Assembly: GCA_003130815.1 (NCBI GenBank)
Contig: QFDA01000001.1
Coordinates: 510,131 to 574,130 of the forward strand
Direction: 5' to 3'
DNA: 64,000 nt
Source: Bacteroidetes bacterium SCGC AAA795-G10
GTDB taxonomy: Bacteria > Bacteroidota > Bacteroidia > Flavobacteriales > Flavobacteriaceae
Of this stretch, positions 1-64,000 are shown piece after piece. The notes under the pieces were generated by a model, which had not been told where the DNA came from, searched no databases, and worked only from the letters and a program-made list of their open reading frames with translations. How positions within the stretch are numbered: the first letter of the stretch is position 1; each line of letters opens with the position of its first letter. The translations under genes and the position numbers were made by a program.

Positions 1-1452
1 GAGCCTGAAATCCCAGGAATTTCTATTGGCCATAATGAATATGGAGCTTGGGGATTAACTGTTTTTAGAACTGATGGAGAAGATTTATATCAGTATGACT
101 TAAATCCAAAAAACCCTCTTCAGTATATGCATAACGGCAAGTGGAAAGACATAAAAATTATTAAAGAAACCCTAAGTGTTAAAGGTGAGCCTGATAGAGA
201 AATTGAACTCCACTATACCCATCATGGCCCTATTACATACCTTAATAAAAAGGCTCTTAAAGCTTATGCTGTTAGATGTGCATGGTTGGAACCTGGAGGT
301 TCTCCCTATCTTGCTTCACTGAGGATGGACCAGGCAAAAAACTGGCAAGAGTTCAGAGAAGCTTGTTCATATAGCAATATCCCAGGGGAAAATATGATTT
401 GGGCTGATGTTAAAGGAGACATTGGATGGCAAGCTGTGGGTATCGCTCCAATAAGAAAAAACTTTAGTGGCCTGGTGCCTGTTCTTGGAAACGGAAAATA
501 TGAATGGAGTGGATATTTACCTATTGTTGAAAAGCCAAATTCTTTTAATCCCAAAAAAGGATTCATTGCAACGGCAAATCAAAACCTTACCCCTTCAGAT
601 TATAAAAATTGGGATGCCATAGGATTCACTTGGTCCGACCCTTATAGAGGTGACAGGGTGAATGAATTTTTAGGCTCCAGTGATAGTCTAACTATGGGGG
701 ATATGAAAAAGCTTCAAGTTGATGTGACTTCATTACCGGCAAAAAGTTTAGTGCCTTATCTAGAAAAAATTTCATTCAAAGATTTTGAAAATAAACAAAA
801 ACTAAAGCTATTAGATTGGGATTTTAGATTGACACCCAATTCTGTTGAAGCTGCAATTTATGTAGCCTGGGAAAATGAAATAATGAGTCATGCTTTTGAT
901 AGGTTTGTTCCCGATAAAGCAAAATCAATTTTTACTTCACTACAATTAAAAACAGTTATCGATTGGATTGAGTCACCTGGAAATATGTTTTTAAATGCAA
1001 AACAAAGAGATCTGTTTGTTAAAAAAACTTTTACCTCTGCAATAGCGGACTTGAAAAAACGTCTGGGTGAGGATACTAAAAATTGGATGTACGGTCAAAA
1101 AAATAACAAACATAGCTATATGGTTCATGCTCTAGGAGAAGTATCAAAAAAAGAATTCTCTGAAAAATTAAACTTAGGGCCACTCCCAAGAGGAGGGAAT
1201 AGTTACACCCCTGGATCAACTGGATCAGATTACAGACAAAGTAGTGGTGGAAGTTTTCGAATGATCGTCAACACAGGAGACTGGGATAGTAGTATAGGAA
1301 CAAATGCACCCGGTCAATCGGGAAATCCTGATAGTCCATTCTATGGAAACTTGTTTAAAGATTGGTCGGAGGACAAATACTTCCCTGTTTATTTTTCTAA
1401 AGAAAAAATTGAATCTGCTACTTACAATAAGACTATTTTGTCTCCAAACTAG
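1..1452 (+). CDS. Penicillin acylase family protein (C-terminal part, truncated by window start)
   Basis: Frame is open from base 1 (EPEIPGISIGHNEYGAWGLTVFRTDGEDLYQYDLNP...) through the listed ORF at 127; motifs ENMIWADVKGDIGWQAVGIAPIR, ATANQNL and GNSYTPGSTGSDYRQSSGGSFRMIVNTGDWDSS are typical of the beta subunit of penicillin/acyl-homoserine-lactone acylases. Confidence 0.9.
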   Translation, partial: EPEIPGISIGHNEYGAWGLTVFRTDGEDLYQYDLNPKNPLQYMHNGKWKDIKIIKETLSVKGEPDREIELHYTHHGPITYLNKKALKAYAVRCAWLEPGGSPYLASLRMDQAKNWQEFREACSYSNIPGENMIWADVKGDIGWQAVGIAPIRKNFSGLVPVLGNGKYEWSGYLPIVEKPNSFNPKKGFIATANQNLTPSDYKNWDAIGFTWSDPYRGDRVNEFLGSSDSLTMGDMKKLQVDVTSLPAKSLVPYLEKISFKDFENKQKLKLLDWDFRLTPNSVEAAIYVAWENEIMSHAFDRFVPDKAKSIFTSLQLKTVIDWIESPGNMFLNAKQRDLFVKKTFTSAIADLKKRLGEDTKNWMYGQKNNKHSYMVHALGEVSKKEFSEKLNLGPLPRGGNSYTPGSTGSDYRQSSGGSFRMIVNTGDWDSSIGTNAPGQSGNPDSPFYGNLFKDWSEDKYFPVYFSKEKIESATYNKTILSPN

Positions 1453-1461
1453 TCTTTGCAA

Positions 1462-3729
1462 TTATGCTGCGTTTTGTTTTTTTATCAGATTTAGTGCTGA
1501 ACCCTCCTTAAACCATTCGATTTGTTGAGCGTTATAGGAATGGTTTGCTTTAATTAGATCTTTAGAGCCATCGGTATGAACTACTTCAATTGTAATCTGT
1601 CTACCAGGAGCAAAATCTTTTAAATCGATAAAATTAAAAGTATCGTCCTCCTTAATTAAATCATAATCAGATTCGTTGTCAAAAGTAATTCCGAGCATTC
1701 CTTGTTTTTTCAGATTGGTTTCATGGATCCTAGCAAAAGATTTCACAATTACCACTTTCACTCCTAAAAATCTCGGTTCCATTGCAGCGTGTTCCCTAGA
1801 TGATCCTTCTCCATAATTATGATCGCCTACAACAACTGTTTCTATACCTGCCTGTTTATATTGACGTTGTACTTCAGGAACACCACCGTACTGACCTGTT
1901 AGTTGGTTTTTTACAAAATTTGTTTTTTGGTTAAATGCATTCACTGCTCCTATAAGACAATTATTTGAAATATTATCTAAGTGGCCACGGAATCTAAGCC
2001 AAGGACCTGCCATTGATATGTGGTCGGTTGTACATTTGCCGTGCGCCTTAATAAGTAGCTTAGCACCACTTAGGTTTTGTCCGTCCCAAGGCTTAAAGGG
2101 AGTTAACAGCTGAAGCCTTTCTGAATTATCTTTAACGACAACTTGTACAGAAGATCCGTCCTCAACTGGCTCCAAGTAACCGTTGTCTTTAACATCAAAG
2201 CCTGAAGGAGGTAATTCGATTCCTGTTGGAGGATCTAATTTCACCTCTTCCCCATCTTGGTTTATCAATGTGTCGTTTATAGGATTAAAATCTAAGCGCC
2301 CAGAAATAGCAACAGCAGCTACCATTTCTGGAGAAGCAACAAAAGCATGGGTATTAGGATTTCCATCAGCCCGCTTTGAGAAATTTCTGTTGAAGGAATG
2401 AATTATAGAGTTTTTCTCTTGCTTGTCAGCACCCTCTCTTGCCCATTGGCCTATACACGGTCCACAGGCGTTAGTAAATATTTTAGCATCTAGTTCTTCA
2501 AAAGTTTTTAAAAGCCCATCTCTTTCAGCCGTATAGCGAACTTGTTCAGAACCTGGATTTATTCCAAATTCAGCTTTTGTAACAAGATTTTTTTCCACAG
2601 CTTGCTTGGCTATAGAGGCGGCCCTTGATAGGTCTTCATATGAAGAGTTTGTGCAAGAGCCTATAAGACCCCATTCTACTTTTATAGGCCACTCATTCTT
2701 TTTAGCAACTTCTGACATCTTTGATACTGGAGTTGCTAAATCTGGGGTAAATGGGCCATTTAAATGTGGGGTTAATTCGTCTAAATTAATTTCGATTAGT
2801 TCATCAAAATATTTTTCTGGATTTTCATAAACCTCAGGATCAGCGGTTAGATGCTCTTTAATCTGATTTGCCGAATCGGCCACATCATCTCTTCCTGTTG
2901 CACGAAGATAGCGTTCCATTGATTTATCGTATCCAAATGTTGAGGTTGTCGCACCTACTTCGGCGCCCATATTACATATTGTTCCTTTTCCTGTACAAGA
3001 CATAGATTCAGCACCCTCTCCAAAATATTCTATTATTGCACCTGTACCTCCTTTTACTGTAAGTATGCCTGCAACTTTAAGAATAACGTCTTTAGGTGCA
3101 GTCCATCCATTTAATTTCCCTGTGAGTTTTACACCAATTAATTTTGGGAATTTTAGCTCCCACGGCATGTCGGCCATAACATCAACAGCATCAGCACCAC
3201 CAACTCCAATAGCTAGCATACCAAGCCCTCCTGCATTAACTGTATGTGAATCAGTACCTATCATCATTCCTCCAGGGAACGCATAATTTTCTAAAACTAC
3301 TTGATGGATGATCCCCGCTCCTGGCTTCCAAAATCCAATACCGTATTTGTTTGAGACAGACTCTAAAAAGTTGAAGACCTCAGCAGATATACTGTTTGCC
3401 GATTTTAAATCTTGTGCAGCCCCTGACTTTGCCTGAATTAAGTGGTCGCAATGCACAGTTGTAGGTACGGCAACTTTTGCCTTTCCTGCTTGCATAAATT
3501 GTAAAAGTGCCATCTGAGCTGTAGCGTCTTGACAAGCGATTCTGTCTGGTGCAAAATCAACATAGTCTTTACCTCTTGAAAAGACCTTTTCTGGATTTCC
3601 ATCCCAAAGGTGGGAATACAGAATCTTTTCAGAGGCAGTTAAGGGTTTACCTGTTAACTCTCGTGCCTTATTTACTCTATTTTTAATCTTAGAGTAAACG
3701 GACTTTATCATTTCAATATCAAAAGCCAT
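1462..3729 (-). CDS. acn: Aconitate hydratase (mitochondrial-type, 755 aa)
   Basis: Full-length ORF with [47 protein letters not shown] and [22 protein letters not shown] motifs. Confidence 0.96.
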
Positions 3730-3985
3730 TATTCAGTTTAGTTTTGACAAAAATACAAAATAAAAAATGCTCCTCTAAGAGAATACTATGCTATTAAAAC
3801 TATTCTATAATACAATATAAATTCCTAAAAAAATACTATTTTAATACTTTAAGGGTCTTTTAACGCTACTTTTTTAGTAAAAATTTACTGCATTTATACT
3901 GCAAGTATTATATTTTTGAAAAAATTTAAGAGTAATTTTAAATAAAGAGTCGATTTTTGAAAGTAATTATTCGAATATAAACAAA

Positions 3986-4252
3986 TTGGATTTAAGGATT
4001 AACGAACATTTTGAGGTGCGCTTTGCGCAAACCTATCCAGAGTTCACAAAAAGATTAGTTGGTACATACGATAGTTTATCCTTCCAAGAGGTAAAAGTTT
4101 GCATGTTTATTAAGATGAGCTTTTCAAATCGTCAAATTCAAGATGAGCTCAATCTTTCTAAAAGTAGCCTTGCGAATTTAAGATCAAGTATTCGAAAAAA
4201 GATGTCCCTTAACAGAGGTCAAAGTTTAACTAATTCCATATTATGTTTTTAG
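3986..4252 (+). CDS. LuxR-like HTH DNA-binding domain protein (orphan or truncated regulator)
   Basis: 88 aa from a TTG start; [16 protein letters not shown]...[45 protein letters not shown] resembles the C-terminal HTH of Bacteroidota TPR/Y_Y_Y-LuxR regulators. Frame is open back to about 3920 without an ATG. Stop overlaps the ATG of the next gene. Confidence 0.55.
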
Positions 4253-7200
4253 TTACTAAACTTTTCAGATCTGGTCTAAAAAGCGTGCGCTTTAATTATA
4301 AAAGTTTGCTGACAATTCTATTATTTATTTTCAGTTATTCTTTTTACGGACAAAACTTTCAACTTGCCTCAAATAATAAAACAATTACATGTGACGGTGC
4401 ATCATTTGGCCAAACAGGTGTTGTAGGAGGTAAAACTTATACCAAGGTTAATAGAAGCACTTTGCAAACAATGATTAGTAATGGAAGTGACGTTACCTGT
4501 GTTTGTACATCTGGGATTACTAACATGCAAGGTTTATTTCAAAACAATCAAACATTTAATCAGGATATCAGTAGTTGGGATACCTCGAATGTAAGTAATA
4601 TGCAAGGACTTTTCCAAAATGCAAGAGCTTTTAACCAAGACATAGGCTATTGGGACGTCTCGAGTATGAATGATCAAAATGGTGTGAATCAATTATTTGA
4701 TAATGCCACTAATTTAAATCAAGACCTTTCTTATTGGTGTTTCCCAAATAATTATAATATCTATCAGAATAGGCAGAACATTTGGGGGAACAACAATCCT
4801 ATAAAAAACAATTCTTCTTTAAGACCAAGGTTTAGTGGCAGGAGTCCTGCTTGTAGAACTGCGAAAGTAGCACCCCCACCATCAGGTTCAAATTCTCCAG
4901 CAACGCTAACCATCACCTCCAATGATTCAGATAATATAATTACTACCGGTCAGGTAACACTCACCGCAACCTTCTCACAAAACATGGCTGCCTCGCCTAC
5001 TATTTCTATAACAGGCGTGGTTACCAATGTTGCTATGACACAAGGATCTTCTGCAGCAGTATGGACTTACTACTGGCAAGTACCTTCAAATATTTCTTCC
5101 GGTACTACTCTGAATGTTACTGCTACTGCAACCGATACAAATAGTTTACCCTACTCTGGAAATGCCTCTCTTACCCTTACTATAAGCCCCAGGTTTTATT
5201 TGGCTTCAAATGGAGTAACTGTAAAATGTTCTGGGTGTAGCGCAGGGGATACGGGTATGGTAAGTGGTACTCTGTATACTGCTGTTGTAAATGGAAGTGG
5301 GACGAATGGTATACAAACCTATGTTAATGCTGGGAACTACAACTTGGTTACTACACTTGTTACAAACATGAGTCGTCTTTTTGTTAGTAACACTTCATTT
5401 AATTCGAATATTGGTAGTTGGGATACTTCAAATGTTACTGACATGAGTGAAATGTTTAGTGGGGCAACCTCATTCAACCAAAACATAGGTGCTTGGGATA
5501 CTTCAAGTGTAACTAATATGAGTGATACGTTTCGAGATGCAACAAGCTTTAATCAAAATATTAACTCTTGGGATACTTCTAACGTTACTAATATGCTAAG
5601 AATGTTTATGAACGCCAGTGCTTTTAATGGGAATATTGGCAGTTGGGATACTTCTAGTGTTACTAATATGGATGCTATGTTCAATCAAGCATCCGCCTTC
5701 AACCAAGATATAGGGAGTTGGGACGTATCTAGTGTAACTGATATGAGTTCTATGTTTGCATACACTACTGCCTTTAATCAAGACATCAACAGTTGGAATA
5801 CATCAAGTGTTACTAGAATGCAAAGGATGTTCAGATCTGCATCGACATTTAACCAAAACATTGGAAGCTGGGATACTTCAAGTGTTACAACTATGTTTGG
5901 AATGTTTGAAGGGGCAACATTATTCAATCAAAACATAGGTGCTTGGGATACTTCGAGTGTAACTGAAATGGAAGATATGTTTAGGAGTGCACGTGCATTT
6001 AATAATGGGGGTAGTAATGCCATAAATAATTGGGACACATCCAAAGTAACTACTATGGCTGAGATGTTTTATCAGGCAACTGTATTCAACCAAGATATTG
6101 GTTCTTGGGATACATCGAATGTAACTACTATATATGGAATGTTTACCGGTGGACCATTTGCTCAATTTAGAACTATATTTAATCAAGATATAGGGAGTTG
6201 GGACGTATCTAGTGTAACTAATATGACTTCTGTCTTTTATCAAAATCTTGCTTTTAATCAAGACCTCTCTGGATGGTGTGTATCTAATTTTAGTTCTGAG
6301 CCCAGTAATTTTAGCAGAGTTTTTGGTGGTAATTGGCATAGTCAATCTTCCAAACATCCTCAATGGGGAACCTGCCCTACCTCAAATTCTCCGGCAACGC
6401 TAACCATTACCTCCAATGATTCAGATAATGTAATTACTTCGGGTCAGGTAACCCTGACTGCTACTTTCTCTATAAATATGAATGCCTCACCGAAGATTTC
6501 GATATCAGGAGTGGTTACCAATGTTTCAATGACACAAGGAGCTTCTGCAGCAGTATGGACTTACTACTGGCAAGTGCCTTCAAATATTTCTTCGGGGACT
6601 ACACTTAATGTTACCGCTACTGCAACCGATACCAATAATTTACCCTACTCTGGAAATGCCTCTCTTACCCTTACTATAAGCCCTACGTTTTACTTAGCCT
6701 CTAATGGGGTGACTGTAAAATGCTCTGGATGTAGCGCAGGGGATACGGGTATGGTAAGTGGGGTTTTATATACTGCACATGACAATACTTCTTTAGCAAA
6801 CAAAAATAGAACTGATACAGATTGGGATAGAGTAGTTACTACACTTGTAACTGACATGAGAGATTTATTTAAAAATCAAAACTCATTTAATCAAAATATC
6901 AGCTCTTGGGATACTTCTAATGTTACAAACATGATAGATATGTTCAATCAGGCTAATGCATTTAATCAAGATATAAGCTATTGGGATACCTCTAGTGTTA
7001 CTAATATGTTACAAATGTTTAGGTATGCAAGTGATTTTGATCAAGACATTGGTTCATGGGATACTTCAAATGTATTTAATATGAGTGGCATGTTTATTAA
7101 TGCTTCAAGTTTTAATAACGGTGGTTCTAATTCCATCAATAATTGGAATACTTCAAAAGTGGAGAATTTGGGTAGTATGTTTTATAATGCGGATGCATTT

Positions 7201-10200
7201 AATCAAAATATTGGAAGTTGGAATACTTCAAGTGTAAAAAATATGGGATTTTTGTTTAAAGATAACAGATCATTCAACCAAGATATTAGTTCCTGGAATA
7301 CTTCGAGTGTAACAACTATGATTGAAATGTTCAACGGAGCAACTGCTTTCAACCAAGACATCGGTTCATGGAATACTTCTAATGTAACTATTATGTATTA
7401 CATGTTTAAAAATGCTACTAATTTTAATAAAAATATTGGTAGCTGGGATACTTCTAGTGTAATTGATATGTCTCAAATGTTCTACAATGCTGATGCATTC
7501 AATCAAGATATTGGTAATTGGGATACTTCAAGCGTACGGACCATAACTGCCATGTTTATGTACAACGATGGATTCAATCAAGATATTGGTAATTGGGATA
7601 CTTCTAGTTTAACTAGCATGTCTTTCATGTTCTATGGAGCAACTGGATTTAACCAAGATCTCTCTGGGTGGTGTGTGCCTGATATAGGATCTGAACCCAG
7701 TAGTTTTAATACTGGTGCTAATGCAACTTGGAGAAATACCGCTTCCAAACAGCCCGAGTGGGGCGTATGTAATTCCAATGTAAGCGTTACACTAACAGAT
7801 ACCGATGCCGATAATCTACTAGCTTCTTCAGACACGGTTACCATTACAGCCACATTTACTGAAGCCATGACAGCTACTCCAACAATTTCTATTACTGGAG
7901 TAGTTACCAATATTCTAATGAACAAAACATCAGGAGCATCAAATACTCAATTAGGCGCAGACATTGATGGGAAAGCAGCGGGTGATTTGTTCGGTTATTC
8001 CGTCTCTTTATCTTCTGATGGGTCAAGAGTAGCAATCGGTGGTGACCTTGATGCGGTTAATCTATTTACAGCTACTCCTTCTGGTAGTAAAAGTACCGGT
8101 TATGTAAGAGTTTACGATTACAATGGATCTGCATGGGCACAAGTTGGAGGGGACATTAATGCAGAAACAACATATGACTATTTTGGTGCTAGTGTCTCTT
8201 TATCCTCTGATGGTTCAAAACTTGCAATTGGAGCACCAGGATATGATGGTAATTCAAATTATTCGGTTATAGGTAATGTTCGTATTTTTCAGTATCAGGT
8301 TATTTCTGGAACCGCAACTTGGACTCAATTAGGCCCTAGTATTGTTGGTGAGGCAAATGCTGATACTAGTGGCTGGTATGTTTCTTTATCCTCTGATGGG
8401 TCAAGAGTAGCAATTAGTGGTCATAACAATAATGGAAATGGAAATAATTCAGGTCATGTTCGTGTTTTTCAGTATCAGGTTATTTCTGGAACTGCAACTT
8501 GGACTCAATTAGGGCCTGATATTGATGGTGAGGCAGCAGATGATAACTTTGGTAATGCATTGACTCTATCCTCAGATGGTTCAATAGTTGCAATCGGAGC
8601 AGGAGGAAATGATGGAAACGGAAATAATTCAGGTCACGTTCGTATTTTTCAGTATCAAGTTATTTCTGGAACTGCAACTTGGACACAATTAGGCCAAGAC
8701 ATTGATGGAGAAGCAGCGGATGACAGAAGTGGGCAACATTCTTTATCATCTGACGGTTTAAGAGTTGCAATTGCTGCTCCACTTAATGATGGAAATGGAT
8801 CCAATTCTGGTCATGTAAGAATTTATGATTACGATGGGTCTGCATGGGTGCAAGTTGGAGCAGATATTGACGGGGAAGCAGCAAATGAATTTTTTGGTAC
8901 TAATGTCTCTTTATCCTCTGACGGTTCAAGAGTAGTTGTTGGATCAATGGGCGGTGATGGAAACGGATCCGATTCTGGTCACTTAAGAATTTATGATTTC
9001 AATGGGTCTGCATGGGTTCAAGTGGGAGTAGATATTGATGGAGAAGCAGCAGGTGATAATAGTGGTAGTTCAGTTTCTTTATCTTCCGATGGTTCAATAG
9101 TAGCTATTGGAGCAAGAAATAATGATGGAGCGAATGGAGCTGATTCAGGTCATGTAAGAGTTTACTCTATCTCTAGCGGTGAATCTTATCAGTACACTTG
9201 GGATATAGATAGTGGTAGTACCCCTCCTTCTGGGACCTACTATGCAACAGTTTCAGGGACTACCGTTGCCACAGGAGGTGCTTACTCAGGAACAGAGAGC
9301 ATCACATTTATTTTAGATACTTCTTCGCCCACAGTTACTTTAACTAGTACCGATATTAATAATGTGGTTAATGCTTCTCAGGTAGTCACCATTACCGCTG
9401 GTTTCTCAAAAGCAATGACGCCTACTCCAACAATCTCCATCACAGGAATTGTTACCAATGTAATTATGGGATTAGTGGATTACTCAGTCTCAAGTCCCGT
9501 AGTATTTTCTGTTTCGGTGGCTAACTCAGGAGGTAATAAATATTTTATTGATAGTCAAAGACAGTTATCACTTATTCTTGTTCCTGGACAGACCTACAGG
9601 TTTGATCAATCAGATTCATCAAATGCAGGTCACCCAATAAGGTTTTCAACCACAAGTGATGGAACGCACAATTCCGGAAGTGCCTACACAACAAATGTTA
9701 CAGCAGTAGGTACCCCTGGACAAAGCGGTGCATATACACTGATTACAATTCCAAGTAATGGCCCCAGTAAACTCTATTATTACTGTGCCAATCATTCTTC
9801 GATGGGGGGAGATGTTACTAAAGGGATTGGTTACTTCTACAGATGGGACACTTCTTCAGGAACTCTTACCACTGGAAATTATACAGCCACTGTCAGTGGA
9901 ACAGACCTTATCGGTAACCCTTATGTAGCAGGCACTCAAAGTATCACCTTTAGTGTAGATACTACCTCTCCTACACTTACTATAACAACCCCACCAGGGC
10001 CTAAGGTTTCTAATTCCTCACTTGTAGTCACCTTAACCTATGATGAGGCTGTAACAGGATTAACAACAAATACTGCACAGTTCTCAGAAGCAATTAATAT
10101 AGCTAGTCTACAACTACTCAGCGCTTCAAGTGATGGGAGAACCTACACAGTAAGAATAACCCCACAAGCAGAGGGGCTTGTTAAACTTACCCATGCACCA

Positions 10201-13200
10201 GGAAGCCCCCCTGTTAAGGACCTAGCAGGTAATAGTATTGCCTCTACAGTATCCTGTAGCTTTACCTATGACACAACAGGACCTACTGTAACCCTCTCAG
10301 ATACCGATGATGATAATTTATTAGCCGCATCCGATACTGTAACTATTACTGCATTATTTAATGAAGCAATGACTTCTACTCCAACAATTTCGATATCGGG
10401 GACATCCATATCAAATCAGGTGATGAGTTTAATAACGGCAGCAAGTGCAACAGGATCGTTTACTCAATTGGGAGCTGATATTGATGGAGAAGCAGCAGGT
10501 GATCAAAGTGGTTGGTCAGTTTCAATATCATCTGATGGAACAAGAGTAGCTATTGGTGCACCTAATAATGATAGTACCAATAATAGTAATAATCATAACT
10601 CAGGACATGTTCGTATTTATGATTATAATGGAACTGCATGGGTTCAAGTAGGCGCAGACATTGATGGGGTAGAAAGTAGAGATTTTAGTGGCTATTCAGT
10701 TTCACTTTCAGCTGATGGAACAAGAGTAGCTATTGGTGCATATGGACATAATAAAAATGGAGCTCAAAATGCGGGTCATGTAAGAATTTATCAGTATACC
10801 CCATCTGGTTCAAGTTCTTGGACATTGTATGGAGATATTGAAGGTCACGGTGCAAATGATGGGAGTGGCTTTTCAGTCTCACTTTCTGCTGACGGAAAAA
10901 GATTAGCTATTGGTGCATATCTAAATGACGGTTTGTCAAATGGAAGTAGGACTGATTCAGGTCATGTTCGTATTTTCGATAATACTTCAGGGTCATCGTG
11001 GGTGCAAGTAGGGTCAGATATTGATGGAGATTCAGCAGGTGATAGGAGTGGTAGTGCAGTTTCTTTATCCTCTGACGGGTCAAGGGTTGCTATAGGGGCA
11101 GAGCAAAATGGCGGAAGAGGATATGTAAGTATTTATGAATTACAATCCGGAACTTGGACGAAATTAGGTAATAATATTAATGGTGAGGGAGCTAATGATA
11201 AAAATGGATGTTCTGTTTCTCTAAATTCTGATGGATCTATTGTTGCTATGGGGGCACCAAGGAATGCTGGAGGTGGAGATAGTAGGGGGCATGTAAGAAT
11301 TTTTAGGTGGAGTGGAAGCGCATGGGTACAATTAGGCGCAGACATTGATGGAGAGGCAAATAATGATTTTAGTGGAGGAGGTAATAATGGACAATCCGTA
11401 TCACTATCTTCTGATGGGTTACGAGTAGCTATTGGAGCAACACATAATGATGGAGCGAATGGAGCAGATTCAGGTCATGTACGTATTTATGATTATGTTG
11501 GATCTTCATGGGTAAAAGTAGGCATAGACATCGATGGAGAAGCAGCAGGTGATTATAGTGGTAGATCTGTTTCTTTAACCCCTGATGGATCAACAATAGC
11601 AATTGGTGCAGTCAGTAATGAAGGTAGATTCGGCGGAGGGTCTAGAGGCCATACAAGAGTTTATTCTCTTCCTGTTGATTCCTACCAATACGCTTGGGAT
11701 GTAGATAGTGGAGGAGCTCCTTCAGATGGCACTTACAGAGCAACAGTTGCAGGAGCTGATAAGGCCGGAAATGCCTACTCAGGAACAGACAGCATAACCT
11801 TTACTATCGATTCTACACCACCTACAGTAATCCTTACCGATACCGATGCAGACAATATTATATCTACTACTTTATCACCAACTAATACGGTAACCATCAC
11901 TGCCAGTTTCTCTAAATCAATGGCAGCTACTCCAACAATTTACATTACAGGAGTTGTAACCAATGTAGCGATGACAAGAATTAGTGGTACAAACAGCTAT
12001 ACCTACAACTGGAATACATCGACTCCAACCCTTGCCGCTGGAGCTTATTCGGTCACAGTAAGTGGAACCGATGCCATTGGTAATGCTTATGCGGGAACCG
12101 ACAGTATCACCTTTACTATAAGCCCTACATTCTATCTAGATGCTAATGGGGTGACTGTAAAATGTAGAGGATGTAGCGCTGGAGATCAGGGAGTTGTTAA
12201 TGGAGTAATCTACACGGCACTAGATCAGACCATGTTTGCAGCCAAGGCCGCTTCAGATAATAATTGGGGTCAGATGGTCACCACGCTTGTCACAGATATG
12301 AGTGATAAGTTTAAAGATGCAACAAGCTTTAATCAAAATATAAGCTCTTGGGATACTTCTAACGTCACTACTATGTATGGTATGTTTGATAATGCTCGTT
12401 CTTTTAACCAAAATATTGGTAGTTGGAACACATCAAGTGTTTCTGATACGCGTGTTATGTTTAGAAATGCACGAGTATTTAACCAAAATATTGGCAGTTG
12501 GAATACATCAAGTGTTACTAACATGTTCCGCATGTTTAGCACGGCTAGTGCATTTAATAATGGTGGTAGTAATACCATAAATAATTGGAATACATCAAGT
12601 GTTACTAATATGAGTTACATGTTTGGTTCAGCAACTGTATTCAATCAAAATATTGGCGGTTGGGATACTTCAAGTGTTACTTCTATGCAAGATATGTTCA
12701 ATAATGCATGGGCATTTAACCAAAATATTGGTAGCTGGAATACTTCAAGTGTTACCTCTATGATACGGATGTTTAGAGATGCCAGGGCATTTAATAATGG
12801 CGGCAGTAATTCTATAAATAATTGGGATACTTCAAGTGTATCTGCTACGACTTATATGTTTGGTGATGCAGAGGTCTTCAATCAAGACATTGGTAATTGG
12901 GATACGTCAAATGTAACTGCCATGAATAACATGTTCCATGGCGCAACTGCTTTTAATCAAGACATTGGTAATTGGAATACTTCTAATGTTACCAACATGA
13001 TTTCGATTTTATCTGCAGCTAGTGCATTTAATCAAGATCTCTCTGGGTGGTGTGTGCCTAATATTGGGTCTGAGCCCACTAGTTTTAACTTTAATGCCAA
13101 CGCAACCTGGAGAAACGATGCTAACAAACAACCCCAATGGGGAACCTGCCCTGCGCCACAGGTTACTCTAACGGACAGCGATGCGGATAACTACGTCCTT

Positions 13201-16200
13201 AATAGCTCTGTGGTCACCATCACAGCCACCTTCTCCGCTGCCATGTCACCAAATGCAACGATAAGTATTGGCAGTGTGATCAACAGTGTAGCGATGACAG
13301 CGGTCAGTAGCTCTACCTTTAGATATGTATGGGATGTAGATGCTGCAGGCAACTTAGCTGATGGAACGTACACAGCGACTGTCTCTGGTGTAGATACAAA
13401 CGGAAGAGCTTACGTAGGTACTGAGAGCACAACTTTTTCAATAGACTCGTCAGCTCCAACAGTTTCGTTAACAAGTTCGGATAATGATAATTTAGTTTCT
13501 CCGTCGCAGGTAGTAACTGTGACTGCTGCTTTCTCAGAGGCTATGGCCGCTACACCTACCGTTTCAATACCGGGTATTTTTTCAAATGCAGCCATGACAA
13601 AAATATCAGGTACAAATTCCTACACCTTTACTTGGAATACATCTTCAGGAACACTTTCTGATGGAACGTATTCCCTTACTGTGAGTGGAACAGATCTTGC
13701 GGGAAATTCCTATGTAGCCGGTTCACAAAATATTTCATTTACAGTTGATACAGCTTCTCCTACGCTGAGCATTTCGACAAATGATACTGATAATTTAATT
13801 AAGCCTGGAGACAATATTACTATTACAGCAACCTTTAATGAACCCATGCTTACTGCGCCAAAGTTAACCATAGGCTCAGCAGTAAATAATGCTAATTTAA
13901 CAGCAACCAATAGTACAACGTGGACATACTCCTGGAATACAAGTGGAGTATCAGCGGGAAGCTATACAGTAACATTTACAGGGCAAGATATCGTTGGTAA
14001 TAGTTACTCTGGAAATCAGAGCATAACAATTAACTTAGATAATACTTCTCCCTCGGTCACTATTACAGACAACGATACTGACGACATTCTTTCTTCTAGT
14101 TCAAATGTTGTTATTACTGCAACCTTTAGTGAGCCTATGGCAGGGATTCCAACGATAACCATAGGAGATGGTGTGACCAACGCCAATATGACTTCTACAA
14201 GTTCTTCGGTTTGGACCTACACCCTTGACATGAGTAATTGGTCTGGAACCGTGAGTAGTGCAACTGTAAGTATCACAGGAATAGATTTAGCAGGCAACAG
14301 TCTTGCAGGTAAAGGAATTGTAACTGACAATTTAGTTTTAAACATAAATGCAGACACACCAAATGTTCTCTCGGGGGCAACATTAAATGACGCTTCTTCA
14401 CAGAACAATAATTTTACTAATTACGGAGCAGCTCTTGTGACAAGCAACTCAGGAAACTACTTTGATTTTTCAGCAGGAGACTATTTCCGATCAGTAGCTA
14501 ATGCAAAACTCAACGGCATGTCTGCAAGATTCCCAATTACTGTGACTACTAGAATCAAAACTACTTCATCTAATAATCAGCATTTACTTACCCTTGGAAG
14601 AGCAGGTACTTTTGATGGAGAATCTATTTTCAGATTAAACTCAGGCTATGCTAGTCAGTGGTCATATAAAGGAGGTTTGGGTTACTCTCATACCAACTCT
14701 GCCGCCAACAGAAGTACTGTTCAAGTAAATGATGGACAGTGGCATGAAATTACTTGGGTTAACACAGGGTCCAATGAATCTTCAGGTATAAAAATTTACA
14801 TTGATGGTGTTTTAAATAAAACTGTAACTGGTGTAACTCGTAGTAATACTTACAATAATGTTTGGAGCTATATTGGTAAAGACGGCAGAGATAATAATGA
14901 TTTTTTCGTTGGTCAGATATCTAAAATATTAGTCTATAACACAGGGCTCACTGATGCCCAGGTTAATCAGAATTACTCTGGTGGGGATAATTTAACCTTC
15001 ACAATCGACCTTACCGGTCCCAAGGTAACCTCGATTACTACAGCTACCCCTGATGGTATTTATACGGATGATGATGTAAACCCATCGAACTCAGATACAA
15101 TAAGCTTTACAGTAAACTTTGATGAGCCGGTTACAATAACGGGCAGTCCAAGAATTCCTCTTAATAATATTACAGATGCTAATGGCAATCCTGTTTATGC
15201 TACTTACGTGTCCGGCTCAGGAACCGCTAGTGCTACTTTTGTCTACACGGTAAAAGAAGGGGATCTTTCTAATGGTGTTCAGATCGCGTCTTCTGGTAGT
15301 ATCGATCTAAATGGAGGCAGTGTAGAGGACCTTTATGGCAATACGGGGGATGCTAGTTTTTCAACCAATAGCGTCTCACTTTCTACAGGTATCGAGCTTA
15401 AAGCAACAGACCCAGGCCTTAGTGTAACCTTGAGTTCTAATAATGGTGGTTCTTCTGCCAGTGCTAAGGAGGGTGATGTGATTACTGTAACGGTGGTCTC
15501 AGACCAGCCTTGGGCCCTTAACGCATCCACTATATCGATGACTGTAACAGGACTGGCCTCTCAGCCTAACTTGAACTTTACTCAGACTAGCACCAGCCCT
15601 TATACCTATACAGCGAACTTTACCCTTACCGCTTCTAATACCTACAGTGATGGGGACATTAACTTTGCTATCTCAGCCTCTGATACAATATCATCGACTA
15701 AGGTAACTACAGCCAATAGTGTCACTGCAAACCAAAGTGTGCTTACCTCAGACTTTAAATTAGACAATACCGCTCCAACTATAACCAGCACAGCCTCACT
15801 GACCATTATAGAAGGTACGACTTCTGCAGGCCCTGTTGAGGCAGATGAGACGGCTACCTTTGCCATTACAGGAGGTGCTGATCAGACAAATGTTACTATC
15901 GATCCACAGACCGGTATACTTACTATCGATCCTGCACCGATCCTTGGAGGCAATACGGATGATGATGAGGATGGGATCTATGAGGTAATTGTTACTGCCA
16001 CCGATAGTGTGGGTTACACTGTTACAGAGACTATACAAATAGAGGTAGTAGAGCAAAGCATAGAGCCCAGCCCAGAAGATATTGATGGGGACGGTATACC
16101 AAATGGTTTAGATACAGATAAAGACAACGATGGGGTGAACGATAATTTTGACAGCTTCCCGGAGGATCCTAACGAGCAGTATGACAGTGATGGTGATGGT

Positions 16201-19200
16201 ATTGGGAATAATGCGGACAGCGATGATGATAATGACGGCTTTACAGATAGTGATGAAGCCCTTGCAGGCACTAATCCCCTAGATCCTTTTAGCTTCCCTA
16301 CCGATAGGGATAACGACAAGCTTCCTGATAGCCTTGAGCCAGGACTTGGTACAGATCCTAGTAACCCTGATTCAGACAACGATGGGGTTATCGATGGAGA
16401 AGACGACTTCCCAACCGATCCAAATTATACTACCGACACGGATGGCGATGGGCTTCCTAATAAGACGGATCCTGATGATGATAATGACGGATTAAAAGAT
16501 GAGGAAGATCCCTTCCCTCTGGATCCAAACAATCAGACCGATACAGATGGTGACGGGCTTAATGACAGTATTGATCCGGATGATGATAATGACGGCTTTA
16601 CCGATAACCAAGAGATTGTCGCCGGCACAGATCCTTTAGATCCAGACAGTGTACCTGAGGATACGGACAAAGACGGTCTTACCGATAGTGAAGAAGGTCT
16701 TTTAGGAACAGACTCTAAAAATCCAGATACTGACGGAGACGGTATTAGTGACCGCGATGACTCTTTCCCACTAGATCCAAACCGAGGTCTTGACTCTGAC
16801 GGAGACGGTGTTGTAGACACTATAGATCTTGACGATGACAATGATGGGGTAAGGGATAAAGACGATGCCTTCCCACTGGATCCTAATGAGACTTCTGATT
16901 ACGACGGTGACGGTGTTGGTGATCGCGCAGATCCAGATGATGATAATGACGGTTATGACGATGTTGTAGAGATTGAGGACGGCACAGATCCTAAAGATGC
17001 CCTTGACTATCCTCGTGATCCTGATCAGGACGGCCTTACAACAAACCAAGAGATAGAACTAGGAACAGACCCTGCTAATCCAGATACCGATGGGGATGGC
17101 ATCAGTGACCTTAACGATCCTGAGCCGCTCACCCCTGGAGGAACTACCGACACAGACAGGGACGGTATTATTGACAGCCTTGACCCGGACGATGACAACG
17201 ACGGTTATAACGACCTATTGGAACTAGAGCTAGGTACAGATCCTAAAGATCCTGAGAGTACCCCTGCGGATAGAGATAAGGATTACCTGCCTGATGCTAA
17301 AGAAAAAGAAGCAGGAACAGATATCGATGATCCCGATACTGATGGGGACGGTATTATAGACGGAAGGGATGACTTCCCACTAGATCCTAATGCTTCTCAA
17401 GATACCGACAAAGACGGCATCCCAGATGATAAAGATGATGACGATGATAATGACGGGGTAGAAGACGATAAGGACGACTTCCCTAAAGATCCAAGGGAGA
17501 GTATAGATACTGATGGAGACGGTATTGGTGATAACGGAGACCGTGATGATGATGACGACGGGTACTCTGACTACACAGAGACCCTAGCAGGTTCTGACCC
17601 TAAAGACCCTGAAAGTAAACCTGTTGATACCGACAACGACCTGCTCTCTGATGTGCAAGAAAATATTATAGGAACCGATCCTAACGATCCTGATACTGAC
17701 GATGACGGTCTACCGGATGGCTCTGACCCATCACCACTAGATCCTGATAATAAGACATCGACTGATGACTTTGATGGAGACGGCATCCCTGACGATGTTG
17801 ATCCGGATGATGATAACGACGGGGTACCAGATAGTAGAGACCGCTTCCCAAGAGATCCTGATGAGAGTCGCGACTCCGATGGGGATGGTATTGGGGATAA
17901 TAAAGATCCTGACAGAGATGGTGATGGGGTAGATAATATTGAAGACCTGTTCCCTGACGATCCTAGAGAGTCTTCTGATAGTGATGGCGATGGTATTGGA
18001 GACAACGCTGACCTGGATGATGATAATGACGGTTATCCTGATAACATAGAGATAGTAGAAGGCAGTGATCCGCTTGATCCAACCAGTATTCCTGAGGATG
18101 CTGACAAGGACGGGCTCTCTGATGCTGAAGAAGCCTTAAGAGGTACAGATCCTAATAATTACGATACCGATGGGGATGGGGTGAACGATAGAATCGATGC
18201 CTTCCCATTAGATCCTGATCACAATAGTGACCAAGATGGAGACGGTATCCCTGATCTACTGGATCCGGATGACGACAACGACGGGGTGCCTGATAGAACA
18301 GACATCTTCCCTTACGATCCAACAGAGAGTGAGGATACAGACTCTGATGGTATAGGAAACAATGCCGACAAGGATGATGATAATGACGGTTATCCTGATG
18401 TAATTGAAATTAAAGCTGGAACAGATCCTAAAGACAAAGAAGACTTCCCAGAAGATGTAGATGGCGACGGACTCTCTGATTTAGAAGAACAGATTATAGG
18501 TACTGATCCTAGAGACCCTGACACTGACGGCGATGGGGTTAACGACCTAGAGGATCCCTTCCCACTAGATCCTAAGTTCACTAAAGACAGCGATCAAGAC
18601 GGTATCCCTGATCTTATCGATCCAGATGATGATAATGATGGTGCCCCTGATGGTGAAGATGCCTTCCCGCTAGATCCTAAAGAGCAGTTCGATACTGACG
18701 GGGACGGTATAGGAGACAACAAAGACAAGGATGATGACAACGACGGCTATAGTGATGTGGATGAGCTGTTGCAAGATACTGATCCTAAAGATCCTGAGAG
18801 CAATCCACTGGATACTGACCAAGATGGTGTCTCAGACTTTTTAGAAGAGCTTACAGGAACAGATCCTGAAAACCCTGATACTGACGGAGACGGAGTAATT
18901 GACGGAGAAGACGACTTCCCACTGGATCCTAAATACAGCAGTGATAATGATGGAGACGGGATCCCAGACGAAGTAGATGTCTATGGTGATAACGACTCTG
19001 ACGACCTGGGAGATGTGCCTGATATTGATGATGACAACGATGGGATTACCGATGTGGCAGAGAATGTATTTATAACCTATTACCAGAACTATAAAATCTC
19101 TATCGGTGGATCGGCAGGTAAAGCCACTCCGATTACCTTTGTTAAAGAGGAGCCTAAGACAGATCGTAATGTAGGTAAGTGGAAGGTGCGTAAAAAAGTA

Positions 19201-20718
19201 GTTGGCGGAGCGGATGCTGACAAAGTGAAAATCGTAGGGGGAGAACCTGCAGCAAAAGGATCGCAGAAGTACTACTCGCCTTATGCTAAAGGGAAGAAAA
19301 ATCTAGGAGAAGGGTATCTGGCCTTTGTTAATGTACCTGATCCTAATAATCCTGATGATGCAAACAAGGATGGTGTTTACGAGGTAGAGATCGCCTATGT
19401 TAATACAACTGCTGGGGATCCTAACGTACCTATTCCTAAGTCTGAGCAGCGTATAGAAATCAATCCTAAAAGCGAGGAGATCTTTGAGCTGGATACCAAT
19501 ATCACTCCTGTGCAACAGGTCTCACCAGATCTGATTAGCTCTGATACGGATGCCGATGGAATTATCAACTCCCGGGACCCAGATGATGATGGAGATCACA
19601 TCTATAGCGAGTTCGAAGGCTCGGTAATTGAAGGTATAAAGGAAATAATTAGTAGTGCTTCGATAAATTCGTTAGACACAGACGGGGACGGTTTTGAGGA
19701 CTTTTTAGACCCTGACGATGATAATGACGGCGTCTTCAGTCTGTATGAAGGTACGGATCCTAACGGTGACTTCAATCCTAATGATGCTATTGACAGTGAC
19801 AGGGACGGTACGCCAGATTACCTGGATGCTGATGATGACGGAGACGGCATTGCCTCTATTGATGAGTCGCCTGACTTAGATCAAGACGGTATCCCAACCG
19901 ATGCCATGGACTTTGACGGGGACCGTACGCCAGATTATTTAGATACCGATGATGAGAACGATGGGGTGCCTTCTAAGTATGAGGTCCTACAAACAGGAAG
20001 AAGCGCAAGAGCAGTCGTGCTAGATACCGATAGGGATGGTACTGCAGACCATCATGATTTAGATGACGACAACGATGGGGTGCCTTCAATCTTCGAGATC
20101 ACAGAGCCTGGAGAAAACTTTGCCTTAGATACCGACGGGGATGGTATCTTAGATCATGTTGATCCTGATGACGACCAGGACGGACTGCTTACTATAGAGG
20201 AAGACCTTAATGGTAACGGTGACCCTCGGGATGATGACACAGACTTTGATGGTAAGGCCAACTATTTAGAGTCGCTGTACTTAGATGCAGATGGTGACGG
20301 AGTGGTGGATCAGTTAGATAGTGTTGACAGTGATCCTTATAATGATCAGGATGGGGACGGCTTCCCTAACTTAGATGAGACCCTAGCAGGTACAGATCCA
20401 CTTTTAGCAAGTAGCTTCCCAGAAGGTTTTGATAATGCGAGCTTAAGAGAGTCTATTGAGATTGTCAACTTCTTCTCTCCAAATGGAGACGGTAGGAATG
20501 ATACTTGGCAGGTAAGAGAAATTGATCGATATTTAAACAATCAAGTATGGATTTATTCTAGAACAGGAACAGAGTTGTTTACTGCTAAACCATATAATAA
20601 TGATTGGAATGGAACGTTAAATGGGGTAGAACTGCCTGCAGGAAGTTACTACTATCGCATAGATTTAGACGGCAACGGTAGTGTTGATTTTGAAGGATGG
20701 TTCTATCTTACAAGATAA
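4243..20718 (+). CDS. Giant multidomain cell-surface adhesin (5491 aa) with T9SS type-B C-terminal sorting domain
   Basis: Single uninterrupted ORF. N-terminal hydrophobic signal ([18 protein letters not shown]); DUF285/BspA repeats; Ig-like domains; FG-GAP repeats; LamG-like segment; cadherin-like segment; TSP3 DxDxDG repeats; C-terminus [38 protein letters not shown]...[23 protein letters not shown] matches gliding-motility-associated/T9SS type-B CTDs. Confidence 0.95.
4495..4860 (+). repeat. DUF285/BspA-like repeat block 0 (short, degenerate)
   Basis: [52 protein letters not shown]-terminal Cys cap (WCFPNN...PAC). Confidence 0.8.
5191..6380 (+). repeat. DUF285/BspA-like repeat block 1 (about 11 units of about 25 aa / 75 nt)
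   Basis: Repeated [21 protein letters not shown](D/N)IGS; N-cap [22 protein letters not shown]-cap [10 protein letters not shown]...WGTC. Confidence 0.9.
6685..7771 (+). repeat. DUF285/BspA-like repeat block 2 (about 10 units)
   Basis: Same 25-aa unit, with the same N-cap ([11 protein letters not shown]) and C-cap ([10 protein letters not shown]...WGVC). Confidence 0.9.
7946..9170 (+). repeat. FG-GAP repeat block 1 (7 units; predicted 7-bladed propeller)
   Basis: Seven copies of (T/V)Q(L/V)[45 protein letters not shown](Y/F). Confidence 0.85.
9490..9831 (+). other. Cupredoxin-like insert domain
   Basis: [33 protein letters not shown]...[13 protein letters not shown]; candidate type-1 Cu ligands His (codon 9631), Cys (9784), His (9793), Met (9802). 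Confidence 0.6.
10456..11675 (+). repeat. FG-GAP repeat block 2 (7 units; predicted 7-bladed propeller)
   Basis: Seven copies of the same unit, starting [32 protein letters not shown] and ending [32 protein letters not shown]. Confidence 0.85.
12121..13158 (+). repeat. DUF285/BspA-like repeat block 3 (about 9 units)
   Basis: [22 protein letters not shown]-cap, 25-aa units, [20 protein letters not shown]...WGTC C-cap. Confidence 0.9.
14320..14990 (+). other. LamG/concanavalin A-like domain within the giant adhesin
   Basis: [37 protein letters not shown]...[11 protein letters not shown]...[30 protein letters not shown]...[36 protein letters not shown]. Confidence 0.75.
16075..19060 (+). repeat. 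Thrombospondin type-3 (TSP3) Ca-binding repeat array with a 357-nt higher-order period
   Basis: Dense [22 protein letters not shown]...GTDPxDPxSxPxDTDxDGLxDxEE units. The NDG(Y/F) register falls at 16231, 16588, 16945, 17197, 17554, 18025, 18382 and 18739. Confidence 0.93.
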
Positions 20719-20720
20719 TT

Positions 20721-21635
20721 ATGATAAGAAAAATTACTTTACTCTTCTTACTTATACTCCCCTTGATTGGCTTTAGCCAGCAGGAATCTTATTACTCTTT
20801 GTATAGATATAACATGAATGTAATCAACCCGGCTTTTGCTGGAGCAGATGCTGCCAACATGCTTTCTTTTACCTCAAGAAGCCAGTGGGCTTCTGTACAA
20901 GATGCCCCCAGAACACTCGCCTTTGCCTACTCTTCAGCTAGAGAAAATAATGTAGGCCTGGGACTGTCTGTTGTCTCTGACAAAGTCTTTGTCGAACAAC
21001 AAACCTTTGCCTATGTGGACTTCTCTTACAAACTACAGATGAGTGGGGAGTCAATCCTTTTTCTAGGGCTTAAAGCAGGAGGAAACTTTTATAGTTCTGA
21101 TCCTACAGAGCTCACTACTTACTCCCCCGTGGGAGATCCTAGTAAGGTGAGTCTTAGTAAATTTAATCCCAATGTGGGAGCAGGTGCTTATTTTAAAGCA
21201 ACTAATTATTGGATTTCTTTTTCTATACCAAGGCTTTTTAATGTCAACAGAGAAAATGACAACCTAGCCATTACTGCCAAAGATCGTGTACATACCTATC
21301 TAGGAGCTGGAGTCGATTTACCCGTCTCTAGTGGACTCTATCTAAAGCCTTCGCTGATGCTTAGAAAAGTAAAAGGTCTGCCAACAACCGCTGATATTAC
21401 AGCAATGGTAAGCTGGCAAAATCAATTTGATGTCGGACTCTCTGTTAGAACCAACAGCTCTATGGCACTTATGACAGTAGTTGCTCTGGGCATGTTTGAT
21501 ATCGGTTACGCCTATGAAACTCCAACAGATAACGGACTCTCACAACTAAACTTAAGAACACACGAACTGGTCTTTAGAATTAAACTAGGGCAAGGAGATC
21601 AATCCTCTAAAGAAGGACCTGAAAGCCCAGAATAA
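20721..21635 (+). CDS. PorP/SprF family type IX secretion system membrane protein
   Basis: MIRKITLLFLLILPLIGFSQQESYYSLYRYNMNVINPAFAGADAANMLSFTSRSQWA is a hallmark PorP/SprF N-terminus. Start re-assigned from 20697 to the ATG at 20721, just after the adhesin stop. Confidence 0.93.
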   Translation: MIRKITLLFLLILPLIGFSQQESYYSLYRYNMNVINPAFAGADAANMLSFTSRSQWASVQDAPRTLAFAYSSARENNVGLGLSVVSDKVFVEQQTFAYVDFSYKLQMSGESILFLGLKAGGNFYSSDPTELTTYSPVGDPSKVSLSKFNPNVGAGAYFKATNYWISFSIPRLFNVNRENDNLAITAKDRVHTYLGAGVDLPVSSGLYLKPSLMLRKVKGLPTTADITAMVSWQNQFDVGLSVRTNSSMALMTVVALGMFDIGYAYETPTDNGLSQLNLRTHELVFRIKLGQGDQSSKEGPESPE

Positions 21636-21708
21636 AAGTATTGATTCTTTTATTTTATCAATTTCAGATAATCTTTTAATTAAACATTAAATTCTTATAT
21701 TTAACTAT

Positions 21709-22053
21709 ATGGAAAATATAGCAATTGCTGCACAACTAATAATCGCTGTTTCGATAGTTATAGTGTGGGTCTTTCGTTTTGATAATATAGTGGTAGAGTT
21801 TAAACAATATGGCTTGTCCGATTTAGTAAGGAGCATGGTAGGGGCATCCAAGATTTCTCTGGCTACTCTACTAGTGGTTGGAATATTTTATCAAAAAGTA
21901 GTATTTCTCTCTGCTTTACTTATGGCCTTTTTAATGGTCTGCGCCCAAATAGCGCATATCAGCGTTAAAAATCCTTTTATAAAATATGTCCCGTCTTTTT
22001 GCCTTTTAGTCTTGTCGCTTTTTGTCGCTGCAGTTGATAAGGGTTTGCTGTAG
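21709..22053 (+). CDS. DoxX-like small membrane protein
   Basis: 114 aa, about 4 predicted TM segments, DoxX-like layout. Confidence 0.5.
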   Translation: MENIAIAAQLIIAVSIVIVWVFRFDNIVVEFKQYGLSDLVRSMVGASKISLATLLVVGIFYQKVVFLSALLMAFLMVCAQIAHISVKNPFIKYVPSFCLLVLSLFVAAVDKGLL

Positions 22054-22056
22054 TTC

Positions 22057-22395
22057 ATGACATTTTTACAAATTCTAATCCTGATTTCAGGGATTTCTTT
22101 TGTCTATTACGGCATATCATCTTTTTTTTCAAAAAAAATGAAAGTAGAATACAACAGGTGGGGCTATCCTGAACAGCGTCTTATAATTGGCTCACTTCAG
22201 CTTCTTGGGGGATTGGGCCTTTTTTTAGGTTTTGTTTTTGAACCTTTAATTCCATTATCTTCTGCCTCGCTAATGTTACTTATGTTAGCTGCTATAGGAG
22301 TACGAATTAAAATTGAAGATCAGCCTTTAAGAATGATCCCTGCTCTTTTTTATGCAATATTAAACTTTTTGATATTGGTAAATAGTGCATTCTAA
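22057..22395 (+). CDS. DoxX-like small membrane protein (tandem neighbour)
   Basis: 112 aa; EYNRWGYPEQRLIIGSLQLLGGLGLFLG resembles the DoxX family; 3-nt gap from the previous ORF. Confidence 0.55.
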   Translation: MTFLQILILISGISFVYYGISSFFSKKMKVEYNRWGYPEQRLIIGSLQLLGGLGLFLGFVFEPLIPLSSASLMLLMLAAIGVRIKIEDQPLRMIPALFYAILNFLILVNSAF

Positions 22396-22409
22396 TTAAC
22401 AATATTTTT

Positions 22410-23009
22410 CTAGTAGGAATGCTTACCTACTTCCCATCCCCTTGCTTTAAGAAATTTTTCTGCTGATTTTACTGCTGGATTTTCAAGTTCTGTGCCCATA
22501 CTGTCATTCCAGCGATTTAAATAGCCAAATAAAGCTACCACTCCCAAAATTTCAACAATTTCTCCATCGCTGAAGAATTTTTTTGCTCTAGTCTTTATTT
22601 CTTCTGAAACTCCATTTGGTACTTGAGAGGCTGCGATAGCTAAGTCAAACATTGCTCTATCGGACTCTGAAAATGACTCATGTGATTTATACTCCCAAAT
22701 ATTTTCGAGTCGTTCTTTTGAAGAACCATACCTTTCAGCTGCTCTTATTGCATGAGCTTCACAGTATCGGCATCCTGTTGTCATACTTGACAAATAAGCA
22801 ATCTCTCTTTTCATTGAACTTGTAACAGAGCCCTTGTTTTCCATTACTGCCTGGTTCATTTCTAAAAATGCTTTGGCAATTCTTGGTCGGTACATCATTG
22901 TAAAAAGGCTGTTGGGAGTAAACCCTAATGTTTCATCGTAAAAAGCGGCCATTTCTTTGGCTTGATTTGTACTATTTCTATCCAAAGGAGATACTAAAGG
23001 TTTTTTCAT
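22410..23009 (-). CDS. Carboxymuconolactone decarboxylase/AhpD-like peroxidase-related protein
   Basis: MTTGCRYCEAHAIRAAERYG carries the CxxC...H motif of the AhpD-like family. Confidence 0.75.
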   Translation of the reverse strand: MKKPLVSPLDRNSTNQAKEMAAFYDETLGFTPNSLFTMMYRPRIAKAFLEMNQAVMENKGSVTSSMKREIAYLSSMTTGCRYCEAHAIRAAERYGSSKERLENIWEYKSHESFSESDRAMFDLAIAASQVPNGVSEEIKTRAKKFFSDGEIVEILGVVALFGYLNRWNDSMGTELENPAVKSAEKFLKARGWEVGKHSY

Positions 23010-23017
23010 ATTAAATT

Positions 23018-24322
23018 TTATTGGTTGCTAAATTTTGTTCTTAAGACAATACTATTAAATTTCGAAGAGGCTATAAATCCGACAACTGAAAAGCCAGCTA
23101 AAAAAAGAAAAACTAACTGGTGGCCAAATAGCCCCGGATTATTGTCTAGTAAAACGCCCATTAATGGTCCCATAAAAATATCTGGCGTGTAGCCTATAAC
23201 AGATATAATTCCTACAGCAGTTCCGGTGAATGCATAAGGGATATCTCCTTCTTTTACAGCAGAGAAATATAATGACCTTAGACCATAGGTTCCTATTCCA
23301 GTTATTATTACTGTAAAAATGAAAAACACGCTAAGAGGCGCTTTAATAAATCCTGATGCGAATAGCATTGATCCTAAAATTAACATAATAAACCCTCGTT
23401 TTAGCCATATTGAGCTTGTAGACTTATCTGCTATATAACCAATAAGTATACATACTACTGGGCGCAAATACATCTGGTATGATCCTACTTTTGCAGCATT
23501 GACCTCATCAAATAACATAATCTCAGAAGCATATAGTGATAAAATATCTGTCGCTTTATAACCACAGTAAGCTGATAAAACTATAATAATTAAAAGTCCA
23601 ACTGAGGGATAACGTGCTACTTTTAAAATATTTTTAAATGAACTCTCAATAATTAAGTTTTGAGATTTTTCTTTATTCTCCATCTCACTCATAAAAATAA
23701 ATGATAATACCCCCACTAGCATTACCATTAAAGATGTAAATAAAATTACCCAACGGAAGGCTTCTTTCTTTTGACTAAAAGAAGCTAGGTTTATATCAAC
23801 TGGTATTAATTTTGCAAAAATTAAAATACCAATAGCCCCTATAGTCGCAGCAATAATGCCTCTCCCCCCTTCTAAAAATCCAAAAGCTTTACCTTGGCTT
23901 TGTTCACCTCCCCAATTTCTTGTTGCTTTTATCATTGCTGCCCAAAAAAGAAATGTGGTTGAAAATCCCCAAAAACCATACAAAATCTGAAGTAAATAAA
24001 AAGAAGGAAAAGTTGACATTAAAAATCCACCTATAGAGGTCATTACAAGGGCAGTGCCCATCAAAATTTTAGGCTGAAATCGATCTGCTAAAGTGCCTCC
24101 GTATAGGTACGAAATTAGCGCTACAACCCCATAAGTAGAATATAATGTTCCTAGCTGAAGGTTATCTAATTGGAAAACATCTAAAAATGTTGGTCTGAAA
24201 ATTCGAGCAAGTACAAAAGGTAGAATAAAAACTCCTTCTCCCGCTGTGACAAGAAGCAGAATCCTGAAGAATGAATTTATTCTGTATCTATTTTTATTGA
24301 TAAAGCTGGATTTATATTTTAT
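23018..24322 (-). CDS. MFS transporter; N-terminus extended beyond the listed ORF (start codon unclear)
   Basis: Listed ORF begins at a TTG at 24064, but the same frame stays open to 24322 and encodes TM1-2 (NSFFRILLLVTAGEGVFILPFVLARIFRPTFLDVFQLDNLQLGTLYSTYGVVALISYLYGGTLADRFQPKIL). No ATG/GTG/TTG found in that extension. Confidence 0.75.
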   Translation of the reverse strand: MKYKSSFINKNRYRINSFFRILLLVTAGEGVFILPFVLARIFRPTFLDVFQLDNLQLGTLYSTYGVVALISYLYGGTLADRFQPKILMGTALVMTSIGGFLMSTFPSFYLLQILYGFWGFSTTFLFWAAMIKATRNWGGEQSQGKAFGFLEGGRGIIAATIGAIGILIFAKLIPVDINLASFSQKKEAFRWVILFTSLMVMLVGVLSFIFMSEMENKEKSQNLIIESSFKNILKVARYPSVGLLIIIVLSAYCGYKATDILSLYASEIMLFDEVNAAKVGSYQMYLRPVVCILIGYIADKSTSSIWLKRGFIMLILGSMLFASGFIKAPLSVFFIFTVIITGIGTYGLRSLYFSAVKEGDIPYAFTGTAVGIISVIGYTPDIFMGPLMGVLLDNNPGLFGHQLVFLFLAGFSVVGFIASSKFNSIVLRTKFSNQ

Positions 24323-24409
24323 TTATACCCGTTGAATGTAACAATATACAAATAAGCAAAAATACTTTGGTAAAGTTCTCTTAATGTAAAAGAAGCTCCG
24401 TGTAAAACT

Positions 24410-24640
24410 TTACTCAACGCAATAGGTGTCACCTACTTCATATAGATTGTAAACTTCCTCTGTTACAGAGCCAGACAAAGGTTGACTATTTCCGTCTTCA
24501 TCTAGTCCTAAAGCTGTAAATAGTCCCCAATAAAAATAAAACTTCCCATTACTCTGTTCTTTAAGGGTTATTTCAACGCAGCCTGTTTCTTTTGTGCACC
24601 CCATAGTAAAAAATAAAATGTATAATACTGCTTTTCTCAA
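24410..24640 (-). CDS. Small putative lipoprotein
   Basis: 76 aa, MRKAVLYILFFTMGCTKETG lipobox-like N-terminus. Confidence 0.4.
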   Translation of the reverse strand: MRKAVLYILFFTMGCTKETGCVEITLKEQSNGKFYFYWGLFTALGLDEDGNSQPLSGSVTEEVYNLYEVGDTYCVE

Positions 24641-24786
24641 TTTACTTGTAGAAGATTATTCTCAGGTAAGTTAATTATTACTGTGGGAAAATTCTAATCT
24701 TTAAATTGAATGATTCAAATCATGCACTTAAAAAATTACTATTGGTATAGCATTGTTGTATTTAAAAATTTTTAGTTTCGTTATAA

Positions 24787-25224
24787 ATGAAAATCCGCAA
24801 AATGTTTTTTGGGTTATTTCTGATTTCAGTTAATTCTTATTGCCAACAAATGAATAATTACCATCACGCTTTGCGCGAAAAAAAGGAATTAAGTTTTAAA
24901 AATCAATATCGTGTACTTAAAACAACTTTTAAAAGTTTAAATGGTTTCCAAGATATTTATCCCGGAACTAAGATCTCGCTTGAAAAGGTTTTAAGATACC
25001 ACTTACATACCTCTATTCATCTTGATCAAGAAACCAATATCCTTATTTCAATGGACCAAAGCGAATTCAAATTAAATAACACCTCCTCTGAAAAAGAAAT
25101 AACAAAAGAAGTTGTCTCTTTGATCGGCAACATGTTTTTCGGCTCCAGTGAAGTCAGCAAAATTCCTTTTGAAAAAAAGAATTATAGACGTAAGGGCATG
25201 ACTGCACCGAATAGAAAACACTAA
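24787..25224 (+). CDS. Hypothetical secreted protein
   Basis: MKIRKMFFGLFLISVNSYCQQ signal-peptide-like N-terminus; 145 aa. Confidence 0.5.
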   Translation: MKIRKMFFGLFLISVNSYCQQMNNYHHALREKKELSFKNQYRVLKTTFKSLNGFQDIYPGTKISLEKVLRYHLHTSIHLDQETNILISMDQSEFKLNNTSSEKEITKEVVSLIGNMFFGSSEVSKIPFEKKNYRRKGMTAPNRKH

Positions 25225-25274
25225 ATATTTTCTAAATTTTTTTTATAATTTGTGAATGAAAAACATTTTAGATT

Positions 25275-28200
25275 ATGAAACCTTACTTGCTATTTGTCTT
25301 ATGCTATTTTTTTGCAATCACACCGGTTGATCTAATAGCCCAGCGGAAAAAAAATAAAAAACAAAATGAAACCACTTTTTCAGAATCATTATACAATTCA
25401 TTAGAATGGAGGCTAGTGGGTCCCTTTAGAGGTGGGCGTGCTGCAACCGTTGCTGGTGTGATAAATGATCCTAACACCTACTATATGGGAACTGCAGGAG
25501 GTGGTGTTTGGAAAACTGAAGATTCAGGAAATAGCTGGTATTCAATTTCAGATGGTTATTTTGGAGGTTCTATTGGGGCAGTTGCTGTCTCTGAGTCTGA
25601 TCCAAATATAATTTATGTTGGTGAAGGAGAGCAAACTCTGAGAGGAAATGTTTCATCTGGAAATGGATTATGGAAAAGTTTGGATGCTGGTAAAACCTGG
25701 AAATTTATAGGATTAGAAGGTAGCGAGCATATATCTAGAATACGAATACACCCCAAAAATCCCAACTTAGTTTATGTTGCTGCAATAGGTAATTTGTGGA
25801 AACCAAACAAAACGCGTGGTGTATATCGATCTGAAGATGGAGGAAATACTTGGCAGAAGATACTTTATGAAAGTGATAAGGCCGGTGCAGGTGATTTGAT
25901 ATTGGATCCTAATAATGCTAGAATAATTTATGCCGCTACATGGCAAATGAAAAGAAATGGATATCGAATGGATAGTGGAGGACCAGATAGTAAGCTTTAC
26001 AAAAGTTTTGACGGCGGTGACACATGGATCAATATAACTAAGAATAAAGGCCTACCAAGTGGGCCTTGGGGAATTGTTGGAATTACTGTATCTCCTGTAG
26101 ATTCAAATCGAATTTGGACTATCATTGAAGCATCTGATGGTGGAGTTTTTCGCTCAGATGATGCTGGTAAAACATGGGAAAAGGTAAACGAAAATAGAGC
26201 TTTACGACAAAGAGCCTGGTACTACAGTAGAATATATGCAGACACTCAAAATAAAGACAAAGTTTATGTAATGAACGTAAGTTATGGTGTATCAACTGAT
26301 GGGGGTAGATCATTTACATTGAAAGATGCACCGCATGGAGATCATCATGACCTTTGGATAGATCCAAATAATAATAATAGAATGGCAATTGCAGATGACG
26401 GTGGAGCACAAATTTCAAATGATGGTGGAAATAATTGGACGACTTATTATAATCAACCCACAGCACAATTTTATAGGGTAACCACAGATAATCAATTCCC
26501 ATATAGAATCTATGGAGCACAACAAGATAATACAACCGTTAGAATAAACCATAGAGGTTCAGGATCTGGTATTGGTGAAAGCGATTGGGAAACAACAGCG
26601 GGCGGAGAAAGTGCTCATCTTGCTCCAGACCCAAAAAATAATGATATCGTTTATGGTGGAACATATAAAGGATATATGATGCGTAAAGATCATAGAACCG
26701 GTCAAACACGTTCAGTAAATATTTGGCCTGATAATCCTGCTGGTTCAGGAGCAGAGGTAATGAAATACCGATTCAATTGGAACTTCCCTGTCAAGTTTAG
26801 TATACATGACGAAAATAAACTTTTTGCAGGGTCTAACTTTTTGCATATGACAATGGATGGTGGCCAGTCTTGGAAAACAATATCACCTGATCTGACAAGA
26901 GGACTCCCAGAAACAATTAAGTCCTCTGGAGGACCCATAACTCAAGATAATACTGGTGCAGAATTTTATTCAAATCTTTTTGCTATCAACGAATCACCAA
27001 TTGAAAAAGGAGTTATTTGGGTCGGCAGTGATGATGGATTAATTCACGTAACGACAGATAACGGTGAAACTTGGAAAAATGTGACACCTCCTCCGACATT
27101 AAGCCCTAAGTTAAACATGATCAACTGTATAGATCCCAGTCCATTTAAAAAAGGTACAGCATATGTAGCTGCTACCTCATACAAATTTGGAGATTATAAA
27201 CCCTATCTCTATAAAACAAATGATTATGGTAAAACTTGGTCTTTAATAACCAAAGGAATTCCTCAGAATTACTACAGCAGGGCTATACGATCTGATAAGG
27301 TTCGAGAGGGGCTGCTATATGCAGGAACTGAATGGGGAATGTTTATCTCATTTGACGATGGCAATAGTTGGAAGCCATTTCAATTAAATCTTCCCGTTAC
27401 ATCAATTAGAGATCTTCATGTAAGAGATAATGATTTAATAGCTGCAACTCATGGAAGGAGCTTTTGGATGATTGATGATTTAACACCACTGCATCAGCTA
27501 GAAAATAATTTAAATTCTCAATCATTCTTTCTTTACAAGCCAGACAAGGCATTTAGGGTTGAACAATCAGAGGAAGATGATGAAACTAACTTAAAATTAG
27601 TCGGAAAGAATCACCCTGTTGGAGCAATTTTACATTTTTATATTAAAAATTTAAAAGAAGATGATCTTGTAATTATTGAAATTAAAGAGAAAGACGGCTC
27701 ACTGATTAAACGTTATAACAATAAAGCAAAACTAAATAATCTAAACCCAGAAGCTGATCTTCCGTTAGCACTAAAATCTGGTGGAAATAAATTAATCTGG
27801 GATATGCGATATCCAGGATATAAAGAATTCGAGGGAATGGTATTTTATTCTTCTCCAAATAAAGGTCCCAAAGCAATTCCAGGTGAATATTTAATAAGTC
27901 TAAACTATAATGGCGAGGTCATTGAACAATCTTTAAAAATTGAAAAAGACCCAAGGCTTGAAAATACTGATAAAGATTATAGAGATCAGTTTGATTTTTT
28001 AATTAATGTTCGTAATCAGGTAAGTAGAGCTAACTCAGCGATAATAAAAATTAGAGAGGTTCAAAGAGATTTAAACTATCTAAAGCAAAAATCAGGTCTT
28101 ACTGAAGAAATAAATAATCTTATTAATCAGTTCGAAGTAAAGTTAAGCCATATCGAAAATAATATTCATATGACAAAAAACCAAAGTCGTCAAGATCCAT

Positions 28201-28427
28201 TGAACTATGGGATTAGAATAAACAACAGAATTGCATTTTTATTAGCGGATTCACAACGAGGAGATTACCCTCCTACAAATCAAGCAAAAGCTTTTTTCAA
28301 GGAAATCACAGCTGAACTGGATCGTGAAATGGAAGATTTAGAAAAACTTTTAAACGTATCTATTTCAAAGCTTAATGAAATTGTATCTGATAATCAAATA
28401 GGAATTTTTTCCATGAAAAGTCCTTAA
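25275..28427 (+). CDS. Secreted WD40/YVTN/BNR-repeat (sortilin/VPS10-like) protein
   Basis: 1050 aa with repeated DGGxTW Asp-box motifs (SEDGGNTWQKI, SFDGGDTWINI, SDDAGKTWEKV) and WRLVGPFRGGRAATVAGV N-terminus. Confidence 0.88.
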   Translation: MKPYLLFVLCYFFAITPVDLIAQRKKNKKQNETTFSESLYNSLEWRLVGPFRGGRAATVAGVINDPNTYYMGTAGGGVWKTEDSGNSWYSISDGYFGGSIGAVAVSESDPNIIYVGEGEQTLRGNVSSGNGLWKSLDAGKTWKFIGLEGSEHISRIRIHPKNPNLVYVAAIGNLWKPNKTRGVYRSEDGGNTWQKILYESDKAGAGDLILDPNNARIIYAATWQMKRNGYRMDSGGPDSKLYKSFDGGDTWINITKNKGLPSGPWGIVGITVSPVDSNRIWTIIEASDGGVFRSDDAGKTWEKVNENRALRQRAWYYSRIYADTQNKDKVYVMNVSYGVSTDGGRSFTLKDAPHGDHHDLWIDPNNNNRMAIADDGGAQISNDGGNNWTTYYNQPTAQFYRVTTDNQFPYRIYGAQQDNTTVRINHRGSGSGIGESDWETTAGGESAHLAPDPKNNDIVYGGTYKGYMMRKDHRTGQTRSVNIWPDNPAGSGAEVMKYRFNWNFPVKFSIHDENKLFAGSNFLHMTMDGGQSWKTISPDLTRGLPETIKSSGGPITQDNTGAEFYSNLFAINESPIEKGVIWVGSDDGLIHVTTDNGETWKNVTPPPTLSPKLNMINCIDPSPFKKGTAYVAATSYKFGDYKPYLYKTNDYGKTWSLITKGIPQNYYSRAIRSDKVREGLLYAGTEWGMFISFDDGNSWKPFQLNLPVTSIRDLHVRDNDLIAATHGRSFWMIDDLTPLHQLENNLNSQSFFLYKPDKAFRVEQSEEDDETNLKLVGKNHPVGAILHFYIKNLKEDDLVIIEIKEKDGSLIKRYNNKAKLNNLNPEADLPLALKSGGNKLIWDMRYPGYKEFEGMVFYSSPNKGPKAIPGEYLISLNYNGEVIEQSLKIEKDPRLENTDKDYRDQFDFLINVRNQVSRANSAIIKIREVQRDLNYLKQKSGLTEEINNLINQFEVKLSHIENNIHMTKNQSRQDPLNYGIRINNRIAFLLADSQRGDYPPTNQAKAFFKEITAELDREMEDLEKLLNVSISKLNEIVSDNQIGIFSMKSP

Positions 28428-28431
28428 GTTT

Positions 28432-29931
28432 TTATAGAGGTTCCGTTAGGATAGATAAAATTGTTTTTATGCCATTGCGGTAATCCCCAAGTCTAATGTT
28501 TTCATTTGGACTGTGCTGATTATTATCTCGGTTAACAGTTGGGACAGTTACTGCAGGTATATCAAGTGTGTTTACAAATGGTGATATCGGGATAGAACCC
28601 CCACTCATCCTTATTCTAATGGGGTCTATATCAAAGCCCTTTTTTATAGATTTTCGTAGCCACTTTCCCACCTTAGTATCAAGATCTGTTCTGAAAGATT
28701 GATACGAAATTTTGTGCGTAAATGTTGCCACTTTAGGATGATCTGTTCGTTCCTTAGCTGTTGGCTCTCTGTCTACCACATAGTATCCTTGATTTTCAAC
28801 ATGTTTTTTTACAAGGCTTATCAGACGCTTAGGGTCAGACTCCAGAACCAAACGAATGTCGATTTCAGCTCTTGCCCAAGCAGGTATTATAGTTCTTACT
28901 TTCTCATCGATCCATCCAGACTGCATGCCACGAATATTTAGAGACGGAAATTGAATTGATTCTTGGTATGTGTCACCAACTTTATCAAGTTCACCGATTT
29001 GTAAAGTCCTCATGAACTGCTCTTGGTCGTGGGGAAAGTTATCTAGTATTTTTTTTGTCTTGGAATCAATTGAAATACCATCATAAAACCCAGGGATCAC
29101 AACTACCCCTTCGTCATCTTTCATAGATGCAAGAAGCTTTGCCATTCTAAGGGCAGGGTTGGGAACATAATTCCCGAAGTGACCACTGTGCTGGGCTGTT
29201 ACTGGTCCATAAATTGTTAGTTGAATAGTTGAAATCCCTCTTGCCCCAAATGTTAAAGTAGGCTTACCTGACCTATGCTTTGGCCCATCGAATATGATAA
29301 GGTGATCCGCAGAAAGTATTTCCCTATTTGCATTAACAGCTCTAGGTAAATTTGGAGATCCTAACTCCTCTTCAAAATCCATTATCACTTTTATATTAAA
29401 ATTGGGGGACAATTTTTTTTCTTCCAATACATCCATTGCATTTAAAAACATGACCACTGGTCCTTTTGCGTCACTTGTTGAACGTGCAAATATTCGCCAA
29501 TCATCTTCATAGTTTTTTATTTTATCCCAGTCGATAATTTCCCAAACTCCTTTACTGTTTTGTCTTTTTAAAACTGGGATATATGGGCTTTCCTGAAACC
29601 ATCTAGAATTGTCTACCGGCTGTCCATCTATTTGTAAATATATAAGAACAGTTTCTTTGGCCTTCGGGAAAGTTCTTTCAGCAAGTAAAAGTGGTGCCTT
29701 TGGAGTAGATATCCGCTTTGTGACAAAACCTCTTTCAGCAAAATTTTTCTCACACCACTTTACATTTAACTCAATATCATCCAAACGATTTGCATCATTT
29801 GGAATACTTAAAATTTCATAAAACATGTCAAAAGATTTGTTTGTTGCATTTTTTGCCCACATTTCTAAATCTTTTGAAGATTGACAAAATCCAAAGCTCG
29901 TTATCAAAAGGGTAAAAATCAGTTTTTTCAT
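28432..29931 (-). CDS. M20 family metallopeptidase, secreted
   Basis: ARSTSDAKGPVVMFLNAMDVL, DFEEELGSPNL, TAQHSGHFGNYVPNPA, AEIDIRLV, MSGGSIPISPF motifs; MKKLIFTLLITSFGFCQ signal. Confidence 0.88.
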   Translation of the reverse strand: MKKLIFTLLITSFGFCQSSKDLEMWAKNATNKSFDMFYEILSIPNDANRLDDIELNVKWCEKNFAERGFVTKRISTPKAPLLLAERTFPKAKETVLIYLQIDGQPVDNSRWFQESPYIPVLKRQNSKGVWEIIDWDKIKNYEDDWRIFARSTSDAKGPVVMFLNAMDVLEEKKLSPNFNIKVIMDFEEELGSPNLPRAVNANREILSADHLIIFDGPKHRSGKPTLTFGARGISTIQLTIYGPVTAQHSGHFGNYVPNPALRMAKLLASMKDDEGVVVIPGFYDGISIDSKTKKILDNFPHDQEQFMRTLQIGELDKVGDTYQESIQFPSLNIRGMQSGWIDEKVRTIIPAWARAEIDIRLVLESDPKRLISLVKKHVENQGYYVVDREPTAKERTDHPKVATFTHKISYQSFRTDLDTKVGKWLRKSIKKGFDIDPIRIRMSGGSIPISPFVNTLDIPAVTVPTVNRDNNQHSPNENIRLGDYRNGIKTILSILTEPL

Positions 29932-30013
29932 TTTATGTAGAATTTAGATAACAGATTTTATTGTTGAAATAATTGTTTTTACAGGAAATTTTCTTGTAGA
30001 AGGGTTTTAAAAA

Positions 30014-30817
30014 TTATTTTAAAGTTTCAATTTTTTTCAGAGCAGTTCGTGCAGAATTAGAAAATGGAAATTGATTCAAAACCATTTCATAATATTTTTT
30101 TGCCTCATCATAGTTTTTTTCATACATATAGAATTCAGCCATTGAATCTAAAGAATTATATCCCTGAGAATAAATATCAAGGTATTTTTCAAAAGTTTTT
30201 TTTGATTTTTCTTTATCTCCATTTCGATAATAAAGATATCCAAGAAAATTTATAATTGCTGCATTGTTTGGTTCTCCCCATTTTACGCTTAATTCCTCCA
30301 AATTTTTAATTCTTGAAGTTAAATCTGAATTAGATATTGCTCTGTTGAATTGTATAAAAGCTCCCCTTGGCTCTGCCTCATACATTTTTTCCCATATAGC
30401 ATTTTTTTCTTTTGAAGACCCCCATATACCTCTGTATCCGTTCTCACTTTTTATATCAAGTAAGGAAACAAATCTTTTTGAGTTTTCATTTTTATTAGCT
30501 GAATACTTTTTTGCCAGTTCATAATGTACTTCTTGTTTTTCTGAGTTTGGTGGAGACATAGTAGACATCATTACATGTGCTGCAAATGAGGTTGAGTCTA
30601 ACTTAACTGCTTTTTCGAAAAAAACATATGCTTTCTCTCTTTCTATATTTAAAAAATGTCCTATTCCACTTCTTATCATTTCATCGTGTAATGGATCACC
30701 ATTTGTCCATTGAATATAGTTCCCCTGTTGATCTGAGTTTTGTTGATTGGTACCTTTTGAATTGTCACAAGCAAAGATTAATAAGCTTGTAAATATTAGC
30801 ATTAAAAAATTTTTCAT
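30014..30817 (-). CDS. TPR-repeat lipoprotein
   Basis: MKNFLMLIFTSLLIFACDN lipobox; C-terminal TPR-like repeats. Confidence 0.65.
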   Translation of the reverse strand: MKNFLMLIFTSLLIFACDNSKGTNQQNSDQQGNYIQWTNGDPLHDEMIRSGIGHFLNIEREKAYVFFEKAVKLDSTSFAAHVMMSTMSPPNSEKQEVHYELAKKYSANKNENSKRFVSLLDIKSENGYRGIWGSSKEKNAIWEKMYEAEPRGAFIQFNRAISNSDLTSRIKNLEELSVKWGEPNNAAIINFLGYLYYRNGDKEKSKKTFEKYLDIYSQGYNSLDSMAEFYMYEKNYDEAKKYYEMVLNQFPFSNSARTALKKIETLK

Positions 30818-30888
30818 ATTGAGTTAGTTTTTAGTTACGAAATTATGAGGATTAAATTACGAATCCATTTGTGTTATTTAATAGTATT

Positions 30889-31395
30889 TCAATTTAACAA
30901 TTTTTTATCACCACAAACCTCTTGCCCGTATAGTTGTGTAGCTAATAAAATGTCGCTTAAATATTCTTTTTGTGAAATTATTTGCCCTGCCTGATTTAGG
31001 TCATATTTTATAGCATAATCATTTTCATATTTCCCGCCAACTCCTGCCATTCTTCCTTGAGCAAAAACCATTGCAGATCTTTCATCTGCTATGATACCTT
31101 TGTATTCTACACCAATTTCTCCTTTTAAAAGAGTTGCAAAATATCCCGCAAACTCCAAATACTCATCCCAAGTATATGTTTTCGAAATATCTAACTGCCC
31201 TGTCAAGGTGAAAGTAAAGTCATCAGCAAGAAGTGATTTCATAATGTCAATTTTACCTTCCATTTGGGCGTTAAATGCTTTTAAAACAGTTGTTCGGGTT
31301 TGTTCTGTAAGTAATTCTTTTTCAGATTTTGCTTGTTTCTCACTGCATGAAATAATAGCTAGTGATGATAAAAACAGAATTAATATTTTTTTCAT
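30889..31395 (-). CDS. Nuclear transport factor 2/SnoaL-like lipoprotein
   Basis: MKKILILFLSSLAIISCSEK lipobox; LKAFNAQMEGKIDIMKSLLADDFTFTLTG SnoaL-like segment. Confidence 0.6.
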   Translation of the reverse strand: MKKILILFLSSLAIISCSEKQAKSEKELLTEQTRTTVLKAFNAQMEGKIDIMKSLLADDFTFTLTGQLDISKTYTWDEYLEFAGYFATLLKGEIGVEYKGIIADERSAMVFAQGRMAGVGGKYENDYAIKYDLNQAGQIISQKEYLSDILLATQLYGQEVCGDKKLLN

Positions 31396-31534
31396 TTTGG
31401 TTTATTTTTTATTTATGAGAAACAATATACAAAGAAGTCTTTAAGTAAATATATCCTAAATATTTATTCATATTTAAATCTGATTTTGTGTTATCTCAAT
31501 ATATTTGTGTTTTGAAATATTAAAATAAAATTAT

Positions 31535-32272
31535 ATGAATAGCCATCTATCATTTAGATCAGGTAATCCTGTGCTCTCAAAAAAAACTTTCAACAACACT
31601 ATCTCTGTTAATGAGAAAATGACTATCGAGGGTACCGTTAATAAAACTGCCATTAGCCTTTTAATTCTTGTTGGGACTGGATATTTAACCTTTAATACAC
31701 TCAATCCGATATTATTAATCGGATGTGGAATAGGTGGATTTATCTTTGCACTTATTACAATTTTTAAAAAAGAATGGGCCCCAATAACAGTTCCAATCTA
31801 TGCAGCTCTTCAAGGAGCTATGCTTGGGGGTATATCTTACATGTATAACTACCTATACGATGGAATAGTAACAAATGCAATCCTTTTAACGGTTGGAATA
31901 TTAGTGTCGTTATTAATTGCATATAGATCAGGATACATAAAGGCAACAGAAAATTTCAAACTTGGAATTTTTGCAGCAACTGGAGGTATAGCAATCGTTT
32001 ATCTTGTAAATTTTATAATGGGATTTTTTGGCTCAGGAATTGGTGTAATGAATATTAACAATGCATCTCCACTTAGCATCGGCTTTAGCATAGTAGTTGT
32101 AATAATCGCTGCTTTAAATTTAGTTTTAGATTTTGATTTTATTGAAGAGGGTGCAGAAAAGGGTGCTCCAAAATATATGGAATGGTATGGTGCATTTGGT
32201 TTACTTGTTACACTTATATGGTTATATTTGGAAATATTGAGACTCCTTGCAAAACTAAACTCTAGAAAATAA
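31535..32272 (+). CDS. Bax inhibitor-1/YccA family membrane protein
   Basis: AALQGAMLGGISYMYNYLYDGIVTNAILLTVGIL...LDFDFIEEGAEKGAPKYMEWYGAFGLLVTLIWLYLEILRLLAKL is characteristic of the family. Confidence 0.92.
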   Translation: MNSHLSFRSGNPVLSKKTFNNTISVNEKMTIEGTVNKTAISLLILVGTGYLTFNTLNPILLIGCGIGGFIFALITIFKKEWAPITVPIYAALQGAMLGGISYMYNYLYDGIVTNAILLTVGILVSLLIAYRSGYIKATENFKLGIFAATGGIAIVYLVNFIMGFFGSGIGVMNINNASPLSIGFSIVVVIIAALNLVLDFDFIEEGAEKGAPKYMEWYGAFGLLVTLIWLYLEILRLLAKLNSRK

Positions 32273-32345
32273 TTAAAGTCATAATTTACAGATTGATCCT
32301 ACTATTCAATCAGAAGGATTGAAATTCTAAAAAACGTAAATTAAA

Positions 32346-32366
32346 AGCCCTCCTAATTGGAGGGCT
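32346..32366. terminator. Bidirectional Rho-independent terminator-like hairpin
   Basis: AGCCCTCC-TAATT-GGAGGGCT perfect 8-bp stem with flanking A/T tracts, between convergent genes ending at 32272 and 32373. Confidence 0.8.
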
Positions 32367-32372
32367 AATTTT

Positions 32373-33122
32373 CTATCTTTCTGATAAGACCAAGCTTAAC
32401 ACATGACTCCTTTTAATTTTTCTCAAACTAAGAATATTTTTATATGTTGCCTTCATAGTTTTACTCATTGGATTTGTTTGATCCATCATATTGTATATAT
32501 CTGGCATTGAATCAAAAAATCTTGCAACAATATAGCTTGCTGCTTCCGTATTATTATTCCGTGGTGAAACTATCTTATGTAATCCCCAACCTTTAACAAT
32601 TTTATTTGCTTTTTGTATAGGGAGAAAAGTTTTTAATTCAGTTTGTTCGTATTCATAATAATCAAGTGGGCTAACCATCATCCAATCTAAAACAACAAAT
32701 TTCGGTGGATCTTGGTTAGCAGCTGGAACAAATCCTCCTTTATATGAGGTCATAACAGAACCTGATTTTACGACTCTTTCACCCCATCTCTCACGAGCCA
32801 TAGCTAGCTCACTTTCGGAGAATATTTCATCTCCTCCGGAATAGTTATATAAATCCCCGGGATCTTCAAGGTGTGCATATACAAATGTGGTATGCGGTTC
32901 TCCGTATCTTGGATTTTCAAGTCTCCACATATCCCATCCGATTTTGCTCCCATTGTCAATTGCCTGTTTATGCAATTTTGAAAAATATTTTTTTTCACTA
33001 TCTATGTGAGCTTGTGCATCCTGGTTTTTAACCGTTACATAATGTAGTCCCACATACATTCTTTGTTGTGCATAAGAAAAGCTCATGCAAAAAACTAAAA
33101 ACAGATTAAGAAGTTTTTTCAT
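32373..33122 (-). CDS. Hypothetical secreted protein
   Basis: MKKLLNLFLVFCMSFSYAQQ signal peptide at an internal Met, so the start is moved from 33191 to 33122. Confidence 0.6.
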   Translation of the reverse strand: MKKLLNLFLVFCMSFSYAQQRMYVGLHYVTVKNQDAQAHIDSEKKYFSKLHKQAIDNGSKIGWDMWRLENPRYGEPHTTFVYAHLEDPGDLYNYSGGDEIFSESELAMARERWGERVVKSGSVMTSYKGGFVPAANQDPPKFVVLDWMMVSPLDYYEYEQTELKTFLPIQKANKIVKGWGLHKIVSPRNNNTEAASYIVARFFDSMPDIYNMMDQTNPMSKTMKATYKNILSLRKIKRSHVLSLVLSER

Positions 33123-33273
33123 TTTAATTGATTTATGATTAATAAAAAGCAATATACAAATTAAGTTATACAACGTTATTTTAAATTTCATCCCTAAAGG
33201 ACTCTTTAAGGTCTAACTTTGCAAAAATTATCGAACCACGGATTTATGACTAATGTTTTGCAGCAATTTTTTT

Positions 33274-33594
33274 TTAATATAACAAGTGCTTTTTTTTATT
33301 ATTTCTCCAACCCGACTGAGATTTATACTTAACAAAAAAAATTTTCAAGTCACTTTGTGATGCATACTGCACAAAATATATCTTTTTGTTAGACTGTGAA
33401 GGGTATTTTACAAAATACCATAATCCCTTGTTGCCTTTTGATTGAGATGGATAATCTACTTTAAAAACATTTAAGTCAGATTGAGATTCATAATCAACAA
33501 CAAAAACTTTAATATCAGATTGGGATGGATAATCTACCGAAAATATCTTTTGAGAGAAACCGAAAAAGGGTAACAATAAAATAATATATTTCAT
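33274..33594 (-). CDS. DUF6150-like short repeat protein
   Basis: Six repeats of about 13 aa: KIFSVDYPSQSDI/KVFVVDYESQSDL/NVFKVDYPSQS/LWYFVKYPSQSNK/KIYFVQYASQSDL/KIFFVKYKSQSGW. Confidence 0.7.
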   Translation of the reverse strand: MKYIILLLPFFGFSQKIFSVDYPSQSDIKVFVVDYESQSDLNVFKVDYPSQSKGNKGLWYFVKYPSQSNKKIYFVQYASQSDLKIFFVKYKSQSGWRNNKKKHLLY

Positions 33595-33670
33595 TATCTA
33601 TAAAATTAAAAAATTAAACTATCCGGATTGCTTTTTAGTAATTACACTTATACTAGTGATTATGAAAAAA

Positions 33671-35263
33671 TTATTGTTTTGACAAAAGCAATCCATTTTC
33701 AATCGAATTAATCCTGAACTCCTCAATTTCAGATTTGAGGTGTTCCTTATCAAAAATTTTAGATGCAATATGAATGATTTCAGAATGATGACTGGCAACA
33801 TTATTAAGCTCTTCGGGGTCTTGAGATAAATTGTATAATTCTAAAGTGGGTTTTTCATCGCTTCGTTTTAAATTTCTTCTAATAACTTTCCAATCTCCCA
33901 TTCTAATAGCTACTTGACCTCCATATTCTGGAAATTCCCAATACAGAAAATCATGAATATCCTGTTCTTTTTTACCTGTAAGAGTTGGGAGAAAACTAAT
34001 CCCGTCTGTTTCTGGAATATTATCATAGTTTATAAGTTCGAGTAAAGTAGGCATGACATCATAATGAGCAGAAATATGGTTGGTAATACTTCCTGGTTTA
34101 ATCTTTTTGTTCCAGGTCGCAATCATTGGAACTCTGATCCCACCCTCATAAACAAATCCTTTACCTCTTCCAAGGGACTCTCCAAAAATCCCTGAACTAT
34201 TAAAAAATTCTCCATCTGTACCACCAGAGTACGTTACTCCATTATCCGAAGAGAACAGAATTAGCGTATTATTATATAAATTTTTATCCTTTAGATACAT
34301 TATCAATTTACCTATGTTCTCATCCAAATAAGAAATCATAGCAGCATAAGCTGCTCTAGGATTTTGATGGGGGAAATAACCATTTTGTCCCAAATAAGGT
34401 TTTTCTTCTCCAAACTTTTCTTTATAGTAATTTATCCATTTTTGAGGAGCCTGAAGAGGATTGTGAGGTATAGGTGTAGCCCAATAAAGAAAGAAAGGAT
34501 TTTGTTTGTTTTCAGAAATGAAATTTATCATTTCTTTAAACATTAAGTCTGGGGCATACTCATTTAACTTAAAGTTTGAATAACTTTTTGAGTCAAATGG
34601 ATTTGCTCCTTTAGCTAGTTTTGTATTTGGGGGTATAGTATCATTATTTAAGTAAACTCTATTCTCATTTTTATATAAGTGAACAGGGAAATAGGTATGA
34701 GCCTGACGCTGACAATTATATCCAAAGAAAAAATCAAATCCCATTTTGGTAGGGATGGAATTTGTGTGGGGAGCTCCAAGGCCCCATTTCCCAACCATCC
34801 CTGTGGTATAGCCTTCTTTTTGTAATAATTGAGGGAATAAAATTGAATTTGTTGGAATAGGAAATTGTCCTTCTAAAGTAGAATCAGCTATCATCGCGCG
34901 ATAGTCCCAAACATTTCCTCTTTCTTTCCATTCATAGTTACCTCTAATATATGAATGCCCAGAATGTTTTCCTGTAAGGAGCATATATCTAGCAGGTGCA
35001 CATACAGGTGCTCCTGTATAATGCTGTGTAAAAATCATACCGTTGCTAGCTAGTTCATCAAGATTTGGGGTTTCAATTTTTTTCTGACCGTAGATGCCTA
35101 TATCACCATACCCTAAATCATCCGCAAGAATATAAATGATGTTAGGTTTAGATCTTAATTTTTCTTTTTTAAACTCTGCTTGGCAAGTCAAAAATAGACT
35201 AGCAAATGGAAATAAAAATAAACACAATTCTTTCATCAAAATTTTTGATTTTTCTCTTTTCAC
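33671..35263 (-). CDS. Sulfatase (arylsulfatase family)
   Basis: IIYILADDLGYGDIGIYGQ and the sulfatase signature VCAPARYMLLTGKH (CxPxR). Confidence 0.93.
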   Translation of the reverse strand: MKREKSKILMKELCLFLFPFASLFLTCQAEFKKEKLRSKPNIIYILADDLGYGDIGIYGQKKIETPNLDELASNGMIFTQHYTGAPVCAPARYMLLTGKHSGHSYIRGNYEWKERGNVWDYRAMIADSTLEGQFPIPTNSILFPQLLQKEGYTTGMVGKWGLGAPHTNSIPTKMGFDFFFGYNCQRQAHTYFPVHLYKNENRVYLNNDTIPPNTKLAKGANPFDSKSYSNFKLNEYAPDLMFKEMINFISENKQNPFFLYWATPIPHNPLQAPQKWINYYKEKFGEEKPYLGQNGYFPHQNPRAAYAAMISYLDENIGKLIMYLKDKNLYNNTLILFSSDNGVTYSGGTDGEFFNSSGIFGESLGRGKGFVYEGGIRVPMIATWNKKIKPGSITNHISAHYDVMPTLLELINYDNIPETDGISFLPTLTGKKEQDIHDFLYWEFPEYGGQVAIRMGDWKVIRRNLKRSDEKPTLELYNLSQDPEELNNVASHHSEIIHIASKIFDKEHLKSEIEEFRINSIENGLLLSKQ

Positions 35264-35270
35264 TCGAAAT

Positions 35271-36788
35271 TCAATTCACCCTTTCTTTAATTTCCTTCAT
35301 CGATTTTATCATTTCTTGAACTTTTTCAGGATAGTCAGAAGCCAAATTTCTGAGCTGTTCTAAATCATCTGACAAATTATATAATTGGAAATCTTGACTA
35401 TTTGCAGTTTCATTTTTTACCCATTGATTTACAATTTTAGGCCCTTCGTACGGGGGTATCATAACCCAGTTTCCTTTTCTTAGAAATATTTTCCCAGATG
35501 CTTCCAAAACCAACTGATCTCTTCCCTTTTCCGATTTACCAAGAAAAGAATTTAATGTGTTTTGACTATCAAAACTAGGATTCTCAATACCAACCAAATT
35601 TGAAAAAGATCCCATAAAATCTAATTGGCAAACTAGAGCATCTGATACTCCCGGTGTAATCTTTCCTGGCCAACTTATTATAAAAGGTACCCTTGTCCCT
35701 CCTTCAAACATGCTATATTTTCCACCTCTTAAAAGACCAGATGGAGTGTGATCTCCAATTTTTTCTTCGGCTTCATCTTTATATCCGTCATCTAAAACTG
35801 GTCCATTATCACTAGAAAAAACTACCATCGTGTTTTCGGAAAGACCCAATTCATCTATTTTATCAAGGACCTGTCCTATTGCCCAGTCTGCTTCAAGGAT
35901 AGCATCTCCTCTTGGTCCCATTCCTGAGCTTCCAACAAAACGTGGGTGAGGTACACGAGGTACATGAGGTTGGTGTAGAGAATAGAAAAGAAAAAAAGGA
36001 TTGTCCTTATTTGATTCTATAAACTTTTTTGTCTTTACTAAAATTGTGTCTGACATGTTCTCATCTATGTATAAAGCAGATTTTCCACCTTTCATAAAGC
36101 CTATCCGCGAAATACCATTATGTATACTCATGTCGTGACCGTGACTTGGGAAAAGTTTTAATAACTGAGGGTTTTGTTTGCCCGTAGGCTCCCCAATAAA
36201 ATTTTCAGTATAACTTACTTTTAGTGGATCTTTTTTATCCAAATTTAAAACCTTATTATTCTCTAGATATACAGATGGTACTCTGTCATTAGTAGATGCA
36301 AGAATAAAGGAATAATCAAAGCCTATATCATTCGGTCCTGGAGATATCGATTGATTCCAGTCTAAATTTTCATCACCAAGACCCAAATGCCACTTCCCAA
36401 TTATTGCTGTTTTATAGTTAGCTTTTTTTAGTAAAGAGGGTAATGTTTCCTTTGATAAATCAAATAATAGTGGTGCATTACCAGGCAAAATTCGTGCTCT
36501 TTGATTTCTCCAAGGGTATTCTCCAGAGAGAATTGCATATCTACTGGGTGTGCATGTAGCTGAAGTTGAATATCCGTTAGTAAAACGAATGCCATTTTCA
36601 GAAATTCTATCAATATTAGGGGTAGATAAAGTGCCCACGCCATATGAACTAACATCTCCATATCCCAAATCATCCATGTAGATTAAAAGTATATTTGGAT
36701 TTTTTATTTCTTCTTGAGATTGTCTACAAGATTCTATCAAACTAACTAGAACAATAAGAAAACCATATTTTAAAATGGACAAATTCAT
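35271..36788 (-). CDS. Sulfatase (arylsulfatase family)
   Basis: ILLIYMDDLGYGDVSSYG and TCTPSRYAILSGEYPWR (CxPSR); VVFSSDNGPVLDDG. Confidence 0.94.
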   Translation of the reverse strand: MNLSILKYGFLIVLVSLIESCRQSQEEIKNPNILLIYMDDLGYGDVSSYGVGTLSTPNIDRISENGIRFTNGYSTSATCTPSRYAILSGEYPWRNQRARILPGNAPLLFDLSKETLPSLLKKANYKTAIIGKWHLGLGDENLDWNQSISPGPNDIGFDYSFILASTNDRVPSVYLENNKVLNLDKKDPLKVSYTENFIGEPTGKQNPQLLKLFPSHGHDMSIHNGISRIGFMKGGKSALYIDENMSDTILVKTKKFIESNKDNPFFLFYSLHQPHVPRVPHPRFVGSSGMGPRGDAILEADWAIGQVLDKIDELGLSENTMVVFSSDNGPVLDDGYKDEAEEKIGDHTPSGLLRGGKYSMFEGGTRVPFIISWPGKITPGVSDALVCQLDFMGSFSNLVGIENPSFDSQNTLNSFLGKSEKGRDQLVLEASGKIFLRKGNWVMIPPYEGPKIVNQWVKNETANSQDFQLYNLSDDLEQLRNLASDYPEKVQEMIKSMKEIKERVN

Positions 36789-36955
36789 ATACGTTATTTA
36801 GTACCTAAATATAATAATTAGTAGGCTGATTTAATAAGGGGGATCGGTTGTGGGGCAAAACAATAATTATTATCGAAGTGGTTTTTTAGAGTAGAGGATT
36901 TTTTCTCTATAGGAAATGATAAGGTAAAAATTTCCATTTTTTGTAAATTGCTAAA

Positions 36956-37615
36956 GTGAGAATACTCTTATTATTATCTTTAATACTCCTCCTATCATTA
37001 TCTTGTTCAGAAGAAAATAATGAAACTAGTATTTGTCCAGATGGTAATTGTTGGGTAAGACTTTATACAGATTTTGGTGAAGACTCTAATGGTTATCATA
37101 ATGTGACACCTGAATGGTTCTCAGAAACATCAGGAAGATTTAACCTTCATATTGAATCATCACCTACAGTTGGAAGGTGTCAATATAATGGTGTTACAGT
37201 TGTGAGTTCTAAACTTGATTCAAATACTTATTGGGAAGTACAAAGTGGTCTGTCTTTTACTTTTGGATTATACAATCCATTTGAAAGTTTATATACCCAA
37301 CAAGGAAATATCATAAAAGTAAGAGATACAACAGTTACAATTAATTATTTTCAAGGCGAAATAATTCCTGTAGTTCAAGAAAGTTCCATCAGTCATGATG
37401 TGAAAGATAAAATGAGTTGTTATGGTTGGGATAACCCAAAAAGTGGACCTACTCCTATAGAGACTGGTAATTGCATTTTGTATACAAAAAGAATTGTAGG
37501 TCCTTTAATTAGAGAAATGATAGGTGATACGATAAAAATATATTCTGAAACTTTCTTTGATTGTGGATTAAATTCAAAATCGGTAAGAGATTCAATTAGT
37601 GTAATCATAAAATAG
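36956..37615 (+). CDS. Putative lipoprotein, hypothetical
   Basis: GTG start; (M)RILLLLSLILLLSLSCSEEN lipobox; 219 aa. Confidence 0.55.
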   Translation: MRILLLLSLILLLSLSCSEENNETSICPDGNCWVRLYTDFGEDSNGYHNVTPEWFSETSGRFNLHIESSPTVGRCQYNGVTVVSSKLDSNTYWEVQSGLSFTFGLYNPFESLYTQQGNIIKVRDTTVTINYFQGEIIPVVQESSISHDVKDKMSCYGWDNPKSGPTPIETGNCILYTKRIVGPLIREMIGDTIKIYSETFFDCGLNSKSVRDSISVIIK

Positions 37616-37657
37616 AATTGACAGAATATTTTGTGCTAAGGACGATTTAAATTATTA

Positions 37658-37816
37658 CTATTTTTTTTTGTAAAGTTCAATAAATTTTTTAATCTCAGGA
37701 TCATTACTAAATGCGATCTTAGATTTACTAATTACTTCATTAATTTTGTTTTTAAAAGACTTTTCAATTATTGTTCTGGACATAGACTCAGGGGTAGCCT
37801 TATTTGCTAAAGACAT
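37658..37816 (-). CDS. Small ORF (52 aa) or 3' remnant of a longer gene
   Basis: Hand translation gives MSLANKATPESMSRTIIEKSFKNKINEVISKSKIAFSNDPEIKKFIELYKKK*; below the ORF-track cut-off; abuts the left 155-bp repeat. Confidence 0.3.
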   Translation of the reverse strand: MSLANKATPESMSRTIIEKSFKNKINEVISKSKIAFSNDPEIKKFIELYKKK

Positions 37817-37831
37817 TTAAGAGCCCATAGG

Positions 37832-37986
37832 GTATTTTAATTCATCAAGTTACTCTTCTTCTAATTGGTTAAATGGGATTCCTCTTTGGGATAAAAAAGA
37901 TGAAGAAGTTGGTCATGGATTAAAACCAAGTTGTCAAGTAAATTATAATTCTATAAAATTAATCTGATAGAAATTCTATAGCTACA
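37832..37986 (+). repeat. 155-bp direct repeat, left copy (3' end of the 43644 gene plus downstream)
   Basis: Matches 43985-44139 at constant offset 6153 with 4 mismatches (37844, 37847, 37965, 37979). Confidence 0.95.
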
Positions 37987-38645
37987 AAATAAATTAAACC
38001 GATTAAAAATAATATTGTACCGATTATTATCCAGTCATTTTTATTATTTTTTGAAATTACTTTTTTCTTATCCCTTAATGTCTTTTCAAGTTCAGTTACT
38101 AATAGTTCTATATTATGATTTGAACTATTTGATATTTTTAGTTTAGAAATACATTCTGAAGTTTTAGCTTCAAAAGCACTTGAGTCTTCTCTCCAACTGT
38201 TACTGGATGAGTTAATAGAATTCACACAATAAAGTCCAAACTCATAAATCTCATTCACACTACTAGGTATTGTAGTCGATAATACAATTTTAGCTATTTC
38301 TTGTTCATAGTTAAGATCATCAACATTCAATAAAGATATCTTCTGAGTCATTGTATTCAATAGTTCAGATTGTTTTCTTGAATTCAATTCATGTCCACAA
38401 CTTGGACAATTTAATTGGAATGATTTAACTGATTCTCCACAAGAGGGACATACTTTAATGTTTCCAACTTTTTCTTTGGTTTTGAGTTTTTTAGATTCAT
38501 GTAGTCTTCCATCAAGAATCATCTCAACCTCATCAGGATCCACATCAAATTTCTCAGCTTTTTTAATTATAACTGCTCTTTCCTTATCAGTTATTTCTCC
38601 ATCTGCAATTGCAAGTTCTATGAGTCTTTCTATCTCTGTATTCAT
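37959..38645 (-). CDS. TerB-like + zinc-ribbon + C-terminal TM protein (paralogue 1)
   Basis: MNTEIERLIELAIADGEITDKERAVIIKKAEKFDVDPDEVEMIL TerB-like; CPSCGESVKSFQLNCPSCG zinc ribbon; C-terminal hydrophobic helix. Confidence 0.75.
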   Translation of the reverse strand: MNTEIERLIELAIADGEITDKERAVIIKKAEKFDVDPDEVEMILDGRLHESKKLKTKEKVGNIKVCPSCGESVKSFQLNCPSCGHELNSRKQSELLNTMTQKISLLNVDDLNYEQEIAKIVLSTTIPSSVNEIYEFGLYCVNSINSSSNSWREDSSAFEAKTSECISKLKISNSSNHNIELLVTELEKTLRDKKKVISKNNKNDWIIIGTILFLIGLIYFVAIEFLSD

Positions 38646-38652
38646 AAATTTT

Positions 38653-39459
38653 TTAATATTCTTCTAGCAATTCTACTTTGTTTTTCAGATTTTTCACTCT
38701 ATAATTATGGATTGGTTTTATTATAAATATAAGGAGAAGTGATATTAAAAGTAGAACTCCTACTCCATACTCATAGTCAGAAATAAAATAAAAAACCCAT
38801 GTTGAAGCCAATGAAATAAAAAGTAAATACAGTGAAATTCTAGCAAATTGTTTTCTTTTCTTCAAATAAATTTCTTCGAAATAAAAGGACGTTTTAAATA
38901 AACTTTTTATGTTTTCCGATATCACTAAAATTTTTTTGTTTAATTCAGATTCTATCCCACTTTTGTTTGAAAAACTTATCTTTAAGATTATTTCTTTTGA
39001 TTTAAAATAAAGTACGTCATTAATGTACACCTGTTCAAATGAATTTGGACTTTCTATCACAAGACTTTTTAAAAACATCAACAGTTCAATAAGACTATTA
39101 ATATCTTTAGGAGTTGATAGATTTTTTATGGTGTCAACCAGGTTTTCAGAATTTATAATTTCATTCTTAAAATTGTTAACTACTTTACTTTGTATTTCAT
39201 TTTTAAAACTTGTTCCACAAGATTTGCAATAAGAATCGTACTGATACAATACGTCTCCACAATTTGAACATTTATAAAGATCCCCGTATTTTATTTTATT
39301 TTTATGTTCTTTGGACTTCTTTTCTTCTATAATTTTTTTAATCTCCTCAATATTTTCATCTAATTCTCTTGCTCGTGCAAAGATTAGTTTCTCCTCATCT
39401 GAGGAAATTTTACCATCTAATAAACATATATCAATAATTCTCTCTAAACTACCATTCAT
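38653..39459 (-). CDS. TerB-like + zinc-ribbon + TM protein (paralogue 2)
   Basis: ERIIDICLLDGKISSDEEKLIFARARELDENIEEI; CSNCGDVLYQYDSYCKSCG; two C-terminal TM segments. Confidence 0.72.
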   Translation of the reverse strand: MNGSLERIIDICLLDGKISSDEEKLIFARARELDENIEEIKKIIEEKKSKEHKNKIKYGDLYKCSNCGDVLYQYDSYCKSCGTSFKNEIQSKVVNNFKNEIINSENLVDTIKNLSTPKDINSLIELLMFLKSLVIESPNSFEQVYINDVLYFKSKEIILKISFSNKSGIESELNKKILVISENIKSLFKTSFYFEEIYLKKRKQFARISLYLLFISLASTWVFYFISDYEYGVGVLLLISLLLIFIIKPIHNYRVKNLKNKVELLEEY

Positions 39460-40342
39460 TTTTTATCATTCTAGTTAGTTTGTATTGGTAGATTAATCCA
39501 ACAATTGATAAATGCGTCTTTTTATCTAGATGTTTCATGAAATTATTCCCCCTTTTTATGTCAATAAATCCTTTTATAATCAAAATTGGAATTATTTGAA
39601 TAATTGATATATAAATTACTCCTAACAATTCCTCAGATATAGCCATTTTAAGCTCGGGTTTAGACATAATGAAAAGAATAATTGGAATAAGAATTACTGA
39701 AATCATTATTTGATTTAAATGTTTATTTCTTTTCATAATGCTTTTTTTTAAAAAGCGGGTTGTCATATAGTCAGTTTTTGAATTTTCTTTAAACTCTTCT
39801 ATGATTAAATCTAAAAAAGATAATCTCGAATCGTTTAATTTGATTAATTCAATTTTATCAATTATTCTACTGGAAAACTTTTGTAATTCATTATTAACTT
39901 GGGCTTGAAAAATTGACGGTTTTTTAAAAACTAGATTTTCTGAATTAACAAAGAGTTCTATTAAAGTTTGTGTGTCATTGGGAAATTTAAAACTTTGTAT
40001 AAATTTTATGACATCAGTAATATTCTTGTTTTTTACAACTTCGAAAAATTTGGAATTAAATTTTTGTATTTCGGTTGATGCAGATACATTCGAAAAATAA
40101 ATTCCACAATCTTTACATTTAACACTAAATAGTTTTATATCAGATCCGCAAGAAGGACATGACTTTATTGATGAGGATTTTTTAGAAATTTTGGAAGAAA
40201 TTTTATTTTCTATGTATAATGAAAGTTCGTCTCTATTAAATCCCATTTCTTCCCCTTTTGAAAGGATTTTATTTTTCTGTTCTAATGATAAACTCTCCAG
40301 ATCAGGAAAATCAACTAAAATTTTCTCAAATTCTCTAATCAT
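39449..40342 (-). CDS. Zinc-ribbon + TM protein (paralogue 3, divergent N-terminus)
   Basis: LEQKNKILSKGEEMGFNRDELSLYIENK; CPSCGSDIKLFSVKCKDCG; two C-terminal TM segments; overlaps paralogue 2 by 11 nt. Confidence 0.68.
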   Translation of the reverse strand: MIREFEKILVDFPDLESLSLEQKNKILSKGEEMGFNRDELSLYIENKISSKISKKSSSIKSCPSCGSDIKLFSVKCKDCGIYFSNVSASTEIQKFNSKFFEVVKNKNITDVIKFIQSFKFPNDTQTLIELFVNSENLVFKKPSIFQAQVNNELQKFSSRIIDKIELIKLNDSRLSFLDLIIEEFKENSKTDYMTTRFLKKSIMKRNKHLNQIMISVILIPIILFIMSKPELKMAISEELLGVIYISIIQIIPILIIKGFIDIKRGNNFMKHLDKKTHLSIVGLIYQYKLTRMIKNEW

Positions 40343-40674
40343 AAATCACTTTTGTTTAGACTGTATGTGATTAACAAGAATACTGATAATAAAATTCCTG
40401 AAAAAAGCACGTATGTATTATCTCCAAAAAATTTATTCAGTTTTAAAAAAGATAGAATGATCATAACTAAATAGAAAAAAAACGAGATGATTCTTGTATT
40501 GACAAGGGTTCTGGAGTTTTTACTTGTATAAATTAGAGAGGGAACTAGAATTGAAATTGATATAATTGAAAAACCAATAACAAGAATTAAATCTTTACTT
40601 TCATTATAAAGATAAAATCCAAGAGTTAATGATAATATAATACCTATAAAGGTTAAAGGTAGATTAAATCTCAT
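40339..40674 (-). CDS. Small multi-pass membrane protein
   Basis: About 4 hydrophobic segments; start re-assigned to MRFNLPLTF giving a 4-nt overlap with the upstream gene. Confidence 0.6.
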   Translation of the reverse strand: MRFNLPLTFIGIILSLTLGFYLYNESKDLILVIGFSIISISILVPSLIYTSKNSRTLVNTRIISFFFYLVMIILSFLKLNKFFGDNTYVLFSGILLSVFLLITYSLNKSDL

Positions 40675-40979
40675 AGTGAAATATCCTTTATTTTTGACCA
40701 TCCACTCATTCCATCACACCAAATCAGGTTTTCTTCATTCAAATCACCATTATTAAGGTGACTCATAATTTGATTTTTAGATAATGGCCCTTGAGGGATA
40801 TCATTTAATACAACATGATATTGTTTATCTTTAATTATAGGAACATCAGTGTTTTTAAATTGAGGAGTTTGCATTTGGCTCATACTTTGATTCATAATAC
40901 TCATCATCTGTTGTGCCATTGACATCCCTATCCCAAATTCTACTAACTTGTCAATAGAGTTAAACATATTATTATCCAT
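40671..40979 (-). CDS. GYF_2-domain protein
   Basis: YHVVLNDIPQGPLSKNQIMSHLNNGDLNEENLIWCDGMSGWSKIKDI. Confidence 0.75.
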   Translation of the reverse strand: MDNNMFNSIDKLVEFGIGMSMAQQMMSIMNQSMSQMQTPQFKNTDVPIIKDKQYHVVLNDIPQGPLSKNQIMSHLNNGDLNEENLIWCDGMSGWSKIKDISL

Positions 40980-40983
40980 AATT

Positions 40984-42408
40984 TTACTTTTTTGGAGGTG
41001 GGGGTGGGGGCGGCGTTGATTTGTTCGGTTGGCTTTTTGACCCCAATACTTCTTTCAAATCAAGAATGTTTGAAGCTTCACTCCAATCATTCATTCCCTC
41101 TGTCCACACCATTGATTTATTATTAAAAAGATTATTTTGTTTTAATTGATTTAACTGTGATTTATTAAAAGGGCCGGTCTTTTCTCCGTCAGCTGCTACA
41201 TAATACAATTTTTGTTGAGGTGTTGGTGGTGGCCCTCCTTGATTTGAATTTGGATCCATAGAATTGCCCATTTGATTCATCATATTTGCCATTTGGTTAC
41301 CCATAGCTCCTCCCATCATCATTCCAGTCATCATCCCTGCTGGATTCATTGAACCATCTCCTCCTCCTCCTAAATTCATATTCCCCATTTGGCCTAAACT
41401 TTCACCTGCTGTTTTAAGTACTTCTTTCTGAGCCTCAGTTAGTATATTAAGTTTATGAGTTTCAAAATTTGCAGATTCCGTTTGAAGTTTCTGAGCTCTT
41501 TGCATTTCCTCTCTTTGAACCTCTAATGTTTTTTCAAGGTTTTCAGAATTGATTCTTTGTTGATCTTGTAAATTTTTGATATTCACATCAGATTGAGCTT
41601 GAAGAGTATCAATTTCAACATCTGTTTGAGTTTGTACTTTTCTCTCAGTAATATCAGCTGTTAACGATCTTAATTTTCGATATGCTTCGCTTTCTTTATC
41701 AATATCAATCAGATCTATATTTAACATATTAAATTTTATTCCGAAGAGTTTTTCCAATTCACCAACAGTTTTACTCTTAACCTCATCGTTTATTTCATCA
41801 AGTTGAGTTTCAATTTGTACCACAGGGATATTATTTTTTTTAGGAACATTTATAACAGTCGTTTTGATATACTTGTTAATTGAAGGTCTCATTTTCTCTA
41901 TCATTTGTTCTGGAGAAATGTCTATCAACCTGTGAATTTTTATAAATTCTTTAGGATCATCAATTTGTGATAGTAACTGATATTTTACTGCACATTGAAC
42001 AGGGAAATCAATGTATCTTGGATCAAATACATCGAAATATGGAACTCTTCCTGAAAATTCAATTATAGGACTTAAATTAATGAAATATACTTCTGCTGGA
42101 AAGGGAGTCCCTCCTGCGTAAGCCATCCCAACTATTCCAGCAATTATTGGTAGGTTGGCCGTTTTAAGAATATCATCATAAGGTCCTTCAAGGAAATCTT
42201 GTACAGTTCCGTCTTTTTGTTTGTAAACGAAAACCGCCATTTCACCGTCTTTAACCCTAAGGGAACTACCAAACCTTATATTGTTTTCTTTTTTAGTAGA
42301 ATTTGCTTCATTTCCTTTTGGTCTCCATTTCCAGACCAAATAGTTTTCTTCATCACATCTGATGGAATCCATGATCCCACCTTCTTTTTTACTGTTAAAT
42401 AATCCCAT
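40984..42408 (-). CDS. SPFH-domain (YdjI/virion-core-like, Band_7_1) protein with C-terminal GYF_2 domain
   Basis: GSSLRVKDGEMAVFVYKQKDGTVQDFLEGPYDDILKTANLPIIAGIVGMAYAGGTPFPAEVYFINL...; C-terminal YYVAADGEKTGPFNKSQLNQLKQNNLFNNKSMVWTEGMNDWSEASNI. Confidence 0.85.
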   Translation of the reverse strand: MGLFNSKKEGGIMDSIRCDEENYLVWKWRPKGNEANSTKKENNIRFGSSLRVKDGEMAVFVYKQKDGTVQDFLEGPYDDILKTANLPIIAGIVGMAYAGGTPFPAEVYFINLSPIIEFSGRVPYFDVFDPRYIDFPVQCAVKYQLLSQIDDPKEFIKIHRLIDISPEQMIEKMRPSINKYIKTTVINVPKKNNIPVVQIETQLDEINDEVKSKTVGELEKLFGIKFNMLNIDLIDIDKESEAYRKLRSLTADITERKVQTQTDVEIDTLQAQSDVNIKNLQDQQRINSENLEKTLEVQREEMQRAQKLQTESANFETHKLNILTEAQKEVLKTAGESLGQMGNMNLGGGGDGSMNPAGMMTGMMMGGAMGNQMANMMNQMGNSMDPNSNQGGPPPTPQQKLYYVAADGEKTGPFNKSQLNQLKQNNLFNNKSMVWTEGMNDWSEASNILDLKEVLGSKSQPNKSTPPPPPPPKK

Positions 42409-42495
42409 GTTGTTTTAAATATTTTATATAAAAATTATTATTATTAATCAATTTAAATATGACTAAATTTAAGAATTTTATAATTATTGTATAAA

Positions 42496-42945
42496 GTGAA
42501 GATATTATATGTAGATCTTGATGGAGTAGTTGCTGATTTTGAAAAAGGGAAAAATAATCACCCTCTTTGTAATGTTTCACCATACAAGAGAAGACCTGAT
42601 AAATTACCTGGAATATATGAGAATTTAGATCCGATTAATGGAGCGATCGAATCCGTTAATCTACTTTTGCTAAGCACCAAATTTGATGTTTATTTTCTTT
42701 CAACTGCTCCATGGGATAACCCTAATGCATGGACCCATAAAAGGCTTTGGATTACAAAATATTTTGATGAAAAATTAATTCGAAAAAGATTAATACTATG
42801 TCATCATAAACAACTCATGATTGGAGATTATCTAATCGATGATAGAAGGTTTAATGGAGCTTCGGAATTTAAGGGAGATTGGATTCATTATGGAAGTGAA
42901 AATTTTCCAAATTGGAAAAGTGTTTTAAATTACTTGGGTTTATAG
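42496..42945 (+). CDS. 5'(3')-deoxyribonucleotidase-like HAD protein (NT5C family)
   Basis: GTG start; ILYVDLDGVVADFEKG, STAPWDNPNAWTHKRLWI, LIDDRRFNGASEFKGDWIHYG. Confidence 0.8.
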   Translation: MKILYVDLDGVVADFEKGKNNHPLCNVSPYKRRPDKLPGIYENLDPINGAIESVNLLLLSTKFDVYFLSTAPWDNPNAWTHKRLWITKYFDEKLIRKRLILCHHKQLMIGDYLIDDRRFNGASEFKGDWIHYGSENFPNWKSVLNYLGL

Positions 42946-43370
42946 TGTATTTTGATTCAATAATCTTAAGTGAATTATTAGACCAAATTATTGGACTTTA
43001 CTTTATAAATCATACGTTTAGTTTAAAAGGCAGTTTAGAATGGTATCCTATTACTGAAAAACAAAAAGAAAGGCATTTTAAAAAGTTTGGAAAAGAATTA
43101 AAACCTCAAAGGAGAAGATATAAAATAAAGGAGGTTTTTTGGGAAGGAAAAAAGGTGGATGATAAAGGAGGTTATAGTTCATCCCACCATCATGTAGTTA
43201 TTAGTGATATTGAAGATCACGGTGTTTTTTATGTTATGAATGACCATAAAGTAGGAAATATGGGTCAAACATTTAGGTATAAATTTCAAATAAAAGACTT
43301 TCAAAAATCACTGAATCTTTCTGATTTAAATATTGAATTGTTAGATAAGACGATGACAATGATTCGGTAA
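42912..43370 (+). CDS. Hypothetical protein
   Basis: 152-aa ORF overlapping the end of the previous gene; true start uncertain. Confidence 0.4.
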   Translation: MEKCFKLLGFIVYFDSIILSELLDQIIGLYFINHTFSLKGSLEWYPITEKQKERHFKKFGKELKPQRRRYKIKEVFWEGKKVDDKGGYSSSHHHVVISDIEDHGVFYVMNDHKVGNMGQTFRYKFQIKDFQKSLNLSDLNIELLDKTMTMIR

Positions 43371-43573
43371 TTTTTATTGAGGTAAAAAATCTATTCGCCT
43401 TTCATGATCAAATCTGTAAAATCAAATAGGATTTATTAATGCCTGTCCCTTTCCAAATTCAAAGTTTTATGTAGATTAATTTTCAATTAGCTATATAACT
43501 GTGTAAATAAAAATTCATCTCTTTTAGTTGTTGTTAAGTGCCTTTTCAAAAAATGACTGATTTTAAAATCATA

Positions 43574-43581
43574 TAACTTTG
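43574..43581 (+). promoter_or_regulatory. Candidate Bacteroidota -7 element (TAnnTTTG)
   Basis: TAACTTTG about 60 nt upstream of the 43644 ORF; no clear -33 element checked. Confidence 0.3.
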
Positions 43582-43643
43582 TTAGGTAATAAAAGGATGA
43601 TATAAAATCCCTACTTAAATCCTAAAATTTTTTAAATTTATTA

Positions 43644-44123
43644 ATGAACTTCAACAGATTAATAAAGGATTCAAAAAAAGGATTAAAAAGAAAAATTTCA
43701 TCGAGAAGGGAAAAAACGTCAGTATCAGTTGAGGAATTCTTTAATCTTTCCGAAAAGTATTTCAAACAGAATAATGAGGGTGAAAACCTTATCATTAAAT
43801 ATGATTCAAAAGATAAAGAGATACTTGTATTTATTTTGAGGTGGTATTATAACTTATGGATTGATATTAATGAAAAATCAATTGAGGTTTACTCTTCTTT
43901 TCCAAAAGAATTTGAAATTATTAGTGAGGTCAATAAATTAAATCATCCTCACACTCCAAAAACTTTTAAAAAAGGAACTAAAATGTATTTTAATTCGTCT
44001 AGTTACTCTTCTTCTAATTGGTTAAATGGGATTCCTCTTTGGGATAAAAAAGATGAAGAAGTTGGTCATGGATTAAAACCAAGTTGTCAAGTAAATTATA
44101 ATTCTATAAAATTAATCAGATAG
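43644..44123 (+). CDS. Hypothetical protein (159 aa) whose 3' end is duplicated at 37.8 kb
   Basis: ORF; C-terminal FNSSSYSSSNWLNGIPLWDKKDEEVGHGLKPSCQVNYNSIKLIR is shared with the fragment at 37832-37967. Confidence 0.55.
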   Translation: MNFNRLIKDSKKGLKRKISSRREKTSVSVEEFFNLSEKYFKQNNEGENLIIKYDSKDKEILVFILRWYYNLWIDINEKSIEVYSSFPKEFEIISEVNKLNHPHTPKTFKKGTKMYFNSSSYSSSNWLNGIPLWDKKDEEVGHGLKPSCQVNYNSIKLIR

Positions 44124-44139
44124 AAATTCTACAGCTACA
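43985..44139 (+). repeat. 155-bp direct repeat, right copy
   Basis: See left copy at 37832-37986. Confidence 0.95.
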
Positions 44140-44152
44140 TTAAATACTTAAA

Positions 44153-44193
44153 AAACCCCTAAACCTTTGTTTTATAAAGGATTAGAGGTTTTT
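44153..44193. terminator. Terminator-like hairpin next to a tRNA 3'-end remnant
   Basis: AACCCCTAAACCTTT...AAAGGATTAGAGGTTTTT imperfect long stem with flanking A/T tracts. Confidence 0.55.
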
Positions 44194-44210
44194 GTTGGTG
44201 GTCCCACCTG
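44192..44210 (-). pseudogene. tRNA 3'-end remnant (att-like), copy of the end of the tRNA at 49951
   Basis: TTGTTGGTGGTCCCACCTG is identical to 49947-49965 (19 bp), covering CCA, acceptor 3' strand and start of the T stem; similarity decays afterwards. Confidence 0.6.
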
Positions 44211-44318
44211 TCCCAGAATCAGGGTTATATATTTACTGATTATCAAATAGTTAGGTGTTTAAGGTGGTTCGAAGTTCGAACCAACCGAAAAATCATGATT
44301 TTTTGACTTTACCCTAGT

Positions 44319-44717
44319 TCAAGTTCTTTTAGGACTATTGTTTTGAATTGTCACATGTAGAAAATAAAAAACTATTCCCCCAATAATTGTCCATATTACG
44401 TCATTCCAATCAAAAACTCCTCTTCCGGGTGTATAGATTGTTATGAACTCATTTCCAATTAGACCAATCATAGAAATGATTATTGACCACTTTAATCTAT
44501 TTCTGTAAAAAGATGTATTAGGTTTAAAAATCTCTGGAATAGTTACATAAAACAAACTAGGTAGACCAATACCTGGAAGGAAGTTAGGAATTACTCCAAG
44601 AAAATAAATTATTAGGTCATTTCCTCCTTCATAATTTGGTCTGATGTAATCTTGAACCAATCCGAATGTTAAAAATGAAAGTCCAAAAACTATGTAATAG
44701 GAGTATTTTCTGTTCAT
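44319..44717 (-). CDS. Hypothetical membrane protein
   Basis: 132 aa with about 4 hydrophobic segments. Confidence 0.45.
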   Translation of the reverse strand: MNRKYSYYIVFGLSFLTFGLVQDYIRPNYEGGNDLIIYFLGVIPNFLPGIGLPSLFYVTIPEIFKPNTSFYRNRLKWSIIISMIGLIGNEFITIYTPGRGVFDWNDVIWTIIGGIVFYFLHVTIQNNSPKRT

Positions 44718-45108
44718 TCCCTTTCAAAATTAAATATTTTGGTTCGAAACTAAGTGGGGTAATGATTGAAAATTAGTTTCCCTAAAATCCAAATTTTTTT
44801 TAATTTTGACTTATAAAATGAAAAAAGATGCAATTAATTAGACAAAAAATCAGATTTTCGCCCGTAGTTTTTGTTTGGTCAATTGGAAAGAAATTCAGAA
44901 AACTTTCACCAGATAATTTAATAATCGGGCTCACAGAACTGCAGTTAGTTCGAAAATTATCGAGGTTAATCTTCCCTTCCAAACTCACTTTTTATAGGAA
45001 GTAAACTTTTCGAATTTAAGTTTTATGTAGTAATCTTACTAAAGAGATAGCTAAGGAATTAACATCAATCTCTATGTTTACTTCTATTTGATATTTGTAT
45101 TTAGTATT

Positions 45109-45528
45109 ATGAAAAAGTTAGACACAGTAATTCTTACGGTTTCATTTTGGTCCAGTATTATCACTTATGCACAAAAAATCGATTCCATAAATCCTTCAGA
45201 GGAGAAAATTAAAGTAAATAAGGTGTTTGATGAGCATGGAAATCTAATCAGATATGATTCAATTTATAGCTATTCCAGTACTAACTACAATATGGATACC
45301 AAAAAAATGGACTCTTTAATTAAGCAATTTTTTCCAAATCGAGGAACTATGCCATTTAAAGAACCATTTGATGATTTTGATTTTGGTTTCCCAAACTTGT
45401 TTAATCAAAACTTTAGAAACCTTGATTCCATTTGGCAACAAAGGTTAAAAGGGCAACAAAAATTATTTGATAGTATTTTCAATAGGCATCAACCCAAAAA
45501 AGAGAAATCATCCACAAATAAAATCTAA
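45109..45528 (+). CDS. Hypothetical secreted protein
   Basis: MKKLDTVILTVSFWSSIITYAQK signal-like N-terminus (start moved to the ATG at 45109). Confidence 0.5.
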   Translation: MKKLDTVILTVSFWSSIITYAQKIDSINPSEEKIKVNKVFDEHGNLIRYDSIYSYSSTNYNMDTKKMDSLIKQFFPNRGTMPFKEPFDDFDFGFPNLFNQNFRNLDSIWQQRLKGQQKLFDSIFNRHQPKKEKSSTNKI

Positions 45529-45566
45529 ATAATTATTCAATCAAATTAATACATGCTATATCAACT

Positions 45567-46496
45567 ATGGATATACAAATAGAAAAACTAACTAAGACCT
45601 ACGGACCTCAAACCGCTGTAAACGATATCAGTTTTGACGTTAAGACAGGAGAAGTTCTTGGATTTTTAGGCCCTAACGGAGCAGGAAAATCTACCACAAT
45701 GAAAATGATTACCGGCTATATAGGCATTGAAAAAGGGGATATTCAAATAGGAGGAAAAAGCGTTACGGACCCTACGTATGATTTAAAAAGGCACATTGGT
45801 TATCTCCCTGAAAATAACCCCTTATACCTTGATATGCCTGTGATAGACTATTTGGAGTTTTGTGCGTCCCTCCAGGGTATAGAAAAACAGAATATCAATA
45901 AAAGAATTCGTGAAATGGTAGGGGTTTGTGGTTTAAATAGGGAAAAGCATAAAAAAATAGGAGAACTATCTAAGGGATACAGGCAACGTGTAGGCCTTGC
46001 TCAAGCCATGATTCACGACCCTGAAATTCTGGTTTTAGATGAACCTACAACAGGGTTAGACCCCAACCAAATTATAGAAATTAGAAAACTAATTCGTGAC
46101 TTGGGAAAAGAAAAGACCGTTATACTCAGCACACACATTCTACCAGAGGTAGAGGCTACATGCGACCGTATTCTTATAATCAATAGAGGTAAGATTGTAG
46201 CTAATGGCACATCGGAAACACTTAGAAAGCAGTCGCAAGGGAATGAAATATTAAAGCTTCGTATTGAGGATGGTAAAGCAGATAAGATTTTAAAATCCCT
46301 ACGGACATTGGACACTGTCCAATCGGTAGCATGTATTGAACAAAATCAAAATGTATTTGAAGTACAGAGCCTTGTCGAACAGACCTCTAAACGAAATGTA
46401 TTTAACCTGTGCGTTCAAAACAAATGGGTGCTGACGGAACTCACACCATTGGAAACGAAACTTGAGGATATTTTCAGAAACTTAACATTAAACTAA
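45567..46496 (+). CDS. gldA: ABC transporter ATP-binding protein, GldA-like
   Basis: MDIQIEKLTKTYGPQTAVNDISFDVKTGEVLGFLGPNGAGKSTTMKMITGYI; LSKGYRQRVGLAQAMIHDPEILVLDEPTTGLDPNQI. Confidence 0.85.
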   Translation: MDIQIEKLTKTYGPQTAVNDISFDVKTGEVLGFLGPNGAGKSTTMKMITGYIGIEKGDIQIGGKSVTDPTYDLKRHIGYLPENNPLYLDMPVIDYLEFCASLQGIEKQNINKRIREMVGVCGLNREKHKKIGELSKGYRQRVGLAQAMIHDPEILVLDEPTTGLDPNQIIEIRKLIRDLGKEKTVILSTHILPEVEATCDRILIINRGKIVANGTSETLRKQSQGNEILKLRIEDGKADKILKSLRTLDTVQSVACIEQNQNVFEVQSLVEQTSKRNVFNLCVQNKWVLTELTPLETKLEDIFRNLTLN

Positions 46497-46498
46497 AT

Positions 46499-47221
46499 AT
46501 GAAAACAATTTGGATAATAGCTAAACGAGAATTGGCAACTTTTTTCGACTCCCTTATAGCCTATATTATCTTAGGACTTTTTTTAGGATTTAGCGGCTTT
46601 TTTACTTGGTTGTATGGCAATGATATTTTTCTAGTAGGTCAAGCCAATTTGCGCGTATTCTTTAGCATTGCTTCATGGAGTCTTTTCTTTTTCATTCCTG
46701 CCATAACCATGAAAATGTTGGCTGAGGAGAGAAAAACAGGAACATTGGAACTTTTGCTTACCAAGTCGGTATCAGACCGACAATTGATTCTTGGAAAATT
46801 CTTAGGGTCGGTCTTGTTAGTCTGTATAGCCCTATTGGCGACCTTACCTTATGTTATAACTGTTTCCAGTATTGGTAATTTAGATAATGGTGGAACTATT
46901 TGTGGCTATTTTGGCTTACTGCTAATGAGCATCACATATACTGCAATTGGAATTTTTGCAAGTAGTATAACCACAAATCAAATTGTGGCATTTATGACCG
47001 CCCTTTTTATCGGGTTATTTTTCCATATCATTTTTGGCGTTTTGGCCCAGAACTTTACGGGAAGTATAGGACAGATTTTTGAAACCTTAAATCTTCAATC
47101 CCATTTTGAATCCATTTCCAGAGGCGTTATAGATTCTAAAGACCTGGTTTATTTTCTATCTATAACAGTTTTGGGGCTTTATCTTGGAGAGTCGTCATTA
47201 TCAAAAAGACATTCTTCTTAA
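46499..47221 (+). CDS. gldF: ABC transporter permease, GldF-like
   Basis: 240-aa ABC-2 permease (MKMLAEERKTGTLELLLTKSVSDRQLILGKFLGS) directly downstream of the ATPase. Confidence 0.75.
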   Translation: MKTIWIIAKRELATFFDSLIAYIILGLFLGFSGFFTWLYGNDIFLVGQANLRVFFSIASWSLFFFIPAITMKMLAEERKTGTLELLLTKSVSDRQLILGKFLGSVLLVCIALLATLPYVITVSSIGNLDNGGTICGYFGLLLMSITYTAIGIFASSITTNQIVAFMTALFIGLFFHIIFGVLAQNFTGSIGQIFETLNLQSHFESISRGVIDSKDLVYFLSITVLGLYLGESSLSKRHSS

Positions 47222-47271
47222 TCAATTATTAAAGCATGAATCTGACCATTGAAAAAAATAAAAACACATAG

Positions 47272-48774
47272 ATGAAAAAGACAAACGTAACCATACTATT
47301 AATTTTAAGTATACTGTTATTTGTGAACTTATTGTCCGAGGAATATTATTTTCGAATAGATTTAACCGAAGATAAGCAATATACTTTAAGCGAAGCAACT
47401 GAAGATATTATGAAATCGCTAGAAAATCCAATTACGGTCAAAGCTTATTTTACAGAAAACCTTCCGCCAGATATTGCAAAAACCAAGAATAATTTTGAAG
47501 AGTACCTAATAGAATATGCTCGAAAATCAAATGATAATCTAGTATACACCTTTATTGACCCCAACGAAAATGAGAAAACAGAGCGAGAAGCTGTGGAAGC
47601 TGGTATTAATCCAGTCATGATTAATGTTAGGGAAAAGGACCAAATGAAACAGCAAAAAGCTTTTTTAGGAGCCGTTCTAGAATTGGAAGAACAAAAAGAA
47701 GTTATTCCATTTATACAACCTGGAGCCCCTTTGGAATACCTCTTGTCGTCATCCATAAAAAAGATAGCGGTAACCGATAAACCTGAAGTTAGGCTCATGG
47801 AAGGTAATGGACAAGCCTCCATTTCAGAACTTTCTCAGGTAAAAACAGCTCTAGATGTTTTATACGATTTTAATTCTACTAAAGTAAATGATATAACACC
47901 TGTTCCAGAAAACACAAAGACTTTGGCTATTATTCGTCCTACGGATACCATTAATAATGAAAGTCTTAACCAGTTAGACAAATTCCTAGAAAAAGGAGGT
48001 AATCTATTTATAGCTTTGAATAGGGTAAATGGTGATTTAAATAATGCCTATGGAACTAGTCAGAATACAGGTTTGGAAAAATGGCTGGAGTCAAAAGGTT
48101 TAGAAGTCCGAGAAGACTTTGTGATAGATGCACAATGTGCTAGCGTTGGTGTACAACAACGACAGGGATACTTTAATTTCACTTCCAATGTTTCTTTTCC
48201 TTATATCCCAATCATAAGTCAATTTGCAGACCATCCAGCTACTAAAGGTCTGGAAGCCGTAGTGATGCAGTTTGTTAGTTCATTAAAATTTGCTGCCAAA
48301 GATTCCCTTACCACATTTACTCCTTTGGCCTTTTCATCTAAAAATTCTGCAAAATTAAAAGCTCCACAGTTTTTTGACATTCAAAAGCAATGGACTGAAA
48401 TGGATTTTAATGCGCCTAATCAGATAGTTGCAGGGGTTTTGGAGCAAACACATGATAATGGTAACAAGTCTCGTATTTTTGTGGTTGCGGATGGAGATTT
48501 TCCTATTAATAGTGGACAACAGCAGTTACAATCAGGAAATGTCAATCTTATGGTCAATGCTATTGATTGGTTAAGCGATGACACAGGATTAATTGACTTA
48601 AGGAATAAAGGGATAAGATATCGCCCAATAGACGCCTTGGAAGATAGTACTAAAACGACCCTGAAATATTTCAATTTTTCACTGCCTATTATTCTAGTAA
48701 TCATCTATGGTGTGGTAAGGATGCAGATGAACAGAAATAAGCGGAGTAAAAGAATAGAAGAGAACTATGAATAA
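47272..48774 (+). CDS. gldG: GldG family protein (ABC-type auxiliary component)
   Basis: EEYYFRIDLTEDKQYTLSEATEDIMKSLENPITVKAYFTENLPPDIAKTKNNFEEYLIEYARKS is typical of GldG. Confidence 0.8.
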   Translation: MKKTNVTILLILSILLFVNLLSEEYYFRIDLTEDKQYTLSEATEDIMKSLENPITVKAYFTENLPPDIAKTKNNFEEYLIEYARKSNDNLVYTFIDPNENEKTEREAVEAGINPVMINVREKDQMKQQKAFLGAVLELEEQKEVIPFIQPGAPLEYLLSSSIKKIAVTDKPEVRLMEGNGQASISELSQVKTALDVLYDFNSTKVNDITPVPENTKTLAIIRPTDTINNESLNQLDKFLEKGGNLFIALNRVNGDLNNAYGTSQNTGLEKWLESKGLEVREDFVIDAQCASVGVQQRQGYFNFTSNVSFPYIPIISQFADHPATKGLEAVVMQFVSSLKFAAKDSLTTFTPLAFSSKNSAKLKAPQFFDIQKQWTEMDFNAPNQIVAGVLEQTHDNGNKSRIFVVADGDFPINSGQQQLQSGNVNLMVNAIDWLSDDTGLIDLRNKGIRYRPIDALEDSTKTTLKYFNFSLPIILVIIYGVVRMQMNRNKRSKRIEENYE

Positions 48775-48793
48775 TCAACTAAAGATTTAACTC

Positions 48794-49750
48794 ATGAAAA
48801 AAAATAACATATTAATATTAGTATTAGTAGGTCTAGTATTACTATTTGTAACAACAAATTATTTTAAAAAGCATAGCAGTGCTATCTTTAAAGCTGAAGT
48901 GATTCAGTTTGATTCTTCTACGTTGAATAAAATAATTATTCGTCCGCCATCTTCTTCGGAGGAGGAGCCAATTATTATTTCAAAAGATGATGATAATTGG
49001 CAAGTTGCCCAAGGCACTATAAAAACCCTGGCGAATCAATCTACTGTTAATAGTGTACTAGGTCAGTTAGAGCAAATAAAAACCGAACAGTTAGTCTCTA
49101 AAACCAAAGAAAAATGGGAAACATATGAGTTAACGGATACTTTAGCACAATGTGTTGAAATTTACCAACAGGGCAAGGAAAAGCCAACAAAGCTATATTT
49201 TGGAAAAACAACATATAAACAATCCCAAAATCCGGGATATGGAGGACGCCCCTCTGTTGATGCCTCTACCTATTTCAGAATCAATGAAACTCCCAGTACA
49301 TACGCTATAAAAGGCGGACTTTCCAATACATTTAAACGGAAATTTAATGCATGGCGAAATACAGAGTTCATCAAGCTTAATAAAGATTTAATTACACGAT
49401 TAAAATTTGAGACTAATAAAAACAACACTTTTTCTCTTTCCAAAAAAGAGTCTGATTGGTTTATGGGAGAGATTTCACCAGATTCTACCAAAGTGGCTCA
49501 ATATCTTAATACCTTACGTTACCAAAGTAGCTCACAGTTTGTTGATGGATTTAAGCCTAAAGGTAATGCGGATTATACCTTGACAATCCAAGGTGATTCA
49601 ACTGAAGACTTGATTATAAAAGCTTACAGGGATTCTACAACAAACAAATACATCCTGAACGCATCCCAATATCCAAATGTCTTTATTGAGAGTGATTCAA
49701 CAGAGCTATTCAAACGCCTATTTGTAAATCAAGATTATTTTTTGAAATAA
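48794..49750 (+). CDS. DUF4340 domain-containing protein
   Basis: 318 aa; position after GldG and YFGKTTYKQSQNPGYGGRPSVDASTYFRINETPSTYAIKGGLSNTFKRKFNAWRN typical of DUF4340 proteins. Confidence 0.7.
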   Translation: MKKNNILILVLVGLVLLFVTTNYFKKHSSAIFKAEVIQFDSSTLNKIIIRPPSSSEEEPIIISKDDDNWQVAQGTIKTLANQSTVNSVLGQLEQIKTEQLVSKTKEKWETYELTDTLAQCVEIYQQGKEKPTKLYFGKTTYKQSQNPGYGGRPSVDASTYFRINETPSTYAIKGGLSNTFKRKFNAWRNTEFIKLNKDLITRLKFETNKNNTFSLSKKESDWFMGEISPDSTKVAQYLNTLRYQSSSQFVDGFKPKGNADYTLTIQGDSTEDLIIKAYRDSTTNKYILNASQYPNVFIESDSTELFKRLFVNQDYFLK

Positions 49751-49908
49751 TCAAATAATGAAGCAATGAGATGAAATGATAGACTCTCATAAAAACTTTT
49801 GAAAGTGCTGTTATTACTAGCAACAAAGATAATTCAAAGATTGGTCCAAAATTGAGGGGTACGGGATATCAAGCCAAAAACTAGGGACAAATCTGTGGAC
49901 AAATAAGA

Positions 49909-49944
49909 AAAGGCGCAAACTGCAAAATCGCTGTTAACGCCTTT
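49909..49944 (-). terminator. Terminator-like hairpin downstream of the tRNA
   Basis: AAAGGCG...CGCCTTT inverted repeat just 3' of the minus-strand tRNA. Confidence 0.5.
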
Positions 49945-49950
49945 GATTGT

Positions 49951-50027
49951 TGGTGGTCCCACCTGGGCTCGAACCAGGGACCAACTGATTATGAGTCAGC
50001 TACTCTAACCAACTGAGCTATAGGACC
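49951..50027 (-). tRNA. tRNA with CAT anticodon (elongator Met, or lysidine-modified Ile2)
   Basis: Reverse complement GGTCCTATAGCTCAGTTGGTTAGAGTAGCTGACTCATAATCAGTTGGTCCCTGGTTCGAGCCCAGGTGGGACCACCA folds as a cloverleaf: acceptor GGTCCTA/TGGGACC, anticodon loop CTCATAA, T arm CCTGG-TTCGAGC-CCAGG, encoded CCA. Confidence 0.95.
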
Positions 50028-50311
50028 TATTGTACTGTTTATAGTACTTGTGAGAGTATTTTACTTAAATTGTTATTAGGGTAGTTTTAAAAATCACAAC
50101 CAAAATCACAATATTGTTAAAAGTATGGTACTCTATCAACCTATTAAATAGGCACTCAAATATAAATAAAAAGAGATAATGGATAACCCCCTCTTATACC
50201 CTTTTATATGTACTAGGATTTTTCTCCAAGTAAGAATATATAATCTGACTAATAATAGGTCGTTTGGGATATTTTTAGTGTACCAACCTTGTAATGCTTA
50301 CCAATCGTAAA

Positions 50312-50857
50312 TTAGTCGCAAGGAAGTAAACTTGACATCCAATAATTCATTAATTCAATCTGCTCTGGAGTAATTGTTTTATATACATTTTCTGTTATAC
50401 CAGAATATGAACTATTTTGTCTAAAATAAAGAACGCCACTATCTAACGACAATGTATATGTAGGTGCACCTTCACTATCTCTTTCAAAAGTCATATCAAA
50501 GGGAGATTCATTTAAAAAAAATGTATCCTCAATAAGCCAACCATTAGGTTGACCAAAGTCAGTCCAACACTCATATGCTATATCAAAAACTCTTGGGTCA
50601 GAAAAGACATTATTTTGAAAAAATTTAGTGAACTGATAGATTTTAGCATCATTATTTCTTAACCAATCATTGTAATAAGTTTCATTAAACCATAATTGAT
50701 TATCGCTTGTTAATGAAGAAAGTTTTTCTCTTAATGTTAGTTCTTCATCTTCTAAAATATTTGTTTTTGATTCTTCTGATGCTTATTCGGAATCGTTCAT
50801 ATCGTTTGAACATCCGACAATAAAAAGTGATATTAATAAAAAATAGAAATGCTTCAT
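50312..50857 (-). pseudogene. Lipoprotein gene interrupted by one in-frame TAA
   Basis: MKHFYFLLISLFIVGCSNDMNDSE*ASEESKTNILEDEELTLREKL...MTFERDSEGAPTYTLSLDSGVLYFRQ...MSSLLPCD*; 182 codons in one frame with a single stop at 50783-50785. Confidence 0.75.
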
Positions 50858-50975
50858 TTAATATAGTTTTTCATAGCTCAAACATAATGGACTCTGCCAG
50901 AATAATGCTTCTACTGTCTAAGGTAGTTGGACTCTGGATGTATGATGTTTCCAACTGCCATTAGTAATCCATAAT

Positions 50976-51305
50976 TCATTTTTTGTTTTTTTGAATATTT
51001 ACTATAGTGTCATTACCCATAATAATAAGTACTTTTTCTTTACTATTATTTTCTTTTTGAGAATTAGAATTGATGTGAATTGAATCCTCATCATCTATAA
51101 TGTCAACTTTTACATCTGATAAATCAATTATCTCTAATTTATCTTCTATTTTATCTACTGCATTGAATATGAAACCTCCAATAGCAAATGAAAATACAAG
51201 AACTAAAATGAGTTGAATTACAAATAGAGATAAAGCAGTTATTCCTAGTACTTGGAGTATTTTTTTTAAGTCCATAATTCTTGATTTGTCTTTCGAAATT
51301 ACCAT
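50976..51305 (-). CDS. Hypothetical single-pass membrane protein
   Basis: One strong TM (ILQVLGITALSLFVIQLILVLVFSFAIGGFIF). Confidence 0.45.
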   Translation of the reverse strand: MVISKDKSRIMDLKKILQVLGITALSLFVIQLILVLVFSFAIGGFIFNAVDKIEDKLEIIDLSDVKVDIIDDEDSIHINSNSQKENNSKEKVLIIMGNDTIVNIQKNKK

Positions 51306-51396
51306 AATTTGTCAAATTATTTATCAAAATATTTATTGTTATAAAATCTGGCAGTTCTAAAAGTGTCAGAACTTGAAAAAACTTGATTAATCAAAA

Positions 51397-51705
51397 CTAT
51401 GGCTTTCTTTTTATGGTGTGAGTTGATGTGACATTAAAGTTATCTTTCCATACCTCTTCATTTTTATTCTTGTCTCTTTCATATACTTCTATAAAGATTG
51501 GCTCATCCTCTTTTTGCTCTTCTTTTATCATCATAGCTTGAAGTCGAGGTAGTGTATATTGTAAAGCTATCTGGAGCATTTTAATTTTTTGATTATTGTC
51601 TAGCTCTTGAATGTCTAATGAGTTGACTAGTTCGTCAATAAGGTTTTGTAATTTATCTCTGACCTCAGCAGTAATTTTATTTGGAGTTCCAGATGTTCTT
51701 CCCAT
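51397..51705 (-). CDS. Hypothetical MGRTSGTPNKIT-type small protein
   Basis: 102 aa; N-terminal half duplicated as a truncated copy at 55.5 kb. Confidence 0.6.
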   Translation of the reverse strand: MGRTSGTPNKITAEVRDKLQNLIDELVNSLDIQELDNNQKIKMLQIALQYTLPRLQAMMIKEEQKEDEPIFIEVYERDKNKNEEVWKDNFNVTSTHTIKRKP

Positions 51706-51706
51706 A
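51635..51706. repeat. 72-bp perfect direct repeat, left copy
   Basis: tcaataaggttttgtaatttatctctgacctcagcagtaattttatttggagttccagatgttcttcccata, identical to 55510-55581. Confidence 0.95.
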
Positions 51707-51725
51707 GTTATATTATTTTAGTTAT

Positions 51726-52079
51726 ATGTTTGAAAAGGTTAATATCAAGTATGGAATAGTAATTGGTTTATTTCTTACAGTAATGATGATAGCTGTGGAT
51801 TTAAGCGAAGGTTTAAACTATGACCATTTTTTCTTTGAGGGTTTATTTTACCATTTATTTTTTTCTCTGTTTTGGACTTTTGGTGGCACTTATCTAATCT
51901 ATCAGATGAGGGATGAAAATCGCACATTGCCAAGTATTAATAAACTTATTTACTTCCTAATTGGATGGAGTGTAATAGTTTTTTGTTTTGCTTTTTTACC
52001 TCGCCCATATCTTACTTATTTCACCATAGGTTTAGTAACCACTGGATTTATCTATTTGGTGTATTGGATATTTAAGTAA
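51726..52079 (+). CDS. Hypothetical 4-TM membrane protein
   Basis: 117-aa hydrophobic ORF. Confidence 0.5.
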   Translation: MFEKVNIKYGIVIGLFLTVMMIAVDLSEGLNYDHFFFEGLFYHLFFSLFWTFGGTYLIYQMRDENRTLPSINKLIYFLIGWSVIVFCFAFLPRPYLTYFTIGLVTTGFIYLVYWIFK

Positions 52080-52198
52080 GAATAGATTCTTGTACTTTAT
52101 TTTTATAAAACTCCTTGTCAAAGGAATAATCAAAAGTTTTAAATTCTATTTTTTTATCAATTTTTTAAAGTCTATACTTTAATGTATATTGAGATTAT

Positions 52199-53773
52199 AT
52201 GGAGACAAGTTTGTCAAATATCGACGTATTAATAATTTTAATTTATTTTTCTTTAGTCATTTTAATTGGTATTTGGATATCAAGAAAAACCAAGTCAGGT
52301 GATGATCTTTTTTTAGGAGGAAGAAGCCTCACTTGGGGTGTTATAGGACTCTCATTATTTGCATCAAATATATCAAGTACGACAATTGTTGGTCTTACCG
52401 GCGCTGCTTATTCAAGCGGTATAGTTCAGTCTGTTTATGAATGGATTTCCGGAATCCCACTTATTATTGCTGCATTGATTTTTGTACCACTATATTTAAA
52501 TTCAAAGATTACTACAATCCCTGAGTTTTTGGCAAAAAGATTTGACAGAAGGGCACAAGTTTTTTTCTCTGTTATAACAATAATTACAAGCATTTTAATT
52601 GAAACAGCGGGGGGCTTATATGCTGGTGCTATTGTTCTTAAAACCTTTATCCCTAATCTAGTAATTTGGCAAACTACTCTTATCCTTGCCCTTTTTGCTG
52701 GTATTTATACTGCTTATGGAGGACTCAAAGCTGTTGTTTATACAGATTCTTTGCAGGCAATCATTTTAATATTTGGAGGTATAGTTTTGACCTATATATT
52801 ATTTGAAAAAATTGACTTTTCACTTGAAACGATGATTGCATCGGCTCCAGAAGGTCATTTTTCAATATATAGACCTATCAATGACAAAACGCTTCCTTGG
52901 CCAGGATTATTTTTAGGGGTCCCATTGTTGGGATTTTGGTATTGGTCTACAAATCAGTATATCGTTCAAAGAGTTTTGGGTGCAAAAGATATTAAAAATG
53001 CTAGATGGGGTGTTTTGTTGGGGGGGTTTTTAAAATTAATTCCTCTATTCATTATGGTCATTCCTGGGGCAATGGCTATAAGTATTTATACAGGAATAGA
53101 AAATCCAGACATGGTGTATCCCACAATTGTATTAAATGCACTTCCAAAAGGTTTAATAGGTTTGGTTTTAGCAGGACTTATTTCAGCAATTATGTCGAGT
53201 GTAGATTCAACTCTAAATTCTTCTTCAACTCTCGTTGTTGTTGATTTCGTGAAGCCAAAAATTTCAAATATTTCTTCAAATGATGTTGTGAAATACGGAA
53301 GATGGTCAACATTTATTTTCATGATTATTGCAGCTATTTGGGCTCCAATGATTGAATATTTTGGTGGTATTTGGGTCTATTTGCAACAAATGTATGCGAT
53401 TTTTGTTCCACCTATTGTTGTCCTTTTTTTGGTTGGGGTTTTTGATAAAAAAGGAAATGCGAATGGAGCATATTTAACTTTAATTTTCGGTACGATTTTG
53501 GGTATTTTTATTTTCATACTTCAGCAGTTGGGAATTTGGAATATTCACTTTACAATCAACGCAGGTATCGTAGTGGCACTTTCGGCGGTAGTTTTTATTT
53601 TATCTAGTAGAATGTCTGCTCCTCCAACTAAAAAGGTTATTGAAGATTTCACTTTTCAAAAACGATTAATTGACCAAGACAATAATTTTAATTACTGGTA
53701 TCAAAATTATAAGTCATGGGCAGGGTTATTACTTTTATTAATCATATTAATTTTCATAATACTCTTTATATAA
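52199..53773 (+). CDS. Sodium:solute symporter (SSS/SGLT-like)
   Basis: SRKTKSGDDLFLGGRSLTWGVIGLSLFASNISSTTIVGLTGAAYSSG; AGLISAIMSSVDSTLNSSSTLVVVDFV. Confidence 0.93.
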   Translation: METSLSNIDVLIILIYFSLVILIGIWISRKTKSGDDLFLGGRSLTWGVIGLSLFASNISSTTIVGLTGAAYSSGIVQSVYEWISGIPLIIAALIFVPLYLNSKITTIPEFLAKRFDRRAQVFFSVITIITSILIETAGGLYAGAIVLKTFIPNLVIWQTTLILALFAGIYTAYGGLKAVVYTDSLQAIILIFGGIVLTYILFEKIDFSLETMIASAPEGHFSIYRPINDKTLPWPGLFLGVPLLGFWYWSTNQYIVQRVLGAKDIKNARWGVLLGGFLKLIPLFIMVIPGAMAISIYTGIENPDMVYPTIVLNALPKGLIGLVLAGLISAIMSSVDSTLNSSSTLVVVDFVKPKISNISSNDVVKYGRWSTFIFMIIAAIWAPMIEYFGGIWVYLQQMYAIFVPPIVVLFLVGVFDKKGNANGAYLTLIFGTILGIFIFILQQLGIWNIHFTINAGIVVALSAVVFILSSRMSAPPTKKVIEDFTFQKRLIDQDNNFNYWYQNYKSWAGLLLLLIILIFIILFI

Positions 53774-53779
53774 ATTTAA

Positions 53780-55432
53780 ATGAAAAAAACTTGGTGGAAA
53801 GAAGGTATAGTCTATCAAATTTATCCCAGATCTTTTAAGGATTCATCTGGAAATGGTATTGGTGATATCTATGGAATAATTGAGAAGTTGGATTATATTA
53901 AGTCCCTGGGTATAAATATGATCTGGATTTGCCCTATGTACAGCTCTCCAAATGAAGACAACGGATATGATATTTCGGATTATAGAAAAATAAGTGAAGA
54001 ATTTGGTGGAAACAAAGCCTTTGATATTCTTTTGAAAGAGATGCATAAAAGAGACTTGAAACTAATTATGGATCTAGTGTCCAATCATTCTTCGGATGAG
54101 CACAAATGGTTTGAAGAATCAAAAAAAGGAGAGGATAATCCTTACCATGATTATTACTTTTGGAAAAAAGGTAAAAGTAACAAACCTCCCAATAATTGGT
54201 TGTCTGTCTTTAGTGGTTCAGCTTGGCAATGGGATTCTAATTTGAATAAATATTATTTACATCTCTTTACTAAAAAACAACCTGATTTAAATTGGGAAAA
54301 CCCTAGGGTAAGAGACGAGATTTATGATGTTTTAAATTTTTGGTTGTCGAAAGGCGTAGATGGATTTAGAATGGATGTTATTTCCTTTGTATCAAAAAGA
54401 TTAGATTTTCCCTCAGCAAAAAAGGGAACCTCGTTACCTCAAATGATGGGGAACATATATGCTAACGGACCCAGAATTCATGAATTTTTAAAAGAAATGA
54501 ATAAAAAAGTACTTTCAAAATATGATGTCGTAACCGTCGGTGAGGGGCCTGGGGTAAATTTGAAGACAGGACTCAAATATGTAGACGAAAATGAACAAGA
54601 GTTAAATATGGTTTTTCATTTTGATCACCTTCAAATTGATTATGGACCAGAGGGTAAATTCGACCCTCTGCCTATAGATTTCATAAAGTTTAAAAAAGTG
54701 TTTTCCGATTGGGATTTATATTTAAAAAATAAAGGATGGAATAGTATCTTTTTGGGGAATCATGATTTTTCAAGAATTGTATCCAGGTTTGGTAATGATC
54801 AAAAACATAGAAATGAGTCAGCAAAACTTTTAGCCACATTACTAATGACTTTAAGGGGGACACCGTATGTTTATCAAGGAGATGAAATTGGAATGACCAA
54901 TGTTAAATACCCTTCCATCGATTATTACGACGATGTTGAAACAAGAAATGCATGGAAAGAGGCTGAGGAGCAGAATAAAGACATGGACATTTTTTTAAAA
55001 GCTGTCCATAAGCAAAGCAGAGATAACGCAAGGACACCACTTCAGTGGGACAATTCAAGAAATGCTGGTTTCTCTAGTTCTAAACCTTGGCTAGATGTAA
55101 ATAAGAATTATAATACGATTAATGTAGAGTTACAGCAGGATAATCCAGATTCAATTCTAAATTATTATAGAGAAATTATAAGGATTAGAAAAAATAATTC
55201 AACATTGATTTATGGAGATTTTTTAGACTTGGAGCCAAATAATGAAAAACTTTTTATTTACAAGAGGTGGGACAAACAAAAAACTTTTATTATAGTTCTT
55301 AATTTTAGTGATGATAAGATCCTATGCGATTTAAATGATTTAAGTTCAATGATTTTAGTTATCGGAAACTATAAAAAATCAGCATACGGTGAGTCTATGG
55401 ATCCCTGGGAAGCAAGAGTTTATAGTCATTAG
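53780..55432 (+). CDS. GH13 alpha-glucosidase
   Basis: WWKEGIVYQIYPRSFKDSSGNGIGDIYGI; catalytic regions DGFRMDVISF, VGEGPG, FLGNHDFSR. Confidence 0.95.
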   Translation: MKKTWWKEGIVYQIYPRSFKDSSGNGIGDIYGIIEKLDYIKSLGINMIWICPMYSSPNEDNGYDISDYRKISEEFGGNKAFDILLKEMHKRDLKLIMDLVSNHSSDEHKWFEESKKGEDNPYHDYYFWKKGKSNKPPNNWLSVFSGSAWQWDSNLNKYYLHLFTKKQPDLNWENPRVRDEIYDVLNFWLSKGVDGFRMDVISFVSKRLDFPSAKKGTSLPQMMGNIYANGPRIHEFLKEMNKKVLSKYDVVTVGEGPGVNLKTGLKYVDENEQELNMVFHFDHLQIDYGPEGKFDPLPIDFIKFKKVFSDWDLYLKNKGWNSIFLGNHDFSRIVSRFGNDQKHRNESAKLLATLLMTLRGTPYVYQGDEIGMTNVKYPSIDYYDDVETRNAWKEAEEQNKDMDIFLKAVHKQSRDNARTPLQWDNSRNAGFSSSKPWLDVNKNYNTINVELQQDNPDSILNYYREIIRIRKNNSTLIYGDFLDLEPNNEKLFIYKRWDKQKTFIIVLNFSDDKILCDLNDLSSMILVIGNYKKSAYGESMDPWEARVYSH

Positions 55433-55454
55433 ATAAATAATTTTTCCCAACTTA

Positions 55455-55580
55455 TTTAATTTTTTGGTTAGTATCAAGCTCGTGTATATCAAGTGACTTA
55501 ATTAGGTCATCAATAAGGTTTTGTAATTTATCTCTGACCTCAGCAGTAATTTTATTTGGAGTTCCAGATGTTCTTCCCAT
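55455..55580 (-). pseudogene. Truncated copy of the 51397 gene
   Basis: MGRTSGTPNKITAEVRDKLQNLIDDLIKSLDIHELDTNQKIK* (about 42 codons, then stop). Confidence 0.7.
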
Positions 55581-55581
55581 A
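55510..55581. repeat. 72-bp perfect direct repeat, right copy
   Basis: Identical to 51635-51706. Confidence 0.95.
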
Positions 55582-55733
55582 CTTTTTATTCTTTTAATGT
55601 TCTGTTTTTTTTGACTTTTTATTTAGCTTAGTTTTATGAAATATTTTGCAAAATGGTTTTAATTGGCGAACAATTATAAATTTAATCATCATTATTAGTA
55701 GTGTCATTGTCTTGTTCTATAAGAGATAAATTT

Positions 55734-56003
55734 ATGAGCGTAACTATATTTTTAATAGGATTTGTAATAACAACATTATTTATAATTGGACAATTTAAAG
55801 AAAAACAAACCGAAGATAAATTAAGAATAGATTATAAAAACTATTACGAAAGATATCACAAAGAAAGAAAGAAAAATCACAAACAAAACTATACAAATAG
55901 ATACAAGAATCTGACTATAAATATCCTTGTGTCACTATTTTTAGGGGGGTTACAGAGTATAAGGGTTCAAAGAAAATCACAAGTTTTTAAAGGTGGAATC
56001 TGA
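55734..56003 (+). CDS. Hypothetical protein with N-terminal TM, running into the tRNA fragment
   Basis: MSVTIFLIGFVITTLFIIGQFKEKQTEDKL...; the stop codon lies within the duplicated tRNA 5' half. Confidence 0.35.
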   Translation: MSVTIFLIGFVITTLFIIGQFKEKQTEDKLRIDYKNYYERYHKERKKNHKQNYTNRYKNLTINILVSLFLGGLQSIRVQRKSQVFKGGI

Positions 56004-56042
56004 TTATGAGTCAGCTACTCTAACCAACTGAGCTATAGGACC
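56000..56042 (-). pseudogene. tRNA 5'-half remnant (43 bp, att-like)
   Basis: ctgattatgagtcagctactctaaccaactgagctataggacc is identical to 49985-50027. Confidence 0.92.
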
Positions 56043-56163
56043 CTTATTTTAATTGCATGAATAAATTTTGCAATTACTTTTACAAATATAAATAAGTCTT
56101 TAATGTATACAATTTGTTTAAAGATAGATAGATTTTAAAAGTTGCAATAACTATTTTTATGTG

Positions 56164-56298
56164 ATGAAAAAACACATTCTTCTAGCCCTTGGGTTTTCAA
56201 TAGCGCTAGGAATTTTCTTATTTGTATATTTTGGAATAATTTTTGTTCTATTCATACCTCCACTTTTTCTTTTCTTTTTAAATAAAAGGGACCAATGA
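56164..56298 (+). CDS. Small membrane protein (44 aa)
   Basis: MKKHILLALGFSIALGIFLFVYFGIIFVLFIPPLFLFFLNKRDQ*; not in ORF track. Confidence 0.45.
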   Translation: MKKHILLALGFSIALGIFLFVYFGIIFVLFIPPLFLFFLNKRDQ

Positions 56299-56444
56299 AC
56301 AAAAATTTTTTAAGAATTATTGGTATTCAAATAATACTACTTGGTCTAGTTCTCTCTGTCTTCGAGTTTTTAATTGATAACAGCGAACTTGTTATTGGCT
56401 CGGGAATAATATTGATTGCTATTTCCTTTTTTGTAAAAAAATAA
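56295..56444 (+). CDS. Small membrane protein (49 aa), 4-nt overlap with previous
   Basis: MNKNFLRIIGIQIILLGLVLSVFEFLIDNSELVIGSGIILIAISFFVKK*; ATGA overlap. Confidence 0.45.
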   Translation: MNKNFLRIIGIQIILLGLVLSVFEFLIDNSELVIGSGIILIAISFFVKK

Positions 56445-56463
56445 CTAAAATTTAAACTATTTA

Positions 56464-56658
56464 TTAAACAGCTCTATTTTTAGGCTTTTTATCTGGAAAT
56501 CTCCCTTGATTTCCCATGCCGTCAAGGTCATTGGAGTCATAAGAGCTCATATTTTCTTTTCTCTGGATTTTGTGCTGCTTTCTGATAATTTTTAAAAGAA
56601 AATAAACATATACTACGAATATTACACATCCAATAACAAACATTATTTTATTATTCAT
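56464..56658 (-). CDS. Small single-pass membrane protein
   Basis: MNNKIMFVIGCVIFVVYVYFLLKIIRKQHKI... Confidence 0.4.
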   Translation of the reverse strand: MNNKIMFVIGCVIFVVYVYFLLKIIRKQHKIQRKENMSSYDSNDLDGMGNQGRFPDKKPKNRAV

Positions 56659-56668
56659 GGTCTATGGT

Positions 56669-56851
56669 TTAATCTTCATTTCTTCTTTGCCTAATGGCAA
56701 TTGCAAAAGCCAAAATAGTGACTGGCCATAAACCAACGTATAATCCTTCCAATTGATTCCCTGTAAACCAGAGATAAATTGAATAAAGAAAGCTGAAAAA
56801 TGCTAGAATTATAGGATAATATTTTTCTAAGAAATTCATTTTTGCTTTCAA
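56669..56851 (-). CDS. Small two-TM membrane protein
   Basis: MKAKMNFLEKYYPIILAFFSFLYSIYLWFTGNQLEGLYVGLWPVTILAFAIAIRQRR. Confidence 0.4.
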   Translation of the reverse strand: MKAKMNFLEKYYPIILAFFSFLYSIYLWFTGNQLEGLYVGLWPVTILAFAIAIRQRRNED

Positions 56852-56961
56852 TATACCATTTTATTTAGAAATTTAAAGTATCTGCTATTTCCATTATAAG
56901 ATATATGAACTAATTTAGGAATGATACATCTTTAAGAATTTTTTCTAACTATTTTTGAAAT

Positions 56962-57336
56962 ATGGAGAGATTCGAATCCCCGCGTCAAAAAAAAATTAAT
57001 AGTGTTCTTCAAAAGGAAATTGCGTCTTTACTGCTAGAATCTATCCGAAGTGAAAACATATCAAATCTTATGATATCTGTCACAAAGGTAAAAGTATCCC
57101 CAGATTTGTCGTCCGCTAAAGTTTATGTAAGCATTTTTCCAAATAATAATTATTTAGACCATTTAAGAAATTTGAATTCTAGTCGAATGAGACATGATCT
57201 TTCTCAAAGAATGAAAAAACAACTATCTAAAATACCTCAACTAAGCTTTTACATAGATGATTCACTGGATTACATTGAGAATATAGAAAAGGAACTTAAA
57301 GCGGGGAGTAATCCTTTTAGAAAGTCTACTAAATAA
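56962..57336 (+). CDS. rbfA: Ribosome-binding factor A
   Basis: RQKKINSVLQKEIASLLLE...ISVTKVKVSPDLSSAKVYVSIFP...LRHDL-type C-terminal region. Confidence 0.92.
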   Translation: MERFESPRQKKINSVLQKEIASLLLESIRSENISNLMISVTKVKVSPDLSSAKVYVSIFPNNNYLDHLRNLNSSRMRHDLSQRMKKQLSKIPQLSFYIDDSLDYIENIEKELKAGSNPFRKSTK

Positions 57337-57360
57337 GGTGGGAAATTAAAGTAAACATGT

Positions 57361-58557
57361 ATGTCTTACGAATTTAAAATAGCATGGCGTTACTTTTTCT
57401 CAAAAAGTAAACAGACTGTTGTTAATAGAATAAACAGATTTGCTTTAATTATGGTTGTGGTTACTACAACCTCACTTTTTGTTGTATTGAGTGCCTTTTC
57501 AGGGCTAAAAGAATTTGGACTTTCCTTTTCTAATATTTTTGATCCAGATTTTGAGATACTCCCAGAAGAAGGTTCTTATTTGAATATAACTGAAGAAACC
57601 ATTCTCAAATTAGAGTCAATTCCTGAAATAATAGCTGTTGCTCCAGAAATTGAAAGAAAAGTTTATTTATCGTTTAAAGATAAAAGTCAAATAGCTATTC
57701 TAAAAGCAGTCTCCGAAAAGTATACTTCAGTATTAAATATTGACAGTCTAGTTTCTCTTGGAGATTGGCTCTCTTTTAAAGGGCCTGAAGCGGTTGTTGG
57801 TTTTGGAATTGCTGGAACTTTGTCCTTAGGTATTTACGATTATAATAATTTTTTAAATATCACCGTTCCAAGAACAGGCCTAAAGGGGCAATTAAATCAA
57901 AACTTCTTTAAAACTTTTCCAACTATCGTTTCAGGCCTTTATCAGATAAATGAGGATCTAGACAAAAAGTATATGTTTTCCAATCTTAAGTTTGGACAAA
58001 ATCTTTTTAATCTTGAATCAAGTGAGTATTCATCTATTGTCTTAAAGGTTGTTCCTGGAACCAAAAAGAAAATATTAGAGAAGCAAATTAAATCAAATCT
58101 TGATAAGCCTTTTAATTTAATTTCAAGAGCAGAACAAAATAAAGCTTTATACCGAATGCTTAACACAGAAAATCTTGGTGTATACTTGATATTTTCACTT
58201 GTAATGATAATTGGCTTATTTAATGTTATTGGCTCACTTACTATGATGATTTTGGATAAAAAAAGACAGATTAAAATTTTATATGCTTTAGGCGCAACAC
58301 AAAAGGGAATTCATAATATATTTATGATCATTGGAATTCTTATTTGTGGTATTGGAGGAACCATTGGTTTAATTATTGGCATTTCAATCATATTATTTCA
58401 ATCTAACTATCCCTTTATATTAGTCCCAGGAACAAATATTGAATATCCTGTCATTTTTGAATTAAAAAATGTACTAATTGTAGTAGCAACTCTTATGTTT
58501 TTTGGTGCTATAAGTACAGCTTGGGCCTTAAAAGGTCTTTCCAAAAAAATAAATTAA
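57361..58557 (+). CDS. ABC transporter permease, LolC/LolE-like (FtsX family)
   Basis: MSYEFKIAWRYFFSKSKQTVVNRINRFALIMVVVTTTSLFVVLSAFSGLKEFGLSF; C-terminal FtsX-like domain. Confidence 0.85.
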   Translation: MSYEFKIAWRYFFSKSKQTVVNRINRFALIMVVVTTTSLFVVLSAFSGLKEFGLSFSNIFDPDFEILPEEGSYLNITEETILKLESIPEIIAVAPEIERKVYLSFKDKSQIAILKAVSEKYTSVLNIDSLVSLGDWLSFKGPEAVVGFGIAGTLSLGIYDYNNFLNITVPRTGLKGQLNQNFFKTFPTIVSGLYQINEDLDKKYMFSNLKFGQNLFNLESSEYSSIVLKVVPGTKKKILEKQIKSNLDKPFNLISRAEQNKALYRMLNTENLGVYLIFSLVMIIGLFNVIGSLTMMILDKKRQIKILYALGATQKGIHNIFMIIGILICGIGGTIGLIIGISIILFQSNYPFILVPGTNIEYPVIFELKNVLIVVATLMFFGAISTAWALKGLSKKIN

Positions 58558-59546
58558 ATAGCCTTTTGAAGAGAATATTTTTCTAAAACTTCATCAAATA
58601 AGGCATAGATTGCTTTAGGGCAATTTAAAGTAACCATTTGTTTTCGATAAGACTTGAAATTAGGGTAGCCTTTAAAATAATTTGCATAATGTCGTCTTGT
58701 CTCTAATACACCCAAAATAGGACCCTTCCATTTAATGGACATTTCCAAATGTCTCCTAGCGGTTTTTACACGTTGGGTTAAAGTGGGTGGTGGAAGGTGT
58801 TTTTTTGTATTTATAAAATGCTTAACATTATTAAAAAACCACGGGTTTCCAATTGATGCTCTACCAATCATAGCGCCGTCAAGTCCATATCTATCTCGCA
58901 TTTCAATTGCTCGTTCTGGTGTATTAACATCTCCATTGCCAAAAACCGGAATATACATTCTTTGATTGTTTTTAACTTGGGAAATATAGCTCCAATCCGC
59001 TTCACCTTTATACATCTGTGCCCTTGTTCTTCCATGAATCGATATTGCAGCACAACCAACATCTTGAAGGCGTTCGGCAACTTCTAAAATTTTTATTGAA
59101 TTATGGTCCCATCCTAACCTTGTTTTTACTGTAACTGGAATTTTTGTGTGTTTTACAATATGTTCTGTCAGTTTAACCATTTTTGGAATATCTTTTAAAA
59201 TCCCTGCACCCGCTCCTTTACAAACAACTTTTTTCACTGGGCATCCGAAATTAATATCAATAATATCCGGTTTGGTTTTTTCTACTATTTCTATTGATCG
59301 CATCATGGAATCAAGATTAGCTCCAAAGATTTGAATACCGACTGGCCTCTCTTTTTCATAAATATCTAGTTTTTGAATACTTTTTGCTGCGTTTCTGATA
59401 AGACCTTCACTAGATATAAATTCGGTATAAACCACATCAGCACCGTTTTCTTTGCAAAGTGCTCGAAATGGTGGGTCGCTTACATCCTCCATTGGTGCAA
59501 GAAGTAAGGGAAACGATCCCAAATCAATATTTCCAATTTTTACCAA
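58554..59546 (-). CDS. dusB: tRNA-dihydrouridine synthase
   Basis: LLLAPMEDVSDPPFRALCKENGADVVYTEFISSEGLI; NFGCPVKKVVCKGAGAGIL; HGRTRAQMYKGEADW; GRASIGNPWFF. Confidence 0.93.
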   Translation of the reverse strand: MVKIGNIDLGSFPLLLAPMEDVSDPPFRALCKENGADVVYTEFISSEGLIRNAAKSIQKLDIYEKERPVGIQIFGANLDSMMRSIEIVEKTKPDIIDINFGCPVKKVVCKGAGAGILKDIPKMVKLTEHIVKHTKIPVTVKTRLGWDHNSIKILEVAERLQDVGCAAISIHGRTRAQMYKGEADWSYISQVKNNQRMYIPVFGNGDVNTPERAIEMRDRYGLDGAMIGRASIGNPWFFNNVKHFINTKKHLPPPTLTQRVKTARRHLEMSIKWKGPILGVLETRRHYANYFKGYPNFKSYRKQMVTLNCPKAIYALFDEVLEKYSLQKAI

Positions 59547-59709
59547 GCTTTAAAATTTTCTCAAAAATAGTGAAAACAATACTCAAATTTTTTAACAAGA
59601 TGAATTTAGGACTAATTATGCCACACATAATGTAGTCTAAAAGTTTTCTAAAACAAGGTCTTACAGATTTCAAACTCGTATATTTGTCCGCTATGAATGA
59701 AGGAGTTGC

Positions 59710-61506
59710 ATGAAAAATATTAGAAATTTTTGCATTATTGCACATATTGATCATGGAAAAAGTACACTTGCTGACCGTCTATTAGACTTTACAGGATCTG
59801 TGGCTGAGCGTGAGAAACAGGATCAACTTTTGGATAACATGGATCTTGAGCGTGAAAGAGGGATTACAATTAAATCTCATGCAATACAAATGGAATACAC
59901 GCATCTTGGTGAAAAATATACCCTTAACCTAATTGACACCCCTGGACATGTGGATTTTTCCTATGAAGTTTCACGATCTATAGCTGCATGTGAAGGTGCT
60001 TTATTGGTAGTAGATGCGGCTCAGAACATTCAAGCTCAAACCATTTCAAATCTTTATTTAGCACTAGAAAATGACCTAGAAATTATCCCAGTATTAAATA
60101 AGATTGATTTACCATCAGCTAATGCTGATGAAGTTACAGATGATATTGTTAAACTAATAGGATGTAATGCTGATGAAGTGATTCCTGCTTCAGCTAAAAC
60201 AGGTGTTGGGATTGAAAAAATATTATCTGCTATAATTGATAAAATTCCAAGTCCAAAAGGTAATTTAGACGAACCTTTACAAGCCCTTATTTTTGATTCA
60301 GTTTATAATCCATTTAGAGGGGTGGAAACATATTTCCGAGTGATCAATGGTTCTATTTCAAAAGGACAGAAGATCAAATTCATGGCTACACAAAAAGATT
60401 ATTTTGCTGACGAAATAGGAACTCTCAAACTCGATAAAGATCCTAAAGGAAAAATACTTGCAGGTGATGTTGGTTATTTAATTACAGGGATTAAACAAGC
60501 AAAAGAAGTTAAAGTTGGTGATACAATTACTGATGCTATAGAATCAACAAAAACAGCAATAGATGGGTTTGAAGAAGTCAAACCTATGGTTTTTGCAGGT
60601 ATTTACCCTGTTGATACTGAAGATTTTGAAGAGCTACGAAGTTCAATGGAAAAACTACAGCTTAATGACGCTTCGCTTGTATTTTCGCCTGAAAGCTCGG
60701 CTGCACTGGGTTTTGGTTTTCGCTGCGGTTTTCTAGGTATGTTACATCTTGAAATAATTCAAGAGCGTTTAGAGCGAGAGTTTAATATGGCTGTAATAAC
60801 AACTGTCCCTAATGTATCTTACTGCGCTTTCACTAAGAAAAATCCTGATAGTATTTTGTGGGTAAATAATCCTTCAGATCTCCCAGACCCGTCTATAGTT
60901 GAGAAGGTCAAAGAGCCTTTTATAAAAGCTTCAATTATTACTAAAGCTGAATTTGTGGGTAGTGTTATGTCTTTATGCATAGAAAAAAGAGGTCAAATTA
61001 AAAATCAAACGTATTTAACTACAGAAAGAGTTGAGCTGACATTTGATCTCCCATTGGCTGAAATTGTTTTTGATTTTTATGATCGGCTTAAAACCGTTTC
61101 CAAAGGCTATGCGTCTTTTGATTATTCTCCAATTGAGATGAGAGAGTCAAAATTAGTTAAAGTTGATATTTTATTAAACTCTAATCCTGTTGATGCTTTA
61201 TCTGCATTAGTACATTCTGATAATGCTTTTAATATCGGAAAAAAAATGTGTGAAAAGTTACGTGAGCTTATTCCGCGTCAACAGTTTGATATTCCAATCC
61301 AAGCAGCTATTGGCGCAAAAATTATTTCCAGAGAAACAATAAAAGCACTTAGAAAGGACGTTACAGCAAAATGTTATGGAGGTGATATCACTAGAAAGAG
61401 AAAGTTACTTGAAAAGCAAAAAAAGGGGAAAAAGAAAATGCGTCAGGTTGGAAGTGTAGAAATCCCTCAGCAAGCATTTATGGCTGTTCTTAAATTAAAT
61501 GACTAG
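59710..61506 (+). CDS. lepA: Elongation factor 4 (LepA)
   Basis: [32 protein letters not shown]-terminal [27 protein letters not shown]. Confidence 0.97.
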
Positions 61507-61787
61507 ATAATTTTCAAACTATCTTTCTGCTTTCTGCCAGACTTTCTATAAAATTTGATTTTCAATGTTGCATAAAAACCATATTATTTTATAAAAGCAA
61601 TCGTTAATAAGATGAATTTTTATATTAATAAAGAGGTATGTTTTATTATATTGTTATTTAACAGGGTTTTTTATGATTAAATTTTTACAGACAAGGTATT
61701 TAGCATGTTGTCATTTGATCTGGTAAAATTTCTGCAAACAACTGTTAATCCAAAAAATAATTTGAAATATAAATATTTACTGTTTTT

Positions 61788-63998
61788 ATGTTTAAGAAAG
61801 ATTTGAGAGATATAGTAGATCATTGGAAAAACGACATGATTGCTGCTGTAAGTGTTTCTCTAATTGCTTTGCCGCTTTCACTAGGTATAGCTCTAGCTGC
61901 TGGTGCTCCAGCTATGTCCGGTATCATTTCAGCTATTGTAGGTGGAGTAATAACAACTCTTTACAGAGGAGGTCACATATCTATTAATGGGCCTGCTAAA
62001 GGTGTTATTGCAGTAATTTTGCTTGGGATTTCATTAATGGATGATGGCTCTGGGCAAGCCTTTAACTATATATTGGCAGCAATTGTTGTTTCTGGTGCTA
62101 TTCAAACTATACTAGGGATATTAAAGTTAGGGAGACTTGCTGATATCTTCCACCCTTCTGTCATAAACGGAATTTTGGCGGCAATAGGTATTATAATCTT
62201 TTCAAAACAAATTCATGTTGCTTTAGATACTCAATCTAATAGCCCCAGTATTATTCAGAATCTAATTGATGCTGTAGTTAAGTTACCCCAAGCAAATCCG
62301 TTTGTTGTTATTATTTCACTAACTGGTTTAGTTTTGTTAATTTTTCATTCTAAATTAAATTTTCGTTTTTTTCAAATATTACCTGCTCCTATGTGGGTGG
62401 TTGCACTTTCAATTCCTTTTGTGTACGGATTTAATTTTTTTGACAATCACATGCTTTCTTTTATGGGAACCAATTATGAATTAGGCCCTAAACTATTGTT
62501 AGAAATCCCCGACAAAATCTCCGGATCAATTATGCACCCAAATTTTAACAAAATAAATACTATCGAATTTTGGACAACTGTACTTTCTATACTTATGATT
62601 ACAAGTATTGAATCATTGGCAATTGCAAAAGCTGTTGATAAACTTGACCCTTACAAAAGAAAGACAGATCTAAATAAAGAACTGACCGGTATTGGTATAA
62701 GCACTATGGCTGCAGGAATGATTGGTGGTTTACCCATAATAGCTGTTATAATAAGGAGCACTGTTAACATTCACAATGGAGCCAAAACTAAATGGTCTAA
62801 TTTATATCAGGGAATATTTTTATTTCTATTTGTAGTTGTTTTAAGCCCTATTATGCGTCAAGTTCCGCTTTGTGCTTTTGCGATATTACTTGTCTACACA
62901 GGGTTTAAATTAGCGTCACCAACTGTTTTTAAACAAGTTTATTCCAAAGGATCTGAGCAATTGATCTTTTTTTTAGCAACAATGATTTTGACTCTTTACA
63001 CAAACCTTTTAATCGGCCTGCTTGGTGGTTTGCTTTTGGTTTTGGTAAGCCATATGTTACTTGCAAGAGTTTCAATACCTCGGTTTTTTAAATTGGTCTT
63101 CCGCTCAGGTTCAAATCTGGTTTCTAACTCAGAAAACGATTATTATCTTAAAATTAAAGGGGTTGCAAATTTTTTAAGTGTTTTCGGTATAAACAATCTT
63201 GTTTCCAAAATACCTTCAGGGGCTGATGTTAAAATAGATTTGTCTCAAACAAGGCTTGTAGGTATGACATACATGGACTTTTTGGTTGACTTTTTAAAAG
63301 CTCAAAAGGAAACTGGTGGTAAAGTTGTCATTGCAGGTTTAGATTCTCATGTTTCAACCTCGCCATATAATAGAGCTTTAAAAATTTCTCTAAAAAACAA
63401 TCTTGAGAAATTATCTCCTAGGCAAAAAAGATTACAAGATTTGGCAAATGAAAATGATTATGAATATAACGCAAAAGTGAATTGGAATACATCTTACTTG
63501 AAAAAGTTTCACTTTTTTGAAATTCGGCCAATTGAACGCAAAACCAATTGTCTCCGTGGTTTTTTTAGTGAATTTAATGTCGAATGGGAAATTTCTGATG
63601 TTACATTTAATGATGGCGCAGCTTTTTCATCTGAGACATTTAACACTACGGTAATGTTTTTGAAAATTAACAAAAACATCCCTGTTTTTGCGATGGAAAA
63701 AGAAGGGATTATTGAAAAAATCTTTGATAGAGTTATTGCATTTACAGGGCATAAAGACATAGACTTTGAAATGTATCCTGATTTTTCAAAAAAATTCCTT
63801 GTAACTGGTAACGAAGAAACAAAAATACGGTCGTTTTTTACTGAAGGTCTCATCAGTTTTTTTGAGAACAAGCAAATTTATCATCTGGAAAGTAATGGTG
63901 AGGGTTTAATAATTTTTGATAAAATTAAATTAGCTAGAACAGATGAGACAATTGCATTAATTGATTATAGTAAAGAATTAGTCAAATTATTACATTAA
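61788..63998 (+). CDS. SulP (SLC26) family inorganic anion transporter with C-terminal STAS-like and extra domain
   Basis: IVDHWKNDMIAAVSVSLIALPLSLGIALAAGAPAMSGIISAIVGG; INGPAKGVIAVIL; KIDLSQTRLVGMTYMDFLVDFL. Confidence 0.92.
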   Translation: MFKKDLRDIVDHWKNDMIAAVSVSLIALPLSLGIALAAGAPAMSGIISAIVGGVITTLYRGGHISINGPAKGVIAVILLGISLMDDGSGQAFNYILAAIVVSGAIQTILGILKLGRLADIFHPSVINGILAAIGIIIFSKQIHVALDTQSNSPSIIQNLIDAVVKLPQANPFVVIISLTGLVLLIFHSKLNFRFFQILPAPMWVVALSIPFVYGFNFFDNHMLSFMGTNYELGPKLLLEIPDKISGSIMHPNFNKINTIEFWTTVLSILMITSIESLAIAKAVDKLDPYKRKTDLNKELTGIGISTMAAGMIGGLPIIAVIIRSTVNIHNGAKTKWSNLYQGIFLFLFVVVLSPIMRQVPLCAFAILLVYTGFKLASPTVFKQVYSKGSEQLIFFLATMILTLYTNLLIGLLGGLLLVLVSHMLLARVSIPRFFKLVFRSGSNLVSNSENDYYLKIKGVANFLSVFGINNLVSKIPSGADVKIDLSQTRLVGMTYMDFLVDFLKAQKETGGKVVIAGLDSHVSTSPYNRALKISLKNNLEKLSPRQKRLQDLANENDYEYNAKVNWNTSYLKKFHFFEIRPIERKTNCLRGFFSEFNVEWEISDVTFNDGAAFSSETFNTTVMFLKINKNIPVFAMEKEGIIEKIFDRVIAFTGHKDIDFEMYPDFSKKFLVTGNEETKIRSFFTEGLISFFENKQIYHLESNGEGLIIFDKIKLARTDETIALIDYSKELVKLLH

Positions 63999-64000
63999 AA

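What the first reader, a model, noticed from the sequence alone, without database searches (positions are those of the whole stretch)
37959..42408. Candidate undescribed membrane-stress/defence-like operon: SPFH-GYF + GYF protein + small membrane protein + three TerB-like/zinc-ribbon/TM paralogues
Six tightly packed co-oriented genes (small gaps or overlaps). The SPFH protein resembles the YdjI/virion-core type and carries a C-terminal GYF_2 domain that recurs in the neighbouring 102-aa protein. Three tandem paralogues combine an N-terminal TerB-like helical segment (clear in two), a CPSCG-type zinc ribbon and C-terminal TM helices. This recalls Bacillus YdjFGHI (PspA, zinc-ribbon membrane protein, SPFH protein), but no PspA is present and TerB plus GYF modules are used instead. 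The whole operon sits between 155-bp direct repeats. Function as a membrane-associated stress or anti-phage assembly is inference.
Basis: partly seen in the sequence, partly recalled or inferred. Interest (0 to 1): 0.82.

Follow-up and report, generated by a model that had tools for sequence, protein, structure and literature searches.

The report
Mobile SPFH–GYF membrane-scaffold operon
A rare but recurrent gene set in Bacteroidota, carried here on a strain-specific 7-kb island, appears to encode a ring-forming SPFH protein with its own membrane anchor and zinc-ribbon adaptors; it is a conserved, undescribed relative of the Bacillus YdjGHI membrane-stress module, and its job (envelope surveillance or phage defence) is still unproven.

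Summary
Six overlapping or near-abutting genes encode SPFH–GYF, a small GYF protein, a 4-TM protein and three zinc-ribbon (ZR) paralogues. It is a real conserved unit: among 29 orthologous SPFH–GYF loci (38–56% identity), a ZR gene lies close by in 25/27, the 4-TM gene in 22/25 and the small GYF gene in 14/25 with enough flank. A reciprocal search from ZR1 alone found two of these operons. Distribution is very sporadic: 2/398 Bacteroidota genomes, 0/38 other genomes of the genus. The operon lies on a 7.3-kb insertion, absent from a sister genome, in a hotspot that in another congener holds a type II methyltransferase cassette.

Corrections: the TerB part is only half a TerB repeat and is optional; the ZR core is zinc ribbon plus an unnamed 'FPxPxTKxDIxEF' domain. 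The direct repeats also enclose three other genes; each copy is a ZR1/ORF43644 junction. PspA is absent from the whole assembly. Best reading: a PspA-independent, YdjI-type SPFH scaffold, anchored by the 4-TM protein and cross-linked by GYF–polyproline contacts. Defence is plausible but unproven. New leads: operonic Castor/Pollux-type ion channels in two distant relatives, and a ZR+SPFH–GYF pair on a phage contig.

The parts
40984..42408 (-). SPFH (Band_7_1, YdjI type) + coiled coil + Met/Gly-rich segment + GYF_2 + polyproline tail, 474 aa
   Evidence: Pfam; alignment; AlphaFold model and Foldseek to stomatin/HflKC/flotillin (E~1e-6) and GltJ GYF
40671..40979 (-). Small GYF_2 adaptor, 102 aa, conserved N-terminal 'FxSxDrLvEFGmgmamaQQM' segment
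   Evidence: Pfam; 15-member alignment
40339..40674 (-). 4-TM protein (TM4), about 111 aa; the listed ORF starts at 40701 but orthologs align with the second Met; no Pfam family
   Evidence: 26 family members; start site
39449..40342 (-). ZR3: degenerate N-terminus, zinc ribbon, conserved helical domain, two TM helices
38653..39459 (-). ZR2: half-TerB, zinc ribbon, conserved helical domain, two TM helices
37959..38645 (-). ZR1: half-TerB, CPSCG zinc ribbon, conserved helical domain, one C-terminal TM helix
   Evidence: reciprocal search
37658..37816 (-). 52-aa remnant of a fourth ZR-like gene (part of the helical domain only)
   Evidence: iterated ZR HMM
37832..37986 (+). Left copy of the 155-bp direct repeat: 3' end of ORF43644 (+) joined to the 3' end of ZR1 (-)
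43985..44139 (+). Right copy of the 155-bp direct repeat, with a remnant of the ZR1 C-terminus (VAVEFLSD*) on the - strand
43644..44123 (+). ORF43644, 159 aa, no family; found in no other genome of the genus
42487..42945 (+). NT5C-like (5' deoxynucleotidase family) gene, divergent from the operon; companion on the island, not conserved with the operon
   Evidence: PF06941, E=6e-10; no match in other loci
36838..44149 (.). Island: insertion relative to sister genome G230, which has about 111 bp here

Best explanation
The operon encodes a self-contained inner-membrane scaffold of the YdjI-type SPFH class that does not use PspA. The SPFH-GYF subunits, which have no predicted TM helix, oligomerise into a ring or cage. 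They are held at the membrane by the conserved 4-TM protein and, here, also by the C-terminal TM helices of the ZR proteins. The GYF domains (in SPFH and in the small adaptor) bind polyproline segments, most likely the conserved Pro-rich tail next to each SPFH GYF domain, and so cross-link subunits and recruit partners. The ZR proteins are client or sensor adaptors: a constant zinc ribbon plus helical domain that docks on the scaffold, and variable ends (half-TerB at the N-terminus; TM helices, TM2 or soluble extensions at the C-terminus). The likely role is envelope surveillance or protection under membrane perturbation, phage attack included, gained and lost as an accessory island. Shown: gene content, conservation, domain identities, predicted SPFH and GYF folds, island status, lack of PspA. 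Inferred: ring formation, GYF-polyproline contacts, adaptor role, stress function.
For: Conserved co-occurrence: ZR 25/27, TM4 22/25, small GYF 14/25, and reciprocal discovery of the operons in G451 and G532 from ZR1 alone. Motif-level conservation of SPFH-GYF, including the Met/Gly-rich segment and the Pro-rich tail in nearly all complete orthologs. Folds: SPFH to stomatin/HflKC/flotillin, GYF to GltJ/GIGYF2/Smy2. YdjI-type family by PF13421; B. subtilis YdjI works with the membrane proteins YdjG/YdjH and affects membrane fluidity (PMC8581546). The SPFH tree gives one 100/100 clade separated by long branches from the Flavobacteriaceae SPFH-GYF proteins. Sporadic distribution and an insertion in a hotspot.
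Against: No functional data. No stress regulator or PspA in the operon. TM4 is missing in L068 and in the phage-borne pair (L096), so it is not always needed as anchor. AlphaFold was run on monomers only; the SPFH model has modest confidence (pLDDT 75, pTM 0.48). No complex prediction tests GYF-polyproline binding.
Confidence: 0.5

Rival explanations
1. Anti-phage defence system: the SPFH complex senses infection at the membrane and triggers protection or abortive infection, with ZR proteins or linked channels as effectors.
For: Very patchy distribution (2/398 Bacteroidota, 0/38 congeners); insertion at a hotspot that holds a type II methyltransferase and a PD-T4-3-like ORF in a congener; TerB domains are known in the Shango and Bunzi defence systems and in Dionysus (PMC10952713, PMC12926258); a ZR+SPFH-GYF pair lies on a phage contig; a PDDEXK nuclease inside one operon.
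Against: No convincing PADLOC hit in any operon gene; 135 neighbours of relatives show few defence families; no recognisable effector in most copies; the hotspot comparison rests on one congener.
Confidence: 0.25
2. Channel-regulating scaffold: like animal stomatin-family proteins, the SPFH platform organises or gates ion channels or transporters at the membrane.
For: Castor/Pollux-type channels in tight co-oriented linkage in two distant loci (L071, L085; L085 also an iGluR-type channel), against strong Castor/Pollux homologs in only about 7 of 149 Bacteroidota genomes. Ion_trans directly after TM4 in the sister loci L074 and L083, and a VTT-domain membrane protein after TM4 in L066.
Against: Most copies, the window's included, have no channel in the operon; Ion_trans is common in the phylum (98/149), so that case alone is weak; noticed after the fact in 30 loci.
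Confidence: 0.12
3. Ordinary housekeeping variant of the SPFH-GYF/zinc-ribbon pair found in about a quarter of Flavobacteriaceae-level relatives, with no special role.
For: That pair shares SPFH (PF13421-like) + GYF with the Pro-rich tail.
Against: Its SPFH forms a separate clade on long branches; its partner is a different 4xCxxC zinc-ribbon protein similar to ZR only across the ribbon (37 columns, hhalign probability 59%); the loci examined have no TM4 or ZR helical domain.
Confidence: 0.08

Closest known systems
Bacillus subtilis pspA-ydjGHI operon (YdjI SPFH protein; PMC8581546, PMC9239133, PMC11237479)
   Same: YdjI-type SPFH (Band_7_1) protein without TM helix, co-transcribed with a zinc-ribbon membrane protein and a second membrane protein
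   Different: No PspA, no TPM-domain YdjH; ZR has half-TerB and a different helical domain instead of the YpeB-like domain; GYF domains instead of a C-terminal zinc ribbon; a new 4-TM protein; patchy, island-borne
SPFH-GYF + 4xCxxC zinc-ribbon pair of related Flavobacteriaceae genomes (L032-L041)
   Same: SPFH with C-terminal GYF and Pro tail, zinc-ribbon membrane partner directly downstream
   Different: Separate SPFH clade; partner shares only the ribbon; no TM4, no small GYF, no half-TerB
TerB-containing defence systems (Shango, Bunzi, Dionysus)
   Same: Use of TerB-type modules in accessory, mobile systems
   Different: Only half a TerB repeat here, optional; no match to PADLOC models
Myxococcus GltJ (zinc finger and GYF adaptor)
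   Same: GYF domain fold (7z3c)
   Different: GltJ is a single gliding-motility protein; no SPFH partner (own knowledge)

Membership tests
YdjI-type SPFH (Pfam Band_7_1, PF13421) | Match to the Band_7_1 profile over the cut-off, SPFH fold | tested here: met
   65.9 bits against cut-off 24; Foldseek to SPFH structures
GYF_2 (PF14237) | Match over the cut-off in SPFH C-terminus and in the small protein | tested here: met
   49.3 and 43.8 bits against 25.8; GYF fold
pspA-ydjGHI / PSP system | PspA/IM30 homolog in operon or genome | tested here: not met
   No PF04012 match in the assembly (89% complete), control rings in B. subtilis
pspA-ydjGHI / PSP system | TPM-domain membrane protein (YdjH) | tested here: not met
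   No TPM match in any operon protein
pspA-ydjGHI / PSP system | SPFH forms a membrane complex that depends on its operon's membrane proteins | not testable with these tools
   Needs localisation or pull-down experiments
TerB (PF05099) | Full TerB domain, over the cut-off | tested here: not met
   19.4 bits against 24.4, only about 45 aa; 13/33 members match weakly; a canonical TerB protein elsewhere in the assembly is 40% identical over 40 aa and has two such halves; no PDB fold match for ZR1
Known anti-phage systems (PADLOC-DB 2023) | Match of operon proteins to system models | tested here: not met
   Only two weak, partial hits on ZR1, E about 0.003
Known anti-phage systems (PADLOC-DB 2023) | Protects against phage | not testable with these tools
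   Needs phage challenge

The most novel reading that the evidence does not exclude
A mobile bacterial counterpart of stomatin-type channel regulation: the SPFH-GYF/TM4/ZR platform detects membrane insult (for example phage DNA entry) and controls ion flux through a linked or host channel, giving envelope protection or abortive depolarisation.
Probability: 0.12. Interest if true: 0.88.

Novelty: new variant of a known kind. Interest (0 to 1): 0.6.

Why it matters
The roles of most bacterial SPFH proteins are unclear. This is a compact, apparently co-transferred set with its own membrane anchor, adaptors and GYF/polyproline glue, free of PspA, so the SPFH platform can be studied alone. Its island location makes an immune or envelope-protection role testable in one transfer experiment, and the linked ion channels offer a direct test of whether SPFH control of channels exists in bacteria. 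It also defines two unnamed protein families (TM4, and the ZR helical domain).

Tried and rejected
Full TerB fold in ZR1: model confident (pLDDT 88) but no PDB match better than E=0.5; kept only as half-TerB. TM4 as DUF3021: 2/25 members, weak; rejected. ZR as a relative of the Flavobacteriaceae 4xCxxC protein: similarity limited to the ribbon; rejected. Prophage or plasmid origin: of the loci found only L096 is a supported phage contig; L055 is an unverified record without annotation; plasmids give only 22-26% SPFH relatives; rejected as the general case. Defence islands around relatives: few defence families among 135 neighbours, no matched background was run. Literature searches found no description; only open-licence papers were covered. 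One script used the wrong window key, redone.

Full report
Observation. In transcription order on the - strand: SPFH-GYF (42408-40984), GYF (40979-40671), a 4-TM protein (TM4), ZR3, ZR2, ZR1 (ends 37959). Orthologs show that TM4 starts at nt 40674, so the junctions are, in order, +4, -4, -4, -11 and +7 nt, as in a translationally coupled operon. Pfam gives Band_7_1 and GYF_2 over their cut-offs; zinc ribbons are visible but sub-threshold; TerB is sub-threshold.

Is it a unit? A scan of 85,488 species genomes with the SPFH-GYF protein gave 26 near-full-length relatives (38-56% identity on the best segment), mostly Bacteroidota (Muribaculaceae, Prevotellaceae, Paludibacteraceae, Chitinophagaceae, Flavobacteriales), plus a few MAGs labelled Verrucomicrobiota, Kiritimatiellota or Bacillota whose binning I could not check. 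With a fecal 'phage' record and two same-order genomes that were found from ZR1 and not from SPFH, 29 loci were compared. Where enough flank exists, a ZR gene is present in 25/27, TM4 in 22/25 and the small GYF gene in 14/25. The usual order is ZR(1-3)-SPFH-(GYF)-TM4; the window is unusual in having its three ZRs downstream.

Anatomy. SPFH-GYF: SPFH domain, long coiled coil, Met/Gly-rich stretch ('GMNPAGMMxGMxMGGAMGxQMAxMMNQMG'), GYF, Pro-rich tail; the tail is present in nearly all complete orthologs. The AlphaFold model (pLDDT 75; core about 85-95) matches stomatin, HflK/C and flotillin chains (E about 1e-6) and GltJ GYF. TM4: about 115 aa, four hydrophobic segments, no Pfam family. ZR: half-TerB ('aDGxiTxkEr...A...gidxdE', three helices), one zinc ribbon, then a conserved helical domain ('FPxPxTKxDIxEFL...WxxKxEQxxxKA...D') that is in no searched library, then variable ends with 0-4 hydrophobic segments. 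The half-TerB assignment rests on weak Pfam hits and on 40% identity over 40 aa to a canonical TerB protein of the same genome, which carries two such halves; no solved fold matched. It is degenerate in ZR3 and absent in L055, L080 and L096.

Relation to known systems. The SPFH protein is YdjI-type, and B. subtilis YdjI works with the membrane proteins YdjG (zinc ribbon) and YdjH (TPM) to place PspA (PMC8581546, PMC9239133, PMC11237479). Here there is no TPM protein, and no PspA anywhere in the 89%-complete assembly. Of 201 genomes of the same family, 55 (the window's own included) match the SPFH-GYF query, nearly all through a different, shorter SPFH-GYF protein; in the ten such loci examined (L032-L041) a 4xCxxC zinc-ribbon protein follows. 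The two SPFH groups are separated by long branches with full support, and their zinc-ribbon partners are alike only over the ribbon. So the operon works like, but is not a member of, the PspA-YdjGHI system.

Mobility. None of 38 other genomes of the genus has the SPFH protein, and 2 of 398 phylum genomes do. The tree puts the window with a freshwater Flavobacteriales MAG (L060, 100/97) and not with the same-family G451, which fits transfer, though several deep forks are open. Against sister genome G230 the stretch 36838-44149 is replaced by 111 bp. The site lies between a sulfatase gene and tRNA-Met. In G226 the same site holds 9 kb with a C5 type II methyltransferase and a PD-T4-3-like ORF. 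No recombinase was seen. Each 155-bp repeat copy is the convergent junction of the ORF43644 3' end and the ZR1 3' end; the right copy still encodes 'VAVEFLSD*', the C-terminus of ZR1. The layout (junction-operon-NT5C-ORF42912-ORF43644-junction) fits a tandem duplication with loss of outer parts, or a single-crossover insertion of a circle; which one is not decided. Beyond the left repeat a 52-aa ZR-like remnant remains.

Context of relatives. Neighbours are diverse and mostly housekeeping. Exceptions: Castor/Pollux-type channels tightly linked in L071 and L085 (with an iGluR-type channel in L085), Ion_trans right after TM4 in the sister loci L074 and L083, a VTT-domain protein after TM4 in L066, and a PDDEXK nuclease between ZR and SPFH in L062. 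Strong Castor/Pollux homologs occur in about 7/149 Bacteroidota genomes. Assuming about 8 neighbour genes per locus and 3000 genes per genome, I would expect about 0.004 such links in 30 loci and saw 2. This estimate is rough and made after the fact. Ion_trans is common (98/149), so that link is weak. One IMG/VR contig (L096) with phage genes (MazG-like; a phage polymerase family) carries a ZR-TM2 protein and SPFH-GYF.

Verdict. Real, conserved, mobile and undescribed in the open literature searched; a new variant of YdjI-type SPFH modules. Membrane scaffold: most likely (0.5 for the stated mechanism). Defence: possible (0.25). Channel regulation: a new lead (0.12). No function has been tested.

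Noticed in passing
L094 2800-12013 (G226), equivalent to window 36907-49947: At the same hotspot a congener carries a type II methyltransferase, a PD-T4-3-like short ORF, a MazG-like ORF and a 494-aa protein with a weak Cas4-type match.
   Followed up: partly
L096 5122-7275: Phage contig with a ZR protein (double zinc ribbon + helical domain + TM2) next to SPFH-GYF; no half-TerB and no TM4.
   Followed up: partly
L071 4011-5894; L085 9807-12814; L074 3081-3875; L083 9630-10421: Ion-channel genes (Castor/Pollux, iGluR-type, Ion_trans) tightly linked to the operon.
   Followed up: partly
L051 1024-1767: Half-TerB segment in a 247-aa membrane protein with a possible nuclease-like C-terminal region (no Pfam hit).
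   Followed up: no
window 4243-20718: 5491-aa secreted protein with BspA/DUF285-like repeats and 'DTDGDG'-type calcium-binding-like repeats, followed by a PorP/SprF-like gene (20697-21635): looks like a giant T9SS-exported adhesin (by eye only).
   Followed up: no
window 44737-49802 versus L095 and L093: The neighbouring gldA/F/G-like ABC genes are 97% identical in G229 but missing at this site in G230: the whole stretch up to tRNA-Met (49951) is variable in the genus.
   Followed up: partly
L061 10046-10975; 233-243-aa ORFs in L064, L065, L069, L070, L073: Extra GYF_2 proteins in the gut Bacteroidales versions of the operon; two GYF_2 stretches in the two members scanned (L061, L064).
   Followed up: no
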